Shown: piece after piece, positions 1-64,000 of the stretch | Position numbering within the stretch: position 1 is the stretch's first letter | Layout of the letters: each line of letters opens with the position of its first letter | NCBI GenBank assembly: GCA_003242475.1 | Contig: QGUN01000007.1 | Coordinates: 1 to 64,000 of the forward strand | Direction of reading: 5' to 3' | DNA length: 64,000 bases | Source of the DNA: Pseudomonadota bacterium | GTDB taxonomy: Bacteria; Myxococcota; Myxococcia; Myxococcales; Vulgatibacteraceae | Notes under the pieces: model-generated | Database searches by the model: none | Told to the model about the DNA's origin: nothing | The model's input: only the letters and a program-made list of their open reading frames with translations | Position numbers and translations under genes: made by a program

Positions 1-618
<618 letters not shown>

Positions 619-668
619 CTAGACCTCGTGAAATTGGGCGGATAGCCCGCAGTGTCTCGAATTGCGAA

Positions 669-959
669 TCAGCCCTCGATGACGCCGAGGATGTCATCCT
701 CGCGAAGCATGAGGAACTCTTCGCCTTCGATCTTGATCTCCGTACCCGCGTACTTGGAGAAGAGGACCCGATCGTCCGGCTTCACGTCGAGCGGCCGAAC
801 CGTTCCGTCCTCCAGGATCCTGCCGCTGCCGACGGCGATGACCTTGCCCTCCAGCGGCTTCTCCTTGGCGGAATCGGGGATGATGATGCCGCCCTTGGTC
901 TTCTCCTCCTCCTCGACACGCTTGACGATCACGCGGTCATGGAGTGGCCGGATCTTCAT
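669..959 (-). CDS. groES: Co-chaperonin GroES
   Basis: GroES (96 aa, usual length) is the 10-kDa heptameric lid of GroEL. It shows the N-terminal [14 protein letters not shown] strand, the mobile loop [15 protein letters not shown] at residues 21-35, the roof segment, and the C-terminal [13 protein letters not shown] chose the ATG at 959 because it gives the family N-terminus and has a strong AGGAGG seven bases upstream; in-frame codons further upstream would only add unrelated residues through the promoter. It precedes groEL by 56 bases in the usual groESL order, and control by HrcA is expected from the CIRCE element upstream. Confidence 0.97.
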
Positions 960-1007
960 GCGTTCCTCCTGAGTCAAATCCCACGGCGGTCGTTCGAGCA
1001 GGGGAAG

Positions 1008-1034
1008 TTGGCACTCCCGCCGGGCGAGTGCCAA
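1008..1034 (-). promoter_or_regulatory. CIRCE operator (HrcA binding site)
   Basis: A perfect inverted repeat TTGGCACTC-N9-GAGTGCCAA (arms 1008-1016 and 1026-1034) matches the CIRCE consensus TTAGCACTC-N9-GAGTGCTAA apart from one symmetrical change in each arm. It lies between the groESL promoter and the groES start, where HrcA represses heat-shock operons. No hrcA gene is in the window. Confidence 0.95.
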
Positions 1035-1045
1035 CCGCGGCGGTG

Positions 1046-1073
1046 GATATAACGCGCCTTTTCGAGCCGTCAA
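1046..1073 (-). promoter_or_regulatory. Housekeeping-type promoter of groES-groEL
   Basis: Read on the reverse strand there is TTGACG (1073-1068), a 16-base spacer and TATATC (1051-1046). CIRCE begins 11 bases downstream, so the operator would cover the transcription start. This is the typical vegetative-sigma plus CIRCE arrangement. Confidence 0.75.
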
Positions 1074-1123
1074 GAGCGCATCCGCCCGGTGGAACCCGTT
1101 CAGGAGGCAAAGTCCAAAAGACG

Positions 1124-1150
1124 AAAAAAGCCGCGGACTTGCCGCGGCTT
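1124..1150 (-). terminator. Rho-independent terminator after rpoZ
   Basis: On the reverse strand a perfect 9-bp stem AAGCCGCGG / CCGCGGCTT with a 5-base loop is followed by a run of six T (1129-1124). It lies 32 bases beyond the rpoZ stop and upstream of the groESL promoter, so it insulates the two units. Confidence 0.9.
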
Positions 1151-1181
1151 GGCCAGGAGGAAGAGCTCGGAGGAGCGCCGG

Positions 1182-1442
1182 TCAGCGGTTGACCGGGCGC
1201 ATCGTCAAATCCCGCTTCGGCGGGTCGTACTTTCCCCGCAGGGCGTCGTCGACGTCGCGATCGAAGTAGACGTTGCCCTCGGCGATCTCGCGCAGCGCGA
1301 GCACGGCGGGCTTGTTCTTGCCGGCGTCGATCAAGGGCTTCGCCCCGTCCATCAGCTGCTTGGTGCGCTTGCTGGCGAGGATCACCAGGGCGAAGCGGTT
1401 CGGGACCTTCCTCAGGCAATCTTCGACCGTGACTCGGGCCAT
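1182..1442 (-). CDS. rpoZ: RNA polymerase omega subunit
   Basis: The omega subunit (86 aa) assists assembly of the beta' subunit into RNA polymerase. The N-terminus [30 protein letters not shown] is the conserved omega core, including the NRF-LV--A--R---L pattern. The C-terminus ([15 protein letters not shown] and the tail after it) fits the short deltaproteobacterial form. The gene ends before a strong terminator. The upstream ABC operon lies 72 bases away on the same strand, so rpoZ may be its last gene or have its own promoter. Confidence 0.95.
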
Positions 1443-1514
1443 GGAAACCTCCGCGCCCTCCCCATAAGGCAGTCGGGGCCGGGCGTCAACGAAATCCGGG
1501 GCGAGGGATCGGGG

Positions 1515-2846
1515 TCAGGAGTCCTTCGCCGCCTCCTCCTCCACGTCCGCAAGGGTCTTGGGCACGTTGAGCAGGTGTGAAGTGGTCACCTTGTAGATGC
1601 CGTCCTTGCCCTCGATGCGAACGTAGGTATTGCCGGCCACGTCGTCGCTGAGGTGGTAGGTGGCGATGGCGTTGCCCTCGGCGTCGTAGAGCTCCACGGT
1701 GCGGGCGGGGGCATCGAGGCCGTGCTCGGAGGCGGCGGACGCGGGCAGGGTCTCCAGGGCTTTGAGCCCGGAGAGGTTGGAAAGGCCCGCGTTGACCTTC
1801 CATCGCTTGGCCGGCGCTTCCTTGGGCTCCTGGATGGCCCAGCCGTCGTCGGTGCGGGCCAGGACGAAGCGCTCCTCGCCCGAGCGAACGACCATGCGTG
1901 CCACCTTCGTCGTCTCGAACGGGGCGATGCGGCGGTCGCGGAGGTCGTCGGGATCCTTGCGAAGCTCGTCGACGACGCTCTTTTGCACCTCGGCGAAAAA
2001 GCCTCCGTTGGCCTGGGCGTAGACCTTGTCGTCCACCTTCCAGACGTGGATCTGGCGCTGCTCGCCGTCGCGCACCCAGACCTTCACCTCCAGCTCGGGG
2101 GTGCCGAGCTGGACCGAGGTCTTCTCGGGGAAGGCGATCGCCTTGAGATCCACGATCTTGCGCAGCAGGTTGTCCACCTCCCGCTCGTCCGTGTTGTCCT
2201 GCTTGGGAGCGAGCATCTTCCACTTGCCCTCCTCGCGGGCGAGCTCGACGAGGTAGCGGTTCCCCTCGATGCGAACGCGCTCGAGCGCGTCGCGGGAGAG
2301 GATGGCCAGCCGCTTGTCGCGCAGGTCGAAGCTCGACTTCTCCAGGGAGGACTTGAGGAAGGAGCTGCCGGCGTAGACCTTCCGCGGTGCGTTGCTGACG
2401 AAGTAGGAGTTGTCGAAGGTGTTCTGGTTGCCCACCGCGACGTAGGCGGTCTCTCCGCTCTCGGTCTTGGCCTCCACGCGGACGGGCGGATCCTCGAGAC
2501 CAAAGTTGGCGAGGTCGGTGTCTTCCAGGATCACCCGCGTTCGCTTGGCCTCGGAGAGATCGCGCAGGAGCCGATCCACCGCGGCCGCATCGGCGAGCGA
2601 GCCGACGGGGGCAACCACCCACCAGCTGCCGTCGCGCTTTTCCAGGACGGTGGTCTCGCCCTTGCCGCGGACGGTCAACGACGTGACCTTCTCGATGTCG
2701 AGGCCGAAGAGTTTCTCCTCGGCTTCCTTTGCGGCGAGCTCCTCCTGCTCCTTCTGGAAGACGCCGAAATAGGCGTAGGCGCCCAGAGCGGCCGCGAGGA
2801 CGAGCGTCACCGCCAGCGTGACGAGCATCCGGGTCTTCTGCGACAT
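1515..2846 (-). CDS. DUF4340 membrane-anchored protein of an ABC exporter operon
   Basis: A 443-aa protein with one N-terminal TM helix (about residues 7-27) followed by a large extracytoplasmic region. Segments such as VTSLTVRGKGETTVLEKRDGSWWVV are typical of DUF4340 repeats (beta-rich units with a 'W-v--P' core), and at least three such units appear to follow one another. DUF4340 proteins regularly sit last in GldAFG-type ABC operons, but their biochemical role is unknown. Here the gene starts 2 bases after the gldG-like stop, so translation is probably coupled. A periplasmic accessory role in the exporter is inference from that context. Confidence 0.85.
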   Translation of the reverse strand: MSQKTRMLVTLAVTLVLAAALGAYAYFGVFQKEQEELAAKEAEEKLFGLDIEKVTSLTVRGKGETTVLEKRDGSWWVVAPVGSLADAAAVDRLLRDLSEAKRTRVILEDTDLANFGLEDPPVRVEAKTESGETAYVAVGNQNTFDNSYFVSNAPRKVYAGSSFLKSSLEKSSFDLRDKRLAILSRDALERVRIEGNRYLVELAREEGKWKMLAPKQDNTDEREVDNLLRKIVDLKAIAFPEKTSVQLGTPELEVKVWVRDGEQRQIHVWKVDDKVYAQANGGFFAEVQKSVVDELRKDPDDLRDRRIAPFETTKVARMVVRSGEERFVLARTDDGWAIQEPKEAPAKRWKVNAGLSNLSGLKALETLPASAASEHGLDAPARTVELYDAEGNAIATYHLSDDVAGNTYVRIEGKDGIYKVTTSHLLNVPKTLADVEEEAAKDS

Positions 2847-2848
2847 GG

Positions 2849-4363
2849 CTACCTGGACCTACGCACCAGCCAAACCGAGAGGCCGACCGCGAGGACCAGC
2901 ATCGGCATGGCCGCGATGGAGAAGAAGTTGAGGAACTTCGCGTCGGCGGCGGTCAACGTCAGCCGCGACGCCGCCCGCACCTTCGGACGGATGGTGATCC
3001 GCTCCTCCTGCGAGACGAGCCAGTTGAGGGAGTTGAGGAAGAGGTCGGCGTTGCCGGCCGCGTTGACGAAGCGGTTGTTGACGAAGTCGGCGTCGCCGAT
3101 GGCGACGATCCGCGTCTTCGTCTCGCCCTCTCCCTTTTCCAGCGCGGCCAGCACGCCCAAGGAACCCCGGCGATCGGATTCCGGGGTGTACTGCGCCGCG
3201 CCGCTGCGCCAGTCGGTCTCGCCCCAGGCGGAAGGATTGGTCGTCGCCACGACGAGCGGGCGCGGATCGACGTCGCCCCGAGCGGTGATCGGGCGGACGG
3301 TGGGGAAGATGGTCTGGAAGGCGAATCCCTTGGTGATGGCGTGGTCGGCGTACTGCTGGACCACGGGGATGGCATCGCCGCCGCCGAAGAGCTTGGAGAG
3401 CGGGTCGACGATGATCGCGTCCTCGAAGAGGATCCCGTACTCGCTCAAGAGGTCGAGCAGGTTGGGATCGTCGAAGGTCGGTTCGAGCGCCACCAGCAGC
3501 CTTCCTCCATTGTGGAGGTAGCTCCGCAGGGCCTCGACCTCCTCGGGCATGAAGGGCCGCTGCGGTCCGAGGATCGCGAGCGCGCCGGCGTCCTCGGGGA
3601 TGGACTCGGTGCTCAGGTGCAGGGTCTTGTGCTCGAGGCCCTCGTTCGCGAGCCGCTGGGCGATGGTGGCGTAGCCGCGCTCGCCGGATTCGGTGAGCGA
3701 GCCCTCGCCGTGGCCGGTCACGAAGTAGACGACCTTCGAGGTGGTATGCAGCAGCTTCTTGATGGCGTTGGTGAAGCCCTCCTCGGTGAGGTCGGGGGAC
3801 TTGGCCTCGGCGCTACCCCGCAAGAAGACGACCCGGGGGCCGTGCTGGGTGATGTTCTTTTCCTGGACGAGCTGCGGCTCCTTGTCCGGGTCCACGAATT
3901 GCACGACCAGGTGGGAGCTTTCGCGCTGGTAGCGGTTGAGGAGCTCCTTGACGCCCTCGTAGGCGGGGTCGTTCGGCCCGAAGAAGGCGAGGACGCGCAC
4001 CTCGTCCTGCAGCGACTTCAAGACCTCGGTGGTCTCGGGGGCCAGGGTGAAGATCTTTTCGCGGGTGAAGTCCCACGAGACCTTCTGCTTGACCGCGATG
4101 TAGTTGACCGCGACCAAGGCGGCGCCGAGCAGAACGGTGATGATCGCCGACGCGGAGTAAAAGAGGGTGCCGCGGCCGGCGAAGGTGCGGCCCAGCGCGC
4201 CCTTGTTGGCGACGAAGTAGAAGACGATGAGGCCCAGGCCGACGATGCCCTGCCCGAGGCTCATGCCGCCGGCGCCCGGGACGAAGAGGAGCATCGAGGT
4301 GGCGGAGACGACCAGGGCGATTCCGAAGCCCAGAGCGATCCGCGAAAGCGTTCGCAGGTCCAT
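2849..4363 (-). CDS. GldG-family ABC transporter auxiliary membrane protein
   Basis: A 504-aa protein with several TM helices at the N-terminus (about residues 8-30, 38-52 and 70-92), a long soluble domain and one C-terminal TM helix before WLVRRSR. The soluble part starts with the WDFTREKIFTLAPET motif and contains VRVLAFFGPNDPAYEGVKELLNRY and VVYFVTGHGEGSL, which are hallmarks of the GldG / ABC_transp_aux family. In Bacteroidetes GldG works with GldA and GldF in gliding; in other phyla the same set is an ABC transporter of unknown substrate. It sits between the gldF-like permease (21-base gap) and the DUF4340 gene (2-base gap). The gliding link should not be assumed here. Confidence 0.85.
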   Translation of the reverse strand: MDLRTLSRIALGFGIALVVSATSMLLFVPGAGGMSLGQGIVGLGLIVFYFVANKGALGRTFAGRGTLFYSASAIITVLLGAALVAVNYIAVKQKVSWDFTREKIFTLAPETTEVLKSLQDEVRVLAFFGPNDPAYEGVKELLNRYQRESSHLVVQFVDPDKEPQLVQEKNITQHGPRVVFLRGSAEAKSPDLTEEGFTNAIKKLLHTTSKVVYFVTGHGEGSLTESGERGYATIAQRLANEGLEHKTLHLSTESIPEDAGALAILGPQRPFMPEEVEALRSYLHNGGRLLVALEPTFDDPNLLDLLSEYGILFEDAIIVDPLSKLFGGGDAIPVVQQYADHAITKGFAFQTIFPTVRPITARGDVDPRPLVVATTNPSAWGETDWRSGAAQYTPESDRRGSLGVLAALEKGEGETKTRIVAIGDADFVNNRFVNAAGNADLFLNSLNWLVSQEERITIRPKVRAASRLTLTAADAKFLNFFSIAAMPMLVLAVGLSVWLVRRSR

Positions 4364-4384
4364 CGTGCGTTCCCCCTTCCTCGA

Positions 4385-5176
4385 TCAGGCCCACCGCCTC
4401 GACTCGACCGAGCGGTGGGTGAGAAAGAGTCCGAGGACGATGATGGAGAGGAAGTAGACGAAGTCCTCGAGGCTGACCATGCCGCGGGCGAAGGGTACCA
4501 GGTGGCTCACGGAGGAGAGGTAGACCATCACCTGCTGGGCCTTGCCCTCGAGGTCGCCGGCCTTCCAGCTCACCACCCACGTCAGGAGCAGGACGAAGAA
4601 GGTGATGAGAGCTGCCACCACCTGTGAGTCGGTCAGCGACGAGATGAAAAGGCCGATGGCGAGGAAGGCGGCGCCCATGAGGAAGAAGCCGAGCAGACCG
4701 GAGGAGACGGTCTGCCACTCCACCGCACTACCCGCGTCCGAGGTCCCGAAGATGGTCAGAAGCAAGGGGAAGACGGCCACGATCCCCACGATGACGAGGA
4801 GGATGGCCAGCCCCGCCAGGTACTTGCCGAGGACGATGTCGATGGAGCGGATGGGTGCGGTCATCAAGAGCTCCATCGTGTTCTGCTTCCGCTCCTCGGC
4901 GAGGAGCCGCATCGTCAAAAAGGGCACCACGAAGGCCAGCACCAGGCCCATGTTGACGATGAGCGGCGCGGCGACCATCTCGGTCAGGTTCATGCGCTCG
5001 AGGAATTGCGGCGCCTGAAACTGCATGAACTGCATGGTGCGCCGCTGAAACTCCGAGGTGAACGAGAGGAAGAACCACGCGCCGATGAAGGAGGTGGCGA
5101 AGAACGCCACGTAGGCGATCGGCGTGGTGAAGTAGAGGAGGATTTCCTTCTTGGCGATGGCGATGGAGCTGCGCAT
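4385..5176 (-). CDS. ABC-2 type permease, GldF-like
   Basis: A 263-aa integral membrane protein with about six TM helices. The N-terminal AIAKKEILLYFTTPIAYV and the internal RLLAEERKQNTMELLMTAPI segment are characteristic of ABC-2/GldF permeases, the latter being the cytoplasmic coupling helix region. It forms the membrane channel for the ATPase encoded 17 bases upstream and is followed by the GldG-like subunit. The substrate is unknown. Confidence 0.88.
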   Translation of the reverse strand: MRSSIAIAKKEILLYFTTPIAYVAFFATSFIGAWFFLSFTSEFQRRTMQFMQFQAPQFLERMNLTEMVAAPLIVNMGLVLAFVVPFLTMRLLAEERKQNTMELLMTAPIRSIDIVLGKYLAGLAILLVIVGIVAVFPLLLTIFGTSDAGSAVEWQTVSSGLLGFFLMGAAFLAIGLFISSLTDSQVVAALITFFVLLLTWVVSWKAGDLEGKAQQVMVYLSSVSHLVPFARGMVSLEDFVYFLSIIVLGLFLTHRSVESRRWA

Positions 5177-5193
5177 CTCTCCCTACCTCCCGA

Positions 5194-5943
5194 TCAGGCG
5201 GCCTGCGACTGCTCCCCGGGCTCCGTCCGCACGTTCGAGGTGAGCTCCAGGAAGATCTCCTCGAGGCTCTTGCCGGGGTGCTTTTGCTGCAGCGACTCGA
5301 GGGTGTCGCGCGCCCGCAGTCGCCCGCGCGCGATCACCAGGACGCTGTCACAGGTGGCGACCACCTCCTGCATGATGTGGGTGGAGAGGATGATGGTGTG
5401 CTTGCCCTTGAAGCTGCGAATGAGGTCGCGGACCTCGAGGATCTGGGAGGGGTCGAGGCCGACGGTCGGCTCGTCGAGGATGAGGATGTCCGGCGAACCG
5501 ATCAGCGCCTGGGCGATCCCCACCCGCTGCTTGTAACCCTTGGAGACGTTGGCGATGAGCCGGTCCATGACGTGGTCGACGTGGGCCGCCCGGGCCACCC
5601 GGTCGACCTCGTCCCTGATCTGCTTGCGGGGGACCCCCTTGAGGTCCGCCACGAAGCGCAGGTAGGCCCGGATGGTCATGTCCGGGTAGAGGGGCGGGTT
5701 TTCCGGCAGGTAGCCGACCCGCTTCTTGACCTCCAGGGGCTGTTCGAAGACGTCGAATCCCGCCACCTTGACGGTGCCGCTCGTCGCCGGCTGAAAGCCG
5801 GTCAGGATCCGCATGGTCGTGCTCTTTCCCGAGCCGTTGGGGCCGAGGAAGCCCAGCACTTCTCCCTTCGATACCTGGAAGGTCAGATCCTCGATGGCCG
5901 TGATGTCGCGGTAGCGTTTGGTCAGTCCCGAGACTTCGATCAT
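5194..5943 (-). CDS. ABC transporter ATP-binding protein, GldA-like
   Basis: A 249-aa nucleotide-binding subunit. Walker A GPNGSGKST is near residue 35, the signature is SKGYKQR (the GldA/CcmA-type variant of LSGGQ), Walker B is DILILDEPTVGLDP, and the switch histidine lies in ILSTHIMQEV. I set the start at the ATG giving MIEVSGLTKRY, the usual ABC N-terminus; the frame stays open far upstream, but that extension has no family similarity and overlaps lysC on the other strand. It is the first gene of the four-gene exporter operon and is divergent from lysC. Confidence 0.93.
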   Translation of the reverse strand: MIEVSGLTKRYRDITAIEDLTFQVSKGEVLGFLGPNGSGKSTTMRILTGFQPATSGTVKVAGFDVFEQPLEVKKRVGYLPENPPLYPDMTIRAYLRFVADLKGVPRKQIRDEVDRVARAAHVDHVMDRLIANVSKGYKQRVGIAQALIGSPDILILDEPTVGLDPSQILEVRDLIRSFKGKHTIILSTHIMQEVVATCDSVLVIARGRLRARDTLESLQQKHPGKSLEEIFLELTSNVRTEPGEQSQAA

Positions 5944-7225
5944 CGCAGCCTCCTTGGGCGGAGATCGTCTGGCGCTCACCGGCCGGCTCTCCGGCCCGCG
6001 CGCCCCGCGAAACAGCCGGGGAATCGCTTCATTCCCCGGTGCATGACCGAATGTGCCGAACCGTAGCACCCGATCTGCGACTGTCAACGAGGCAGCCGGC
6101 CCTTGTGCGCGCCGGGCCGGCGGCCGTAGAAAAGGGCGCCGATGGCCATCGTGGTACAGAAGTACGGGGGTTCCTCGGTCGCGGACGTCGAGAAGATCCG
6201 GCTGGTCGCCGAGCGGGTGGCCAGGACCCGCCAGGAGGGCAAGCAGGTGGTCGTGGTGGTATCGGCCATGGGCGATACCACCGACGAGCTCTTGGCGCTG
6301 GCCCGAAGCGTCTGCGAAAACCCCTCGCGCCGCGAGCTCGACATGCTCCTGACCGCGGGGGAGCGCATCTCGATGGCGCTCCTCTCCATGGCGCTCAACG
6401 CGCTCGGGGTGCCCGCGGTCAGCTTCACGGGCTCGCAGAGCGGGATCATCACCAACGAGGCGCATACCAACGCTCGGATCGTCGAGGTCCGACCCCAGCG
6501 GGTCTTCCAGGCGCTCGACGAGGGGAAGGTGGTGATCGTCGCCGGCTACCAGGGCGTCTCCCGCACGCGGGAGGTGACCACGCTGGGGCGGGGCGGCTCC
6601 GACGCCACCGCGGTGGCGCTGGCGGCGGCACTGGGGGCGGAGGCCTGCGAGATCTACAGCGACGTCGACGGCGTCTACTCCGCCGATCCGCGGGAGGTGC
6701 CGGGGGCCCTTCGCCTCGACGAGCTTTCCTACGAGGAGATGCACGCCCTGGCGGAGTCGGGCGCGCGGGTCCTCAACGCCCAGGCGGTGGAATTCGCCCG
6801 GCGGGCGGGGGTGATCCTCCACGCCCGGCAGACCTTCGGGTCTGCGGCCGAGACGCGGATCGGGCCGGCGGATCCCTGGGACCGGCGGGTGGTCGGGGTG
6901 GCTTCGGAGGGATCGCTGATCGGGATCCGGATCGAGCGCGGCGCGCCGGGACTGGTGGCGCGCCTTCGCGAACTCGGGGTCCCCACCCAGGAACTCTGGG
7001 TGGAGGGCGAGGGCGGCGCCTCCTTCCTCCTCTCCAAGGAGCGGGTGGTGGACTGGCCCGCGGTGGTCGAGGACCTGCGAGGGCGGGGCGCCTCGGCGGA
7101 GGACGGCCTCGGCACCGTCTCGGTGGTGGGCACGGGGATGGACGAGGACGCCCGCATGCTCGAGCGCTTCCTCGAGATCGTCGGGGAGCAAAGGCCCCGG
7201 CGGGTGACCGCCTCCCGCCACCGCC

Positions 7226-9445
<2,220 letters not shown>

Positions 9446-9452
9446 GGACGCC

Positions 9453-10772
9453 TCAGCGCATCATCTTTCTCAAGAGCAATCGGTGATCGTTGGCTTTCGG
9501 GGGGAGTTCGAGGAAGACGACCATCTCGTGAAGCCGAGAGAAGATCCGCGGCCCCACGCGAGAAAGCAGACTTTCACCCAGCGGTTCACCGGGGCGCTCT
9601 TCGAGCGGGTGGTTGGTCGCGAAAAGCGTGGGCTTTTCGTTGTTGTAGCGGCGGCCGATCAGCTCGTCGAGGACCTCCTCCTCGAAGACGCTCCCGCGCC
9701 CCTTGCCGAGCTCGTCGATGGCCAGGACGTCCACCTGCGCCAGCTCGTCGATCTTGTCGACAGTGGCCCGGGCGCGCGGGTCCGAGATGGCCGCCTTCAG
9801 ATCGGCGAAGAGAAGGGAGATCTCGACGTAGCGGCAGCGGATGCCTCGCTCGAGGGTGAGCGTGGCGAGCGTGGCCGCCAATAGATGCGTCTTGCCCCGG
9901 CCCGGTCCGCCGATCAGCCCCAGGCCGAGACGCGATGGGGCGCGGCCGAGGGCAAAGGAGCGGAAGGCATCGCGAGCCTCGCGGATCGCGGGTGGATCGC
10001 CCTTTTCGACGTAGAAGTTCTCGAAGGTCTTGTTCCAGAAGCGCGCGGGAAGCTGGGCCGCGTTGTAGGCGGCCACCCGCCGGGCCAGGCTCTGGCACGT
10101 GCAGGGGACGGTGAACTCGTAGCCGTCGCGCACGCGCACGAGAAAGCCGCGCCCCTCGCACTCGGGGCAGTGTCGTTCGCAGTTGCAGAGCCAGGCCCGG
10201 GCGAAGGGGCCCTCGACGCCGAGTCGATAGCCCTTGCCGTTACAGACGGCGCATGCGTGGGATGCTGGCGCCGGCGCGATCGCGGGAGGCTCCGCGCGGC
10301 GCGGCACCCGGGCGAGGACCTCGTCGAGGGCGTGAGCGAGGGCGCGAGGGGCCTGGTCTTCCGCCAGCGGGCGCACGGGATCCACCTCGGGGGAGAGTTT
10401 CGGCAGCGAGTCGGCGAGGCCAGCATAGTCCGGTGCGCAGGCCTCGGTCGAGGATTCTCGTGTGGGGATTCCGCCGCGCATCCGCCCCTGGAGGGTTCTC
10501 TCGATCTCCCGCTCCGCCAGCTCCAGGGGGAAGGGCCGCCGCCGGGCCGCGCGCCCCGAGGCTCTCCACGCGGCGTGGGCGCGCTCGAGCGCGTCGAGGG
10601 CGACGCCGAGCGGCACCCCTCGCTCCTCCCAGCGGCGGATGCGCTCCGCGTCGAGCGAGGGCAAGAGCAAGCCGGAGCCGCGGAGCTCGAGATAGCGCTG
10701 ACCGACGCGGGACACGAAGGCGGAGCCCCCGTCCCCGGGGGTGGGGCGATGGTCCTCGGGTGGCATGGTCAA
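9453..10772 (-). CDS. DnaC/IstB-like AAA+ ATPase with DnaJ-type zinc motifs
   Basis: A 439-aa protein resembling helicase loaders (DnaC/DnaI) in its C-terminal half: Walker [10 protein letters not shown] near residue 290, Walker [10 protein letters not shown], sensor-1 [11 protein letters not shown]. The centre (about 174-226) has four cysteine pairs, [19 protein letters not shown] and CTC; two are exact CxxCxGxG motifs as in the DnaJ zinc domain. The N-terminal 170 residues are low in conservation signals. The TTG start at 10772 overlaps the kinase stop (TTGA); an ATG two codons on (10766) is equally possible. Loading of replicative helicase is one possibility; the company of two kinases suggests a signalling-linked role, which is inference. 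Confidence 0.82.
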
Positions 10773-11782
10773 CCGGAGAGAAGGAGGTCGAGGATCTCCT
10801 CGGCCGTCTGGAAGCGGTCGTCGGGGTCCTTACGGAGCAGCCGCTGGGCGATGTAGGCGATCTGTTCGTCGGCCTTCGGGTTGAGCTCCTCCAGCGGCAA
10901 GGGCTCGAAGTCGAGGATGCGTTGCCAGAACTCCGCCGGCGTGTCCGCGTCGTAGGGCGGCTGGCCGGTCATCAGCTCGTAGAGGATCACGCCCAGCGAG
11001 TAGAGGTCGGCGCGCCCGTCGATGGGCTCGCCCAGCGCCTGCTCGGGCGACATGTAGCGGTACGTCCCCACCACCTTTCCCGTCACCGTGATCCCGCTTT
11101 CCTCGGCCAGGTACTTGGCCAGGCCGAAGTCCATGATGCGCACCCGGCGATCGGCGTCGACCAGGATGTTGCTCGGCTTGAGATCCCGGTGCACCAGCCC
11201 GTGGCCGTGGATGTAGGCGAGGGCGTCGCAGATCTGCACCAGGGCGTCCTTGAGGCGACCGATCCGCTCGGGCCTGTTGATCTCCTCCAGCGTGAGTCTT
11301 CGCTCCGCCCCTCGCGCCTGCCCTTCGAATTCGGCGGAGGGGCCGGGGGTGTAGAGCTCCTCCGTATCCGGCTCGTCGAAGAGGGCGTCGAGATCGAAGC
11401 CGCCGCGTACGCCGCTGCGATGGTCGAGGCCGTCGCCGGGGAGCGAGAGGGAGAAGGAATCGGTCAGGGAGGGCGCCATCCAGTCGAGGGAGAGGTAGCT
11501 GCGCAAGTTCAACCCCTCCACCAGCTCCATCACGAGGTAGGGGCTTCCCTCGTGGATGCCGGTATCGAAGACGCGGACGACGTTGGGATGCTCGAGCTCC
11601 GAGAGCGCCTGGAACTCGCGGGCGAGCCGCGCCGCCTGCGTGGAGGAGAGGCTGCCCGGGTGCAGGAGCTTGAGCGCTACCTCCTCGTTGGTGCGATCGT
11701 CCTGCGCCCGGTAGACGACGCCGGCGCCGCCTCGGCCGAGCGTGCCTTCGATCCGGTAAGGCCCAATGACCGTGGGTGACAC
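10769..11782 (-). CDS. Hanks-type serine/threonine protein kinase, soluble
   Basis: A 337-aa kinase with the glycine loop GRGGAGVVY (16-24), catalytic Lys38 in VALKLL, Glu56, the HRDLKPSN catalytic loop at 198-205, DFG at 218-220 and the APE-equivalent [10 protein letters not shown]. There is no TM helix or sensor domain after the kinase fold, so it should be cytosolic. Between the hinge and helix E, about residues 100-165, it has a long acidic, probably disordered insert that is unusual for the family. GTG start with GGGGGAT upstream. It is the first gene of a three-gene reverse operon with the DnaC-like ATPase and a histidine kinase. Confidence 0.92.
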
Positions 11783-11897
11783 CGATCGATTGTATCCCCC
11801 GCATTCGAGGGGGTAAAGGCGAGCCGCCCGCTACCGCGGTCGGCGGGTGGCTGACCCTTGACCGGGCGGTAGGGGCTCGCTAGGAGGCGCAGACACC

Positions 11898-11942
11898 ATG
11901 GTTTTCGAGCTCCGCTCACATCCAGGACGAAGGCTCTCGTGA
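11898..11942 (+). CDS. 14-codon leader peptide coupled to uppS
   Basis: A short frame ATG...TGA encoding MVFELRSHPGRRLS. It is preceded by TAGGAGG with good spacing (11880-11886) and its stop overlaps the GTG start of uppS as GTGA (11939-11942). uppS itself lacks a Shine-Dalgarno sequence, so ribosomes finishing this leader could re-initiate on uppS. It has no similarity to known leader peptides that I recognise; it may act only through coupling. Confidence 0.5.
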   Translation: MVFELRSHPGRRLS

Positions 11943-12706
11943 CGGCCCGGGCGGAAAGTCTCAAGGAAAGGGTCCTCCAGGGGCCCCGCCCGGCTCACGT
12001 CGGCATCATCATGGACGGCAATGGACGCTGGGCGGAGTCGAAGGGGCTTCCGCGCCTGGAGGGCCACCGCGAGGGCGCGGAAAGCGTGCGCGCGATCACC
12101 ACGGCGGCGCGCGAGGTCGGCATCCAGGCGCTGACGCTCTACGCCTTTTCCACGCAGAACTGGGGTCGGCCGCGCGGGGAGGTCCTCGGCCTGATGGACC
12201 TTCTGCGCACCTTTCTTTTGCAGGAGAAGCGGACCCTCCTCGAGAACGACATCCGCCTCTGCGCCATCGGCGAGACCCATCGACTTCCGAGGCGCGTGCG
12301 CAAGGCCCTCGAGGAGGTCGAGGAGGCCTCGGCCGGCGGCCGCTCGATGACCCTCACGCTGGCGTTGAGCTACGGTGGCCAGGAGGAGATCGTCTGCGCC
12401 GCCCGCGAGCTCGCGAGACGGGCGAAGGAAGGGGAGCTGGATCCGGAAGCGATCGACGTCGCCACCTTCCAGGGCGCGTTGTGGTCGGGGTCGCTTCCCC
12501 CGCTCGACCTGTGCATCCGCACCTCGGGCGAGAACCGCGTCTCCAACTTTCTCCTTTGGCACATGGCCTACGCGGAGATCGTCGTGGCCAAGGAACTCTG
12601 GCCGGATTTTCGGGAGGAGGCCTTTTTCGCCGCGCTCCTCGAGTATCGCCAGCGGGAACGGCGCTTTGGGCTGACGAGCGCCCAGATTCGCGAGAGGTCG
12701 AGGTGA
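11939..12706 (+). CDS. uppS: Isoprenyl transferase (undecaprenyl diphosphate synthase)
   Basis: Adds isopentenyl units in cis to make the C55 lipid carrier for peptidoglycan and O-antigen. The 255-aa protein has the catalytic MDGNGRWAESKGLPRLEGHREG block near residue 25, TLYAFSTQNWGRP, LTLALSYGGQEEI and LDLCIRTSGENRVSNFLLWHMAYAEI. The GTG start gives a 24-residue lead-in to the conserved block, normal for the family. Its stop overlaps the cdsA ATG (TGATG), so uppS and cdsA are translationally linked. Confidence 0.95.
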   Translation: MTARAESLKERVLQGPRPAHVGIIMDGNGRWAESKGLPRLEGHREGAESVRAITTAAREVGIQALTLYAFSTQNWGRPRGEVLGLMDLLRTFLLQEKRTLLENDIRLCAIGETHRLPRRVRKALEEVEEASAGGRSMTLTLALSYGGQEEIVCAARELARRAKEGELDPEAIDVATFQGALWSGSLPPLDLCIRTSGENRVSNFLLWHMAYAEIVVAKELWPDFREEAFFAALLEYRQRERRFGLTSAQIRERSR

Positions 12707-13524
12707 TGGACTCGCAAAAGAAGAATCTCCTCGTCCGGATCGCCTCCGCGGCGGTTCTCCTGCCCGTGGTGGTCGTCCTCCTCTGGCTGGGCGGGACGCC
12801 CTTCACGATCCTCGTCGCCGCGGCCTCCGCGCTCGTGGCGCGCGAGATCTACGGAATCGCGGGTATCGATCCCATCCACCCCGCCGCGCTGGCGGGAATG
12901 GCGGGCGCCATCGTCCTGGTGATCGCCGGCGAGGACGTGACCGCGCGCTGGCCGGCGATCGTCTGCGTCCTCGCCTTCGCCCCGGTGGCGATCTTTGCTC
13001 TCTCCACGCTCGTGCCCCCCGGCGGCGACCTCCGCCGGGCCGCGCAGTCGGCCGCCTGGATCACGGCTTCCGTGCCCTACGCCGGCCTGCTCGCCTCGGT
13101 GGTGGCCCTGCGCGCGCACCCCGACGGGCTGGTCTGGACGATGCTCGCGCTGGCGATGACCTGGGGCAACGATACGGGCGCCTACTTCGTCGGCATTCGC
13201 TTCGGCCGACGCAAGCTCTACCCGAAGGTCTCTCCCCACAAGTCGTGGGAGGGCTTCTTCGGCGGGCTCGGTGCGTCGGTGTTGGCGGCGGCCATCTTCC
13301 GACTCTTTCTTCCGCTCGACTGGGCGGACGTGCTCGTGCTGGGCGGTGTTGCCGGCGTGCTCGGGCCGCTCGGAGATCTCTCCGAGTCGATGATCAAGCG
13401 CGCCTTCGACGTGAAGGACTCGGGCCAGCTCATCCCCGGACACGGCGGGATCTTCGACCGCCTGGATGCGCTGCTTTTCGTGGCGCCCTGGACCCTGGCT
13501 TACCAGGCCTTTTTCATCAGTTGA
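12706..13524 (+). CDS. cdsA: Phosphatidate cytidylyltransferase
   Basis: Makes CDP-diacylglycerol from phosphatidate and CTP at the inner membrane, feeding all phospholipid synthesis. The 272-aa protein has about eight TM helices and the CDS signature: NDTGAYFVGIRFGRRKLYPKVSPHKSWEG followed later by LGDLSESMIKR and DSGQLIPGHGGIFDRLDALLF. I chose the ATG that overlaps the uppS stop because it yields MDSQKKNLLVRIASA, the usual start. It is in one operon with uppS, dxr and rseP, a conserved bacterial order. Confidence 0.95.
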   Translation: MDSQKKNLLVRIASAAVLLPVVVVLLWLGGTPFTILVAAASALVAREIYGIAGIDPIHPAALAGMAGAIVLVIAGEDVTARWPAIVCVLAFAPVAIFALSTLVPPGGDLRRAAQSAAWITASVPYAGLLASVVALRAHPDGLVWTMLALAMTWGNDTGAYFVGIRFGRRKLYPKVSPHKSWEGFFGGLGASVLAAAIFRLFLPLDWADVLVLGGVAGVLGPLGDLSESMIKRAFDVKDSGQLIPGHGGIFDRLDALLFVAPWTLAYQAFFIS

Positions 13525-13534
13525 AGGGATCGCG

Positions 13535-14713
13535 ATGGCTGCGCCGCGCAAGCTCTCCATCCTGGGATCGACCGGTTCCATCGGCCGAAGCGCGCTCGAC
13601 GTGGTCTCCCGCTTCCCCGATCGCTTCGAGGTGGTGGCGCTCGCCGCGGGGCGGAACGTCGAGCTGCTCGAGCAGCAGATCCGCGCCTTCCGGCCAAAGG
13701 TGGTGGCGGTCGCCGCGCCGGAGACGGCCACGGAGCTGGCCGCTCGGCTGGGGGGCGGGGCGCCGGAGATCCTCGTGGGAACCGAGGGAGCCTGCGCGGT
13801 GGCCTCGCTTCCCGAGGTCGACTACGTGTTGGCCGCCATCGCCGGAAGCGCCGGCATGCGCCCCACCGCCGCCGCCGTCGTCGCAGGCAAGGTGGTGGGG
13901 CTGGCCAACAAGGAATCGGTGGTCCTGGCCGGCGAACACCTGATGGCCATGGCGCGCGCCTCTGGCACGCCCATCCTCCCCGTCGACAGCGAGCACTCGG
14001 CCATCTTCCAGTGCCTGCTCGGCCACCATCGCCAGGACGTGCGCCGGCTCGTCCTCACCGCCTCCGGCGGGCCCTTTCGCGAGTGGAGCCTGGAACGGAT
14101 GCGCCAGGCGACGCCGGCCGAGGCGCTGCGGCATCCGAACTGGGCGATGGGCGCCAAGATCACCATCGATTCGGCCACGCTGATGAACAAGGGCCTGGAG
14201 GTGATCGAGGCGCGCTGGCTCTTCGATCTGCCCCCGGAACGGATCTCGGTCCTCGTGCATCCGGAATCGGTGGTGCACTCGATGGTCGAGTACGTGGACG
14301 GGTCGGTGGTGGCCCAGCTCGGCACGCCGGACATGCGCGGGCCGATCGCCTTCGCCATGACCTGGCCCGGGCCGCGGCTGCCGCTCGACCTGGCGCCTCT
14401 GGATCTGCCACGGCTGGGCGAGCTCCGCTTCGAGGAGCCCGACTTCGAGCGCTTTCCCGCGCTCTCACTGGCCTACGAGGCGCTGCGCATCGGCGGCACG
14501 GCGCCGGCGGTGGTCAGCGGTGCGGACGAGGCGGCGGTGGAGGCGTTTCTGCAGGGACGGGCCGCCTTCACCGACATCCCGGCGGCGGTGGCTCACGCAC
14601 TGGAGCGGCACACGGCTCGGAAGGTCGCTTCGGTCGAGGATGCCATCGAGGCGTCCGAGGAAGGAAAGAGACTCGCGGCCAACTATCTGGCGGCGAGGGC
14701 GCGTGCGGGTTAA
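13535..14713 (+). CDS. dxr: 1-deoxy-D-xylulose 5-phosphate reductoisomerase
   Basis: Second step of the MEP isoprenoid pathway: converts DXP to MEP using NADPH and a divalent metal. The 392-aa protein has the NADPH motif LGSTGSIGRSALDVV, LANKESVVLAG, the metal and substrate site PVDSEHSAIFQCL, LTASGGPFRE, HPNWAMGAKITIDSATLMNKGLE and VHPESVVHSMVEYVDGS. The ATG at 13535 (MAAPRKLSILGSTG) is preceded by AAGGGA, and an upstream in-frame extension would lie inside cdsA. ispG of the same pathway is also in the window, though not adjacent. Confidence 0.96.
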   Translation: MAAPRKLSILGSTGSIGRSALDVVSRFPDRFEVVALAAGRNVELLEQQIRAFRPKVVAVAAPETATELAARLGGGAPEILVGTEGACAVASLPEVDYVLAAIAGSAGMRPTAAAVVAGKVVGLANKESVVLAGEHLMAMARASGTPILPVDSEHSAIFQCLLGHHRQDVRRLVLTASGGPFREWSLERMRQATPAEALRHPNWAMGAKITIDSATLMNKGLEVIEARWLFDLPPERISVLVHPESVVHSMVEYVDGSVVAQLGTPDMRGPIAFAMTWPGPRLPLDLAPLDLPRLGELRFEEPDFERFPALSLAYEALRIGGTAPAVVSGADEAAVEAFLQGRAAFTDIPAAVAHALERHTARKVASVEDAIEASEEGKRLAANYLAARARAG

Positions 14714-14725
14714 GGTCGGAAAGTC

Positions 14726-16378
14726 ATGAGTTCGAGCCACATCCTGCCGGTGGTGATCCTTCTCGGGGGGCTGATCTTCGTCCACGAGCTGGGTCACTTC
14801 CTGGTGGCCAAGGCGTTCCGGGTCAAGGTCCTGACCTTCTCCCTCGGCTTTGGGCCCCGCATCCTTGGCTTCCGCCTCGGCGAGACCGACTACCGGCTTT
14901 CGCTTCTGCCCCTCGGGGGCTACGTGAAGATGGCGGGGGAGGACCCGAACAACCCCCTTCCCGAGGAGGACCGTGGCAGGGGCTTTCTGGAGCAGCCCGC
15001 CTGGAAGCGCATGCTCATCTCCCTCGCGGGGCCTGCCTTCAACCTGATCTTTCCGATCCTGGTCTACTTCGCCGTCTTCAGCGCCCAGACGGAGGCCATC
15101 GCCCCGGTGGTCGGCCAGGTGGTACCGGGAATGCCCGCGGCGGAGGCGGGGCTTCTGCCTGGCGACCGCATCGTCGAGATCGAGGGCGAGCGCATCTACG
15201 CCTTTCAGGATCTGCGCCGGCACATCGATCCCAACCCGGGAAGGTCGCTGCGCGTGGTGGTGGAGCGCGACGGCGAGCGCCTCGACATGCGCATCACCCC
15301 CACGACAGTGGAGGAAAGCGATCCGATCGAGACGCTCAAGGTGGGCAAGATCGGCATCATCCCCAACCCCGCCGCGCCGGTGGTCGGCATCACCGGCCCC
15401 GGGACGGCCGCGTACGAGGCGGGACTGCGCCCCCTGGACCGCATCGCGAAGGTGGCCGGCCAGGAGGTTCGTTCGCTGGAAGATGCCCTGGTGCGGCTCG
15501 AGGAACAGCACGCCCGGGGCGAGCCCTTCGAGGTGCTGGCCCTGCGGCGCGAGGGCCTCGCGGCCGGCCCTCTGGATCTGGGGATCCCCCGCGCGGTGAA
15601 GGTTCGAATCCTCCCGGTCGATCCCGAGACGGGCGAGCGGCGGGAGCTGGGGGTCGAATCCGGCGAGCTCTACGTCTCGCGCGTCGTCGCCGGCTCGGCC
15701 GCGGCGCAGGCGGGGATCGCGCGCGGGACGCGCCTGGTGGCCCTCGACGGTGAGCCGCTTCGCTCCTGGCAGGACGTGGAGAACGCCCGCCGCAGGAAGG
15801 GAGGGGAGCCCTTCGCGCTGACCGTGCGCGTGGACGGCGAGGAGCGCACCCTCACCTTGGCGCAGGCGGCGAAGACCCAGATGGACGAGGTCACGGGGCG
15901 ACCCGTCACCGTCTACACCCTCGGCGCCTACGGGGGGCTTCCCGTGCTGGCCGCGCCGGTGGAGCCCGTTCCCTTCCGGCCGCTTCTCGCCGCCGAGATG
16001 GCGCTGAGCTCCACCTGGGAGGTCACCCGCAAGATCGCCATCGGCATCGGCAAGCTGCTGACGGGCCAGATCGCCTTCTCCAACGTGGGTGGGCCGATCC
16101 AGATCTACGACGTGGCCACCAAGGCCGCGCAGCAGGGGTGGGAGTACTTCCTGCACACGATGGCGCTGATCTCCATCAACCTGGGCCTGCTGAACCTGCT
16201 GCCCGTACCGGTCCTCGACGGCGGCCACATCCTGCAGTCGGGGATCGAGATGGTGCGGCGAAGACCGCTTTCGATGCGGACCCGCGAGCTGGCGAACATG
16301 GTGGGGCTGGCCATGCTGCTCGCTCTGATGATCTTCGCCATGCGCAACGACGTGATCCGCTACTTCTTCTCGGGCTGA
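14726..16378 (+). CDS. rseP: Site-2 zinc metalloprotease RseP with three PDZ domains
   Basis: Intramembrane protease that cleaves anti-sigma factors and signal peptide remnants. The zinc site HELGH (His20, Glu21, His24) lies in the first TM helix, and the second metal motif NLLPVPVLDGGH is near residue 490 in a late TM helix. The periplasmic part is long: I see three PDZ-like repeats at about 125-195, 215-295 and 310-385, each with the 'AAEAGL-PGDRI-EI-G' type core. The usual RseP has two PDZ domains and about 450 residues; this one has 550. It is within the uppS-cdsA-dxr-rseP operon, and tsaB follows after 4 bases. Confidence 0.94.
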   Translation: MSSSHILPVVILLGGLIFVHELGHFLVAKAFRVKVLTFSLGFGPRILGFRLGETDYRLSLLPLGGYVKMAGEDPNNPLPEEDRGRGFLEQPAWKRMLISLAGPAFNLIFPILVYFAVFSAQTEAIAPVVGQVVPGMPAAEAGLLPGDRIVEIEGERIYAFQDLRRHIDPNPGRSLRVVVERDGERLDMRITPTTVEESDPIETLKVGKIGIIPNPAAPVVGITGPGTAAYEAGLRPLDRIAKVAGQEVRSLEDALVRLEEQHARGEPFEVLALRREGLAAGPLDLGIPRAVKVRILPVDPETGERRELGVESGELYVSRVVAGSAAAQAGIARGTRLVALDGEPLRSWQDVENARRRKGGEPFALTVRVDGEERTLTLAQAAKTQMDEVTGRPVTVYTLGAYGGLPVLAAPVEPVPFRPLLAAEMALSSTWEVTRKIAIGIGKLLTGQIAFSNVGGPIQIYDVATKAAQQGWEYFLHTMALISINLGLLNLLPVPVLDGGHILQSGIEMVRRRPLSMRTRELANMVGLAMLLALMIFAMRNDVIRYFFSG

Positions 16379-16382
16379 AGCC

Positions 16383-17126
16383 TTGGCCGGCCGCATTCTC
16401 TTGGCGATGGAGGGCTCGACCCCCGTCCTCTCCATCGCGCTCGTGCGCGAGGACGGGGAGGTGCTGGCGAGCCTGGAGTACGACCACGGCGACCAAGGCG
16501 AGAGCCATTCCCGCCTCCTTCCCGGAGTCCTCGACGCGCTCTTCGCCCGCGCGGAGCTCGGCCCCGACGAGCTGTCGGGCGTGGCCGTGGGAATCGGCCC
16601 CGGCGCCTTCACCGGGCTGCGGGTGATCCTGGCCACCGCCAAGGGGATCGCCTACGCGCGGCGGCTACCGCTGGTGGGCGTTTCCACCCTGGAAGCGTTG
16701 GCTCTGGCCGCGCCCGCGCCGGAGGGCGCCACCGTCGTTCCCGTCCTCGACGCACGAAAAAAGGAGATCTACGCCGCGGTCTACCGCCGCGAGGGGGAGG
16801 GGCTGGTTTGCCTCTCGCCGCGCGCGGCCATGCCGCCCGAGCGCCTGGCGGAGATGCTCGCCGCCTTCTCGGGGCCGCTGGTGCTTCTCGGGCAGGGCTA
16901 CCGCGTCTACCGGGAGATTCTCGACCGGGCCACGGAAGGCAGGCGGCTCGACCTCGGGGAGCTTCCGCGCGCGCCTCGCGCCCAGGAGGTGGCACGGCTC
17001 GCCTTCCGCGAGCCGCTCGTCTACGACCGCGAGGCGCTCTTCGGCCTCGAGCCCGATTACGTGCGAAAAAGCGACGCCGAACTGGGTTGGAAGCGGCCGG
17101 AGCGTCCTACGACTGGGCCGAATTGA
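16383..17126 (+). CDS. tsaB: tRNA threonylcarbamoyladenosine biosynthesis protein TsaB
   Basis: Non-catalytic partner of TsaD in making the t6A modification at tRNA position 37. The 247-aa ASKHA-fold protein shows the N-terminal ILLAMEGSTPVLSIALV (ILAIDTST-like), HSRLLPGVLDALF, VAVGIGPGAFTGLRVILATAKGIAYA and VVPVLDARKKEIYAAVY. The TTG start is preferred because an ATG eight codons further in would cut the first strand of the fold. It follows rseP after 4 bases. Confidence 0.9.
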   Translation: MAGRILLAMEGSTPVLSIALVREDGEVLASLEYDHGDQGESHSRLLPGVLDALFARAELGPDELSGVAVGIGPGAFTGLRVILATAKGIAYARRLPLVGVSTLEALALAAPAPEGATVVPVLDARKKEIYAAVYRREGEGLVCLSPRAAMPPERLAEMLAAFSGPLVLLGQGYRVYREILDRATEGRRLDLGELPRAPRAQEVARLAFREPLVYDREALFGLEPDYVRKSDAELGWKRPERPTTGPN

Positions 17127-17236
17127 CTTCGGCTTTCGTCCGGAGGGACGATCGCTCTCGCAGGGAAAGGCCAGCCCGGTCCGGCCCTGCCAGAGGGGTC
17201 GTCAAAGGACCCGTCCGGGCCGAGGCGGAGGTTCCG

Positions 17237-17443
17237 ATGGTTCGTACGCCCCGACCGGAGAAGCTGAGCGCGAAGATCGAGGCCCTGAGGCGCCGCCACG
17301 CCGAATACGAGGAACAGCTTCGCGCTTTCGCCAAGCGGAACTTCCTGACGGAGGAGGAACAGGCGGAGGTGCGGCGGCTCAAGCGCCTCAAGCTCTACGC
17401 CAAGGACGAGATCGAGCGGTACCTGCGCATCGGCAACGCCTGA
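17237..17443 (+). CDS. DUF465 (YdcH-family) small protein
   Basis: A 68-aa, highly charged, all-helical protein. The pattern KIEALRRRHAEYEEQLRAFAKRNFLTEEEQAEVRRLKRLKLYAKDEIERYL matches the DUF465 coiled-coil family, whose function is not known. GGAGG precedes the ATG by six bases. It sits 110 bases after tsaB and 66 bases before the Asd-like gene, so it may have its own promoter. Confidence 0.85.
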   Translation: MVRTPRPEKLSAKIEALRRRHAEYEEQLRAFAKRNFLTEEEQAEVRRLKRLKLYAKDEIERYLRIGNA

Positions 17444-17509
17444 TCGCCGCCGGGCTTTACGGCTGCGGCCCGCGCTGCTAAACGGCCCTTCTCTCCGGAG
17501 GTTCGCCGG

Positions 17510-18514
17510 ATGGGGCAGCGCATGCTCGACGTGGCGGTGGTGGGCGCGGAGACGCTCGCCGGCCGCGACCTCATCGAAACCCTTCTCGAAGAATCCTTCC
17601 CGATGGAGCGCCCGGCCCTCTTCACCATCGGTGAAGAGGTGGAGTCGGCTACGCTGGACGACGAGGAGGTCGACATCGTGCCGCTCGAGCCAGGTGCGCT
17701 GGCCAGTCGGGACCTCGTCTTCCTCCTGCCCGGCGCGCGTCCCGACCACCGCATCCTCGAGGAGGCCACGCGGGGCGGCGGTGTCGTCCTCGATGCGGCC
17801 GGGATCCTGCCGGACGCGCCCTTGATCTTCCCGGGCCTGAACGACGAGGACCTGGACGAGCACGAGGATGCCCTCGCGCTCTCTTTGCCCACTCCGCTGG
17901 CATCCCTTCTCGCCGCGGTGCTCGTCCCGCTCGACGCGCGAGCGCGGGTGAAGTCGGTGGACGTGGTGGCGCTGCGGGCGGCGGCGGGAGCGGGCAACCC
18001 CGGCCTGGACGAGCTCTCGCAGCAGACCATCGACCTTCTCTCCGGGCGCGACCCCGAGCGGAACGTCTTTTCCCAGCGCCTCGCCTTCAATCTCGTGCCG
18101 ATGATCGGGGTCTTCGAGGGCGGCGCCACCGACGCGGAAAAACTCGCTCTCGATCAGCTCGGTCGCCTCCTCGGCCGGCGGCCCGAGGCACACCTCGTCA
18201 GCGCCTGGGCGCCGCTCTTTCACGGCGCCACCGTCTTCTTCACGGTGCGGACCGAAAAGCCCCTCGACCGCGAGGCGGCGCGGGCAGTCTTTCGGGAAGC
18301 GGAGGGCCTGGCGGTCCTGGACGATCCGGAGCAGGGGATCTTTCCCATGCCCATGCTGGCGGTGGGCGACGACCGTGTCCACGTTGGCCGTTTCGTCCGG
18401 AGCGGCGACGTCCTGCGTCTGGTGGCGACGGCCGACGAACTCCGCTTCGGCGTGGCCTCGCCTCTGGTCGCGCTCGCCCGGGAGCTTCTGAACCGAGGGC
18501 GGCTATCGCGCTGA
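17510..18514 (+). CDS. Aspartate-semialdehyde dehydrogenase-like protein, probably non-catalytic (Usg type)
   Basis: A 334-aa protein with the two-domain Asd/ArgC fold: an N-terminal nucleotide-binding strand LDVAVVGAETLAGRDLIETL and a C-terminal dimerisation domain. At about 126-132, where true dehydrogenases have the NPNCT motif with catalytic Cys, the sequence reads LPTPLAS with no Cys; in fact no cysteine is visible in the whole protein. A histidine in PLFHGATV remains near the usual active-site position. This matches the known class of inactive ASADH homologues (E. coli Usg). Its stop codon lies inside the upstream regulatory site of the next gene. Function unknown. Confidence 0.75.
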   Translation: MGQRMLDVAVVGAETLAGRDLIETLLEESFPMERPALFTIGEEVESATLDDEEVDIVPLEPGALASRDLVFLLPGARPDHRILEEATRGGGVVLDAAGILPDAPLIFPGLNDEDLDEHEDALALSLPTPLASLLAAVLVPLDARARVKSVDVVALRAAAGAGNPGLDELSQQTIDLLSGRDPERNVFSQRLAFNLVPMIGVFEGGATDAEKLALDQLGRLLGRRPEAHLVSAWAPLFHGATVFFTVRTEKPLDREAARAVFREAEGLAVLDDPEQGIFPMPMLAVGDDRVHVGRFVRSGDVLRLVATADELRFGVASPLVALARELLNRGRLSR

Positions 18515-18561
18515 CAGATTGGCAATCCGGTGGCCCGCGGTCGTGCCATCCTGTCAATGGA
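18511..18561 (+). promoter_or_regulatory. Paired upstream activator-like sites before the MYXO-CTERM gene
   Basis: Two sites with similarity to TTGnCAAnTTGnCAA: CTGACAGATTGGCAA (18511-18525), overlapping the preceding stop codon, and a weaker CTGTCAATGG (18551-18560). Their centres are about 40 bp apart. The same motif pair with 41-bp spacing occurs upstream of gspC. The sites lie about 60-105 bp upstream of the sigma-54-like -12 element, a usual place for enhancer-binding proteins. Confidence 0.45.
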
Positions 18562-18606
18562 GAGGCCGAAGAAGGTGATTTTCGCGTACCCGGCTGGCTT
18601 TTTCGT

Positions 18607-18622
18607 CGGTCCGGAACTTGCT
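18607..18622 (+). promoter_or_regulatory. Sigma-54 promoter of the MYXO-CTERM gene
   Basis: CGGTCCGGAACTTGCT has GG-N10-GC spacing and a full TTGCT -12 element. It agrees with the gspC promoter at 12 of 16 positions. The predicted start site (about 18633) leaves a leader of only about five bases before the ATG at 18638, as in the gspC case. Confidence 0.5.
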
Positions 18623-18637
18623 AGGCTCCGCGCTCGT

Positions 18638-19777
18638 ATGCGTCTTTCTTCGATCGCTTTCGCGCTCTGCGCCCTCGTCTGGACGGCCCCGGCGCTCGGT
18701 CAGCGCCAGGTCGACGCGCTCTCGGTCAGCATCGAGCCGACTCGGCTTGGCAGCCGAGATTGCGGTCGGGTCTATACCCTGACGATCCAGGCCAGGATCC
18801 TGGGTCAGCCGGCGACCGGCGCTACCGACGGCTGGGACATCACCGTCGCCCGGGGCAACACCCGCTGCGAGGATGGCGAGCCGCTCGACGCCGAGCCGTC
18901 GGAGGACATGACCAACCGCGGGACCTACCGCGTCGGCCTGAGGGGCTCGGAGATCTTCGAGGCGGCGACGAGCCAGACCTGCCCGACGGAGGACGTCTCG
19001 CAGGAGGTCAAGGTCTGCGCGGTCTGGACGAACGACGACGACAGCCGCGTCTCCGCCAGCGCGAAGGTTCAGATCGACACCACCGTCCCCGACCGGCCGC
19101 GGATCACTTCGATCCAGCCGGGGGACCGGGCGCTGCACGTCTCGTTCGAGCCGGCCGGCGACAGCGAAGTGGGATCCTGGCACGTCTGCTTCCGCCTCGT
19201 CGGTCCTGCCGACGAGGAGGAGATCGACGAGCTCCGTTCGTACCAGCAGGGCGAGGGCGGCACCGCCGGATTCGGTGGCACTGGCGGATTGGGTGGCATC
19301 GGAGGATTCGGTGGCACCGGAGGATTTGGCGGCACCGGAGGATTCGGCGGAGAAGGCGGCAGCGGCGGATTGGGCGGTGAGGCCGGCAGCGGCGGATCCG
19401 GCGGAGTGACCGGCGTCGGCGGTGCCGGTGGCGAGGCCGGAGCCGGCGGCGGAGGCGGCGGGAACGGAAGCGACGACGAATTCGTCCCCGACCGCTGCCA
19501 CCGCGACATCGCCGGGGCCAAGCGGAACTACCGGCTCGACGGCCTGCAGAACGGCATGGTCTACGAGGTCGCGGTGCGCGCGGTGAGCACCAACGGCAAC
19601 CTCTCGCCTTTTTCCGCGCGGCGGACCGGCATTCCCACGCCGACGGACGGTTTCCTGGATCGGTACCGGCAGGCCGGTGGCGACGAGGAGGGTGGCTGCA
19701 GTACCGCCTCCGGCGTCGGGCCCTGGCCCTGGATCGGCACCTTGCTTCTCGCCCTCTTCTGGCGAAGGGGGCGGTAG
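18638..19777 (+). CDS. MYXO-CTERM-anchored surface protein with glycine-rich repeat (MXAN_2561-like)
   Basis: A 379-aa exported protein. A signal peptide (MRLSSIAFALCALVWTAPALG) is followed by a beta-rich region ending in a fibronectin type III-like domain: PDRPRITSIQPGDRALHVSFEPAGD and, after the insert, NYRLDGLQNGMVYEVAVRAVSTNGNLS. The FN3-like domain is split by a glycine-rich stretch of roughly 70 residues (GGxGGxGG units). The C-terminus has the sorting pattern of a GCS cysteine motif, a hydrophobic helix (WPWIGTLLLALFW) and a basic RRGR end. This is the MYXO-CTERM arrangement, processed at the surface and linked in myxobacteria to type II secretion. I recall the family as 'MXAN_2561 MYXO-CTERM-anchored' with an adjacent barrel partner, which is the order seen here; that recall is unverified. 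Confidence 0.8.
   Translation: MRLSSIAFALCALVWTAPALGQRQVDALSVSIEPTRLGSRDCGRVYTLTIQARILGQPATGATDGWDITVARGNTRCEDGEPLDAEPSEDMTNRGTYRVGLRGSEIFEAATSQTCPTEDVSQEVKVCAVWTNDDDSRVSASAKVQIDTTVPDRPRITSIQPGDRALHVSFEPAGDSEVGSWHVCFRLVGPADEEEIDELRSYQQGEGGTAGFGGTGGLGGIGGFGGTGGFGGTGGFGGEGGSGGLGGEAGSGGSGGVTGVGGAGGEAGAGGGGGGNGSDDEFVPDRCHRDIAGAKRNYRLDGLQNGMVYEVAVRAVSTNGNLSPFSARRTGIPTPTDGFLDRYRQAGGDEEGGCSTASGVGPWPWIGTLLLALFWRRGR
19252..19460 (+). repeat. Degenerate in-frame repeat coding for the Gly-rich stretch
   Basis: Imperfect 9- and 18-bp units of the type GGCACCGGAGGATTCGGT are repeated in frame and encode GGxGGxGG. Unit length is a multiple of three throughout, so copy-number change would lengthen or shorten the protein without a frameshift. 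There is no spacer structure, so it is not a CRISPR array. Confidence 0.8.
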
Positions 19778-19782
19778 GACCC

Positions 19783-20502
19783 ATGTACGCGCGCAAGCTC
19801 TCTCTCTGGGTGGCCCTGGCGGCGCTCGGCCTCGCGCCGGCGGCGCATGCGGCCGAGGACCTGGCGCAGGAATCGCCCCGCAAGTGGGTGCTCGACCTGC
19901 AGTTCGGCAGCTACTTCCCGTCGATCGACGAGGGGGTGCAGGGTAGCCCCTTCGCCGACTTCTTCGGCGGCAACAGCCTGATCACGCAACTCTCGCTGCA
20001 GCGACTCGTCTACCAGGGGATCGGCACCCTGGGGATAGGCCTGCAGGCGGGCTATAGCGAGTTCTTCGGGCGGACCTTCGTCCAGGGGACCGACGAGCGC
20101 TCGGGCGACCCCAGCTATTTCCGCGTCGTGCCCATCCAGCTCTTCGTGGCCTACCGCTTCGACTACGCGGCACTCCACTGGGACATCCCCTTCGTCCTGC
20201 ACGGCCGGGCGGGGATCGGCGAGTGGATCTGGTGGGAGAGCGGTCCGGGAACGGGCGACGACAGCGGCGCCAAGCTCGGATTCGGCCTTTCCGCCGGACT
20301 GGCCTTCCACCTCGACTGGCTCGACCCGAAGCTGGCGCGGGAATTCGACCGCAACTTCGGGGTCAACAACACCTACATCTTCGTCGAGTACACCTGGTGG
20401 AACGCCAAGTTCCGTGGGAACTTCTTCCGCCACGGCTTCGAGGCCCACGGCCTCGATCTCTCCGACGAGTTCGTCTCGGGCGGGGTCGCCTTCGAGTTCT
20501 GA
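19783..20502 (+). CDS. Outer-membrane beta-barrel protein (MXAN_2562-like)
   Basis: A 239-aa protein with a clear signal peptide ending AHAAED, then alternating hydrophobic strands (for example VLDLQFGSYFPS, LGIGLQAGYSEFF, PIQLFVAYRFDY, TYIFVEYTWWNAKF) and a C-terminal strand SGGVAFEF ending in Phe, typical of outer-membrane barrels. It starts 5 bases after the MYXO-CTERM gene, so the two are co-transcribed and probably work together at the cell surface. No specific function can be read from the sequence. Confidence 0.8.
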   Translation: MYARKLSLWVALAALGLAPAAHAAEDLAQESPRKWVLDLQFGSYFPSIDEGVQGSPFADFFGGNSLITQLSLQRLVYQGIGTLGIGLQAGYSEFFGRTFVQGTDERSGDPSYFRVVPIQLFVAYRFDYAALHWDIPFVLHGRAGIGEWIWWESGPGTGDDSGAKLGFGLSAGLAFHLDWLDPKLAREFDRNFGVNNTYIFVEYTWWNAKFRGNFFRHGFEAHGLDLSDEFVSGGVAFEF

Positions 20503-20554
20503 TTCTGAAGCAGGGGCGGGCTCACCGCGTTAACAGGGGTGGAGGGAGGTAGCC

Positions 20555-21505
20555 ATGGCCATCGGCCCTGATCTTTTCGAGGAGATCGAGCAGCTGAAGA
20601 AGGAGCGGAAGGCGGTGATCCTGGCCCACTACTACCAGGACCCCGACATCCAGGACGTGGCCGATTTCATCGGCGACTCCCTCCAGCTCGCCCAGGCCGC
20701 CCAGAACACCGATGCGGAGGTGATCTGCTTCGCCGGCGTCCACTTCATGGCGGAGACGGCCAAGATCCTGAACCCCGACAAGAAGGTGGTCGTCCCCGAC
20801 CTTCAGGCGAGCTGCTCGCTGGCGGAATCCTGCCCGCCGGAGGCCTTCGCCGCCTTCAAGGCGCGCCATCCCGACGCGGTGGTGGTCAGCTACATCAACA
20901 CCACGGCGGCCATCAAGGCGCTCTCCGACGTGATCGTCACCTCGTCGAACGCCGAGCGCGTGGTCGCGAGCTTTCCCCCCGAGCAGAAGATCATCTTCGC
21001 GCCCGACCGCAACCTCGGCGCCTACCTCAACCAGAAGCTCGGCCGGAACATGATCCTCTGGGACGGTAGCTGCATCGTCCACGAGCTGTTCTCCGAGCGA
21101 AAGCTCGTCCAGCTCAAGGTGCGTTACCCGGACGCGGAGGTGCTCGCTCACCCGGAGTGCGAGGAGGCGGTGCTTCGGCACGCGGACTACATCGGCTCGA
21201 CCTCGGCGCTTCTCAAGCGGGTGAAGGAGGGCGGCGCCCAGCGCTTCATCGTCGCCACCGAGCCCGGAATCTTCCACCAGATGCGCAAGGCGGCGCCGGA
21301 AAAGGAGCTCATCGAGGCGCCGAGCAACGCGAGCTGCACCACCACCGGGGCCTGCAACGAGTGTCCCCACATGAAGCGCAACACGCTGGAGAAGGTGCGC
21401 GACTGCTTGCGCGAGCTCTCCCCCGAGGTGGACGTTCCCGAGCCGCTGCGCAGCCAGGCGCTTCGGCCGGTGCTGCGCATGTTCGAGCTTTCCAGGGCCG
21501 CCTGA
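20555..21505 (+). CDS. nadA: Quinolinate synthase
   Basis: Condenses iminoaspartate with dihydroxyacetone phosphate to quinolinate in de novo NAD synthesis, using a 4Fe-4S cluster. The 316-aa protein has the N-terminal [39 protein letters not shown], and cluster cysteines in [12 protein letters not shown] and [21 protein letters not shown] strong GGAGGGAGG precedes the ATG. The nadB and nadC partners are not in the window. The following ruvC starts 5 bases after its stop. Confidence 0.96.
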
Positions 21506-21510
21506 GTGCC

Positions 21511-22005
21511 ATGGAGCCCTGCCTGCGGGTCCTCGGCATCGATCCCGGTTCGCGCCACACCGGATGGGGAGTGGTCGAGCGGCGGGGCAATTCGCTGGTC
21601 CTGGTCGAATGCGGGACCATCTCGCCGCGCGAGTCGGCGCCCCTGGCGCAGCGCCTGGCCGAGATCGCCGCGGGCGTGCGCGCGGTCTGCGAGCGAGCGC
21701 GACCGCATGCCGTATCCGTGGAGCGCGTCTTCTCCTCGGTGAACGCCCAGACCGCCCTCGTCCTGGGGCAGGCCCGCGGCGCCGCTTTCGCGGCCACCGG
21801 CGGTGAGCTTCCCGTGCACGAGTACGCGCCCTCCGAGATCAAGCGCGCGGTGACGGGCAACGGCCGCGCCGCCAAGGAGCAGGTCAGCCGCATGGTGGCG
21901 CTCTTGCTCGGCGTGAACGAGCCCGGAGACGAGCACGCCTGCGACGCGCTGGCGGCCGCCATCTGCCACATCCACCGCGCCCGCTTCCTCGAGGTGGCCC
22001 CGTGA
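21511..22005 (+). CDS. ruvC: Holliday junction resolvase RuvC
   Basis: Endonuclease that cuts Holliday junctions during recombination repair. The 164-aa protein has catalytic Asp in VLGIDPGSRHTGWGVVE, Glu in AVSVERVFSSVN, and the C-terminal acidic pair in DEHACDALAAAICHIH. The ATG at 21511 directly precedes the conserved first strand. Its stop overlaps the GTG of ruvA. Confidence 0.96.
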   Translation: MEPCLRVLGIDPGSRHTGWGVVERRGNSLVLVECGTISPRESAPLAQRLAEIAAGVRAVCERARPHAVSVERVFSSVNAQTALVLGQARGAAFAATGGELPVHEYAPSEIKRAVTGNGRAAKEQVSRMVALLLGVNEPGDEHACDALAAAICHIHRARFLEVAP

Positions 22006-22595
22006 TCGCGCGGCTGCACGGCACGGTGGTGGAGCGTCGCTCCCAGGGCCTGGTGCTCGACGTGGGTGGTGTCGGTTACCTGGTCCTGTGCACCGATGCC
22101 ACCGCCGCGCGCCATCCCGTGGGCTCGCAGGCGACCCTGCGCATCCATACCTCCGTTCGCGAGGATGCCATCGAGCTCTACGGCTTTGCCAGCGAGCTGG
22201 AGGAGGTGCTCTTTCACGAGCTGCTGCGTGTGCAGGGCATCGGCCCGCGCATGGCCCTCGGCATCCTCGCCGGCGGCGAGCCCCGCGACATCGCCGCCGC
22301 CATCGTCGCCGGCGATCTGGCGCGCCTGCGCAAGCTTCCCGGCGTGGGCAAGAAGACCGCGGAGCGGCTGGTGGTGGACCTGCGCGAAAGACTCGCGCTT
22401 TTCGTCGGCCCCGCGCACGAGAAGGCGGCACCCGTTTCGTCCCCGCCTCGCGCCGGCGACGAGCTTCTGCTGGCCCTGGAGGCCCTCGGCTACCGGGCGG
22501 CCGAGGCGGAGTGGCGCGCCGCCTTCGCCCGCAAGCGGCTCGGCGAATCCGCCTCCGTGGAGGAGCTGGTCAAGGAGGCGCTGCGGGCGCGCTGA
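22002..22595 (+). CDS. ruvA: Holliday junction DNA helicase subunit RuvA
   Basis: Tetrameric junction-binding subunit that targets RuvB. The 197-aa protein starts MIARLHGTVVERRSQGLVLDVGGVGY (domain I OB fold), has the helix-hairpin-helix motifs VQGIGPRMALGIL and LPGVGKKTAERLVVDL, and ends with the RuvB-interacting domain III (LLALEALGYRAAEAE). The GTG start overlaps the ruvC stop as GTGA, indicating coupled translation. Confidence 0.96.
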   Translation: MIARLHGTVVERRSQGLVLDVGGVGYLVLCTDATAARHPVGSQATLRIHTSVREDAIELYGFASELEEVLFHELLRVQGIGPRMALGILAGGEPRDIAAAIVAGDLARLRKLPGVGKKTAERLVVDLRERLALFVGPAHEKAAPVSSPPRAGDELLLALEALGYRAAEAEWRAAFARKRLGESASVEELVKEALRAR

Positions 22596-22625
22596 TCGGT
22601 GCCCGCATGTGCTAGGGTGCGCAGC

Positions 22626-23639
22626 ATGAGGCGCGCCAACCCCGACCTCGATCCCGCAGCCTCGCTGCTCGACCTCGCCGACGAGGGGTCGCTTCGGCCC
22701 CGCAGTTTCGCCGAGTACGTCGGCCAGCGGCGCGTGGTCGAAAAGCTCGAGATCTACGTGGCCGCGGCGCGCCGGCGGGGCGAGGCACTCGACCACTGCC
22801 TCTTTTCCGGACCGCCCGGCCTGGGCAAGACCTCCCTCGCGCACGTGATCGCCGCCGAGCTCGGAACCGAGCTGCACTACACCAACGGGCCCGCGCTTCA
22901 GCGGAAGGGCGACCTCGCCGGCATCCTCACCAATCTCAAGCCCGGCGACGTCCTCTTCATCGACGAGATCCACCGGCTCACGCCGGCGGTGGAGGAGAGC
23001 CTCTACCCGGCGATGGAGGACTTTCGCTTCGACATCGTCATCGATTCCGGGCCGGCGGCACGTGCCCTGCGCATCGATCTTCCGCGCTTCACCCTCATCG
23101 GCGCCACCACCCGCACCGGTCTTCTGGCGAGCCCGCTGCGCGATCGTTTCCCCATCGTCGAGCGACTCGATTTCTACCCGGTGGAGGAGCTGCAGCAGAT
23201 CGTGAAGCGCGCCGCGCGCATCCTGCGCATCGAGGTCGACGAGGAGGGCGCCGCGGAGATCGCGCGCCGCTCCCGCGGTACGCCACGCATCGCCAATCGC
23301 CTGCTGCGTCGCGTGCGCGACTTCGTGCAGGAGGAGGGCGGACGCATCATCGACCGCGAGGGCGCCGCCCGCTCCCTGGCTCGGCTCGAGGTCGACGAGG
23401 CCGGCTTCGACGCCATGGACCGTCGGCTGCTGCTCACCATCATCGACCGCTTCGACGGCGGTCCCGTGGGCCTGGAGACCCTCGCCGCCAGCATCGGCGA
23501 GGAAAAGGACACCATCGAGGAGGTCTACGAGCCCTTCCTTCTGCAGGAGGGCTACCTCGTCCGCACTCCCCGCGGCCGCATCGCCACCCCCAAGGCCTAT
23601 CGCCACCTCGGCCGGGCGAAATCCGGCTCGCTTCTCTGA
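22626..23639 (+). CDS. ruvB: Holliday junction branch migration helicase RuvB
   Basis: AAA+ motor that drives branch migration with RuvA. The 337-aa protein has [12 protein letters not shown], Walker [13 protein letters not shown], Walker [12 protein letters not shown], sensor-1 [11 protein letters not shown], arginine finger LRDRFPI and the winged-helix end [25 protein letters not shown]. The ATG at 22626 lies 30 bases after the ruvA stop. It completes the ruvCAB unit. Confidence 0.97.
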
Positions 23640-24022
23640 ATCTCTTCGGGGGATCGATTCCCGGCTCGGATATCCTGCTCGAAGCGACGAGCGAGGGCTT
23701 TCTTCTATCGGATTCAGGGGGGAATCGCCGGGTCGTGGGCGACTGCCTGGTCGTAGGCTGAGACCTCCGCTCGCTCGCCGGCGGGATCCCGTCCTTCTTC
23801 CATGCGGATCGGAGACGGGGTGCGTGCTGGCGCCGCCGAGAGGCTCCTCGTTCGCCTCCGGTTGATCGGTGAAGTCGACTCGCTTGCTCGGTTGCGCGCT
23901 TGCTGCAACCGGCTCCGGGTTCAGTCGTCGTGCCGATCGTGTTGTATTTCTAACAATGATTGAAATGTCTTTCAATGGTTTCTGCGCCGTGATATGAGTC
24001 GCATGGTAAAGCGGAGGGTGTC
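23640..24022. other. Gene-free 383-bp spacer with AT-rich end and an inverted repeat
   Basis: No convincing coding frame is present. The right end (about 23940-24000) is markedly more AT-rich than the surroundings and contains a perfect inverted repeat ATTGAAA-TGTC-TTTCAAT (23959-23976), 47 bases before the next start codon. This is a plausible operator or promoter element for the gene at 24023. No terminator with a T-run is evident after ruvB. Confidence 0.5.
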
Positions 24023-25132
24023 ATGCGATCGATCTATCGACGGACGTTGCTGGGGGGTGCATTCGTCGTCCTGTGCATGGCGGCGAATGCAAGTGCCGAG
24101 GAACTCGTTTCGCTGGGCCTCGTGGAAATCGACATGTCAGAACCGGGGGTTCTCGTCATCGATGCAAGCGATCACAAGGCGATCCTTCCCCTCTACGATG
24201 GCGTCCGAGAGTTCGAATCGGTGGAGGCCTATCATGACTTCCTTCGTGCCGCCATCAACGCGCAGGATGGATTGTCTTCGACCATCGTCATCCTCGGGCA
24301 GGCCTTCAGCTACGATGTCGACCTGCAGAACTTCATCCCCGTGTCGGATCCGCTCGCAACTCTCGTCGGCGGTCGATGGGGAGTCGTGAGGGTAGCGGGC
24401 GTCGACTACTGCATCGATCCGGATCGGTGTGGTGACAATCTCGTGAACATGTTTTCGCTGGGGCCCGTCGACATGGAGCTCGTGGGGACCTTCCTTGGTT
24501 CCGACACCGGGGGAGATCTCGCGGATGCGAGTCTCGCTGCGATCGAACTGCAAGGGGGATTCGTCGAGCCCTTTCTCGTCGAGGCGAAGATCGTGCACCG
24601 AGAATCGGTGTCGGTGGGGTATGGTCCCGGGGATCGATTGCACATCGTCGATACCGATTTTCGGGTAAGGCAGATCTCGGGAGGATACAAGGTTCTCGTT
24701 CCGGTGCAAGTCGTCACTGGGTTTCGAGATTGCGGGACCCATCTCGTGGGTGATTTTCTTCAACCGTTCGGAGGGTGCTACCTCGTTCCTCAGGCCACGG
24801 TGCAAACATTTGCTCGGGGGCAAAACCACCTGTCCGCCCACTTGAACGACTTCGTCTACTGGTCGAAAAACTGGGTTTGTACGGACTTCATCTACCCGTA
24901 TCGACGATCGAAGAGCCTGCCAAATACGGAGATGGTGAACGTGCGATGGGTGCGCGATTATTTCGAGTGGGAGATTTTCTACGCGCCCCAGACGGAGGCG
25001 GCGTTTCGCCCCCATGAGATCAGGGCCTATTTTGCCGGGTGGGATGTCGCGAATCCGTCGATCCTGCTTCGTCCCAAGCAGGAAGGCTATGTGAAGTTCA
25101 GGATTCCCGGCAGACCCCCGCGGGGGTGCTGA
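24023..25132 (+). CDS. Secreted protein of unknown function, lower GC
   Basis: A 369-aa protein that I do not recognise. A signal peptide (hydrophobic LLGGAFVVLCMAANASA after a basic start) predicts export. The mature part is mixed alpha/beta with few charged runs, and paired cysteines (CIDPDRC near 135, CGTHLVGD...GGC near 250, a Cys near 295 and the terminal one) that could form disulfides. Codon use is visibly less GC-biased at third positions than in its neighbours. With the AT-rich spacer upstream this suggests later acquisition. GGAGGGTGTC precedes the ATG. It stands alone between ruvB and a lipoprotein gene. Confidence 0.7.
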   Translation: MRSIYRRTLLGGAFVVLCMAANASAEELVSLGLVEIDMSEPGVLVIDASDHKAILPLYDGVREFESVEAYHDFLRAAINAQDGLSSTIVILGQAFSYDVDLQNFIPVSDPLATLVGGRWGVVRVAGVDYCIDPDRCGDNLVNMFSLGPVDMELVGTFLGSDTGGDLADASLAAIELQGGFVEPFLVEAKIVHRESVSVGYGPGDRLHIVDTDFRVRQISGGYKVLVPVQVVTGFRDCGTHLVGDFLQPFGGCYLVPQATVQTFARGQNHLSAHLNDFVYWSKNWVCTDFIYPYRRSKSLPNTEMVNVRWVRDYFEWEIFYAPQTEAAFRPHEIRAYFAGWDVANPSILLRPKQEGYVKFRIPGRPPRGC

Positions 25133-25385
25133 GGTACGGGAGAGCGGTCCTGGCATCCCGGGCGAACGTCAGTCCAGTCGAACCAGGACCTTCGCCCAGG
25201 GGGATTCGACGGCAAAATCCGCTGGTCCGATGCCACGGGCCTGCTCCCTCCTCGGGCCTCGGCCCCGGACCTCCTCGCGACGGCAATGCTCGGTCGAGGA
25301 GGTTTGAATCTTTCGGGCGGCGCCTCGTCGAAGTGGCGGACCGCGCAACGAAACGGTGCGGTCCGCTCATCGATCGAGGTGGACG

Positions 25386-26099
25386 ATGTTGCAACACGAG
25401 GTGATCGTTCGAAAGGGGTGGTCCTGGGGCCTCCTGCCGCTCTTGGCGGCGGCGCTCGTGGCGTGCGGATCGGAGGAGGACGACGGCGCTGGCGGAAAGG
25501 AGGAGCCTCTCGGTCCGGCTCGCGTGGTCTTCGCGGTCGAAAACCTCGACCTCCTGGGGCCGGTGACGGTGCAGGCCCTCGGAAGGACCTGGGTCTTCGC
25601 GCCAACGGAGGGCGGGGAAGCGGCCGTCACGGAATGCGGCGAAGACGCCGTGGAGGTGGAGGCCGAGGAGATCGCGGTGACGGCGACGAGCCAGGCGGGA
25701 TTCGAATGGGAGTTCACTCGGTCGCTGCGGCGCGGCGAATGCAACGTGGTCCCCGTCTCCCTGGAAAATCCGACTACGGCGATCCTCGCATACACCTTCG
25801 TTCACCTCTGGGATTTGGGGCAGGAAGTACGTCTCGACGGCGAAAAGGTCGGTGAGGTGGAAGACATCGTCGAGGACCAGGACCTCTGGTGGTTGGAGCG
25901 GGTCTTCGAGGCGGAGTGCTGCCGGCAGGTCGCACGGCGCCTCCTGCTCGAGCTCGGTAGCGCCGGCAAGGCAGTCCTCGTGGTGGTGCCGCCAGGCACC
26001 TACGAGATCGAGCGGCCGGGTCCGGGCGGAGACGTCGTGACGGAATCCGTCGAGCTCCTCCCGGGCCACGTCGGCTACCTGGTGGTCGATACCTTTTGA
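25386..26099 (+). CDS. Putative lipoprotein of unknown function
   Basis: A 237-aa protein starting with a lipoprotein signal: a basic start, then LLPLLAAALVAC with the lipobox LVAC, followed by an acidic, Gly-rich linker (GSEEDDGAGGKEE). The mature region is about 200 residues with beta-strand-like segments (ARVVFAVENLDLLGPVTVQAL, TVRLDGEKVGEV-like spacing, TYEIERPG) and an ECC cysteine pair. I chose the ATG at 25386 because GAGGTGG lies just upstream; a longer frame begins at 25356 but adds non-signal residues. No family recognised. Confidence 0.7.
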   Translation: MLQHEVIVRKGWSWGLLPLLAAALVACGSEEDDGAGGKEEPLGPARVVFAVENLDLLGPVTVQALGRTWVFAPTEGGEAAVTECGEDAVEVEAEEIAVTATSQAGFEWEFTRSLRRGECNVVPVSLENPTTAILAYTFVHLWDLGQEVRLDGEKVGEVEDIVEDQDLWWLERVFEAECCRQVARRLLLELGSAGKAVLVVVPPGTYEIERPGPGGDVVTESVELLPGHVGYLVVDTF

Positions 26100-26270
26100 A
26101 AAGACGGCCTCCTGGGGCGGCGCATTCGATGCTCGGTAGAGGCCGACCGGTCGGAAGGGAATGGGCGGCTCCCGCTCGCTCGAGAACCGCCGTCAGCGAC
26201 GCCCGGGGCCGTAGCGGGAGGCGAGTCTGCCATCGCCTCCTGCGCCAGGACCGGGCCTCGGTCGACGCGG

Positions 26271-26960
26271 TCAGAAATAGTCGAGGTAGCGGGTGCGGCG
26301 CCGGATGCGTCGGATGTCCGTGGGGAGGAAGAAGCGGAGGAAGACCATGCCGGTGAAGGCCCCGCCGACGTGGGCCCAGAAGGCGACGCCGCCGCGGGCG
26401 GGATCGCTGAGGAGGCCGCCGAGGATCTGAAGGACGAGCCAGAGCAAGATGAAGAGAGCGGCGGGGAGCCAGGCCAGGCGGATGAAGAAGAAGATGGGCA
26501 CGACGACGAGGACGCGGGCGAAGGGGAAGAGGAGGAGATAGGCGCCCAGCATCCCCGAGATGGCGCCGGAGGCGCCGACCATGGGGATGGTGGAGGTGGG
26601 GGCGGCGATGACCTGGGCGGCGACGGCTCCGATACCGCAGAGCAGGTAGAAGACGGCGAAGCGCGCGCGTCCCATCACATCCTCGACGTTGTTGGCGAAA
26701 ATCCATAGGTACAGCAGGTTCGAGGCCACGTGCAGGAAGGAGCCGTGTGCGAACATGCTGGTGAAGACCGAGACGAGCGCGGAGAGGAGGGTGTCTCGGC
26801 GCCAGAACTCTGCCGGCACCAGGCCGAGTCGAAGGACCGAGGCCTCGAAGGAGGGAGCGCCTCCGATCTGCCAGGTGAAGACGGCCACGTTGGCCGCCAC
26901 GAGGAGATAGGTGACGATGGGCGTCCGGCGAGTCGGGATGTCGTCTTTGATCGGGATCAT
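26271..26960 (-). CDS. Rhomboid-family intramembrane serine protease
   Basis: A 229-aa membrane protein with about six TM helices. The catalytic serine lies in GASGAISGMLGAYLL and the histidine in AHVGGAFTGM; SMFAHGSFLHVASNLLYLWIF carries the conserved HxxxN region of rhomboids. Rhomboids cleave substrates within or next to TM helices; no substrate is known here. The MYXO-CTERM class is processed by other membrane proteases in myxobacteria, so I make no link. Confidence 0.9.
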   Translation of the reverse strand: MIPIKDDIPTRRTPIVTYLLVAANVAVFTWQIGGAPSFEASVLRLGLVPAEFWRRDTLLSALVSVFTSMFAHGSFLHVASNLLYLWIFANNVEDVMGRARFAVFYLLCGIGAVAAQVIAAPTSTIPMVGASGAISGMLGAYLLLFPFARVLVVVPIFFFIRLAWLPAALFILLWLVLQILGGLLSDPARGGVAFWAHVGGAFTGMVFLRFFLPTDIRRIRRRTRYLDYF

Positions 26961-27273
26961 GAAAGAGGTTGCCGCAAAGTCGGGTCTCGGCTAACGTGCG
27001 CGCGCGCAGCCAGGAGCCCTTCTAGCACACGGCTTCGGCTGCCATGACCGAAATGTCACGGTTGGACTCCCGCAGCAGGGACTTGCGGGTGTCGACGGGC
27101 CGAAGCGGAGCGGCGGATCTCATGCGCGAGATGGCAGATTCCGAGCGGTCGAGCGGGATTCGCCGCGTCTGCATCGAGGTGCTGGCGGGTTGGCGTAAGA
27201 GTTGCAGAGCCGCCCGCTCCACGGCCGCGCCGGGGAAGGTCCCTCGGCCGCCTTCCGCTTGGAGATGGATTCG
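26961..27273. other. 313-bp spacer between rhomboid and lpxC
   Basis: This divergent spacer must hold the promoters of both neighbours, but I see no convincing -35/-10 pair. The one possible gene in it is a 77-codon frame (27044-27277), listed separately at low confidence. Confidence 0.5.
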
Positions 27274-27277
27274 ATGA
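27044..27277 (+). CDS. Possible small basic protein ahead of lpxC (weak)
   Basis: A 77-codon frame rich in Arg and Ser whose stop overlaps the preferred lpxC ATG as ATGA, which would suit translational coupling. Third positions are mostly G or C, as in real genes here, but there is no Shine-Dalgarno sequence, no recognisable family, and GC-rich DNA often leaves such frames open. I list it only because of the exact overlap. Confidence 0.2.
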   Translation: MTEMSRLDSRSRDLRVSTGRSGAADLMREMADSERSSGIRRVCIEVLAGWRKSCRAARSTAAPGKVPRPPSAWRWIR

Positions 27278-28203
27278 ACCAGCTTTGCCAGCGCACCCTC
27301 CGCCAGAAGGTGAGCTGCACCGGAATCGGGCTGCATTCCGGCGCGAGGATCACCCTGACGCTCAACCCGGCGCCCGCGAATACCGGCATCCGCTTCGTCC
27401 GCACGGATCTTTCGCCGGAGGTCGAGATCCCCGCGCTCGCCGACTACGTGGTGGACACGCGGCTGGCGACGACCATCGGCAAGGACGGGGCGCGGATCGG
27501 GACCATCGAGCACCTGATGGCGGCTCTCTTCGGCCTGGGCATCGACAACTGCCGGGTGGAGCTCGACGGGCCCGAGGTGCCGATCATGGACGGGTCGGCG
27601 GCGCCCTTCGTCTACCTGATCCAGGAGGCGGGCATCGAGCTGCAGCGAGAGATGAAGCGGTTCCTCGTCATCCGCAATCCCGTCGAGGTGGCCGACGGCG
27701 ACAAGACGGCCAAGTTTCTCCCGGCGCCGCAGCTCTCCATCTCCTTCACCATCGACTTCGATCACCCGCTCATCTCCAAGCAGACCTTCCGGATGGACTT
27801 TTCCGACCGCTTTTTCCACCGGGAGATCGCCCGCGCCCGCACCTTCGGCTTCTACGAGGAAGTGGAGATGCTCAAGCGCATGGGCCTGGCGCGGGGCGGG
27901 TCGCTGGACAACGCCATCGTCGTCGACGACTTCAGCATCCTCAACCCCGACGGCCTGCGCTACCCCGACGAGTTCGTGCGGCACAAGATCCTCGACTCGA
28001 TGGGGGATATCTCGCTGCTCGGGATGCCGGTGATCGGGCACCTGGTGGCGTACAAGTCGGGGCACGCGCTCAACCACAAGCTGGTGACGCAGGTGCTCTC
28101 CGACGCCTCCTGCTACGAGATCGTCGAGGCCGAGGAGCGGACCGAGCTGGAGCGCCTCGACATCCGTCTTCCTGCCTGGGCCACGGCGGAAAAGGTCGCC
28201 TGA
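27274..28203 (+). CDS. lpxC: UDP-3-O-acyl-N-acetylglucosamine deacetylase
   Basis: Zinc enzyme for the committed step of lipid A synthesis, so the organism makes LPS. The 309-aa protein starts LCQRTLRQKVSCTGIGLHSGARI. Zinc and catalytic residues are in TIEHLMAALFGLGIDNC (His), YPDEFVRHKILDSMGDISLLG (His, Asp) and SGHALNHKL (His). I prefer the ATG at 27274, which has GGAG 9 bases ahead; ATG 27265 and a frame from 27202 are alternatives that add non-conserved residues. Confidence 0.95.
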   Translation: MNQLCQRTLRQKVSCTGIGLHSGARITLTLNPAPANTGIRFVRTDLSPEVEIPALADYVVDTRLATTIGKDGARIGTIEHLMAALFGLGIDNCRVELDGPEVPIMDGSAAPFVYLIQEAGIELQREMKRFLVIRNPVEVADGDKTAKFLPAPQLSISFTIDFDHPLISKQTFRMDFSDRFFHREIARARTFGFYEEVEMLKRMGLARGGSLDNAIVVDDFSILNPDGLRYPDEFVRHKILDSMGDISLLGMPVIGHLVAYKSGHALNHKLVTQVLSDASCYEIVEAEERTELERLDIRLPAWATAEKVA

Positions 28204-28375
28204 CGGAGGGCGCTGGCCGCCGGGATCTCGCCTTCGGGAACCGGAAGATGCGGCCGCCACAGGCGGTAGGCGGAGCCGTTTCCACTGCCGAGCGCGAGCG
28301 GCTGCAGACGGGAAGCGGTCTGGCGGCGAGCGCAGGGGAGGGCGCTCGCCGCATCCCGCTGTCCGGCGTCCGTGC

Positions 28376-29392
28376 TCAGGGGATTCCGACCGCGTCGCGG
28401 CACCGCTCGAGCGTTTCGCGGGCGAGCTTTCGTGCCCGCTTCGCCCCCTCGACCAGGATCTCCTCCACGCGATCGAGATTCTCGGCGAGCTTGCGGCGTC
28501 GCTCGCGGGCCTCGGCGAAGTGCTCGTCGAGCTTGGCGAGGAGTTCCTTCTTGGCCTGCCCGAAGCCGATGGCGCCCTCGAGATACCGCTCGCGCATCTC
28601 GGCCGTCTCCTCGGGGCTTGCCACCAGCCGGTAGAGGGCGAAGACGGTATCGTTGTCGGGATCGAGCGGCTCACCGAGGGGGATGCTCGCCGTCTTGATG
28701 CCCATGACTTTCTTTTGCAGCGGCTTGCCCTCCTCGAAGATGCCGATGGTGTTGCCGTAGCTCTTGGACATCTTCTGTCCGTCGAGGCCGGGCACCTTCT
28801 TACCCGGGGAGAAGCGGGCGACGGGCAGGCGAAGGAGGGTTTCGCCCTTTCCGTAGGCGTTGTTGAAAAAGCCCGCCATGTCCCGCGTGAACTCGATGTG
28901 CTGAACCTGGTCCTCGCCCACCGGCACGAGGGTCGCCTGGTAGATGAGGATGTCCGCCGCCATGAGGAGGGGGTAGGTGAGCAGGCCGGCGGAGGCGGGG
29001 ATGCCGCGCTGCACCTTCTCCTTGTAGGAGACGCCCTTCTCCAGGAGGCTGACCGGGGTCACGGTGGCCAGAAACCACGCCAGCTCGCAGACCTCCGGGA
29101 CGTCGCTCTGGCGGAAGAAGGTGGCCTTCTCCGGGTCGAGGCCGAGCGCCAGATAGTCGAGCGCGGCGTCGAGCGTCCGCTTGTGCAGTAGCTCGCGATC
29201 GCGGGTGGTCGTCATCGCGTGGTAGTTGGCGATGAAGAAGTAGCATTCCCCCGGGTACTCGTGCTGCAGCTGCAAGTGCTGCTGGATGGCACCGAAGTAG
29301 TTGCCGAGGTGCAGCTCGCCCGAGGGCTGGATCCCCGAAAGGACTCGCTCCTTCCCCGTCGTCTGGCTGCTCAATTTCCGCTCCTGTTCCAT
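28376..29392 (-). CDS. trpS: Tryptophanyl-tRNA synthetase
   Basis: Class I synthetase that charges tRNA-Trp. The 338-aa protein has the HIGH-equivalent SGIQPSGELHLGNYFGAI near residue 18, FFIANYHAMTT, VPVGEDQVQHIEFTRD and the KMSKS loop GLDGQKMSKSYGNTI. Length is normal. It is convergent with lpxC, with 172 bases between the stops and no clear terminator visible. Confidence 0.96.
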   Translation of the reverse strand: MEQERKLSSQTTGKERVLSGIQPSGELHLGNYFGAIQQHLQLQHEYPGECYFFIANYHAMTTTRDRELLHKRTLDAALDYLALGLDPEKATFFRQSDVPEVCELAWFLATVTPVSLLEKGVSYKEKVQRGIPASAGLLTYPLLMAADILIYQATLVPVGEDQVQHIEFTRDMAGFFNNAYGKGETLLRLPVARFSPGKKVPGLDGQKMSKSYGNTIGIFEEGKPLQKKVMGIKTASIPLGEPLDPDNDTVFALYRLVASPEETAEMRERYLEGAIGFGQAKKELLAKLDEHFAEARERRRKLAENLDRVEEILVEGAKRARKLARETLERCRDAVGIP

Positions 29393-29674
29393 GTTCCCGC
29401 ACCATATACGACCAGGCCGCCGGCGAATCCAGCATGGCGGTCGGCGGCGGTAACCGACCTGCGAGTGGCGAAGGAGCCGCGAAGTGCGCCCGGGGCACTC
29501 TCCGCTCGCCTCGCTCGCGGCGGGGGCCGCCGAGGGCGCTCGTCGATCGCGTACCGACGCCTCGGCGGGTTACTCCGACAGATACCTGGCGCCGGGCATT
29601 TTCCTTGACCTTCCGTGCGTTGATTCCGAGACTGCAACCCCATTCCCGGCGTCGAAGGCGCCCAGGAGTCCGTC

Positions 29675-30724
29675 ATGAAGCGATCCCTTCCCTTTGTCGC
29701 GGCCGCGGTTTTCGCGGCGTGCACCAATTCCGCATCGGTTCCGGCGAAGGCGCCTTCCGCGAAGGTGGACGCCGAGGAGACCGGTTCCACGGTCGTCGCC
29801 CGCGTGGGCGGGCAGGACATCACGCTCGCCGAGGTCGACGGGCCCATCCTCGCCGACATCCGGGGGAAGCAGCAGGAGATCTACGAGCTGCGTTCGGCTT
29901 CCCTTCGCAACGTGATCCGCGAACGGCTCCTGGAGCGCGAGGCGGCCCGCCGGGGCGTCGAACCGCGCCAGCTCTTCGAAGAGGAAGTCGTCAGCAAGGT
30001 GGGCCAGCCCTCCGACGAGGAGGTCCGGGCCTTCTACGATCAGCGCAAGGACCAGCCCGGCATCCCGCCCTTCGAGGAGGCGGCGCCCTTCATCCGTCAC
30101 GTGCTCACCCGGCAGAAGACCGAGGAGGCCACCGAGGCCTTCTTCGTCCAGCTGGAAAAGGGGGCGGGCGTGGAGATCTTCCTGGAGCCGGTGCGGGTGC
30201 AGGTGGAGGCGGCTGGACCGAGCAAGGGTCCGGAAAGCGCACCGGTGACCATCGTGGCCTTCTCGGACTTCGAATGCCCCTACTGCTACCGGGTGAACGC
30301 GACGCTCGACCAGATCTTGCAGACCTACGAGGGCAAGGTTCGGCTCGTCTTTCGGGACTTTCCGCTCAACTTCCACCCCAACGCGCAGAAGGCGGCGGAG
30401 GCGGGGCACTGCGCCCACGAGCAGGGGAAGTTCTGGGAGATGCACGACAAGATGTTCGCCAACCAGCGCCAGCTGGACGTGGCGAGCCTGAAGGGCTACG
30501 CGAAGGAGATCGGCCTGGACGAGAAGGCCTTCGCCGAATGCCTCGACAGCGGCAAGAAGGCGGCGGTCGTCCAGGAGAACCTCTTCGCCGGCCAGCAGCT
30601 CGGCGTGCGCGGCACCCCGGCCTTCTTCGTCAATGGCCGGATGGTCTCCGGGGCGCAGCCCTTCTCCGAGTTCGCCCGGATCATCGACGAGGAGCTCGGC
30701 AGAAGCGCCAAGGCCAGCCCTTGA
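29675..30724 (+). CDS. Lipoprotein with SurA-like N-terminal and DsbA-type thioredoxin domain
   Basis: A 349-aa envelope protein. The signal MKRSLPFVAAAVFAAC contains a lipobox ending at Cys16. Residues about 40-160 (VARVGGQDITLAEVDGPILADI, LRNVIRERLLEREAARRGV, EEVRAFYDQRKDQPG) look like the N-terminal helical part of SurA/PpiC chaperones without the isomerase domain. Residues about 180-345 form a DsbA-like thioredoxin fold with the active site FECPYCY and the cis-proline GVRGTPAFFVNGRMVSGAQ. A disulfide oxidoreductase or isomerase acting on exported proteins is likely. It is upstream of ispG by 37 bases but unrelated in pathway. Confidence 0.88.
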   Translation: MKRSLPFVAAAVFAACTNSASVPAKAPSAKVDAEETGSTVVARVGGQDITLAEVDGPILADIRGKQQEIYELRSASLRNVIRERLLEREAARRGVEPRQLFEEEVVSKVGQPSDEEVRAFYDQRKDQPGIPPFEEAAPFIRHVLTRQKTEEATEAFFVQLEKGAGVEIFLEPVRVQVEAAGPSKGPESAPVTIVAFSDFECPYCYRVNATLDQILQTYEGKVRLVFRDFPLNFHPNAQKAAEAGHCAHEQGKFWEMHDKMFANQRQLDVASLKGYAKEIGLDEKAFAECLDSGKKAAVVQENLFAGQQLGVRGTPAFFVNGRMVSGAQPFSEFARIIDEELGRSAKASP

Positions 30725-30761
30725 CGGCGCTTTCGCCCCGAATTAGCTGGTCGCCGAAGCG

Positions 30762-31898
30762 ATGAGCGGTGTCGGTAGCGAAAGCAGCAGGCCTCTTTCT
30801 CCGCGGCGTCGGTCGCGCCAGATCCGGATGGGCACGCTCGCCATCGGTGGCGACGCGCCCATCTCGGTGCAGACGATGGCGACCACGGACACCCGCGACA
30901 GGGACGCGACCATCGAGCAGTGCCGCCTCCTGCAGGCGGCGGGCGCGGACATCGTGCGGCTGGCGGTGCCGGACGAGGAGGCGGCCGCAAACCTCGCGGA
31001 GATCGTCCGGGCGGTGACCATCCCCATCGTGGCGGACATCCACTTCAACCACCGCCTGGCGCTTCGGGCCATCGAGGCCGGGGTGGGCGGCATCCGCATC
31101 AACCCCGGCAACATCGGCAGCCAGCAGCGGGTGCGCGAGGTGGCGCGCGCGGCAAAGGAGCGCGGCATCCCCATCCGCATCGGGGTCAACGGCGGCTCGC
31201 TCGAAAAGGACCTGCTGGCCAAGTGGGGTTATCCGGCGCCGGAAGCGATGGTGGAAAGCGCCCTCCGCCACATCCGCATGCTCGAGGAGGAGGACTTCTT
31301 CGACATCAAGGTGTCGCTGAAGGCCTCCGACGTGCCCACCATGGTCCGCGCCTATCGTCTCGCGGCGCAGAGCTTCGACTACCCGCTGCACCTGGGCGTG
31401 ACCGAGGCCGGCACGCTGCTACAGGGCACGGTCAAGAGCGCGGCCGGAATCGGCATCCTGCTGGCGGAGGGGATCGGAGATACGCTGCGCGTTTCGCTGA
31501 CCGCCGACCCGGTGGAGGAGATCAAGGTCGGCATCCACATCCTCAAGTCGCTCGGCCTTCGCCAAGGGGGACTGACGCTCGTCTCCTGCCCGACCTGCGG
31601 ACGCTGCTCGGTGGACATGATCGAGGTCACCGAGCGGGTGGAGCGCGCCCTCGCCAACGTCAAGGAGGAGATCCACGTGGCGGTGATGGGCTGCGAGGTG
31701 AACGGTCCGGGCGAGGCGCGGGAAGCGGACGTGGGCATCGCCTACGGGCACAACAACGTGGGCCTCCTCTTCCGCAAGGGCCAGATCGTGCGGCGGATGG
31801 CCGCCGACGAACTCGAAGGTGCGCTCTTGGAGGAGGTGGAGAAGATCACCGCCGAGCGGCGAAACCGGCTCCCGATCGTGCAAGAGAATCCGCGATGA
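30762..31898 (+). CDS. ispG: 4-hydroxy-3-methylbut-2-enyl diphosphate synthase
   Basis: Penultimate enzyme of the MEP isoprenoid pathway, a 4Fe-4S reductive dehydratase. The 378-aa protein shows the TIM-barrel start [44 protein letters not shown] and [12 protein letters not shown]. Cluster cysteines are in [14 protein letters not shown] and [22 protein letters not shown]. The first 20 residues (Arg/Ser-rich) precede the conserved core, so the true start might be slightly downstream. Its stop overlaps the proS start (ATGA). Confidence 0.95.
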
Positions 31899-33625
31899 GA
31901 CTCTCCAAAGCCTTCGTTCCCACGCTCAAGGAAGCGCCGTCCGACGCGCAGGTGGTCTCGCACAAGCTTCTGCTGCGGGCCGGCTTCATCCGTCAGCTCG
32001 CCGCCGGCATCTACTCGCAGCTTCCTCTGGCGCGGCGCTCGCTGCTCAAGATCCAGGCGATCATCCGCGAGGAGATGGAGGCGATCGGGGCGCAGGAGTT
32101 CTTCCTGCCGGCGCTCCATCCGCGCGAGATCTGGGAGGAGTCGGGGCGGTGGTCCGTGATGGGCGAAAACATGTTTCGCCTCCAGGACCGCAAGGGCGGC
32201 GACTACTGCCTCGGCATGACGCACGAGGAGATCTTCACCTACGTCGCCCGCAACGAACTTCGGTCGTATCGGGACCTCCCGCAGATCTGGTACCAGATCC
32301 AGACCAAGTTCCGCGACGAGCCGCGGCCCAAGTCCGGCCTGCTCCGGGTGCGCGAGTTCACCATGAAGGACTCGTACTCCTTCGACATCGACGAGGCGGG
32401 CCTGGACGTCGCCTACGAGAAGCACCGGAAGGCGTACTACCGGATCTTCTCGCGCTGCGGACTCTCGGTGGTCGGGGTGGAGGCGCATTCCGGCGTGATG
32501 GGCGGTTCCACCTCGATGGAGTTCATGGTTCGCACCGAGGCGGGTGAGGATCGACTGGCGGTCTGCCCGTCCTGCCACTATGCGGCGAACGTGGAGAAGG
32601 CGACGAGCCGCATTCCGAAGGTGGAGGATGGTCCGGGGCTGCCGGCGCCCGAGCCCTTCGCCACGCCGGGGGTCCGGACGATCGAGGATCTGGAAAGGCC
32701 GCCTTACGAGGTGCCGGCTGGCCGCCAGCTCAAGACGCTCGTCTACGTCGCGGACGGACGCCCGGTGATCGCCGTGGTGCGCGGCGACCAGGAGCTCAAC
32801 GAGGCCAAGCTGCAGACGGCGACGGGCGCGCAGGAGCTTAGGCCGGCGCACGAGGAGGAGATCGTCGCGCTGCTCGGCGCGCGTCCCGGCTCTCTCGGTG
32901 GCGTCGGCACCCAGGGCAAGGAGATCTACGTCGACCTGAGCCTGGCCGGGCGGCGCGACATGGTTACGGGCGCCAACCGCGACGGTTACCACCTGCGCGG
33001 CGTGGACGTGGACCGCGACCTCGCGCACGCCAAGCTCGCCGACCTGCGCACGGTCCAGGCCGGGGAGGGTTGTCCCCGCTGCGAGGGCACGCTCGAGCTT
33101 TGGAAGGGCCTCGAGGTGGGCCACATCTTCAAGCAGGGCACCCGCTACTCGGAGACGATGGGGGCCACCGTGCTCGACGCCGAAGGCCGGGCGGTGCCGA
33201 TCGTGATGGGCGCCTACGGCATCGGCGTGGAGCGGATCCTCGCTGCGGCGGTGGAGCTCCACCACGACGAGGACGGGATCATCTGGCCGATCACCATCGC
33301 CCCCTACCACGTGGCGCTCCTCTGCTTGCAGCCGCGCGAGGAGGAGGTGCTGCGCGCGGCGGAGGAGATCTACCGGGCGCTGACCGAGGCAGGCGTCGAG
33401 GTGCTCTACGACGATCGGGACGAGCGGCCCGGCGTGAAGTTCAAGGACGCCGATCTCGTCGGCCTGCCCATCCGCATCGCCGTGGGAAAGAAGGCCCTGG
33501 CCGACGGCGCGGTGGAGTTGAAGCTGCGCCGGGACAAGGAGTCGACGACGGTGCCCCTCGCCGACGTGGTCGAACGCGTGCGGCAGGCGATGCGGGAGCT
33601 TCAGCCTCCGATCGTCGAGGGTTGA
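31895..33625 (+). CDS. proS: Prolyl-tRNA synthetase (bacterial type)
   Basis: Class II synthetase that charges tRNA-Pro. The 576-aa protein has the motif 1/2 region [53 protein letters not shown], the editing (INS) insert at about 220-400, and the motif 3 and anticodon-binding part [27 protein letters not shown] with [21 protein letters not shown]. The ATG overlaps the ispG stop, so the two are co-translated; this pairing is common in proteobacteria. Confidence 0.96.
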
Positions 33626-33896
33626 ACGGGAGCGGGGCTTCTCCGACCGAAAGCGCACCCCTCCCGGGAGGGCGTCCTTGTCATCCTTCCGTCACCGCCG
33701 AACCTTTGGCTAGGAGCCTGCTGCGGTACCAACCTACTGCGGCAGCGGATCGGGGGCGGCGGCTGGCGTGCTCGCTTTGCGCTTTTCGACGTGGCCACGG
33801 TCACGTCGCCTCGCTGCGCCTGCCGGATCTCGCCTGCCGCCTTCGCGGCCTCGTGACGGTCGGTTCGCGCACCAGGCTCCTCGCGCGGAGGCGGAG

Positions 33897-34448
33897 ATGG
33901 CCAGGCGGGGGATCTGGGGGCTCGTATTTCTCTTGGGCTGCGCGGGGGTGCCAGGCCGGCCGGACGGACCGACCGAGGTCGACCCGAAGAACCGCTACGT
34001 CAGCTTCGACTACGGCTTCGAGATCGAGCGACCCTCGGAGAGCTGGGAGTTTTCCGAGGGGAAGAAGGCGCCGCAGGGAATCGCCATCCCCGTGACGCTG
34101 ATCCACACCGCCACGGGCTCGCAGGTGGTGGTCCAGGTGGCGCCGGACGTGGCCCCCGTCGAGGAGTTCGCGGTGCGGCTGGCCCGGGGGCTCGGCGACA
34201 ACTACGGCTTCATCACCACCGAGCCGGTGCGGATCGCTCCCAACCGGATGCAGTTCACCTTCACGGTGGAGGACCGCGTGGAGGGGAAGGTGGGGCTGCG
34301 TCGGGAGCCGGGGCGGATCTTCGTCGTGCTCGGGACCTGGCCCAAGGGCGTGCCCCGTCGGGTGGTCTCCGAGATCGAGACCATCATGGAAAGCCTGCGG
34401 CCCGTGCTCGTGCTGGAGGGCGCCTACGCCACCGCGGGCCGCGGCTAG
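33897..34448 (+). CDS. Putative lipoprotein, PsbP/DUF-like single domain
   Basis: A 183-aa protein with a short lipoprotein signal (MARRGIWGLVFLLGC, lipobox LLGC) and a mature domain starting YVSFDYGFEIERPSESWEF. That opening resembles small periplasmic domains of the PsbP/MOG1 type, in which a 'f-i--P--W' strand is followed by TLIHTATGSQVVVQV. This similarity is only a pattern impression. GGAGGCGGAG lies just ahead of the ATG at 33897; a longer frame exists but lacks a signal peptide at its start. It converges on the T2SS operon's last gene, and the stops are 19 bases apart. Confidence 0.65.
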   Translation: MARRGIWGLVFLLGCAGVPGRPDGPTEVDPKNRYVSFDYGFEIERPSESWEFSEGKKAPQGIAIPVTLIHTATGSQVVVQVAPDVAPVEEFAVRLARGLGDNYGFITTEPVRIAPNRMQFTFTVEDRVEGKVGLRREPGRIFVVLGTWPKGVPRRVVSEIETIMESLRPVLVLEGAYATAGRG

Positions 34449-34467
34449 GCGCCTGTCGTAGGCGCGA

Positions 34468-36105
<1,638 letters not shown>

Positions 36106-36158
36106 GTGGCCGAGCCTATCACGCTCGGTCCGATCGGTTTAAGTCGTCGGACGGTGAT

Positions 36159-37073
36159 TCAGTTCAGGCGGAAGCGCGGTCGGACGAGCTGACCGTACAA
36201 CTGGATGGAGTGGTAGCCCTCCGAGTCCTGCTTGAGGGCCATGCTCGCGCCGGCGCGAAGCATCTCGTTGCGCTGCCAGAAGGCCTCGGTAGGCTTGAAG
36301 CGCAGCTTCGTCTGTAGCGTGGCGAGGGAGAGGCGATCGGCGAGGCGGATGGAGCCCTCGACGGTGGCGGAGATGTCCTCGCCCTCGGCCTGGAAGGTCT
36401 CGATCTCGGCGCGACCCTCGCCGATGGCGATCTTGCCTTCGAGCGTGCCGAGCGCCACGCGGGGAAGCTCGAACTCGTTGACCGCCCCGCCCTCGAGAAC
36501 CAGGTCGCTGCCTCGAATGGTGAGCTCGCCCGTCATCTCCCGCAGGCTCGGTCCCGCCGCCTGGAGGGAAAGCTCGTCGACCTTGCCGGATGCCTGCAGG
36601 CCGATGGCACCGAGGACGCTCTGGGAGAGATCCAGGCCCTTGGCATGGAGCTTGACGTGGCTGCCCTCGTCGTTCTTTCCGGCCTTTCCATGCAAGGAGC
36701 CATCCCAGAGACGGGCGTCGAACGAGAGGGCGGGTTTTCCCGTGAGCAGGCCGAGCAGCGAGGGGCGGACCGTGAGCCGGGAGAGGTGGATGGCCACCGC
36801 GCCCTTCTGCGCCTCGGGGTCGGGCTCGCGGAGCACGAGGTAGCTGTCGCGCAGGGTCAAGCCCGGGGGAAAGGCGAGGCCAACCGATTCCACGCGCAGC
36901 CGGATGCCGGCGTTGGCCTGCGCGGCCTGGACGAGTCGCTCCTTCACCTGGTCGGAGGGGAAGGTGAGGTAGAGCGAGATGGAGAAGACTGCCCACGAGA
37001 AGGCGGAGTAGGCCAGCCATCTCGCCCACCGCTTTTCGCGCAGTAGAGTGGAGAACTTGGCAAGCACGCTCAT
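36159..37073 (-). CDS. gspN: Type II secretion system protein GspN
   Basis: A 304-aa inner-membrane protein with one TM helix near residues 18-38 and a periplasmic beta-rich domain with AsmA/GspN-like strands (VESVGLAFPPGLTLRDSYLVLREP, ELTIRGSDLVLEGG). GspN is an accessory T2SS component absent from many systems but typical of deltaproteobacterial operons. The start overlaps the gspM stop (ATGA). Confidence 0.82.
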   Translation of the reverse strand: MSVLAKFSTLLREKRWARWLAYSAFSWAVFSISLYLTFPSDQVKERLVQAAQANAGIRLRVESVGLAFPPGLTLRDSYLVLREPDPEAQKGAVAIHLSRLTVRPSLLGLLTGKPALSFDARLWDGSLHGKAGKNDEGSHVKLHAKGLDLSQSVLGAIGLQASGKVDELSLQAAGPSLREMTGELTIRGSDLVLEGGAVNEFELPRVALGTLEGKIAIGEGRAEIETFQAEGEDISATVEGSIRLADRLSLATLQTKLRFKPTEAFWQRNEMLRAGASMALKQDSEGYHSIQLYGQLVRPRFRLN

Positions 37074-37639
37074 GAGGTCGCCAGAGAATAGGTGGAGACG
37101 GTGAGGGTCACGTCGAGGCGGTCCGGATCGTCGTTGCGACGCCGAATGCGGATGCGCTCGACCTTGACCCAGCGCGGGTTCTTCTCGATCTCGTTGACGA
37201 AGCGAAGCAAGGGCTGGAGTTCGACGGCGGCGAAGCTCACCTCCACCGTGGAGCGGACGACGCCGTCGCGCGTATCGGTGCCGCGGTCCTGCATGTCACC
37301 GATGGTGACGTTTTGCTTCTTGGCCGTCTCCTCCAGGTAGGAGAAGAGCTTGACCGGCGCCCCGCGAAGCCTCGTCTCGATGCGGTTTCGCTGCGCCTCC
37401 GCCTGACGGTAGGTGGCGGCGAGCTTCGCGACCTCCTGGATGGCCATCTCCTTGTAGGCGATGGCCTGCTCCTTCGCCTCGAGGCTCTTGCGGAAGGAGG
37501 TCAGGCCCAGGGCAACGATGGTCAGGACCAGGGCGATGCCGAGCAGGGAGACGAGCTTGCGCTCGCGCTCGGTCAGGCCGCTCCACGCTGCGGAGAGGCG
37601 GTCGGCGAGGTCCTGCAGAAATCCCAGCCTACGCATCAT
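37070..37639 (-). CDS. gspM: Type II secretion system protein GspM
   Basis: A 189-aa inner-membrane platform protein: a cytoplasmic start, one TM helix (about 31-50, KLVSLLGIALVLTIVALGL), a helical segment rich in Ala, Glu and Gln, then a ferredoxin-like periplasmic domain ending LDVTLTVSTYSL. It partners GspL. I set the start at the ATG in the ATGATG that overlaps the gspL stop. Confidence 0.85.
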   Translation of the reverse strand: MMRRLGFLQDLADRLSAAWSGLTERERKLVSLLGIALVLTIVALGLTSFRKSLEAKEQAIAYKEMAIQEVAKLAATYRQAEAQRNRIETRLRGAPVKLFSYLEETAKKQNVTIGDMQDRGTDTRDGVVRSTVEVSFAAVELQPLLRFVNEIEKNPRWVKVERIRIRRRNDDPDRLDVTLTVSTYSLATS

Positions 37640-39183
37640 CCCCTGGTCTCCTCGCGCTGGCCGCAGACGTAGGTGGCGTCCAGCGTCAGCTCCACCTTGT
37701 CGTCGCGGTTCTTCTGCACGCGGCCCTGCCGCACCTCCCCGATGCACTCGTGTTCGCGCAGGGCCGACTCGACCCGCTCGACGCCCTCGAAGGAATCGAC
37801 GACGCCGCTCACGCGCATCCGGTCCATCGTGCTCTCGATCTCGGTGACGCGTAGGCCGACGTCGGTCGGGATCTTTTCGATGGCGGCGCTCATCACGTCG
37901 AGGGCGGAGACGGTGGGGATCTGGGCCACGCGCGTATCGCCACCGCGCAGCTTGGAGAGGGCGATGTTGAAGTCGGATTCACAGGCGCCGAGAACGCGCA
38001 ACGTCACCGAGCAGAGGGCCTCGTCGAGCTCGGCCTCGCGCTTGTCGAGCGCTGCGAGACGCGAGAAGGCGTGGGCGGCGAGGAGCAGGACGATCACCGC
38101 CGCTGCCGCGCCCACGCGGAGCAGCTTTCCCTTCAGGTAGCTGAGGTCGCCGTGGAAGGCGTAGGGCCCCTTGCGGAAATTGAGGAGGTTGCGGCCCCGC
38201 TCCAGGCCGCGCACGGCGAGGCCGACCGCCTGGGCGAAGGCAGGGTCCGCGCCATCGCCGCCCGGCAGCGCGTCCACGACCTCCACCGGCAGGCCGAGCT
38301 GGCGCTCCAGCCAAGGTCCGATCCCCGCGATGCGGCAGGCCTCGCCGACGAGGCGGACCCCGTCGAGGGCGCGGGTGTCGCGCGTGCGGGCGGCGCTGAT
38401 CGTCTGGCGCAGGGGGCGGATCGCGGCCGCCAGGCGACGCTGGATCTCGCGCGCCTGATCGGAGCCGTCCTCCAGGCTGGGATTGGCCAGCTCGGCGACC
38501 TCGCCGATGCCGGTCTCCAGCGAGCGCAGAAAGGCGAGGGCGGGGCGGCCACGCTTGTCGGCCGTGCCGCGCGCGATGGCGACGAGGGTGCGCTCGGCCC
38601 CCAGGTCGACGAAGACCAGGCCGTTCTCCGCGCTGGAAAGCTGGGAGGCGCACGCCTCCGCGCCCAGCAAAAAGGTGCCCAGTGCGGGGAGCGTCACCAC
38701 GCGCGGGTCGAGACTCGCCTCGGCGAGCGCCGAGAGCAGCGCCTCCAGATCTTCGCCGCGGGTGATGCCGACCAGTAGCTCGCTCTTCCCCTTGGTGCGG
38801 GCGAGGACCTGGTAGTCGTATACCACCTCCTCCAGGTCCAGGGGGAGGATGTTTTCCACCTCGAAGCCGAGGGTGGCCTCGATCTTCTTGGTCTCGCCGA
38901 AAGGCAGCTCGAGGAAGGTGCTCGAGGCCTGGGCCGGCGGCAGCGCGGTGATCACGGCGTCGGGCTGCGCGCCGAGGCGGGCGCGCAGCGCGGCGAGGGC
39001 GGATGCGAAGGCTTCGCGCCAAAGCTCGCGCGGATCGGGGGCCTCCTCGCCTTCTGTTGCCACGCGCGGCTCGATGGGCACCTCCGCCGTCGCCCGGACG
39101 GCGAACTCCCGGGCCGTGCCCTCGATGAGCGCGCCGCGAAGGATGCGGGTCCCGATGTCGAGGCCGAGGATCTTCTGTGCCAC
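37636..39183 (-). CDS. gspL: Type II secretion system protein GspL, PilM-like cytoplasmic domain
   Basis: A 515-aa protein that links the GspE ATPase to the inner-membrane platform. The cytoplasmic part has an actin-like fold (KILGLDIGTRILRGALIEG, NGLVFVDLGAERTLVAIA and VRLVGEACRIAGI), as in GspL and PilM. A single TM helix near 366-385 (VGAAAAVIVLLLAAHAF) precedes a periplasmic ferredoxin-like domain. It is longer than the roughly 400-aa enterobacterial GspL. GTG start immediately after the gspK stop (TGAGTG). Confidence 0.88.
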   Translation of the reverse strand: MAQKILGLDIGTRILRGALIEGTAREFAVRATAEVPIEPRVATEGEEAPDPRELWREAFASALAALRARLGAQPDAVITALPPAQASSTFLELPFGETKKIEATLGFEVENILPLDLEEVVYDYQVLARTKGKSELLVGITRGEDLEALLSALAEASLDPRVVTLPALGTFLLGAEACASQLSSAENGLVFVDLGAERTLVAIARGTADKRGRPALAFLRSLETGIGEVAELANPSLEDGSDQAREIQRRLAAAIRPLRQTISAARTRDTRALDGVRLVGEACRIAGIGPWLERQLGLPVEVVDALPGGDGADPAFAQAVGLAVRGLERGRNLLNFRKGPYAFHGDLSYLKGKLLRVGAAAAVIVLLLAAHAFSRLAALDKREAELDEALCSVTLRVLGACESDFNIALSKLRGGDTRVAQIPTVSALDVMSAAIEKIPTDVGLRVTEIESTMDRMRVSGVVDSFEGVERVESALREHECIGEVRQGRVQKNRDDKVELTLDATYVCGQREETRG

Positions 39184-40428
39184 TCAATCCTCCCGATAGT
39201 AGAGGACCTTGCCGAGGCCGCCGTCGAGGCGAACCACGGTGGTGATCGTCTGGACGACGTCGCCGGCCTGGCCGCTGGCCCGGATGGTGTAGGTCTGGCT
39301 GGTGGTGCTGAACTCGGTGTTCATCACGTCCTGGCGCGCTTCCAGGCCGTGCATCTGCAGGACGGCGGCGAACTGCTGGGGCGTGAGCGGAGCGAAGGGC
39401 ATCGAGGCCTGCATGACGTCCAGCTCCCGCAGCATGGACTCGACCGTGTAGAGGTTCTCGAAGGCCGGGTGGTGGGGCTCGCGCGCCATCAGCCGCAAGA
39501 TGGTCAGCCGCTGCATGGGATCGCGCGTGTTCACGTTCAGCTTGGAATTGATGTCGGGATAGACCGTAAATCGATCCTGGAAGGCGGCCGCCAGGCGTTC
39601 GGACATGCCCGCCACCAGATGAATCTCGTCCATCGAGTCGAAGAGGGCGTTCTTGGGGCGATAGCGCTGCGGGTAGCGGACGTAGTGCCGCTCCTCGTCG
39701 GAGGCGGTGTCGGCGAATACCCCGGTGGCAAGCGTGAGGTCGAGCGCCGATTCCACCTCGTTTTCGTCGATGAAGTCCTTGATGCGGATGAGGAATTCCT
39801 CGCGGGTGACGCGCTCGCGATGCGTGTTTTCCTCCTCGAAGAGGAAATCCCAGCGCTCGTCGGAGATGAGCTGGAAGACGAGCTGCGCGGTGAATGCACC
39901 GGAGAGGCCGGGGTTGTTGAGCTTGTTGAGGTTGATCTTGGCCTCCTCGTCCTCGATCTCCGCGAAGAAGGTCCCCTGGTAGTTACCGAAGGGCTGCAGG
40001 CCCTCGGCCGGGACGAGCTGGCCGAGATGCTGTGAGAGCTGCGCGGGCGGAAGGGAGCCGACCGGCGTCGCCTCCTCCTCGCCACGCGCGGCCTCGACGA
40101 AGCCGCGGATGGCATCCCCGTGGACGGGGATGGCCTCCCAGACGCGGAAGTTCATGGAGGCCTGGCCGACGCTGCGGTCGAGGAGGGACTGAACGTAGAG
40201 GAGGACGCGCGCGAAGTTGGTTGCCGACTTCGCCAGGTACTGGGCGCGGAGTGCGTCTCGGGCGTTGGCCGCCAGGCGCACGTCCACGTGGGTGGAGTAC
40301 GCGAACTCCACCACCACGGAGGTGAGGACGGCGATGGTGGTGATCACCATGAGCAGGGCCATGCCCCGCCGTCCTCGCTTGCCCAGCGTGCCGGTGCCAC
40401 CGGCTTTGTCGGAAAAGACCCGCATCAT
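39184..40428 (-). CDS. gspK: Type II secretion minor pseudopilin GspK
   Basis: The large tip pseudopilin (414 aa). After a short basic leader, KRGRRGMALLMVITTIAVLTSVVVEFAYSTHVD is the prepilin-like segment cleaved by GspO, with the GspK-typical absence of Glu5 (residues MALLM). The inserted alpha-domain lies in the middle (LNKLNNPGLSG and later). The ATGATG start overlaps the gspJ stop; a longer frame upstream is only the gspJ antiframe. Confidence 0.88.
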   Translation of the reverse strand: MMRVFSDKAGGTGTLGKRGRRGMALLMVITTIAVLTSVVVEFAYSTHVDVRLAANARDALRAQYLAKSATNFARVLLYVQSLLDRSVGQASMNFRVWEAIPVHGDAIRGFVEAARGEEEATPVGSLPPAQLSQHLGQLVPAEGLQPFGNYQGTFFAEIEDEEAKINLNKLNNPGLSGAFTAQLVFQLISDERWDFLFEEENTHRERVTREEFLIRIKDFIDENEVESALDLTLATGVFADTASDEERHYVRYPQRYRPKNALFDSMDEIHLVAGMSERLAAAFQDRFTVYPDINSKLNVNTRDPMQRLTILRLMAREPHHPAFENLYTVESMLRELDVMQASMPFAPLTPQQFAAVLQMHGLEARQDVMNTEFSTTSQTYTIRASGQAGDVVQTITTVVRLDGGLGKVLYYRED

Positions 40429-41084
40429 CGGCCCAAAGGCGTCGTCAACGTGATCGTCGCCTGCGTCACGTACTTTTTCGGCTTGCCGTCGTCCCCCTCG
40501 GCGGTCAGCGTGATCCGCACCCGGTGCGGCAGGCGATTGGCCCACGCCACGTCGGTGGTATCCCACTCCGGGACCCACTCCTCCTTCTCAACATCCCAGT
40601 ACTCGAAGGTCAGCCCCAGGACCCCGGAGACGAGGACCATCTCCGTGCCCCCGCGCTCCGGATCGTCGTCGATGATCGGCTTGACGCGCCGGATCAAGGC
40701 GTTGACGCCGGGCTCGTTCGGATCGCGGTCGACCCGGTACTCGACGAGCGCCTGGTCGCTTTCTCGTGCGTCGACGTAGAGCCGATTGTGCGAGAAGGTG
40801 GTGAAGCGGAGCCGGCCGCGGTCGCCGCGCTCGCCGACGAAGTGGGTGGGGCGTTCGCGGTATCGCTTGGGATCGTAGCGGTCCGAGATGAAGGCCATGG
40901 CGAGGTCGCGGCGCATGCGATCCATGGCCAGCCGGATGGCGTGGTAGCGGTTGGCCTGGATCTCCACCTCCTCGCGCGCCTGCCAGATCGGCGAAAAGGA
41001 GCCCCATACCAGCCCCGCCACGAGAGCGAGGATGCCGATGGAGATCATCAGCTCCATCAGGGTGAATCCTCGCGCACGGCTCAT
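40425..41084 (-). CDS. gspJ: Type II secretion minor pseudopilin GspJ
   Basis: A 219-aa pseudopilin with the cleavage site RARG-FTLMELMISIGILALVAGLVW (Phe+1, Glu+5), followed by a helix with Arg-rich face (ANRYHAIRLAMDRMRRDLAMAF) and a beta domain with LVEYRVDRDP and EMVLVSGVLGLTFEYWD. It overlaps both neighbours by ATGA, as does every gene from orfX to gspJ. Confidence 0.9.
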   Translation of the reverse strand: MSRARGFTLMELMISIGILALVAGLVWGSFSPIWQAREEVEIQANRYHAIRLAMDRMRRDLAMAFISDRYDPKRYRERPTHFVGERGDRGRLRFTTFSHNRLYVDARESDQALVEYRVDRDPNEPGVNALIRRVKPIIDDDPERGGTEMVLVSGVLGLTFEYWDVEKEEWVPEWDTTDVAWANRLPHRVRITLTAEGDDGKPKKYVTQATITLTTPLGR

Positions 41085-41761
41085 GGCGTCACCTGCCTTG
41101 CGCCCGGGCCCGATGGCGACTGCGGCGCCTGCGGCGTAAGCGGGGTCTGCGGCGACTGAGGCAGCTGCGGGAGCATCTGGCTGGCGGCCTGGGCGTCTTC
41201 GGGGAGGATGACCAGGTGGGTGACCACGTCCAGCGTCTCCTCGCGTCCGCCTTCGAACCACGAGACCTGGAGCCTCACCTCGCGGACCGAGCGCTTGAGC
41301 AGCTCGACGAGCTGGGCCATCTGGCCCTCGAGCAGGCCCTGAAACGGAGCCGCCATGGACCGAACGTCGTAGGTGGGACCGCCGTCGCTGGCGGTCTGCT
41401 GCTGCTCGATATCGCCCAGGAGCTTGTCGACCAGCTCGCGGACGATGGTGGTGGCCAGGGCGGCGTCGAGCTTGGGGACGACGACTTCGGCTCTCCAGCG
41501 AAAGTCGTTCCAGCCCTCCTCGGAGAAATCGCCCTCCATCGTCTGGTCGAATTCCGAGGTGAACCCCTCGTGGAGGAAGTGGGTCTCGATATCCACCATC
41601 TTCGACCGGGCGAGGAGGGTGGCCACGGTCAGGCGCTTGGCGTAGGCGTGTGAGCGCACGGTCCCGCCGTTGATGCCCAGGATGGCGACGAGGCTGACCG
41701 CCAGGATGGCCAGCGCCACCATGACCTCGAGGAGGGTGAATCCGCGCGAGGGTCGCTTCAT
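41081..41761 (-). CDS. gspI: Type II secretion minor pseudopilin GspI
   Basis: A 226-aa pseudopilin with the prepilin motif PSRG-FTLLEVMVALAILAVSLVAIL. It is longer than the usual GspI (about 120 aa): it has an expanded central region with VRELVDKLLGDIEQQQTASDGG, and a Pro/Gln-rich tail of about 30 residues (PQLPQSPQTPLTPQAPQSPS) that is probably disordered. Together with GspJ and GspK it caps the pseudopilus. Confidence 0.88.
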   Translation of the reverse strand: MKRPSRGFTLLEVMVALAILAVSLVAILGINGGTVRSHAYAKRLTVATLLARSKMVDIETHFLHEGFTSEFDQTMEGDFSEEGWNDFRWRAEVVVPKLDAALATTIVRELVDKLLGDIEQQQTASDGGPTYDVRSMAAPFQGLLEGQMAQLVELLKRSVREVRLQVSWFEGGREETLDVVTHLVILPEDAQAASQMLPQLPQSPQTPLTPQAPQSPSGPGARQVTP

Positions 41762-42411
41762 CGCCGAAGCTCCTCCCGCGGGACCTCGATGCGCTCGCCG
41801 AGGACGCGGGTCCGCCCGGTGACGGGATCGACGACCACTGTGTAGACGTCGTCATCCCCGCGCGCCACGTGGATGTAGGCCCGCTCCGTCTCGCCGTGGG
41901 GGAAGAAGTAGAGGAAGGCGGTGCCGGCGGTATAGGGCTCGGGCTGGTGGTGGGTCCAGACCGAGGCGAAGCGCACGCCCTCCGGCAGTTCTTGCCTTCG
42001 CACCATCCGGCTTTCGAGGGCCGAGAACGACGACTTCGCCTCGATCTCCTGCATGGCCTGCGCCTGCAGGTCGTTGCGGGCGCGGTCGCGCCGCTCCGCT
42101 TCGTAGCGCTGGCCCCGGCGGCTCTCCTCCATCTGGACGATCCGCACCCGGCCTTCGGCACACTCCGGCCAGTAGGCTCCCTCTTCGAGATCGAAGACGA
42201 GCCGACAGGTTCGGCCGGAGAGGACCGATTCGCCGTACATGGCGCGGATGGCCGCCGCCATCTTCGAGGCCGCCTCCCGAGTTTGCAGGCCAAGGGCGCT
42301 CTGGGCAGACGGGACCACCACCAGGGCGATGGCGATCACCAGCCCGGAGACGATGAGGAGCTCCAGCAGCGTGAAGCCCCGGTCGTTTGGCCTGCGCGCC
42401 CTCAACTTCAA
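41758..42411 (-). CDS. gspH: Type II secretion minor pseudopilin GspH
   Basis: A 217-aa pseudopilin: NDRG-FTLLELLIVSGLVIAIALVVVPS, a helix, then the GspH-like domain with GESVLSGRTCRLVFDLEEGAYWPE. The central helical stretch (QRYEAERRDRARNDLQAQAMQ) is charged and longer than average. The start overlaps the gspG stop. Confidence 0.88.
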   Translation of the reverse strand: MKLRARRPNDRGFTLLELLIVSGLVIAIALVVVPSAQSALGLQTREAASKMAAAIRAMYGESVLSGRTCRLVFDLEEGAYWPECAEGRVRIVQMEESRRGQRYEAERRDRARNDLQAQAMQEIEAKSSFSALESRMVRRQELPEGVRFASVWTHHQPEPYTAGTAFLYFFPHGETERAYIHVARGDDDVYTVVVDPVTGRTRVLGERIEVPREELRR

Positions 42412-42821
42412 TCGGCGTAGATGAAGCCCGAGGGATCTCCCTGGCCCCCGGGGCCGTAGGAGTAGACGTCGTATCCCTTGGGGTTGCGCTGGCCGGGGTA
42501 GAGGTAGACGTAGTCGCGCCCCCAGGGATCCTTCTTCAGGCTGCCCTTGAGGATTCCCTCGCTGTACAGCGCCTGCAGGCCCTCGGCGGTGCTGGGGTAG
42601 GTGCCCTTGCGCAGCATGTAGATGTCGAGGGCGTTCTCGAAGTTGTGCAGGTCGAGCTTGGCGGCCTTGATCTTGGCGTCCTCGGAGACTCCGCCGACGT
42701 TCACGGCGACGACGGTGGCGATCAGCCCGAGGATGAACACCACGATCATGATCTCGATGAGGGTCATGCCCCTCGCGCCGCTGGCGTTGCGGGCCAGCAG
42801 TCGACGCAGCCAGTTCTTCAT
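42408..42821 (-). CDS. gspG: Type II secretion major pseudopilin GspG
   Basis: The main pseudopilus subunit (137 aa). The leader ends GARG and the mature protein begins MTLIEIMIVVFILGLIATVVAVN with Glu+5. The C-terminal half has the GspG core LDIYMLRKGTYPSTAEGLQALY, KKDPWGRDYVYLYPG and a calcium-loop-like YSYGPGGQGD. I chose the ATG at 42821 with AGGAGG upstream; it overlaps the stop of the small gene orfX. Confidence 0.95.
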   Translation of the reverse strand: MKNWLRRLLARNASGARGMTLIEIMIVVFILGLIATVVAVNVGGVSEDAKIKAAKLDLHNFENALDIYMLRKGTYPSTAEGLQALYSEGILKGSLKKDPWGRDYVYLYPGQRNPKGYDVYSYGPGGQGDPSGFIYAD

Positions 42822-42991
42822 CTCGCTTCCTCCTCGAAGGACGATTCCCAGGAGATCTCCTGACGAACCAGATTCGCTCCGGCCGGCTCTGGCCGGAAGA
42901 TCCATGCGCCCGTGGCCAGGAGAGCGAGTACGGTGGCGACCACCGCCGTCCATGCGATGGCTCTGAGTCCCCTGTCCAGGCGCGACTCCAT
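42818..42991 (-). CDS. Small single-TM protein between gspF and gspG (orfX)
   Basis: A 57-aa frame: a charged cytoplasmic start (MESRLDRGLR), one TM helix at about residues 11-31 (AIAWTAVVATVLALLATGAW), then a 26-residue extracytoplasmic tail ending in an acidic SSFEEEAR. It begins 10 bases after the gspF stop with AAGGGGG as Shine-Dalgarno sequence. Its TGA overlaps the gspG ATG in the same ATGA manner as the neighbouring gsp genes. It has no prepilin cleavage motif and no PDZ, so it is neither a pseudopilin nor GspC. I know of no named T2SS component matching it. A small platform or regulatory subunit is inference from position. Confidence 0.72.
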   Translation of the reverse strand: MESRLDRGLRAIAWTAVVATVLALLATGAWIFRPEPAGANLVRQEISWESSFEEEAR

Positions 42992-43001
42992 GTTTCCCCC
43001 T

Positions 43002-44243
43002 TCAGCCGACCATCGTGTTCATCTGCAGGATCGGCATCAGAACCGAAAACACCATGAAAGCGATCACCGCACCCATCATCACGATCATGATGGGCTCCAG
43101 GAGGCTCGTGAGCGCCGCGATCCGCGCGTCCACTTGCGCGTCGTAGGCGTTGGCCACGTTGGCGAGCATCTCTTCCAGCTGACCCGAGCGCTCACCGATG
43201 GCGATCATGTGGTAGACGAGCGGCGGAAATTCCCCGCTTCGCCTCAGCGGTCCCGCGATCGACTCACCTTCGCGGATGGACTCGCGCGCCTTCTCGATGA
43301 CATCGGCGAGTACGGAATTGGTCACCAGCGCCTTGACGATGTTCATCGAGGTGAGCAGGGGAACGCCGCTCTGCAAGAGCGTGGACAGCGTCCGGCTGAA
43401 GCGGGCGATGGCGAGCATGCGGATGAGGGGACCGAAGACGGGGAGCTTGAGCAAGAAAGCATCCCACTTCGCCCGGCCCTTCTCGGTTTTCTTCCACCGC
43501 AAGAAGACGAAGAGTCCCACCGCCGCCAGCGCGAGGACCAGCCACCACTTTTCCCGCACGAAGTCGGCCGTGCCGATGAGGACGCGGGTGACCAGAGGCA
43601 AGGTGGCGCCCATGTCCTCGAACATCTGCGAGATCTTCGGGATCACCACCGTCATCAGGATGGAAACGATCCCGAAGCCCACCACCATCATGATGGCGGG
43701 GTAGAGCATGGTGCCGAGCACCTTGGAGCGCAGCCGCGCCTGGGCTTCGGTGAAATCGGCCAGGCGGTTGAGCACCACGTCCAGCGCACCGGAGTGCTCT
43801 CCCGACCGCACCATGTTGACGTAGAGGGCCGAGAAGGCGCGGGGATGCTCGGCCAGGGCGTCGGCGAAGGAAGCACCTTCGTTCACCCGGTCCTTGACCT
43901 GGGTGACGATGGCCTTGAGGCGATCGTGATCGGTCTGCTCGATCAGCGCGACGAGGGCCTCGACCAGGGGGATGCCGGCGCCCAGGAGCGTGGCGAGCTG
44001 GCGGGTCATCACGGCGATGTCCACCGCCTTGATCCGCCCGGTGAAAAACTGCTTGAGCTTGAGGTTCTTCGCCGTGCCGCCGACGCCGACCGAGCCGACC
44101 GCCTGCCGCTCGGCGACCACCTCGGTCAGATAGATGCCCTCCTTGCGGAGCAGGGCCCGGAGCGCACGGGGATTTTCGGCGTCGCGGACACCCGTTACCG
44201 CCTTGCCCCCTTCGCGGAATCCCCTGTACTCGAAGACCGGCAC
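43002..44243 (-). CDS. gspF: Type II secretion inner-membrane platform protein GspF
   Basis: A 413-aa polytopic protein with two GspF domains (about 75-195 and 275-400) and three TM helices, including AIMMVVGFGIVSILMTVVI and IMIVMMGAVIAFMVFSVLMPI. RQLATLLGAGIPLVEALVAL and RTLSTLLQSGVPLLTSMNIV are the repeated domain starts. It anchors the assembly platform and contacts GspE. GTG start, 12 bases after the gspE stop. Confidence 0.95.
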   Translation of the reverse strand: MPVFEYRGFREGGKAVTGVRDAENPRALRALLRKEGIYLTEVVAERQAVGSVGVGGTAKNLKLKQFFTGRIKAVDIAVMTRQLATLLGAGIPLVEALVALIEQTDHDRLKAIVTQVKDRVNEGASFADALAEHPRAFSALYVNMVRSGEHSGALDVVLNRLADFTEAQARLRSKVLGTMLYPAIMMVVGFGIVSILMTVVIPKISQMFEDMGATLPLVTRVLIGTADFVREKWWLVLALAAVGLFVFLRWKKTEKGRAKWDAFLLKLPVFGPLIRMLAIARFSRTLSTLLQSGVPLLTSMNIVKALVTNSVLADVIEKARESIREGESIAGPLRRSGEFPPLVYHMIAIGERSGQLEEMLANVANAYDAQVDARIAALTSLLEPIMIVMMGAVIAFMVFSVLMPILQMNTMVG

Positions 44244-44255
44244 CGATCCGCCCCC

Positions 44256-46034
44256 TCAGAGCACCACGTCGTCCTGCACCACGCGCAGCACTTCGGCGGG
44301 CGCGGTGACGCCGCGCGCCACCTTGATGGCGCCGTGCTCGCGCAGCGTCTTCATGCCGACGCTCGTGGCGTACTTCTTGATGGTGTTGGAATCGAGGTTC
44401 TTGAGGATCATCTGGCGGATCTCGTCGTCGACGAGCATCAGCTCGTAGATTCCGGTCCGCCCCTTGTAGCCGGAGCCGTTGCACTGCTCGCAGCCCGCCG
44501 GCCGGTACAGGACGCCGGTGCCGTATTTCGCCATGATCTCGGGCGTGATGCCCACTTCCTCGAGCTCTTCCTGCGTCGGCTCGTAGGGCTGCTTGCAGTT
44601 GGAGCAGAGCCTGCGCACGAGCCGCTGTGCGAGCGAGGCGATGAGCGACGAGGCGACGAGGAAGGGCTGCACGCCCATGTCCACCAGACGGGTGATGGCA
44701 CCGGGAGCGTCGTTGGTGTGGACGGTGGAGAGCACCAGGTGGCCGGTCAGCGAGGCCTGGATGGCGATCTCCGCCGTCTCCAGATCGCGAATCTCGCCGA
44801 CGAGGATCACGTCGGGGTCCTGGCGGAGAAAGGCGCGAAGGGCCGAGGCGAAGGTCAGGCCGATCTTCGGATGGACGGCAACCTGGTTGATCCCCTTGAT
44901 TTGATACTCGATCGGGTCCTCGGCGGTGAGGATCTTCAGGTCGGGCCGGTTGATGCGGTTGAGCGCGGCGTAGAGCGTGGTCGTCTTGCCCGAGCCCGTG
45001 GGGCCCGTGACCAGGAAGATCCCGTGCGAGCGGTGGATGAGCTGCTCGATGAGCTCGAGCTGCTCGGGCTCGAAGCCGATCTCCTCGAGGTTGAGCAGCA
45101 TGTTGCTCTTGTCGAGCAGACGCATCACGCAGCTCTCGCCCCAGGCGGTGGGGATGGTCGAGAGCCGAATGTCCACCTCCTTGCCGGCGATCTTGATGCG
45201 GATACGACCGTCCTGGGGCAGGCGCGTTTCGGCGATGTTGAGCTGCCCCATGATCTTGATGCGGGAGGTGATGGCTTTCTGGAAGCGCTTGGGCGGCTTG
45301 ATCACCTCCTTGAGCACGCCGTCCACGCGGAAGCGGACCACGAGCTCCTTCTCGAAGGGCTCGATGTGGATGTCGCTGGCGCGCTCCTTGACCGCGCGCT
45401 TGAGCAGCCAGTTGACCAGGCGAATGATCGGCGCCTCGTCGTCGCCCGAGTCGATGAGGTCGGGCGCCTCCTCCACCTCCTCCGAGAGGTTTTCGTGCTC
45501 CTCGGCGTCGAGCTCCTCGCCGATGTCGGCCTCGTGGGCGAGTCGCTCGTAGACCGAGTGGATGGCATCGATCACCGTCTGGGTGGTGGCGATCACCGGA
45601 AGGACGGGCGCGCCCAGGGAGAGGCGGGCCTGGTCGAGCGCCTCGACCGCGAGTGGATCGGCGGTGGCGACCTCCACGCCCTCCGGCTTGCGCACCACGG
45701 GGATGAGGCGGAACTGGCGCGCGAAGTTGATGGGGATGCGCCGGACGAGCTCCAGGTCGATGGCGTCGCCGGAGAGCTTCTCGACGAAGGGGAGGTCGAG
45801 CTGCAGCGCGAGGGCGCGCAGGACGTCGTCCTCCGTCACCGCCTTCATGTTGACGAGGATCTCGCCGATCCGGCCGCCGCTTTCGGCCTGGCGGTCGAGT
45901 GCTTCCTCGAGGCGGGCCGGATCCAGGCCCGCGGTGCGCAGGAGGATCTCTCCCAGCGGGAGGGTGCGGAGATCCACGTCGGACGCCTGACCGACGTCTC
46001 CCTCGCGCAGCTTTCCTGCGTGCATCTCGCTCAT
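44256..46034 (-). CDS. gspE: Type II secretion ATPase GspE
   Basis: The hexameric motor of the pseudopilus (592 aa). An MshEN-like N-terminal domain (LGEILLRTAGLDPARLEEALDRQ and ALALQLDLPFVEKL) precedes the ATPase core: SDIHIEPFEKELVVRFRVDG, Walker A GPTGSGKTTTLY, the Asp box ILTAEDPIEYQIKGINQ, Walker B ALRAFLRQDPDVILVGEIRD and the His box LSTVHTNDA. The zinc-binding CSNC...CEQC tetracysteine is typical of GspE. Confidence 0.96.
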   Translation of the reverse strand: MSEMHAGKLREGDVGQASDVDLRTLPLGEILLRTAGLDPARLEEALDRQAESGGRIGEILVNMKAVTEDDVLRALALQLDLPFVEKLSGDAIDLELVRRIPINFARQFRLIPVVRKPEGVEVATADPLAVEALDQARLSLGAPVLPVIATTQTVIDAIHSVYERLAHEADIGEELDAEEHENLSEEVEEAPDLIDSGDDEAPIIRLVNWLLKRAVKERASDIHIEPFEKELVVRFRVDGVLKEVIKPPKRFQKAITSRIKIMGQLNIAETRLPQDGRIRIKIAGKEVDIRLSTIPTAWGESCVMRLLDKSNMLLNLEEIGFEPEQLELIEQLIHRSHGIFLVTGPTGSGKTTTLYAALNRINRPDLKILTAEDPIEYQIKGINQVAVHPKIGLTFASALRAFLRQDPDVILVGEIRDLETAEIAIQASLTGHLVLSTVHTNDAPGAITRLVDMGVQPFLVASSLIASLAQRLVRRLCSNCKQPYEPTQEELEEVGITPEIMAKYGTGVLYRPAGCEQCNGSGYKGRTGIYELMLVDDEIRQMILKNLDSNTIKKYATSVGMKTLREHGAIKVARGVTAPAEVLRVVQDDVVL

Positions 46035-46098
46035 CGTCTCTTCCCAACGAATCGGGGAGGGCGTGACCTTCCCCGGGGGCTACGAAAGGGTCCCCGAT

Positions 46099-48669
46099 TC
46101 ACGGCTCGGCCGGCGGCGCCTCCTCCTGGGGCTCGAATGGCTCCTCGTCTACCGGCGGCTCCGCCTGCCGCGGCTCGATGCGGATCTCGCCGGGAGCTCC
46201 GGGGCCGCCGTTCTCGAGCCGCTGCATCTCCTGCTCCACGTCGCGGGCGAGCAACGCCAGGGGCCCCGCCTTTCGCGCGAAGTCGATCGGGACCTCGTAC
46301 TCGGGCGAGGTGCCGTAGAAGGTGGCGATGAACTGCTGCCGCTCCCGCATCTTCCGCTCGAAGATCCGGCGGAAGTCGTCCTGGTTGCGGATGATGTAGG
46401 GCGTCAAGAAGAGCAGCAGGTTCGTCTTGACCTTGCTGGTGGAGTTGTCGCGGAAGAGCCACCCGAGCACCGGGATGTCGCCGAGGATGGGCGTCTTGGC
46501 CACCGACTTGATGGTGCGCTCCTGCACCAGGCCGCCGATGACGACCGTCGTCTGATCCTTGGCGACGATCACGGTCTTGGCGGTGCGTCGGGCGGTGGTG
46601 GGTCCGAGGACCGGATCCTGCTCGGCGATCTCCTCCGTCTGCTGCTCGACCTCGAGCCGCACGTAGTCGCTTTCGTTGATCTGCGGCTTGATCTTCAGCT
46701 TCAGCTCGACGTTCTGACGCTGGATGGGCGCGTAGAGCGACGAGAGACCGAAGGCGCCGATGCTGCTGCCTAGCAATCCGCCCAGCGCGCCCGTACCGGT
46801 GGTCCCCGTCGTCCCCGTGAGGAGGTTGGCCAGGCCCTGGGGCGCATAGCCGGCCTGGAAGGGAACGTTCTGGCCGACGGTGATCTCCGCCTCCTCGTTG
46901 TCGGTGGTGAGGATGTGGGGCGTGGAGAGCACGTTGACGTCGGAGCTGGTCGTCATCGCGTGCAGGATCACGCCAAAGGAGGGGAGGTTGATGCCGAGCT
47001 CGGCCACGGCCGGAACGGGCGAACCCTGGATGCCGGCGAGGAAGCCACCCATGGAAAGGAGGCTGCCGAGGTTGAGCGAGGAGGCCTGGCCCACCTGGTT
47101 TCCGATCACGATGGGCGCGATCCCGTCCGCCGTGTCGATGGCGGCGCCGCCGTGGAAGTTGAAGCCGAACTCGGTGTTGTCGCGGAGGTTGACCTCCATG
47201 ATCACCGCCTCGACGAAGACCTGGCGCCGCGGGATGTCGAGCTGTTCGATGACCCGAACGAGGTTTCGGTAGTCCTGGGCGGAGGCGACGACCACCAGCG
47301 AGTTGGTGGCCGGGTCGGCCGAGATCTTGATGTCGCCGGAAAAGAGGGCGGCTCCGGTCTCCTGGTTCGCGGCACCCTCTCGGACCCGGCGGGTGACGGG
47401 CCGGGTGGTCTGCGCGGTCTGCTGCCCCTGCAGAAGAGTCTGCAGCGTGCTGGCCAGGTCCTCGGCGTTGGCGTTGGCCAGGTAGTAGACGTGCACGCGG
47501 CCCGTGTCGCCGGTGGGGACGTCGAGCTGGCGAAGCAGCATCTCGACCTGCTCGAATCCCTTCCGGTTGGCGAAGACGATCAGCTTGTTGGTGCGGTCGT
47601 CGGGGATGATGCGGGAGACCGAGGCCGCCGCGCCGGATCCCTCGCCTCCACCCCCGCCTTCTGCCGGCGCGGCCGCGGGGCGGGGCACCGGTCGCGCGGA
47701 TCGGGGGGCGCTCGGGCCGCCGGTCGAATCGAAGATCTGGCTCAGCTTCTCCGCGATCTCCGAGGCGGTGGCGTATTCCACCTGGATGATCCGCAGCTCC
47801 TCGCCGCCGCCCGGCTGGTCGAGGGCCTCCAGAATCCGCTCGATGCGCCGGAGGTTGAGCGAGACCTCGGTGACGATGAGCGTGTCCGGAGGCATGGGGA
47901 TCACGGTCGCGTCCTTGGACATCAGCTGCTTGAGCGGATTGACGACCGCATCCGTGTCGATGTGCTTGAGTCGGATGATCTTGGTGACCATCCGCTCGTC
48001 GGCGGGCGGGGTGGAGCCGGGCTCGACGTAGGTCCAGACGTTGGACTGGGCGGCGGTGCGCTTTTCGACCAGCTTCAGGTACGGGCCGACCGGGTAGACG
48101 GTCCAGTTGTTGGCCTCGAGGGCGGCGAGGAAGGCCGCGTAGGCCTCGTCCGCCGTCACCAGGCCGGTGCCGTCCTCCGGCCCGATGATGGTGATCCGCC
48201 CGCGAATGTTTTCCGGCACGATGAAGAGGCGACCCGTGAAGTCCGAGATCGTCTGCACCACGTCCTGGATCTCGGCCTTGTTGAAGTCGAGCTGGAAGCG
48301 ACCCTGCCGCCTCGCCGCGTCACGCCGCTGCTGGGGATCCTGCTGCTGTGCCTGCTGCTGCTGCGCCGTCTGCTGCTGCGGGCGGTTCGTCTGGCGCTGA
48401 CGCGCCTCCTCCTGTCGGCGCCGTTCCTCCTCTTCCTTGCGCTGCTCTTCCGCGCGCACCGCCTCCCGCCGCCGCTCCTGCTCGCGACGCTGCGAGGGGG
48501 AGAGGGTGGGGGGCTGGGGGATCGGCCGCTGCATGCGGACCTCGGGCGTCAGCCGGGGCTGGATGGTTTCGTCCGGGGGCCGGACCACCTCCTGCGCCTG
48601 CGCGCCGACGGCGACGAAAAGCAGCGATGCCGAGCTGAGCGAAGCGAGGGTGTTGCGGAACGTCTGCAT
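46099..48669 (-). CDS. gspD: Type II secretion outer-membrane secretin GspD
   Basis: The outer-membrane channel (856 aa). The signal peptide ends VGAQAQ. Residues about 60-125 are a charged, Gln-rich low-complexity linker (QQQ runs encoded by CAG repeats near 48341-48378) that is not typical of secretins. N0-N3 domains follow (FNKAEIQDVVQTISDFTGR, RIIRLKHIDTDAVVNPLK-like repeats), then the secretin core with VEAVIMEVNLRDN, TVGQNVPF and TVVIGGLVQERTIKSVAKTPILGDIPVLGWLF. The C-terminus has a Pro/Glu-rich tail. I take ATG 48669; TTG one codon upstream is possible. Confidence 0.95.
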   Translation of the reverse strand: MQTFRNTLASLSSASLLFVAVGAQAQEVVRPPDETIQPRLTPEVRMQRPIPQPPTLSPSQRREQERRREAVRAEEQRKEEEERRRQEEARQRQTNRPQQQTAQQQQAQQQDPQQRRDAARRQGRFQLDFNKAEIQDVVQTISDFTGRLFIVPENIRGRITIIGPEDGTGLVTADEAYAAFLAALEANNWTVYPVGPYLKLVEKRTAAQSNVWTYVEPGSTPPADERMVTKIIRLKHIDTDAVVNPLKQLMSKDATVIPMPPDTLIVTEVSLNLRRIERILEALDQPGGGEELRIIQVEYATASEIAEKLSQIFDSTGGPSAPRSARPVPRPAAAPAEGGGGGEGSGAAASVSRIIPDDRTNKLIVFANRKGFEQVEMLLRQLDVPTGDTGRVHVYYLANANAEDLASTLQTLLQGQQTAQTTRPVTRRVREGAANQETGAALFSGDIKISADPATNSLVVVASAQDYRNLVRVIEQLDIPRRQVFVEAVIMEVNLRDNTEFGFNFHGGAAIDTADGIAPIVIGNQVGQASSLNLGSLLSMGGFLAGIQGSPVPAVAELGINLPSFGVILHAMTTSSDVNVLSTPHILTTDNEEAEITVGQNVPFQAGYAPQGLANLLTGTTGTTGTGALGGLLGSSIGAFGLSSLYAPIQRQNVELKLKIKPQINESDYVRLEVEQQTEEIAEQDPVLGPTTARRTAKTVIVAKDQTTVVIGGLVQERTIKSVAKTPILGDIPVLGWLFRDNSTSKVKTNLLLFLTPYIIRNQDDFRRIFERKMRERQQFIATFYGTSPEYEVPIDFARKAGPLALLARDVEQEMQRLENGGPGAPGEIRIEPRQAEPPVDEEPFEPQEEAPPAEP

Positions 48670-48715
48670 CAAAGAACCCGACGTTTGCGGCCTCCGGATG
48701 CGGATGCCGGTTGGC

Positions 48716-49654
48716 TCACCTGACGTTGACGGTCTTGGTCTGGACCTTGCCCCGCCGCTCCAGCTCGACCTCGATGCGGCTGGACTCCCGGAGCTTGGCG
48801 TAGAGCTCGAGCGCCTTCTCCGGGCTGTCGATCGCGTATCCGTTGATCTTGCGGATCACGTCTCCGTTCTGGAGGCCGATCTTCTGGTAGAGCGAGCCGG
48901 GACGAATGGAGAAGATCTTGAATCCGTTCGCTTTCCCGTCCTTGAAGGAGGGGACGACGCGCGCCTGGGTGGCGAGCGCGCTCAAGTTGGCGAGCTGGCG
49001 CTCCACGTCCTCGCGGGAGATCTCGTAGGTGTCGTTTCCCACCTGCCGAACCTCCGCGGGTTCGACCTGGGGCGCGCCGCCACGCGAGGACGTCGCGGAT
49101 GGAGTCGGCGTGGCCGAGGCGAGTCTCTGCAGCTCGCCGGTCTTCGACTCGTCGATGGCGATGTACTCCTTGCGGCCCTGGTTGAGGAGGATGACGCGGA
49201 GCCGCTCGATCTCGAGGACGGTTGCCCCCTCGATCTCGTCGCCGACGAGGTATACGCCGACGTGCTCTCCGCCCGACTTGCGGATCGTGGCGAAGGACCA
49301 CTCGGGCCGGTTGGCCACCATGGTGCCGACCAGGGTGAGGTTGAGCGAGCTCGGAACCGCCTCGGCATCGGGGTCGTAGGCCGGCATTTCCGGCTCGCCG
49401 GCGGTGGGATCTTCGGAGGGGAGCTCGATGCCCAGGAAGGCTGCCGTCCGCTCGAGCGGGAGGCTGCCGGCGCGCGCCAGGAAGGCTGCGCCCGGATTCC
49501 CCGCCGACGACGAAGGGGCCATGGCGTCGAGGTCGACCGGCGCGACCAGGCGGGCGGCCAACAGGGCGTTGGTGGTCAGGGCTCCCAGGAAGGAGATCAC
49601 GGCCAGAAGGGCCAGCTCCACCGCCCAGAAGTACTTTCGGAACAAAATCTCCAT
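48716..49654 (-). CDS. gspC: Type II secretion protein GspC with PDZ domain
   Basis: Connects the inner platform to the secretin (312 aa). One TM helix (WAVELALLAVISFLGALTTN), a Pro/Ala-rich linker, a homology region LNLTLVGTMVANRPEWSFATIRK with the typical IxxIxxxRVILLNQGRKEYI, and a C-terminal PDZ domain (FKIFSIRPGSLYQKIGLQNGDVIRKINGYAIDSPEKAL). It is the first gene of the T2SS operon; 46 bases separate it from gspD. The sigma-54 promoter lies almost directly at its start codon. Confidence 0.93.
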   Translation of the reverse strand: MEILFRKYFWAVELALLAVISFLGALTTNALLAARLVAPVDLDAMAPSSSAGNPGAAFLARAGSLPLERTAAFLGIELPSEDPTAGEPEMPAYDPDAEAVPSSLNLTLVGTMVANRPEWSFATIRKSGGEHVGVYLVGDEIEGATVLEIERLRVILLNQGRKEYIAIDESKTGELQRLASATPTPSATSSRGGAPQVEPAEVRQVGNDTYEISREDVERQLANLSALATQARVVPSFKDGKANGFKIFSIRPGSLYQKIGLQNGDVIRKINGYAIDSPEKALELYAKLRESSRIEVELERRGKVQTKTVNVR

Positions 49655-49671
49655 CCCAGCTCGCCTCGTTT

Positions 49672-49687
49672 AGCAAGCTCCATGCCG
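49672..49687 (-). promoter_or_regulatory. Sigma-54 promoter of the T2SS operon
   Basis: On the reverse strand CGGCATGGAGCTTGCT matches the consensus TGGCAYGN4TTGCW at all but the first base (GG and GC separated by 10). The predicted start is near 49661, leaving about seven untranslated bases before the gspC ATG, so the message would be nearly leaderless. Confidence 0.7.
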
Positions 49688-49792
49688 GGCGTCCGGGCGC
49701 TCGGAGAGGAGGCCCGGAGCGCGAGTTTCCGCGCAAACAACATCCTCGGCGCGGATGGCCTGCCCGGAATGAGAGGGCGGACGAGGAAGGCT

Positions 49793-49848
49793 TTGACAAA
49801 TTGGCAAGGGAGCGGCCCAAGGCGGCTGGCGCCGTGACAAATTGGCTC
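49793..49848 (-). promoter_or_regulatory. Paired upstream activator sites for the T2SS operon
   Basis: TTGACAAATTGGCAA (49793-49807) and GTGACAAATTGGCTC (49834-49848) share the 12-base core TGACAAATTGGC. The first is a near-palindrome TTGnCAAnTTGnCAA. Centres are 41 bp apart (about four helical turns) and 127 and 168 bp upstream of the -12 element, which suits a sigma-54 activator. Copies also occur before the gene at 18638. Confidence 0.6.
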
Positions 49849-49862
49849 GGCTCTCTGCGGCG

Positions 49863-51245
<1,383 letters not shown>

Positions 51246-51255
51246 CCGCTCTCCC

Positions 51256-51744
51256 TCAGAGGCCAGAGAGGAACCTCCACTGCTCGCCTTCCCGGACGAG
51301 GACGACGCGATTGACGTCGATGAACTCCCGCCATTCCGGCGCGCTCGGGAGGGCGAGCTTGTAGCGGTAGTCGAAGCGGTATTCCACCGCGACGCGATCG
51401 CGGTCGAGCTGATGGAGCTTGCGGACGTCGATGCGCAGCCGCTGGTCCGCGATCCGGGAGAAGCTCTCCTCGAGCTTCTGCCGAAGCCCCCTCTTGTCGT
51501 AGTCGTCCGACGGATCGCCCGGGGTGCCCGGATCCTCGAAGAAGTCCTCGCTGGTCAGGTCGAGGATGCGCTGGATGTCGCGATCCTCGACCGCGCGGCG
51601 GTACTGCTCGATCACCAGGAGGATGGCCCGGTTCTCCTCGGTGTCCTCGACCTGGGTGTTGCCGATGTAGCGGGTGGTGCAGCCGACCGACGCCACGAGC
51701 ACGGCGAGCGCCGGCGCGAGCGATCGAATGGGTGGATGCGCCAA
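51256..51744 (-). CDS. Small lipoprotein, NTF2-like fold
   Basis: A 162-aa protein: lipoprotein signal AHPPIRSLAPALAVLVASVGC, then a domain with a helix LLVIEQYRRAVEDRDIQRILDLTSEDFFEDP and strands (RVAVEYRFDYRYKL, INRVVLVREGEQWRFLSGL-like ending), the pattern of SnoaL/NTF2-type cone folds. I chose a TTG start at 51744 because GGAGG lies eight bases upstream and it gives an ideal signal peptide; the ATG at 51801 would add 19 residues that spoil the signal and overlap a likely operator. It is in an operon with the NtrC-type regulator. Confidence 0.75.
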   Translation of the reverse strand: MAHPPIRSLAPALAVLVASVGCTTRYIGNTQVEDTEENRAILLVIEQYRRAVEDRDIQRILDLTSEDFFEDPGTPGDPSDDYDKRGLRQKLEESFSRIADQRLRIDVRKLHQLDRDRVAVEYRFDYRYKLALPSAPEWREFIDVNRVVLVREGEQWRFLSGL

Positions 51745-51780
51745 GGGAAGAGCCTCCGGGACAAGAGCCAGCGCCTGTCG

Positions 51781-51800
51781 TGTCCTGAAATGAGCGGACA
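51781..51800. promoter_or_regulatory. Inverted repeat TGTCC-N10-GGACA in divergent spacer
   Basis: Perfect 5-bp arms (51781-51785, 51796-51800) in the divergent region between the lipoprotein and the TPR gene, followed at once by TGTCAA, which reads TTGACA on the reverse strand. It may be an operator for the lipoprotein/NtrC unit. Short arms make chance possible. Confidence 0.3.
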
Positions 51801-51919
51801 TGTCAACCTATTCCTCGCCCGCACGCCCAAATGCCGACCGCCCGCCGGACGGCGGTTCGGGCTGTTGGGCAGGGCGGCGAAAGGCGTTTCCGAAGCGCGG
51901 ATTTGGCCGTCTGCTCGCC

Positions 51920-51949
51920 TTGACACCCTTCGGAAAAGCCTGATATGCC
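51920..51949 (+). promoter_or_regulatory. Housekeeping-type promoter of the TPR gene
   Basis: A perfect TTGACA (51920-51925) is followed after 18 bases by an extended -10 TGATATGCC (TGn plus TAT core). The start codon of the TPR gene is about 65 bases downstream. Confidence 0.55.
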
Positions 51950-52013
51950 CCCTATCCCACAGCATTACCGATTCGGATCGAGGCCCGTCGACCGACGTGC
52001 GTCGGGAGGTAGC

Positions 52014-53537
52014 ATGAGCGACAGGAGCATGGGCGAGAGCTGGGAGAAGCGGGAGACCATCGGGACCTTCCTGCGCGACATCGCGATCGTCGCGGTCCTC
52101 TGCGTCGCTGGCTTCGCCTGGTACAAGAACAAGGTCGACAACGACGTCGCGGCGCGCGAACTCGCCCGCGAGGCCGCTGCCCTCATCGCCAAGGACAACC
52201 CGGCGGATCTGAAGGCGGCGATCAAGAAGCTCGAGGAGTCGCTGGCGATCCGGCCCAAGCTCGGCTTCGCCCTCGCCTCGATGGCCGAGACGCACGCCCT
52301 CCTCTACACCGAGCACAAGCTCGGCGACGCCCACAAGGCAGAGGCGCAGAAGTACCTGGCGCTGGCCGAGAAGCACGCGGGGAACCTCCCGCAGACCTAC
52401 TCCGCTCGCGCGCTCCTGATGCTCGGCGAGGGAAAGGCGAAGGAGGCGGAAGACTTCCTCGTCAAGAACGTGCTGGAGAAGGACGCCGGCGACGCTCGGA
52501 TCTTCGGGGCTCTCGCCATGGCCCAGCGCGCCCAGGGCAAGCTTCCCGAGGCCAAGCGCAGCGGCCGCGCCGCCTCCGACAGCGACTGGCGCAACCCGCG
52601 CTTCTCTCGCATCGTCGCCGACATCTACGCCGAGGAGAACGACGCGGCCAACGCGCTCGCCTTCTACGGGAAGGCGCTTTCCTCCTACTCGGAGCACATC
52701 GCCAGCCAGCTGGGCAAGGCGCGCTTCCAGATCCGGCGCGGCCAGGAGCTCGAGCCCTCGTTCCAGGCCATCGATCGGGCGCTGCGGGAGGACCTTTCCC
52801 CGGCGCTGCGCGCCATCGCCCTGACCGCCAAGGCCGAGGCCCTGCTGACCGAGCAGAAGGTCGACGAGGCCTTGGCCATGGTGCAGGACGCGGCCAAGGC
52901 CGACGGGAAATTCCCCTGGTCCTACGTGGTCGAGGCGATGATCAAGGCCTCGAAGCAGGATCTCGAGGGCGCCGGCGCGGCCTTCGACAAGGCGATCGAG
53001 GCCGACCCCTACCTGGCGCAGGTCTACTTCGACGCGGCCATGCTCATGGCCTCCGTCGGCCGCGAGGACAAGGCGGTCCAGTATATGGAGCGCTTCGCGC
53101 TCAAGAAGAACGACAAGTACTACCTCACGTACGGCAACGTGCTGCGTACGCTGCAGAAGTTCGACGACGCCATCGCCAAGTACGATCAGGCGATCGCCGA
53201 GAACGAGCTGAACGCCGGCGCCTACGTGGCCAAGGCCGCGATCCTCATCGCGCAGAACAAGCTCGACGAGGCGCAGGACGCGCTCGATCGCGCGGTGGCC
53301 GCCAACGAGTTCTACCCCGAGGCTTACGTGGAGCGGGGCAACCTGATGTTCGCCAAGAAGGAGTACGAGGCGGGCGTGCAGGAGTTCGCCATGGCCCTCT
53401 CCCAGTGGAAGCAGGCTCGCGCTTCCCAGGAGCAGCTCGTGGCCGTGGTCCAGGGCGTCAAGCAGAAGCTGCTCGACGCGCGGCAGCGCGAGTACGCCAA
53501 CGCCTGGGAAAAGGAGGCGATGAACCTGATCCGCTGA
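52014..53537 (+). CDS. Membrane-anchored TPR-repeat protein
   Basis: A 507-aa protein with an N-terminal TM helix (IAIVAVLCVAGFAWY at about 22-36) and an otherwise all-helical body of about 10 tetratricopeptide repeats, for example AAIKKLEESLAIRPKLGFALASMAETHAL and DDAIAKYDQAIAENELNAGAYVAKAAILIAQNKLDEAQDALDRAV. TPR arrays are protein-binding scaffolds; the partner is unknown. GGGAGGTAGC precedes the chosen ATG; an in-frame start at 51945 is too close to the promoter. A strong terminator follows. Confidence 0.88.
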   Translation: MSDRSMGESWEKRETIGTFLRDIAIVAVLCVAGFAWYKNKVDNDVAARELAREAAALIAKDNPADLKAAIKKLEESLAIRPKLGFALASMAETHALLYTEHKLGDAHKAEAQKYLALAEKHAGNLPQTYSARALLMLGEGKAKEAEDFLVKNVLEKDAGDARIFGALAMAQRAQGKLPEAKRSGRAASDSDWRNPRFSRIVADIYAEENDAANALAFYGKALSSYSEHIASQLGKARFQIRRGQELEPSFQAIDRALREDLSPALRAIALTAKAEALLTEQKVDEALAMVQDAAKADGKFPWSYVVEAMIKASKQDLEGAGAAFDKAIEADPYLAQVYFDAAMLMASVGREDKAVQYMERFALKKNDKYYLTYGNVLRTLQKFDDAIAKYDQAIAENELNAGAYVAKAAILIAQNKLDEAQDALDRAVAANEFYPEAYVERGNLMFAKKEYEAGVQEFAMALSQWKQARASQEQLVAVVQGVKQKLLDARQREYANAWEKEAMNLIR

Positions 53538-53560
53538 GATCGGGCCTTCCCCCGCATCGA

Positions 53561-53591
53561 GCGGCTCGTCCATCCGGACGAGCCGCTTTTT
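53561..53591 (+). terminator. Rho-independent terminator after the TPR gene
   Basis: A perfect 11-bp stem GCGGCTCGTCC / GGACGAGCCGC with a 4-base loop and five T (53587-53591), 23 bases after the stop codon. Confidence 0.93.
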
Positions 53592-53635
53592 CGTGCCGTC
53601 CGAAATGGATTCGCTTCGGGTGCCCGCTCGTGAGT

Positions 53636-53653
53636 GTGTTGAGAAATAAACAC
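53636..53653. promoter_or_regulatory. Inverted repeat in AT-rich spacer before the beta-propeller pair
   Basis: GTGTT-GAGAAATA-AACAC lies in an AT-rich stretch (about 53635-53680) unlike the flanking DNA, about 75 bases before the next ATG. It may be a promoter/operator region; the arms are short. Confidence 0.3.
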
Positions 53654-53729
53654 AATTACAATCGGTATTGATTGCGTTTTCGGGTTTGGCGTCGAATGGA
53701 CTTGCAACACCCAAACGGAGGTCAAGTCC

Positions 53730-54876
53730 ATGTCGATACGGTGGTTGGCCGTTTCGCCCGTGCTACTTTTGCCCATGGCCGGGACCGCACAGAAACAAAT
53801 CGTCGAGCGCGGTGCCCAGCAGTACCCGGTCGTCAATTTCAAGGGAAATATCGCCTATCGGTCGAACTGGGATCCGGGCGGACCACACTTCCTGAGTTGG
53901 CTGGAGGATCCCTGGTCGTCGCCGGAATTTCTGGATGGGAGCGGGCCGGCCAAGCCGCCTGACCCCGGGCCGGACGGCATATTCTTCGCGATGAACGAGA
54001 CTAGGGCGTTCTACTTTAAGTTCGAAGAGGACGCCAGTGGTGCGCCGCAATCCATGGGCTTCTACTCCCTTGGTCAGCGGATGGAAATCCCGCCTTATGT
54101 CGGTTCACCCGTTGGATTCGATCCCGTCCTCTACCGAACGAGCAAGAGACATCGGTGGATGACGATCGGGGCGGCTTGGCCAGTCTACTGGAGCCACGCG
54201 TGGTCGGAATTCATCATGGGAGGGTGGGACGTCGTCCTCAGAACGAACGGCTGGTCTCTGATTTTCGACCAAGGGGGGCGATGACATCGAGCCGAGCGTG
54301 TACGAAACGGGCGCGTCCACCTACATTGCCTGGACGTCGAGACGGAACGAAAGGGGCGTCCTGAACGGCCGCTATGGGGTCTCCGTCTACCTGGTGGACT
54401 CTTTCGGCCATTCGTTTCAATCCGTTCTCGAGGAGCTCGACGCGCGGCATCCCAACTTCGCCAAGAGCGAGACGTTCCACCAGCCAGCCCTGGTCTACGA
54501 GCTGCTCGTCGACAAACAGACGCCGGGTCAGCCCGGGCCCTTGCTTCGGTATGCGCTATTCGATCTGAGCGGAAACGTTCTCGAGCACGATATGCTACCG
54601 ACTCCCTGCACGGCACCGCATCGGCCGGTGGCGACCTGGTTCAAAGGCGAGGTCTACGTCTTGTACACCTGCCTCGACTCGCACGATGCGGAACTCCGCT
54701 TGATGAGTCTCGATGGTAAGTGTGACGTGACGATCGACTATCTCGGTTACGCGCCGTCGGACAACGAGCAGGCGCAGTACGACATCGCGGGCGAACACAT
54801 CGTCTACTCGAGGTGGCTCGGGCCGGATCCGTGGGACTTGGACATCTTCTGGACGGTCATTCCGAACCACTGCTAA
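53730..54876 (+). pseudogene. Secreted beta-propeller-like protein, frameshifted at a G6 run
   Basis: Two adjacent frames form one gene. The first (53730-54284) has a signal peptide and ends FDQGGR-stop; the second (open from before 54298 to 54876) continues in the next frame. At 54273-54278 there are six G; with five, the reading would run FDQGGDDIEPSV and on without a stop. The restored product, about 382 aa, aligns along its length with the next gene: QYPVVNFKGNIAY with LHPVVNRDGKIAY, and DDIEPSVYETGASTYIAW with DLLEPAVEKYLIVW. The repeated 'P-v---G-i-Y' strands suggest a beta-propeller. Either a true inactivation, a slippage switch, or a base-call error in the homopolymer. AACGGAGG precedes the ATG. 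Confidence 0.8.
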
Positions 54877-54891
54877 GCCCGGGGGTGAGCC

Positions 54892-56061
54892 ATGTTTACC
54901 AGGAACTGGATGCATGCATTCGGTGCGGGGCTATTGCTCCTCGTTCAGGTTTCGCCTGCGGTCGCTCAGACGGAGATCGTTTTCCCCGCCACGGGAAGTG
55001 TGAGGATCTGTGGTCATGGAAGCCAGTTGCATCCCGTCGTCAACCGCGACGGGAAGATCGCTTACCAGAGGTGGGGGCTGGACGGCTCGCACGATACGGT
55101 CGTTCGGGACGCGTTCGACCAACCCGAACTAGTCCTCGCGCCACCTGCTTGCGGCTGGCTGGCCGCCTCGACCGAATTGCTTGCCTGTATCTGGCATCCG
55201 TCGGACGATGCGGGCTTCGTCGGGAAAGGATCGTACAGCGACTGGCAGAGCATACCTCAGGGCTTCACCCCTGCGTCGGAGATGAGGATCTCCTCGGTGG
55301 CGATCTGGGACGACGGGGGTACGAGCGATCGGATGGCTGCCTCCTATTTCGACCAGGGGCGGTGGAACATTTATCTGGCTCGCGACGTCGCCTACGGAAA
55401 TCAACCAGGCGATGAAGATTTCCGGAGCAGCGGTGATCTTCTCGAGCCTGCGGTGGAGAAGTATCTCATCGTCTGGGTGGAGCGCCAGCGCTGGGAGCGA
55501 GCGGATCGGCAGTGGGCGATCTACTACGCCCACTGGGAGGAAGGGTACACTTCACGGCGCTTCCTGGGGTATGGCCGCCATCCGTCGGTCTTGCAGCTAC
55601 CTGGCTCGAGGTTTTTGATCGCGTTCGAGGCGATCGGCGGGCCCGCCCCGACCATCGAGGTCCATGAGGTCGTGCGCCCCGGGCAGACCGTAAAGCTTCC
55701 CTGGGAACCCGCTTGTGAGGCCGCACGCCGCCCGATCCTCAACGCGGACGGGCAGGTGCTCTACGCGTGCTGGGATCCGGACGAGGAGGACTGGTTTCTC
55801 ACCCTCGGAGTTCTCGACGCACCGGAGTGCAAGATCGTGGTGGACCGGCTCGGCCACTTCCCGGAGGAGGATGAGCCTCCCCAGTACCACGGCGTGGGGA
55901 ACTACGTCGCCTACTCCAAGCTCGATAGCGAGACCTCCACGCGCTTTGGCGTCTGGATCAACGAAAGAGAGGCGGTGGAGGTTGGCATGCGCTGCCGGGA
56001 GTGGGTCGAGTGCATGCATGGCGCTCCCGGCTTCTGCTACCCGCCGCAGTTCGTGCGCTGA
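54892..56061 (+). CDS. Secreted beta-propeller-like protein, intact paralogue
   Basis: A 389-aa exported protein: signal peptide MFTRNWMHAFGAGLLLLVQVSPAVAQ, then repeated beta units, each with a Pro/Gly turn and an IxY or LxY strand (HPVVNRDGKIAYQRW, LEPAVEKYLIVWVERQ, HPSVLQLPGSRFLIAFEA, RPILNADGQVLYACWD, PPQYHGVGNYVAYSK). This looks like a five- or six-bladed propeller of the TolB/YncE kind; the fold is inference. Several Cys pairs fit an exported protein. It arose by tandem duplication with the frameshifted gene 16 bases upstream. Function unknown. Confidence 0.72.
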   Translation: MFTRNWMHAFGAGLLLLVQVSPAVAQTEIVFPATGSVRICGHGSQLHPVVNRDGKIAYQRWGLDGSHDTVVRDAFDQPELVLAPPACGWLAASTELLACIWHPSDDAGFVGKGSYSDWQSIPQGFTPASEMRISSVAIWDDGGTSDRMAASYFDQGRWNIYLARDVAYGNQPGDEDFRSSGDLLEPAVEKYLIVWVERQRWERADRQWAIYYAHWEEGYTSRRFLGYGRHPSVLQLPGSRFLIAFEAIGGPAPTIEVHEVVRPGQTVKLPWEPACEAARRPILNADGQVLYACWDPDEEDWFLTLGVLDAPECKIVVDRLGHFPEEDEPPQYHGVGNYVAYSKLDSETSTRFGVWINEREAVEVGMRCREWVECMHGAPGFCYPPQFVR

Positions 56062-56076
56062 TGGGCAGCGTTCGCT

Positions 56077-58416
56077 TCAGCGCTCGAGGGCTCCAAGGCC
56101 GCGGCAGAGGGAGGTGAGCTTGGCGGCCTGAAGGCGAGCACCCTCGGGGCCCTCTTCCGCGAGGGCCTCGAGGGTCTCGCAGCCTCTGGAATCGCCGAGC
56201 CAGGCGAGGGAGAGGCCGAGGAGGGTGCGGGCCTCGCGTTCGATCACCCCGGGCAGCCCGGCATCCAGGGCACGCCGGAGGTCGCGGACGGCGTCCTCGT
56301 GGCGGTCGTCCTGGTGGTGGCGACGCCCGACGAGGTACCATCCGATGGCCCAGTCGGAACGCGCGTCGAGGATTTCGCGCACGGCGAGGAGATCCGCCGC
56401 GCGACCCCGCCGCAGGTAGGGCAGGACGGCGCGGGCGAGGTCGGGATCGCCCGCGGCTTCGAGGCGCGCGACCAGGGCGCGGGCGGAGGCCGGCTCCTGG
56501 GGTAGGGCCGCGGCGCGCTCGTAGGCCTGGCGGGCGCGTTCGAGATCGCCGACCTCGGCCATCGCGTCGCCGGCCAGCGTCCAGAGCTGGCCGCGGATCC
56601 AGGCAGAACGGTCGTCAGACGAATCGCTGAGCGCAGCGAGCTCCCAGACGCCCTCGGGGTCGTCGGCGTCCAGGCGGGCGGAGGCGAGGCCGAGTAGCGC
56701 CCCGCCGTCGTGTGGGGCGAGTTCGACGACCCGCGCGTAGAGCTCGGCGGCGCGGCGATGATCCCCCGCGGCGCGGGCGGCGGCGGCATCGTTGCGAAGG
56801 ACGGCCACCTCGCGGGCGCAGGCCTGGCCGAAGATCGAGGGGCGGCGGAGTCGCTCCTCCGCCATGGCCAGGAGCTCGGGCGACAGGGGCTCGCGGTCGA
56901 GGAAGGCCTCCCACTGCCGGACCAGCGCTCGCAGTGGCGCGCCGTAGGCGGCCTCGAAATCCCCGTCGCGGTAGAGGGAGGCGAAGGGCCCGGGGCCGCG
57001 GGTCTCGACGAGCCAGCGGAGGAAGGAGCCGGCGTAGGTGTAGGCGCGGGCGGCCGGCTGCGACCAGAAGCCGGCCGGGCCGAGGATGCGCGGGAGGTCG
57101 GGGGCGAGGCCGAGTGCACGCAGGGCCCGAGCCTCCTCGTGGACGGTAAGGCTACCCCCGGGCCAGTCGGCGGCGACCGCCGCACCCTCGATCAGACCGG
57201 GAAGGGGGAGGAGGCCAAGGAGCCGGGCCGGGACGGCGAAGGGTCGGCGGCCGAGGCGGCCGGCGACCACGTGGGCCAGCTCGTGGTCCAGGACGGGGTG
57301 AGGAAAGCCCCGTCGGTCGACGTGGACCTGTCCCAGCCACGGCTTGGCGAACTGGGTGCCGGCAGCGCCGACCAGCCGGGCTTTTTCCGATGCGCTCCGG
57401 TGGAGGAAGACGTGGGCGCGCCCCGGATCGACGCCGAAGAAATCACCGAGCTCGGCCATGCGGCGCTCGCACTGCAAGAGAAGACGCCGGGCCTCGTCTT
57501 CCGGCATCTCCCTGGGGTAGGCGAGCCGGCAGTGCTCCCCCTCGATCAGGCCGCCGAGGCGGGCCTCCACGGAGGCGGTCGACTGCTCGAGCCCGAGATC
57601 GGTTCGGTGCGTGCGACCCCAGTGGACGGCCAGGAGCGCCAGGACGCAGAGGCCAAGGGCGGGCAGGGCCGACCCATCGCGCGCGGTCGGCCAGCGCCGT
57701 CGCAGCAGCACCGCCAGGCCCAGCGCGCCAGCGGTCCAGGCCAGGGTGAGGAGGCGGAAGATCCAGAGCCGCGGCTCGATGCGGAAAAGCTCGTCGTAGA
57801 TCGGCCCGGGCAGATGTCCGAAGAAGTGGTCGTAGGCGAAGATCTGGGGCCCTCGCCAGAGCGGCGTCAGGGTGTTCGCCAGGGAGACGACCAGCAGGAG
57901 CGCGTAGGCCAGCCCGGCGTGCCAGGCCCGCGGTGCGAGCAGTCCGATGACGAGGCCGGATGCCGTCGCGAGCGCGAGCGTGGGAAGCGGTAGGACGAGG
58001 TACCAGCTCAGGCCGAGGGTGGGGGAACAGGGCGAACTCCAAGAGGCGCGCAGCGCGGTCCACCCCACCCAGGCGCCGAGGAGAAGCAGCCCCGGTAGGA
58101 GCGCGCTCGACCAGGCGCCGAGGACACAGCGGGCGGAGGTCGTCCGCCGAAATCGCGCCTCCCGGGCGCGCGCCGCCTCGGTGCGGCCCGCGGCGAGGCC
58201 GAGCACGCCACCGAGCAGGGCGAGCACCCAGGTGCAGAGCAGGGCCGACTCGAAGCCGGGAATCCGCGCCAAGGGGAGAAAGGGCGCGGCGGCGGCGACG
58301 AGGGCGCCGATCGCCAGCCCGATCTGGACGGATCGCTGCGAAAGCAGGGCCGGGATCCGAGCGCGGAGGGTCAGCGACAAGGGGTGCCTCCAGAAAAGGC
58401 CCGTAAGCGGATGCAC
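56077..58416 (-). CDS. Polytopic membrane metalloprotease with C-terminal TPR repeats
   Basis: A 779-aa protein in three parts. Residues about 30-265 form roughly seven TM helices. Residues about 290-470 hold a gluzincin-like protease domain: a zinc motif HELAH (His378, Glu379, His382) and a downstream LIEGAAVA with Glu410 as third ligand. Residues about 530-770 are TPR-like helical repeats (DHRRAAELYARVVELAPHDGGALLGLASARLDADD). The domain order TM-protease-TPR is unusual; I recognise no named family. It converges on the beta-propeller pair with 15 bases between stops. A role in processing exported proteins is only a guess. Confidence 0.8.
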   Translation of the reverse strand: MHPLTGLFWRHPLSLTLRARIPALLSQRSVQIGLAIGALVAAAAPFLPLARIPGFESALLCTWVLALLGGVLGLAAGRTEAARAREARFRRTTSARCVLGAWSSALLPGLLLLGAWVGWTALRASWSSPCSPTLGLSWYLVLPLPTLALATASGLVIGLLAPRAWHAGLAYALLLVVSLANTLTPLWRGPQIFAYDHFFGHLPGPIYDELFRIEPRLWIFRLLTLAWTAGALGLAVLLRRRWPTARDGSALPALGLCVLALLAVHWGRTHRTDLGLEQSTASVEARLGGLIEGEHCRLAYPREMPEDEARRLLLQCERRMAELGDFFGVDPGRAHVFLHRSASEKARLVGAAGTQFAKPWLGQVHVDRRGFPHPVLDHELAHVVAGRLGRRPFAVPARLLGLLPLPGLIEGAAVAADWPGGSLTVHEEARALRALGLAPDLPRILGPAGFWSQPAARAYTYAGSFLRWLVETRGPGPFASLYRDGDFEAAYGAPLRALVRQWEAFLDREPLSPELLAMAEERLRRPSIFGQACAREVAVLRNDAAAARAAGDHRRAAELYARVVELAPHDGGALLGLASARLDADDPEGVWELAALSDSSDDRSAWIRGQLWTLAGDAMAEVGDLERARQAYERAAALPQEPASARALVARLEAAGDPDLARAVLPYLRRGRAADLLAVREILDARSDWAIGWYLVGRRHHQDDRHEDAVRDLRRALDAGLPGVIEREARTLLGLSLAWLGDSRGCETLEALAEEGPEGARLQAAKLTSLCRGLGALER

Positions 58417-58461
58417 TCAGTGCGTGCCCTGGGCGGGACGTGTTGTATGCTAGCCCACACC

Positions 58462-58839
58462 ATGGATCGCGTCGGGGTAGACAGGCGAGCCCATCCCAGG
58501 ATTCCCATCGAGTTGCGGGTGGACTACCCGAAGCTCAACGCCTTCTTCGCCGACTACACGCGGAACATCTCCAAGGGCGGGACATTCGTCAAAACGGCCC
58601 AGCCCCTGCCCGTGGGGACGCGCTTCGTCTTTCGGCTGAGTGTACCCACCCTGAACGAGCCGATCGTCCTGGCGGGCGAGGTCGCCTGGATCCGGGAAGA
58701 AGGCGACGAGCCCGGCATGGGCATCCGCTTCGTCTACTCCAGCGAGGAGGCGCGGCTCTCGATCGAGCGCCTGGTCGAGGACTTGATGGCCAAGAATCTC
58801 GGCAAGGCATTGAGCGCGCGGCTCCTCTCCAAGCCGTGA
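58462..58839 (+). CDS. PilZ-domain protein (TIGR02266-like)
   Basis: A 125-aa stand-alone PilZ protein. The c-di-GMP loop RRAHPR is at residues 8-13, then the NxSxGG motif as NISKGGTFVKT and the strand MGIRFVYSSEEARLSIERLV. This matches the small PilZ paralogues numerous in myxobacteria. Arg residues needed for c-di-GMP binding are present, so binding is plausible. Neither possible ATG (58447, 58462) has a clear Shine-Dalgarno sequence; I chose the one giving MDRVGVDRRAHPR. Confidence 0.88.
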   Translation: MDRVGVDRRAHPRIPIELRVDYPKLNAFFADYTRNISKGGTFVKTAQPLPVGTRFVFRLSVPTLNEPIVLAGEVAWIREEGDEPGMGIRFVYSSEEARLSIERLVEDLMAKNLGKALSARLLSKP

Positions 58840-58876
58840 AGGCGCCATCCCCGGCGCGAAAGCCTCCTGCAGAAAC

Positions 58877-58910
58877 GAAAGCGCCCGGCCGGCCTTTCGG
58901 CCGCCGGGCG
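58877..58910 (-). terminator. Terminator of the CglC-like gene
   Basis: A 12-bp GC-rich stem with a TTTC loop (arms 58882-58894 and 58899-58910, one bulge). Read on the reverse strand it is followed by TTTCGTTT (58880-58873), so it serves the reverse-strand gene ending at 58937. It lies between two convergent genes and the hairpin may also slow forward transcripts from the PilZ gene. Confidence 0.75.
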
Positions 58911-58936
58911 GGAAATCGCCGCCTTGCGGAGGACCT

Positions 58937-59422
58937 TTACTTCCGCGCGCAGAACTTGGCGTTCTGGATCCGGCCGAGGTAGCGCTCGTACTCCTCCTCG
59001 GAGAGGGTCTCGCGCAGGTAGCGGAGGAAGTCGTCGTCGAAGACGAGCTCGCGGCAGACGTAGCCTGGCTCGGCGCCCTGGCAGTCCGCGTCGGTAATGC
59101 ACTCGTTGGAGCAGTTGCCGGCCGGCTCGGCCTCGGACGCCGGGAGCGGCGAGCCCCGAGAGCGCACGCAGATCAGGTTGTCGCACTCGGCGACCCCGAA
59201 GGAAATGAAGTCCTTGTCGCGACCCTCCGCGAGGTCGGCGAGGTTGGGGCGGAAACACCCCGGCCGCATGCTGATGTCGCCGGGCCTGACGTCTTCGCAG
59301 CCGGGGATGGTGGGGTCCATCCGGGTCTTCTGCAGCTGGCAGGGCGCACCGATGTCGGTCTCGGAGCAAGTCCCGGCGGAAAGCAGCAGCGCAAGGATGA
59401 AGAGGAGGGGCTTGCGTGGCAT
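58937..59422 (-). CDS. Cysteine-rich lipoprotein, CglC-like (adventurous gliding)
   Basis: A 161-aa exported protein with a lipoprotein-like signal (LLFILALLLSAGTC, Cys19 as probable lipidation site, though Thr at -1 is unusual) and about ten further cysteines in the mature part (GAPC, PGCED, RPGCF, AECDNLIC, GNCSNEC, DADCQ, YVCREL). Such a small Cys-rich lipoprotein next to gltABC-type genes fits CglC, an outer-membrane lipoprotein needed for A-motility in Myxococcus xanthus; I rely on context and pattern, not alignment. It is divergent from the glt-like operon. The ATG at 59422 is the only one giving a signal peptide. Confidence 0.6.
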   Translation of the reverse strand: MPRKPLLFILALLLSAGTCSETDIGAPCQLQKTRMDPTIPGCEDVRPGDISMRPGCFRPNLADLAEGRDKDFISFGVAECDNLICVRSRGSPLPASEAEPAGNCSNECITDADCQGAEPGYVCRELVFDDDFLRYLRETLSEEEYERYLGRIQNAKFCARK

Positions 59423-59750
59423 GCGGCGATCGCTAGCACGCGGGAGAGGGTCTCTCAAGATTTTCGACGGGGCATTCTGAAAATTCTGCGAGTTTGTCAA
59501 AAACTTGCAAGCCGGCCCATACGTGCAGTAGAACCGCATCCAAGGAGCCGGTAGCGCGCGGACGAACTCGCTGGGGCGGCGTACTTCTGCTGCCACATCT
59601 GCCCGGCCGTCGCAACGGGTTCGCCGGGGCCGGCGCTGGTCGGAGTGCGAGGAAGGAGGCGGGTATCGCACCCGCACTACTTTTTGGACTCCGACGGAAA
59701 AACCTAGTAACCATCGGCTCCTGTACCGAACGGCTGGATGGAGTGTACGG
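59423..59750. other. Divergent 328-bp spacer between cglC-like and glt-like genes
   Basis: Relatively AT-rich near 59460-59510. On the reverse strand TTGACA (59501-59496) with a poor -10 region could drive the CglC-like gene. A small hairpin GCGGGT/ACCCGC (59659-59675) with a T5 run six bases later might be an attenuator but is weak. A frame at 59494-59754 is probably not a gene. Confidence 0.4.
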
Positions 59751-60572
59751 GTGAAGACGCGCATCGGCCTGGCAGTCGTGGCTCTCGGGTGGCTTGCGGC
59801 CGTGCCCGCGGCGGCGCAGGAGTTCGGCCTCGACCTGCGTGACGAGGATGGAGGCAGGGCGAGCGAGGAGCGCCCGGCGGCCGAGGAGGGTCCCGTTTCC
59901 GCCGAGGAATGGCGGCGGCAGCTCCATGGGGTCGTCCCGCCCACGGCCACCGTCCGGGCCGAGGACGACGTGGCGGTCTCCGACAAGGTGAAGGCCGTCC
60001 AACGCAAGCACTTCCTCAAGCGCCAGCGCCTGGAGCTGACGCCCACCTTCGCGGTCTCCCTCAACGACGCCTTCTACACCAAGGTGGGCGGGGGGCTCGT
60101 GGCCACCTACCACCTGGCCGACTCGCTCGGGGTGATGGCGCACTACAGCCATTTCGGCATCGTCGAGACCGACAACGTGCGCATCGCCAAGCGCGAGCTG
60201 CGTTCGCTTCTCCTTTCGTCGAAGCTCAACTGGAACGCGGGGCTGGGCCTGGTGTGGACGCCGATCTACGGCAAGCTCGCCTGGTTCAACTCCATCCTCC
60301 ATTACGACCTCTTCCTGCTCACGGGGCTGGGCGTGGCCCACTCGCAGACCTCCGGGAAGCCCGTGAACGACGGCCTGCATCCCGGTGTCGATGTCGGGGT
60401 GGGGCAGCGCTTCGCCTTCAGTGACTGGATGGCGGCCGATTTCTGGGTAAAGGGGCTGTTTTACGCCGACCGACCCCAGGATCGGCAGATCTCGGAGATC
60501 CAGAAGGTCCTGACGCTGAACGTGGGCCTCTCGTTCTGGCTGCCCACCTCCTTCTCCTACGGAGCGAGATGA
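59751..60572 (+). CDS. Outer-membrane beta-barrel protein, GltA/GltB-like
   Basis: A 273-aa protein: signal peptide ending AAAQ, an acidic linker (residues about 25-70), then a barrel domain of the myxobacterial TIGR04565 type: LTPTFAVSLNDAFYTKVGGGLVATYHLADSLGVMAHYSHFG, a turn, and GVDVGVGQRFAFSDWMAADFWVKG. In M. xanthus the two barrels GltA and GltB form the outer-membrane part of the gliding machinery. Which of the two this is cannot be told. GTG start. Its stop overlaps the next start (ATGATG), so the pair is co-translated. Confidence 0.78.
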   Translation: MKTRIGLAVVALGWLAAVPAAAQEFGLDLRDEDGGRASEERPAAEEGPVSAEEWRRQLHGVVPPTATVRAEDDVAVSDKVKAVQRKHFLKRQRLELTPTFAVSLNDAFYTKVGGGLVATYHLADSLGVMAHYSHFGIVETDNVRIAKRELRSLLLSSKLNWNAGLGLVWTPIYGKLAWFNSILHYDLFLLTGLGVAHSQTSGKPVNDGLHPGVDVGVGQRFAFSDWMAADFWVKGLFYADRPQDRQISEIQKVLTLNVGLSFWLPTSFSYGAR

Positions 60573-61342
60573 TGCGCCGCGCGATCCTCTTTGCCGTCCT
60601 CGCCCCGGTGCTGCTTTCCGCCGCCCTCGCCCGCGCGGACGAGGACGCGCTGCAGGAAGCCATGCGGGAAGCTCAGGTGCAGACCGCGCAGGAGATCCCG
60701 AACCTCGATCTGGACCGGCGCATCCTCCCGGTCTCGGGAAAGCTCCTGCAGAAGGGGAAGCGCCAGGAGATCTCTCCCACGGTGGGGCTCTCGCTGGGCG
60801 ACCCCTTTTACACGAAGTACCTGCTCGGGCTGCGCTACAGCTACCACTTCGGCGAGCAGTGGTCGGTGGGGGTGGGCGGCTTCTGGGCGGAGAGCACGCC
60901 CTCGGGTGCGGTGACCCGGTGTGACAGCCGCGGCCTCGGCTGCCGACTCCCCACGAAGCACGACCTCGTCCGCGCGCCGGGCGACTTCGATTTCGTGGTC
61001 GGGGCCGACGTGAGCTGGGCACCTCTCTACGGGAAGATCTCCGTCCTCGCGGAGACCGTCCTGCACTTCGATACCTACGTGGCGCTCGGGGGCGGCGTGA
61101 TCCAGACGCAGCACATGCCGCCCAACACGACGCGGGTGGAAGCGAATCTGGCGCCGCACGGGAGCATCGCCGTGGGGCAGCGCTTCTACCTGAACCGGAC
61201 GGCGACGCTGAGGCTCGAGCTGCGGGACCTCGTCTATCCGCTGGAGCTGCAGGGGCGGACCGGACCCGAGACCACCTTGCAGAACCAGCTTCTCTTCACC
61301 CTCGGGCTGTCCTTGTTCTTCGGCCAGGGGCAGGGGATTTGA
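60569..61342 (+). CDS. Outer-membrane beta-barrel protein, second GltA/GltB-like
   Basis: A 257-aa protein paralogous in layout to its neighbour: signal peptide ending ALARA, a short helical linker, then ISPTVGLSLGDPFYTKYLLGLRYSYHFGEQWSVGVGGFW and PHGSIAVGQRFYLNRTATLRLELRDLVYPLE, the same barrel family. The GDPFYTKY and NDAFYTKV segments of the two proteins correspond. A pair of Cys (CDSRGLGC) lies in a loop. It is followed at once by the GltC-like TPR gene. Confidence 0.78.
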   Translation: MMRRAILFAVLAPVLLSAALARADEDALQEAMREAQVQTAQEIPNLDLDRRILPVSGKLLQKGKRQEISPTVGLSLGDPFYTKYLLGLRYSYHFGEQWSVGVGGFWAESTPSGAVTRCDSRGLGCRLPTKHDLVRAPGDFDFVVGADVSWAPLYGKISVLAETVLHFDTYVALGGGVIQTQHMPPNTTRVEANLAPHGSIAVGQRFYLNRTATLRLELRDLVYPLELQGRTGPETTLQNQLLFTLGLSLFFGQGQGI

Positions 61343-61344
61343 AC

Positions 61345-63045
61345 ATGCGAGTGGTTGGCCGCATCGCGCTCGTCTTGGTTCTCGCCATCGCCCAGGGGGC
61401 GTGGGCGCAGATCCGCCTCGAGGGCGTCGATCTCTCGGGAGGGGAGGACGAGGCTGCGCAGCAGAAGGAGGAGGAAAGCGCCGGCTCGCTCGGGCTGGAC
61501 CTGCGCGAGGGGCCGGAGGTGCCGGACGAAGTCGATGTGCGCATGCGCGCAGCCACCCGCCTCTTCGAGGAGCGCAACTACGAGGCGGCCGCGCTGGGCT
61601 TCTGGGAGATCATCCAGGATCCGAAGGCGGCGTCGGCGCACTCCCGCGCGGAGTACATGCTCGGCAAGTCGCTGTACCGGCTCGGGATGTACCACTCGGC
61701 GCTGGCCATCTTCAAACGCATCCTCGAGCGAGGTGAATCGGACCGCTTCTTCGCCACGAGCCTGGAGTGGCTCTTCTTCATCGCCCACAAGACCACCAAC
61801 CAGACCGTGGTCCTCGACGAGATCGCGCGCTTCGCGGGCGTGGCCTTCCCGGAGCGGTACCAGGACGAGTACCGGTATCTGCTCGCCAAGTACAACTTCG
61901 TCCGGGGCCGTGCCCTGATGGACGCCCACGCGGTGCAGGGCGGTACGACCACTGCCTACGCGGATGCGGCGCAGCAGAGCCTGGAGGAGGCGCGGCGGCT
62001 GGTGGCGATGATCGGGGCCGGCTCACCCTTCTACCCGAAGGCGAAGTACCTGGAGGGGCTGGCCCTCTACGCCACGGGCAAGCCGGCCCTGGCGGTGGAG
62101 AGCTTCAAGGACGTGGTGCGGGCCACCAATCCGCGGCGCGAGGACACGATCTTCGACCCCAAGCTGCGGGAGCTGGCCTTCATGCAGCTCGGCCGCATCC
62201 ACTACGAACACCGGCAGAACCGCTACGCGAACTTCTACTACAGCCGAATCGTTCGCGGCTCCGATCAGTGGCTGGCCTCCCTCTTCGAGTCGGCCTGGGC
62301 GTATTTCCGCCTCGGGGAGGACGAAAAGGCGCTGGGCAATCTGCTGACGCTGCGGTCGCCCTTCTTCAAGGATGAGTACTATCCGGAGGCGATGCTCCTG
62401 GAGGCGGTCATCTACTACGAGAACTGCCGCTATCCGGAGGCGCGTCGCGCGGTGGAATCCTTCCTCGAGCGCTACGGCCCGCTGCACCGGGCGCTGACGA
62501 AGCTGCTCGAAAGGGAGCTCCCCTCTCCGCAGGCCTACTGGGATGCGCTGGCCGGGCTGGAGGAGGGCGAGGAAAACGAGCTGCTCGCGCGCATCGTCCG
62601 CATGGCTCTTTCCGACCAGGAGCTGCGCCACCTCAGCGATTCGATCGCGGAGCTGGAAGCGGAGGTGAAGTCCATCTCGCAGCGGAGGGAGATCTTCCGC
62701 TTCTCCGGCCTGGCGCGCCACCTCATCGCCGAACTCGAGGAGCAGCGCCGCGCGCTGGCGGTGAAGGCGGGCCACCACACCAAGCGAAAGCTCGAGCGGG
62801 AGGCGCGCGAGCTCGGTCAGCTCAATTACCGGGCCCTCGCCATCAAGGCGGAGATCTCCAGCCGGGAGAAGGAGGCGTTGCAGGCCTCGCTCGAAAAGGG
62901 CGAGAGCGTCACCGTGGTCCGCCCGTATCGGTACTCGACCGCCGTGGACGACGAGCACGTCTACTGGCCCTACGAGGGTGAGTTCTGGCGCGACGAGCTG
63001 GGCAGCTACGAGTACACCCTGACCAGGGGCTGCAAGGAGAAGTGA
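61345..63045 (+). CDS. Exported TPR protein, GltC-like (adventurous gliding)
   Basis: A 566-aa protein with a signal peptide (MRVVGRIALVLVLAIAQGAWAQ), an acidic linker, and about eight helical TPR units (ATRLFEERNYEAAALGFWEII, AEYMLGKSLYRLGMYHSALAIFKRIL, ELAFMQLGRIHYEHRQNRYANFYYSRIV). A long coiled-coil-like stretch follows at about 440-520, and the protein ends in YTLTRGCKEK. GltC of M. xanthus is a TPR protein that complexes with GltA and GltB at the outer membrane; order and topology here agree. I prefer ATG 61345 over the TTG two codons earlier. Its stop overlaps the next ATG (TGATG). Confidence 0.75.
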   Translation: MRVVGRIALVLVLAIAQGAWAQIRLEGVDLSGGEDEAAQQKEEESAGSLGLDLREGPEVPDEVDVRMRAATRLFEERNYEAAALGFWEIIQDPKAASAHSRAEYMLGKSLYRLGMYHSALAIFKRILERGESDRFFATSLEWLFFIAHKTTNQTVVLDEIARFAGVAFPERYQDEYRYLLAKYNFVRGRALMDAHAVQGGTTTAYADAAQQSLEEARRLVAMIGAGSPFYPKAKYLEGLALYATGKPALAVESFKDVVRATNPRREDTIFDPKLRELAFMQLGRIHYEHRQNRYANFYYSRIVRGSDQWLASLFESAWAYFRLGEDEKALGNLLTLRSPFFKDEYYPEAMLLEAVIYYENCRYPEARRAVESFLERYGPLHRALTKLLERELPSPQAYWDALAGLEEGEENELLARIVRMALSDQELRHLSDSIAELEAEVKSISQRREIFRFSGLARHLIAELEEQRRALAVKAGHHTKRKLEREARELGQLNYRALAIKAEISSREKEALQASLEKGESVTVVRPYRYSTAVDDEHVYWPYEGEFWRDELGSYEYTLTRGCKEK

Positions 63046-64000
63046 TGCGAGGGATGGTTCCACTCGTCTGGATGCTCGTCCTTCTCGGCCCGGCGATCTC
63101 GGCGGCCCAGGTCTCCGGGGCCGAGGCCCACGACGCGGGTCTGGGCAGGAAGGCCGACCGTGGCGGCCCATCCGAGGAACTCGCCGGCGATACCACGCGC
63201 GAGGAAAAGGACGAGGCGAAGCGCGCGGAGGAGGAGCGTCCGGCGCTGCAGTACGACATCTTCCGCTTCACGGTGGAGCTGCAGCTCAAGGACAAGCGCG
63301 AGGAGCTTCTGCGGACGCTGGAACAGATGGCTCCCCTCGCGCAGGACCCCAAGGAGAAGGCGGACCTTCTCTTCCGCATCGCCGAGCTGCACTGGGAAGA
63401 GGCCCAGTACTGGGGTTTCGAATCGCACCGCCAGGACGACCGGATCGCGCGCTGCCTGCAGGCCAACGACGAGGCCTGCAAGCGCGAAGCGGAGCGCGTG
63501 CAGGCGGAATACGCGGAGAACCAGCGGCGCCACCAGAACCTGGCGATCGACCACTACAAGCAGGTGATCGCCACCCATCCCGAATACGAGCGGATGGACG
63601 AGGTCCTCTTCTTCCTCGGCTATACGCTCTGGGAGGCGGACCAGAAGGAGGAGGCGCTCGGCGCCTACCGGACGCTGCTGACGCGCTTTCCGGATTCGCG
63701 CTTCGCGCCCGACGCCTACATCGCCTTCGGCGAGTGGTACTTCGACAACTCGGAGGGCAAGCGCGACATGCTCGAGGCGGCCCTGGAGGCATACACCCGG
63801 GCGGCGAGCTACACCGATGCGCGGGTTTACGGCTACGCCATCTACAAGCAGGGCTGGTGCCTCTACAACCTCACCGACTACGCCGGCGCGGCGGACAAGT
63901 TCAAGGCCACCGTTTACTACGGCGAGGTGACCACCGCGGTCGGGGGCGACAACAAGATGGCCCTGGTGCGGGAGGCCCGCAAGGACTACGTCCTCGCCTA
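63045..64000 (+). CDS. Exported TPR protein, GltD/GltE-like, cut by the window edge
   Basis: An open frame of at least 318 codons that runs off the right edge. A signal peptide (MVPLVWMLVLLGPAISAAQ) lacks a lipobox cysteine, which favours the periplasmic TPR protein GltD over the lipoprotein GltE. After a Glu/Lys-rich linker (about 35-70), TPR units follow: ALQYDIFRFTVELQLKDKREELLRTLEQM, EVLFFLGYTLWEADQKEEALGAYRTLLTRFPDSRFAPDAYIAFGEWYFD. The ATG overlaps the previous stop. Start and frame are firm; the gene name is inference from context. Confidence 0.72.
   Translation, partial: MRGMVPLVWMLVLLGPAISAAQVSGAEAHDAGLGRKADRGGPSEELAGDTTREEKDEAKRAEEERPALQYDIFRFTVELQLKDKREELLRTLEQMAPLAQDPKEKADLLFRIAELHWEEAQYWGFESHRQDDRIARCLQANDEACKREAERVQAEYAENQRRHQNLAIDHYKQVIATHPEYERMDEVLFFLGYTLWEADQKEEALGAYRTLLTRFPDSRFAPDAYIAFGEWYFDNSEGKRDMLEAALEAYTRAASYTDARVYGYAIYKQGWCLYNLTDYAGAADKFKATVYYGEVTTAVGGDNKMALVREARKDYVLA

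Follow-up and report, generated by a model that had tools for sequence, protein, structure and literature searches.

Does the type II secretion system (T2SS) operon of this locus answer to the same regulator as a separate MYXO-CTERM gene and, if it does, is the product of that gene cargo of the secretion machine? We analysed a stretch of 64,000 nucleotides (hereafter the window, at its full length) from a draft genome of 2.73 Mb (128 contigs, 92% complete). A sigma-54 promoter with two predicted activator sites, common to the T2SS operon and the MYXO-CTERM gene, is strongly supported by sequence comparison, and a single regulator probably activates the two gene sets together. The regulon looks small, comprising the T2SS operon and one MYXO-CTERM/outer-membrane-barrel pair, i.e., two or three promoters. 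The features of the two control regions are as follows.

18511-18525 (+), predicted activator palindrome A of the MXAN_2561-type gene, core TGACAGATTGGCA at 18512-18524, matched by similar sites at this position in relatives
18543-18557 (+), predicted activator palindrome B of the MXAN_2561-type gene, core TGCCATCCTGTCA at 18544-18556, 32 bp from A
18607-18622 (+), sigma-54 -24/-12 element CGGTCCGGAACTTGCT of the MYXO-CTERM gene, 8/11 consensus positions, single copy in the window
18618-18627 (+), possible extended -10 TTGCTAGGCT, overlapping the sigma-54 element of the MYXO-CTERM gene
49834-49848 (-), predicted activator palindrome A of gspC, GAGCCAATTTGTCAC, with similar sites in relatives
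49793-49807 (-), predicted activator palindrome B of gspC, TTGCCAATTTGTCAA, 41 bp from A
49672-49687 (-), sigma-54 -24/-12 element CGGCATGGAGCTTGCT of gspC, 10/11 consensus positions, single copy in the window

Direct reading of the two 16-nucleotide promoter elements showed that they are identical at 12 of 16 bases and have GG-N10-GC in common, as the first-pass annotation had it. With the predicted +1 placed 12 nt past the -12 C, the leaders are also as short as it stated, at 5 nt (ATG at 18638) and 7 nt (ATG at 49654). Its palindrome spacing of about 40 bp holds for gspC (41 bp) but not for the MYXO-CTERM gene (32 bp), and the promoters that it called unlinked do serve separate operons but lie on the same contig, 31 kb apart. 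The -24 elements of this genome are degenerate (CGGC and CGGT). Palindrome A at 18511-18525 overlaps the stop codon of an asd-like gene. The segment 18623-18637 leaves nearly no leader ahead of the MXAN_2561-type start codon, a property kept in relatives.

The genes of the two operons and the candidate activators are listed here.

18638-19777 (+), MXAN_2561-type MYXO-CTERM protein, 379 aa, signal peptide-like N-terminus by eye
19783-20502 (+), MXAN_2562-type outer-membrane beta-barrel, 239 aa, NF040596 at 181 bits (cut-off 100)
48716-49654 (-), gspC, first gene of the T2SS run, NF041515 at 303 bits (cut-off 150)
37070-48672 (-), remaining T2SS gene run, including pseudopilin-like genes
46099-48672 (-), gspD
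44256-46034 (-), gspE
43002-44243 (-), gspF
42408-42953 (-), gspG
37636-39183 (-), PilM_2 (gspL-like)
37070-37747 (-), gspM
49863-51245 (-), NtrC-type response regulator with a receiver, a sigma-54 AAA+ domain with GAFTGA and a Fis-type HTH, adjoining gspC
34468-36105 (-), FHA-type sigma-54 activator with GAFTGA, beyond the T2SS genes

The label "MXAN_2561-type" for the 18638-19777 protein rests on its position, its neighbour and a partial score, namely 121.8 bits against NF045522, under the family cut-off of 150. Six relatives were divided by the same model, with three passing (L158, L240 and L195; 312-351 bits) and three failing (L134, L124 and L161; 73-111 bits). TIGR03901 (Cys motif, membrane helix, arginines) gave 22.9 bits for the window protein, over its cut-off of 20. 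A glycine-rich repeat of the GGFGGTGG type can be read directly within the protein at 19240-19470. The barrel gene lies 5 nt past the MXAN_2561-type gene and is presumed to be in the same operon; comparison of a barrel alignment (15 sequences) with solved structures revealed no relative at E ≤ 0.1. A single rpoN gene was detected in the genome (PF04552, 219 bits). Directly upstream of the regulator is a small lipoprotein-like gene (51256-51801, -), which is found in only two of 30 loci (the window's and that of a same-family genome) and is thus not part of the module.

To what extent could such an arrangement arise by chance? Within the window, a palindrome pair followed by GG-N10-GC occurs only at these two promoters, and it occurs in none of 60 dinucleotide shuffles, when at most one mismatch per palindrome is allowed, the pair is 30-33 or 40-42 bp apart and the promoter word scores at least 8/11. 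In the draft genome as a whole, the exact palindrome TGNCANNNTGNCA was located at four places, of which the MYXO-CTERM promoter contains two, the region upstream of gspC one and contig C48 one; its reversed control occurs at three per strand, so its placing is unusual and its count is not. The fourth copy (C48:17521, L112) is within long open frames, and a sigma-54 element was not found nearby; this copy was taken as chance, as was a near-match at C3:9767, which by eye is inside an apparent long coding stretch. Exact TTGNCAANTTGNCA was also seen in L073, L077, L078 and L081 without a nearby -24/-12 element scoring at least 10, i.e., the palindrome alone occurs elsewhere. When one mismatch was allowed, GG-N7-CTTGCTA had seven matches in the window (the exact two being these promoters) against 7.5 expected, which is not significant. 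When this genome was scanned strictly for TGGNACNNNNNTTGCW, neither site was recovered and one match was obtained elsewhere, against three for the reversed control, indicating that the -24/-12 motif by itself cannot identify the regulon. The weight of the observation comes from the combination of elements and from their conservation.

For the gspC side, the best matches of the regulator (49863-51245) were sought in 60 genomes, the own genome included, and 30 loci were fetched. In 27 of the 30, the own locus included, gspC adjoins the regulator (E < 1e-47 in 25 and a weaker value in 2); 1 is without gspC and 2 end at a contig edge. We scored 27 downstream regions for the best GG-N10-GC word in 300 bases, excluding two truncated loci and one with an N run. 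The -24/-12 element reached at least 10/11 in 26 of them, 25 of which (all but the window's own) had 11/11 and the form TGGCAY-N5-TTGCT, and at least one palindrome with no more than one mismatch was detected in 25 of 26 regions (none in L030). The one low-scoring region, L026, has no adjoining gspC. In that genome (G014), gspC is on a contig other than that of the regulator's best match and the motif is there with it (L159), so the motif is a feature of gspC rather than of the regulator's tail. A regulator search of wider contigs gave relatives with 41-62% identity among the matches listed. In L281, from a Polyangia MAG (2272-2690), two palindromes and then, by eye, TGGCACG-N4-TCGCT follow the regulator, an arrangement suggesting that the circuit extends beyond the order; in L279 and L280, which with L281 are the best three of the matches listed, neither palindromes nor a -24/-12 element were apparent.

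At the MYXO-CTERM gene, relatives were identified by protein search in 19 of 60 genomes, and the asd-like protein (E ≤ 1e-40) in 7 of 60, the own genome being counted in both. The asd stop was placed by tblastn in 17 other genomes (not placed in G002, G015 and G043), and 13 of these 17 have a -24/-12 element at or above the threshold of 9/11 (9-10 observed) together with a palindrome with at most one mismatch. The exceptions without such a promoter and palindrome are G003, G020, G022 and G024, the last with two palindromes, by eye, directly before the gene itself (L088). The form on the MYXO-CTERM side is TGGCNY-N5-TTGCW, with CGGC in the same-family genome G001, and in relatives there is often an overlap between the first palindrome and the asd stop codon. 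Most relatives examined have kept the palindromes and a near-consensus TGGCNY-N5-TTGCW at both genes.

We combined the -24/-12 element (TGGC required) with a palindrome 96-126 bp upstream and scanned 117 Myxococcales genomes. This type of scan had been proposed in the first-pass annotation as a measure of specificity, and it bore the idea out: 155 matches were obtained in 93 genomes against 3 for the reversed pattern, and 140 of the 150 matches classified (with labels from iterated blastp starting from two window proteins) precede gspC, gspC-like or MXAN_2561-type genes. Two matches were found in 46 genomes, one in 40, three or four in 7, and none in 24; the window's own genome (G000) has none because both of its -24 elements are degenerate. 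A total of 77 of the 150 precede gspC or gspC-like genes (67 gspC and 10 stand-alone gspC paralogues) and 63 precede MXAN_2561-type genes (65 counting two read by eye). Among the ten unlabelled matches, two were read by eye as lying at MYXO-CTERM genes (L161, whose gene product scores under the NF045522 cut-off, and L171), two have nothing labelled downstream (L117, where the match reads into an asd-like coding sequence, and L139), and the remaining six look like chance.

The gspC paralogues in L143-L151 are from one genus and are located away from the main gspC, some without the N-terminal part; they have the same sigma-54 promoter and palindrome as the main gspC. Three gspC paralogues that were checked scored 117-178 bits against GspC_delta, one of them over the cut-off of 150. 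Extending the combined pattern to 195 genomes of the phylum yielded 19 matches from outside the order, where the control had 3. Of the eight that were examined, L272, L273 and L277 precede gspC-like genes; the other five do not.

A second palindrome with at most one mismatch, sought 25-50 bp on either side (the nearest being taken among equal sites), stands 30-33 or 40-42 bp away in 79 of 80 such labelled promoters and 25 bp away in one, and with two mismatches it is present in 50 of the 63 MXAN_2561-type promoters; as related genomes are counted many times, these spacings and site counts are not independent observations. Distances from palindrome to promoter fall into clusters near 97, 105, 115-117 and 125-126, of which the outer ones may be cut because the pattern admitted only 96-126. 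Such spacings and distances fit predicted sites on one face of the helix. The first ATG is 13-18 nt past TTGC in 62 of 63 MXAN_2561-type promoters, giving leaders of about 2-7 nt, and at gspC the TTGC-to-ATG distances vary widely.

Given the anatomy and conservation of the two regions, it is highly probable that they are sigma-54 promoters of one small regulon, with the two palindromes bound by an NtrC-type activator. Sigma-54 RNA polymerase would wait at both promoters on TGGCNY-N5-TTGCW, and activator dimers would bind the palindrome pair (consensus TTGNCAAWTTGNCAA), whose members are separated by about three or four turns of the helix. Once phosphorylated, the activator would oligomerise and loop to the polymerase, and its ATP hydrolysis would lead to the open complex. 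The outputs, fired jointly, would be the T2SS operon from gspC onward and the two-gene operon of MXAN_2561 and MXAN_2562 type. The response regulator at 49863-51245 is likely the activator and fits better than the FHA activator; it would then bind the palindromes itself and respond to phosphorylation. Its DNA-binding domain was compared with the half-site type (TGCCA or TGACA) as a source of binding evidence, and this was rejected, the RTIYRK helix being constant and the differences tracking families.

The alternative that survives best accepts the regulon and assigns the palindromes to another sigma-54 activator, either the FHA-type protein (34468-36105) or a further one in the genome. There are 16 matches to the sigma-54 AAA+ family to choose from (13 of them above 140 bits), the FHA activator with its GAFTGA sits past the T2SS genes, and in the available part of one study the DNA-binding domain of Nla28 was able to bind a fragment of an M. 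xanthus T2SS promoter (MXAN2511; PMC9765219). We nevertheless regard another activator as unlikely, as the response regulator is conserved with gspC (the 25 of 30 loci with E < 1e-47 plus the 2 weaker ones), and the published Nla28 half-site, CT(C/G)CG(C/G)AG, is unlike TGNCA.

Less probable again is transcription of the MYXO-CTERM gene by the housekeeping sigma factor from the extended -10 TTGCTAGGCT, alone or overlapping a sigma-54 promoter, with the -24 resemblance being secondary. The element TTGCTANNNT is indeed present in the window and in 45 of 63 MXAN_2561-type promoters, against 0 of 77 of the gspC type. However, its occurrence in the window is at the level of chance (1 found against 0.73 expected), and the 18 of 63 promoters without a TANNNT fit after TTGC still keep the -24 TGGC and the spacing (TGGC being required by the scan pattern). 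Orthologues found by protein (L090, L092-L095, L097, L099 and L100) also have TGGC, and this explanation leaves the paired activator sites unaccounted for. An extended -10 promoter overlapping the sigma-54 element may still be present at the MYXO-CTERM gene. Finally, it is very improbable that the palindromes function at the RNA level, as hairpins or as terminators of the genes upstream (the regulator and asd), for although they are at or just past the upstream stop codons, by eye no T run follows and the loop has only one to three bases, the feature kept by eye is palindrome identity and not stem length, the motif in G014 goes with gspC and not with the regulator, and the palindrome-promoter distances cluster.

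With a common sigma-54 regulon as the preferred reading, we returned to the nature of its second target. The first-pass annotation had suggested that a single regulon connects the secretion machine and its probable cargo. In M. xanthus the T2SS carries MYXO-CTERM proteins to the surface (PMC11980579, in the part available), which makes a cargo reading reasonable. Eight MYXO-CTERM candidates were detected in the genome (six over the cut-off), with the 18638-19777 protein scoring best, and exact sites were found in the own genome at one of the eight; as the other seven have no exact site, this is not a general cargo regulon. The MYXO-CTERM gene in the labelled scan matches is of one family, the MXAN_2561 type, and 40 of the 46 scanned loci, some of them duplicates from the same genome, have a barrel homologue as well. 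The common promoter and activator-site design stands, but the cargo reading narrows to one family and one of eight candidates. For these reasons (one candidate with sites, one family, and the accompanying barrel) we lean towards MXAN_2561/2562 being a special client or accessory pair of the machine and not cargo in general, with products that would serve or use the T2SS. More tentatively, and with the balance somewhat against it, the pair could be a dedicated part of the T2SS pathway, a lipid-anchored surface protein with its barrel made only with the machine; its role may be, for example, that of a surface receptor or of a release or feedback module. On this reading the pair may be the sole other target of an order-wide two-promoter regulon.

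In L262 (family f7; 1947-3656, -), the MXAN_2561- and MXAN_2562-type genes are fused in one frame of 569 codons, in which a signal-peptide-like stretch comes after an internal MYXO-CTERM, and such a fusion was partly read in L115 and L160 as well. The barrel part of the L262 fusion is over its family cut-off, and the MXAN_2561 and MYXO-CTERM parts are under theirs.

With the proposed regulon, the myxobacterial T2SS would have a control circuit that is concrete and open to testing, including a defined (predicted) binding site, and a little-studied, widespread surface protein pair would be tied to this system. As the regulon seems to be limited to two or three promoters, loss of a single regulator should reveal both the secretion switch and the function of the pair.

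The gene nla4 is presumably MXAN_2516 and, if so, the orthologue of the window's regulator. The roles described for Nla4 concern relA/(p)ppGpp, nla6 and development (PMC4048283, in the sections available). The literature searched, with subscription papers mostly outside it, contained nothing joining Nla4 with type II secretion or myxobacterial gspC with NtrC, and no reference to MXAN_2561, MXAN_2562 or MXAN_2516; MXAN_2515 appeared there in an unrelated context only. The first-pass annotation knew of no description of the motif, and the same literature yielded none among the listed matches, as judged by title, nor any link of T2SS sigma-54 control to MXAN_2561/2562.

COG3031 and COG1450 are presumably GspC and GspD. 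Both are among the T2SS COGs reported as enriched in the predicted sigma-54 regulons of Myxococcia; that study, in its available part, differs from ours in giving no activator motif, regulator or MYXO-CTERM link (PMC12316311). Sigma-54 control of the myxobacterial T2SS is not new, having been reported or predicted before (PMC9765219, PMC12316311, each as available in part). The Nla28 regulon is alike in having a sigma-54 activator at a myxobacterial T2SS operon, since the DNA-binding domain of Nla28 bound in vitro to the promoter of a 10-gene M. xanthus T2SS operon (MXAN2511). It differs in the half-site given above, which is unlike the palindromes here, and the accessible text on the regulon does not mention MXAN_2561 (PMC9765219). 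Judged by gene number, the MXAN2511 promoter is probably an inner promoter, with gspC presumably upstream of MXAN2511. Work on MYXO-CTERM, myxosortase and T2SS sorting concerns protein processing, and the available part draws no transcriptional link, the sole "promoter" being a cloning tool (PMC11980579).

The PEP-CTERM box with PrsK-PrsR is similar in that a sorting-tag gene is under an activator motif and a sigma-54 promoter, with an NtrC-type response regulator (PMC1569441, in part), and one PEP-CTERM gene is described as RpoN-dependent in the available part of another report (PMC9850573). The window regulator scored 441.1 bits against TIGR02915 (PrsR), under the cut-off of 502.6, and hence does not qualify as PrsR. 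According to the available text, the PEP-CTERM box precedes 99 of 167 proteobacterial tag genes (PMC1569441), whereas the motif described here accompanies one tag family and a secretion operon.
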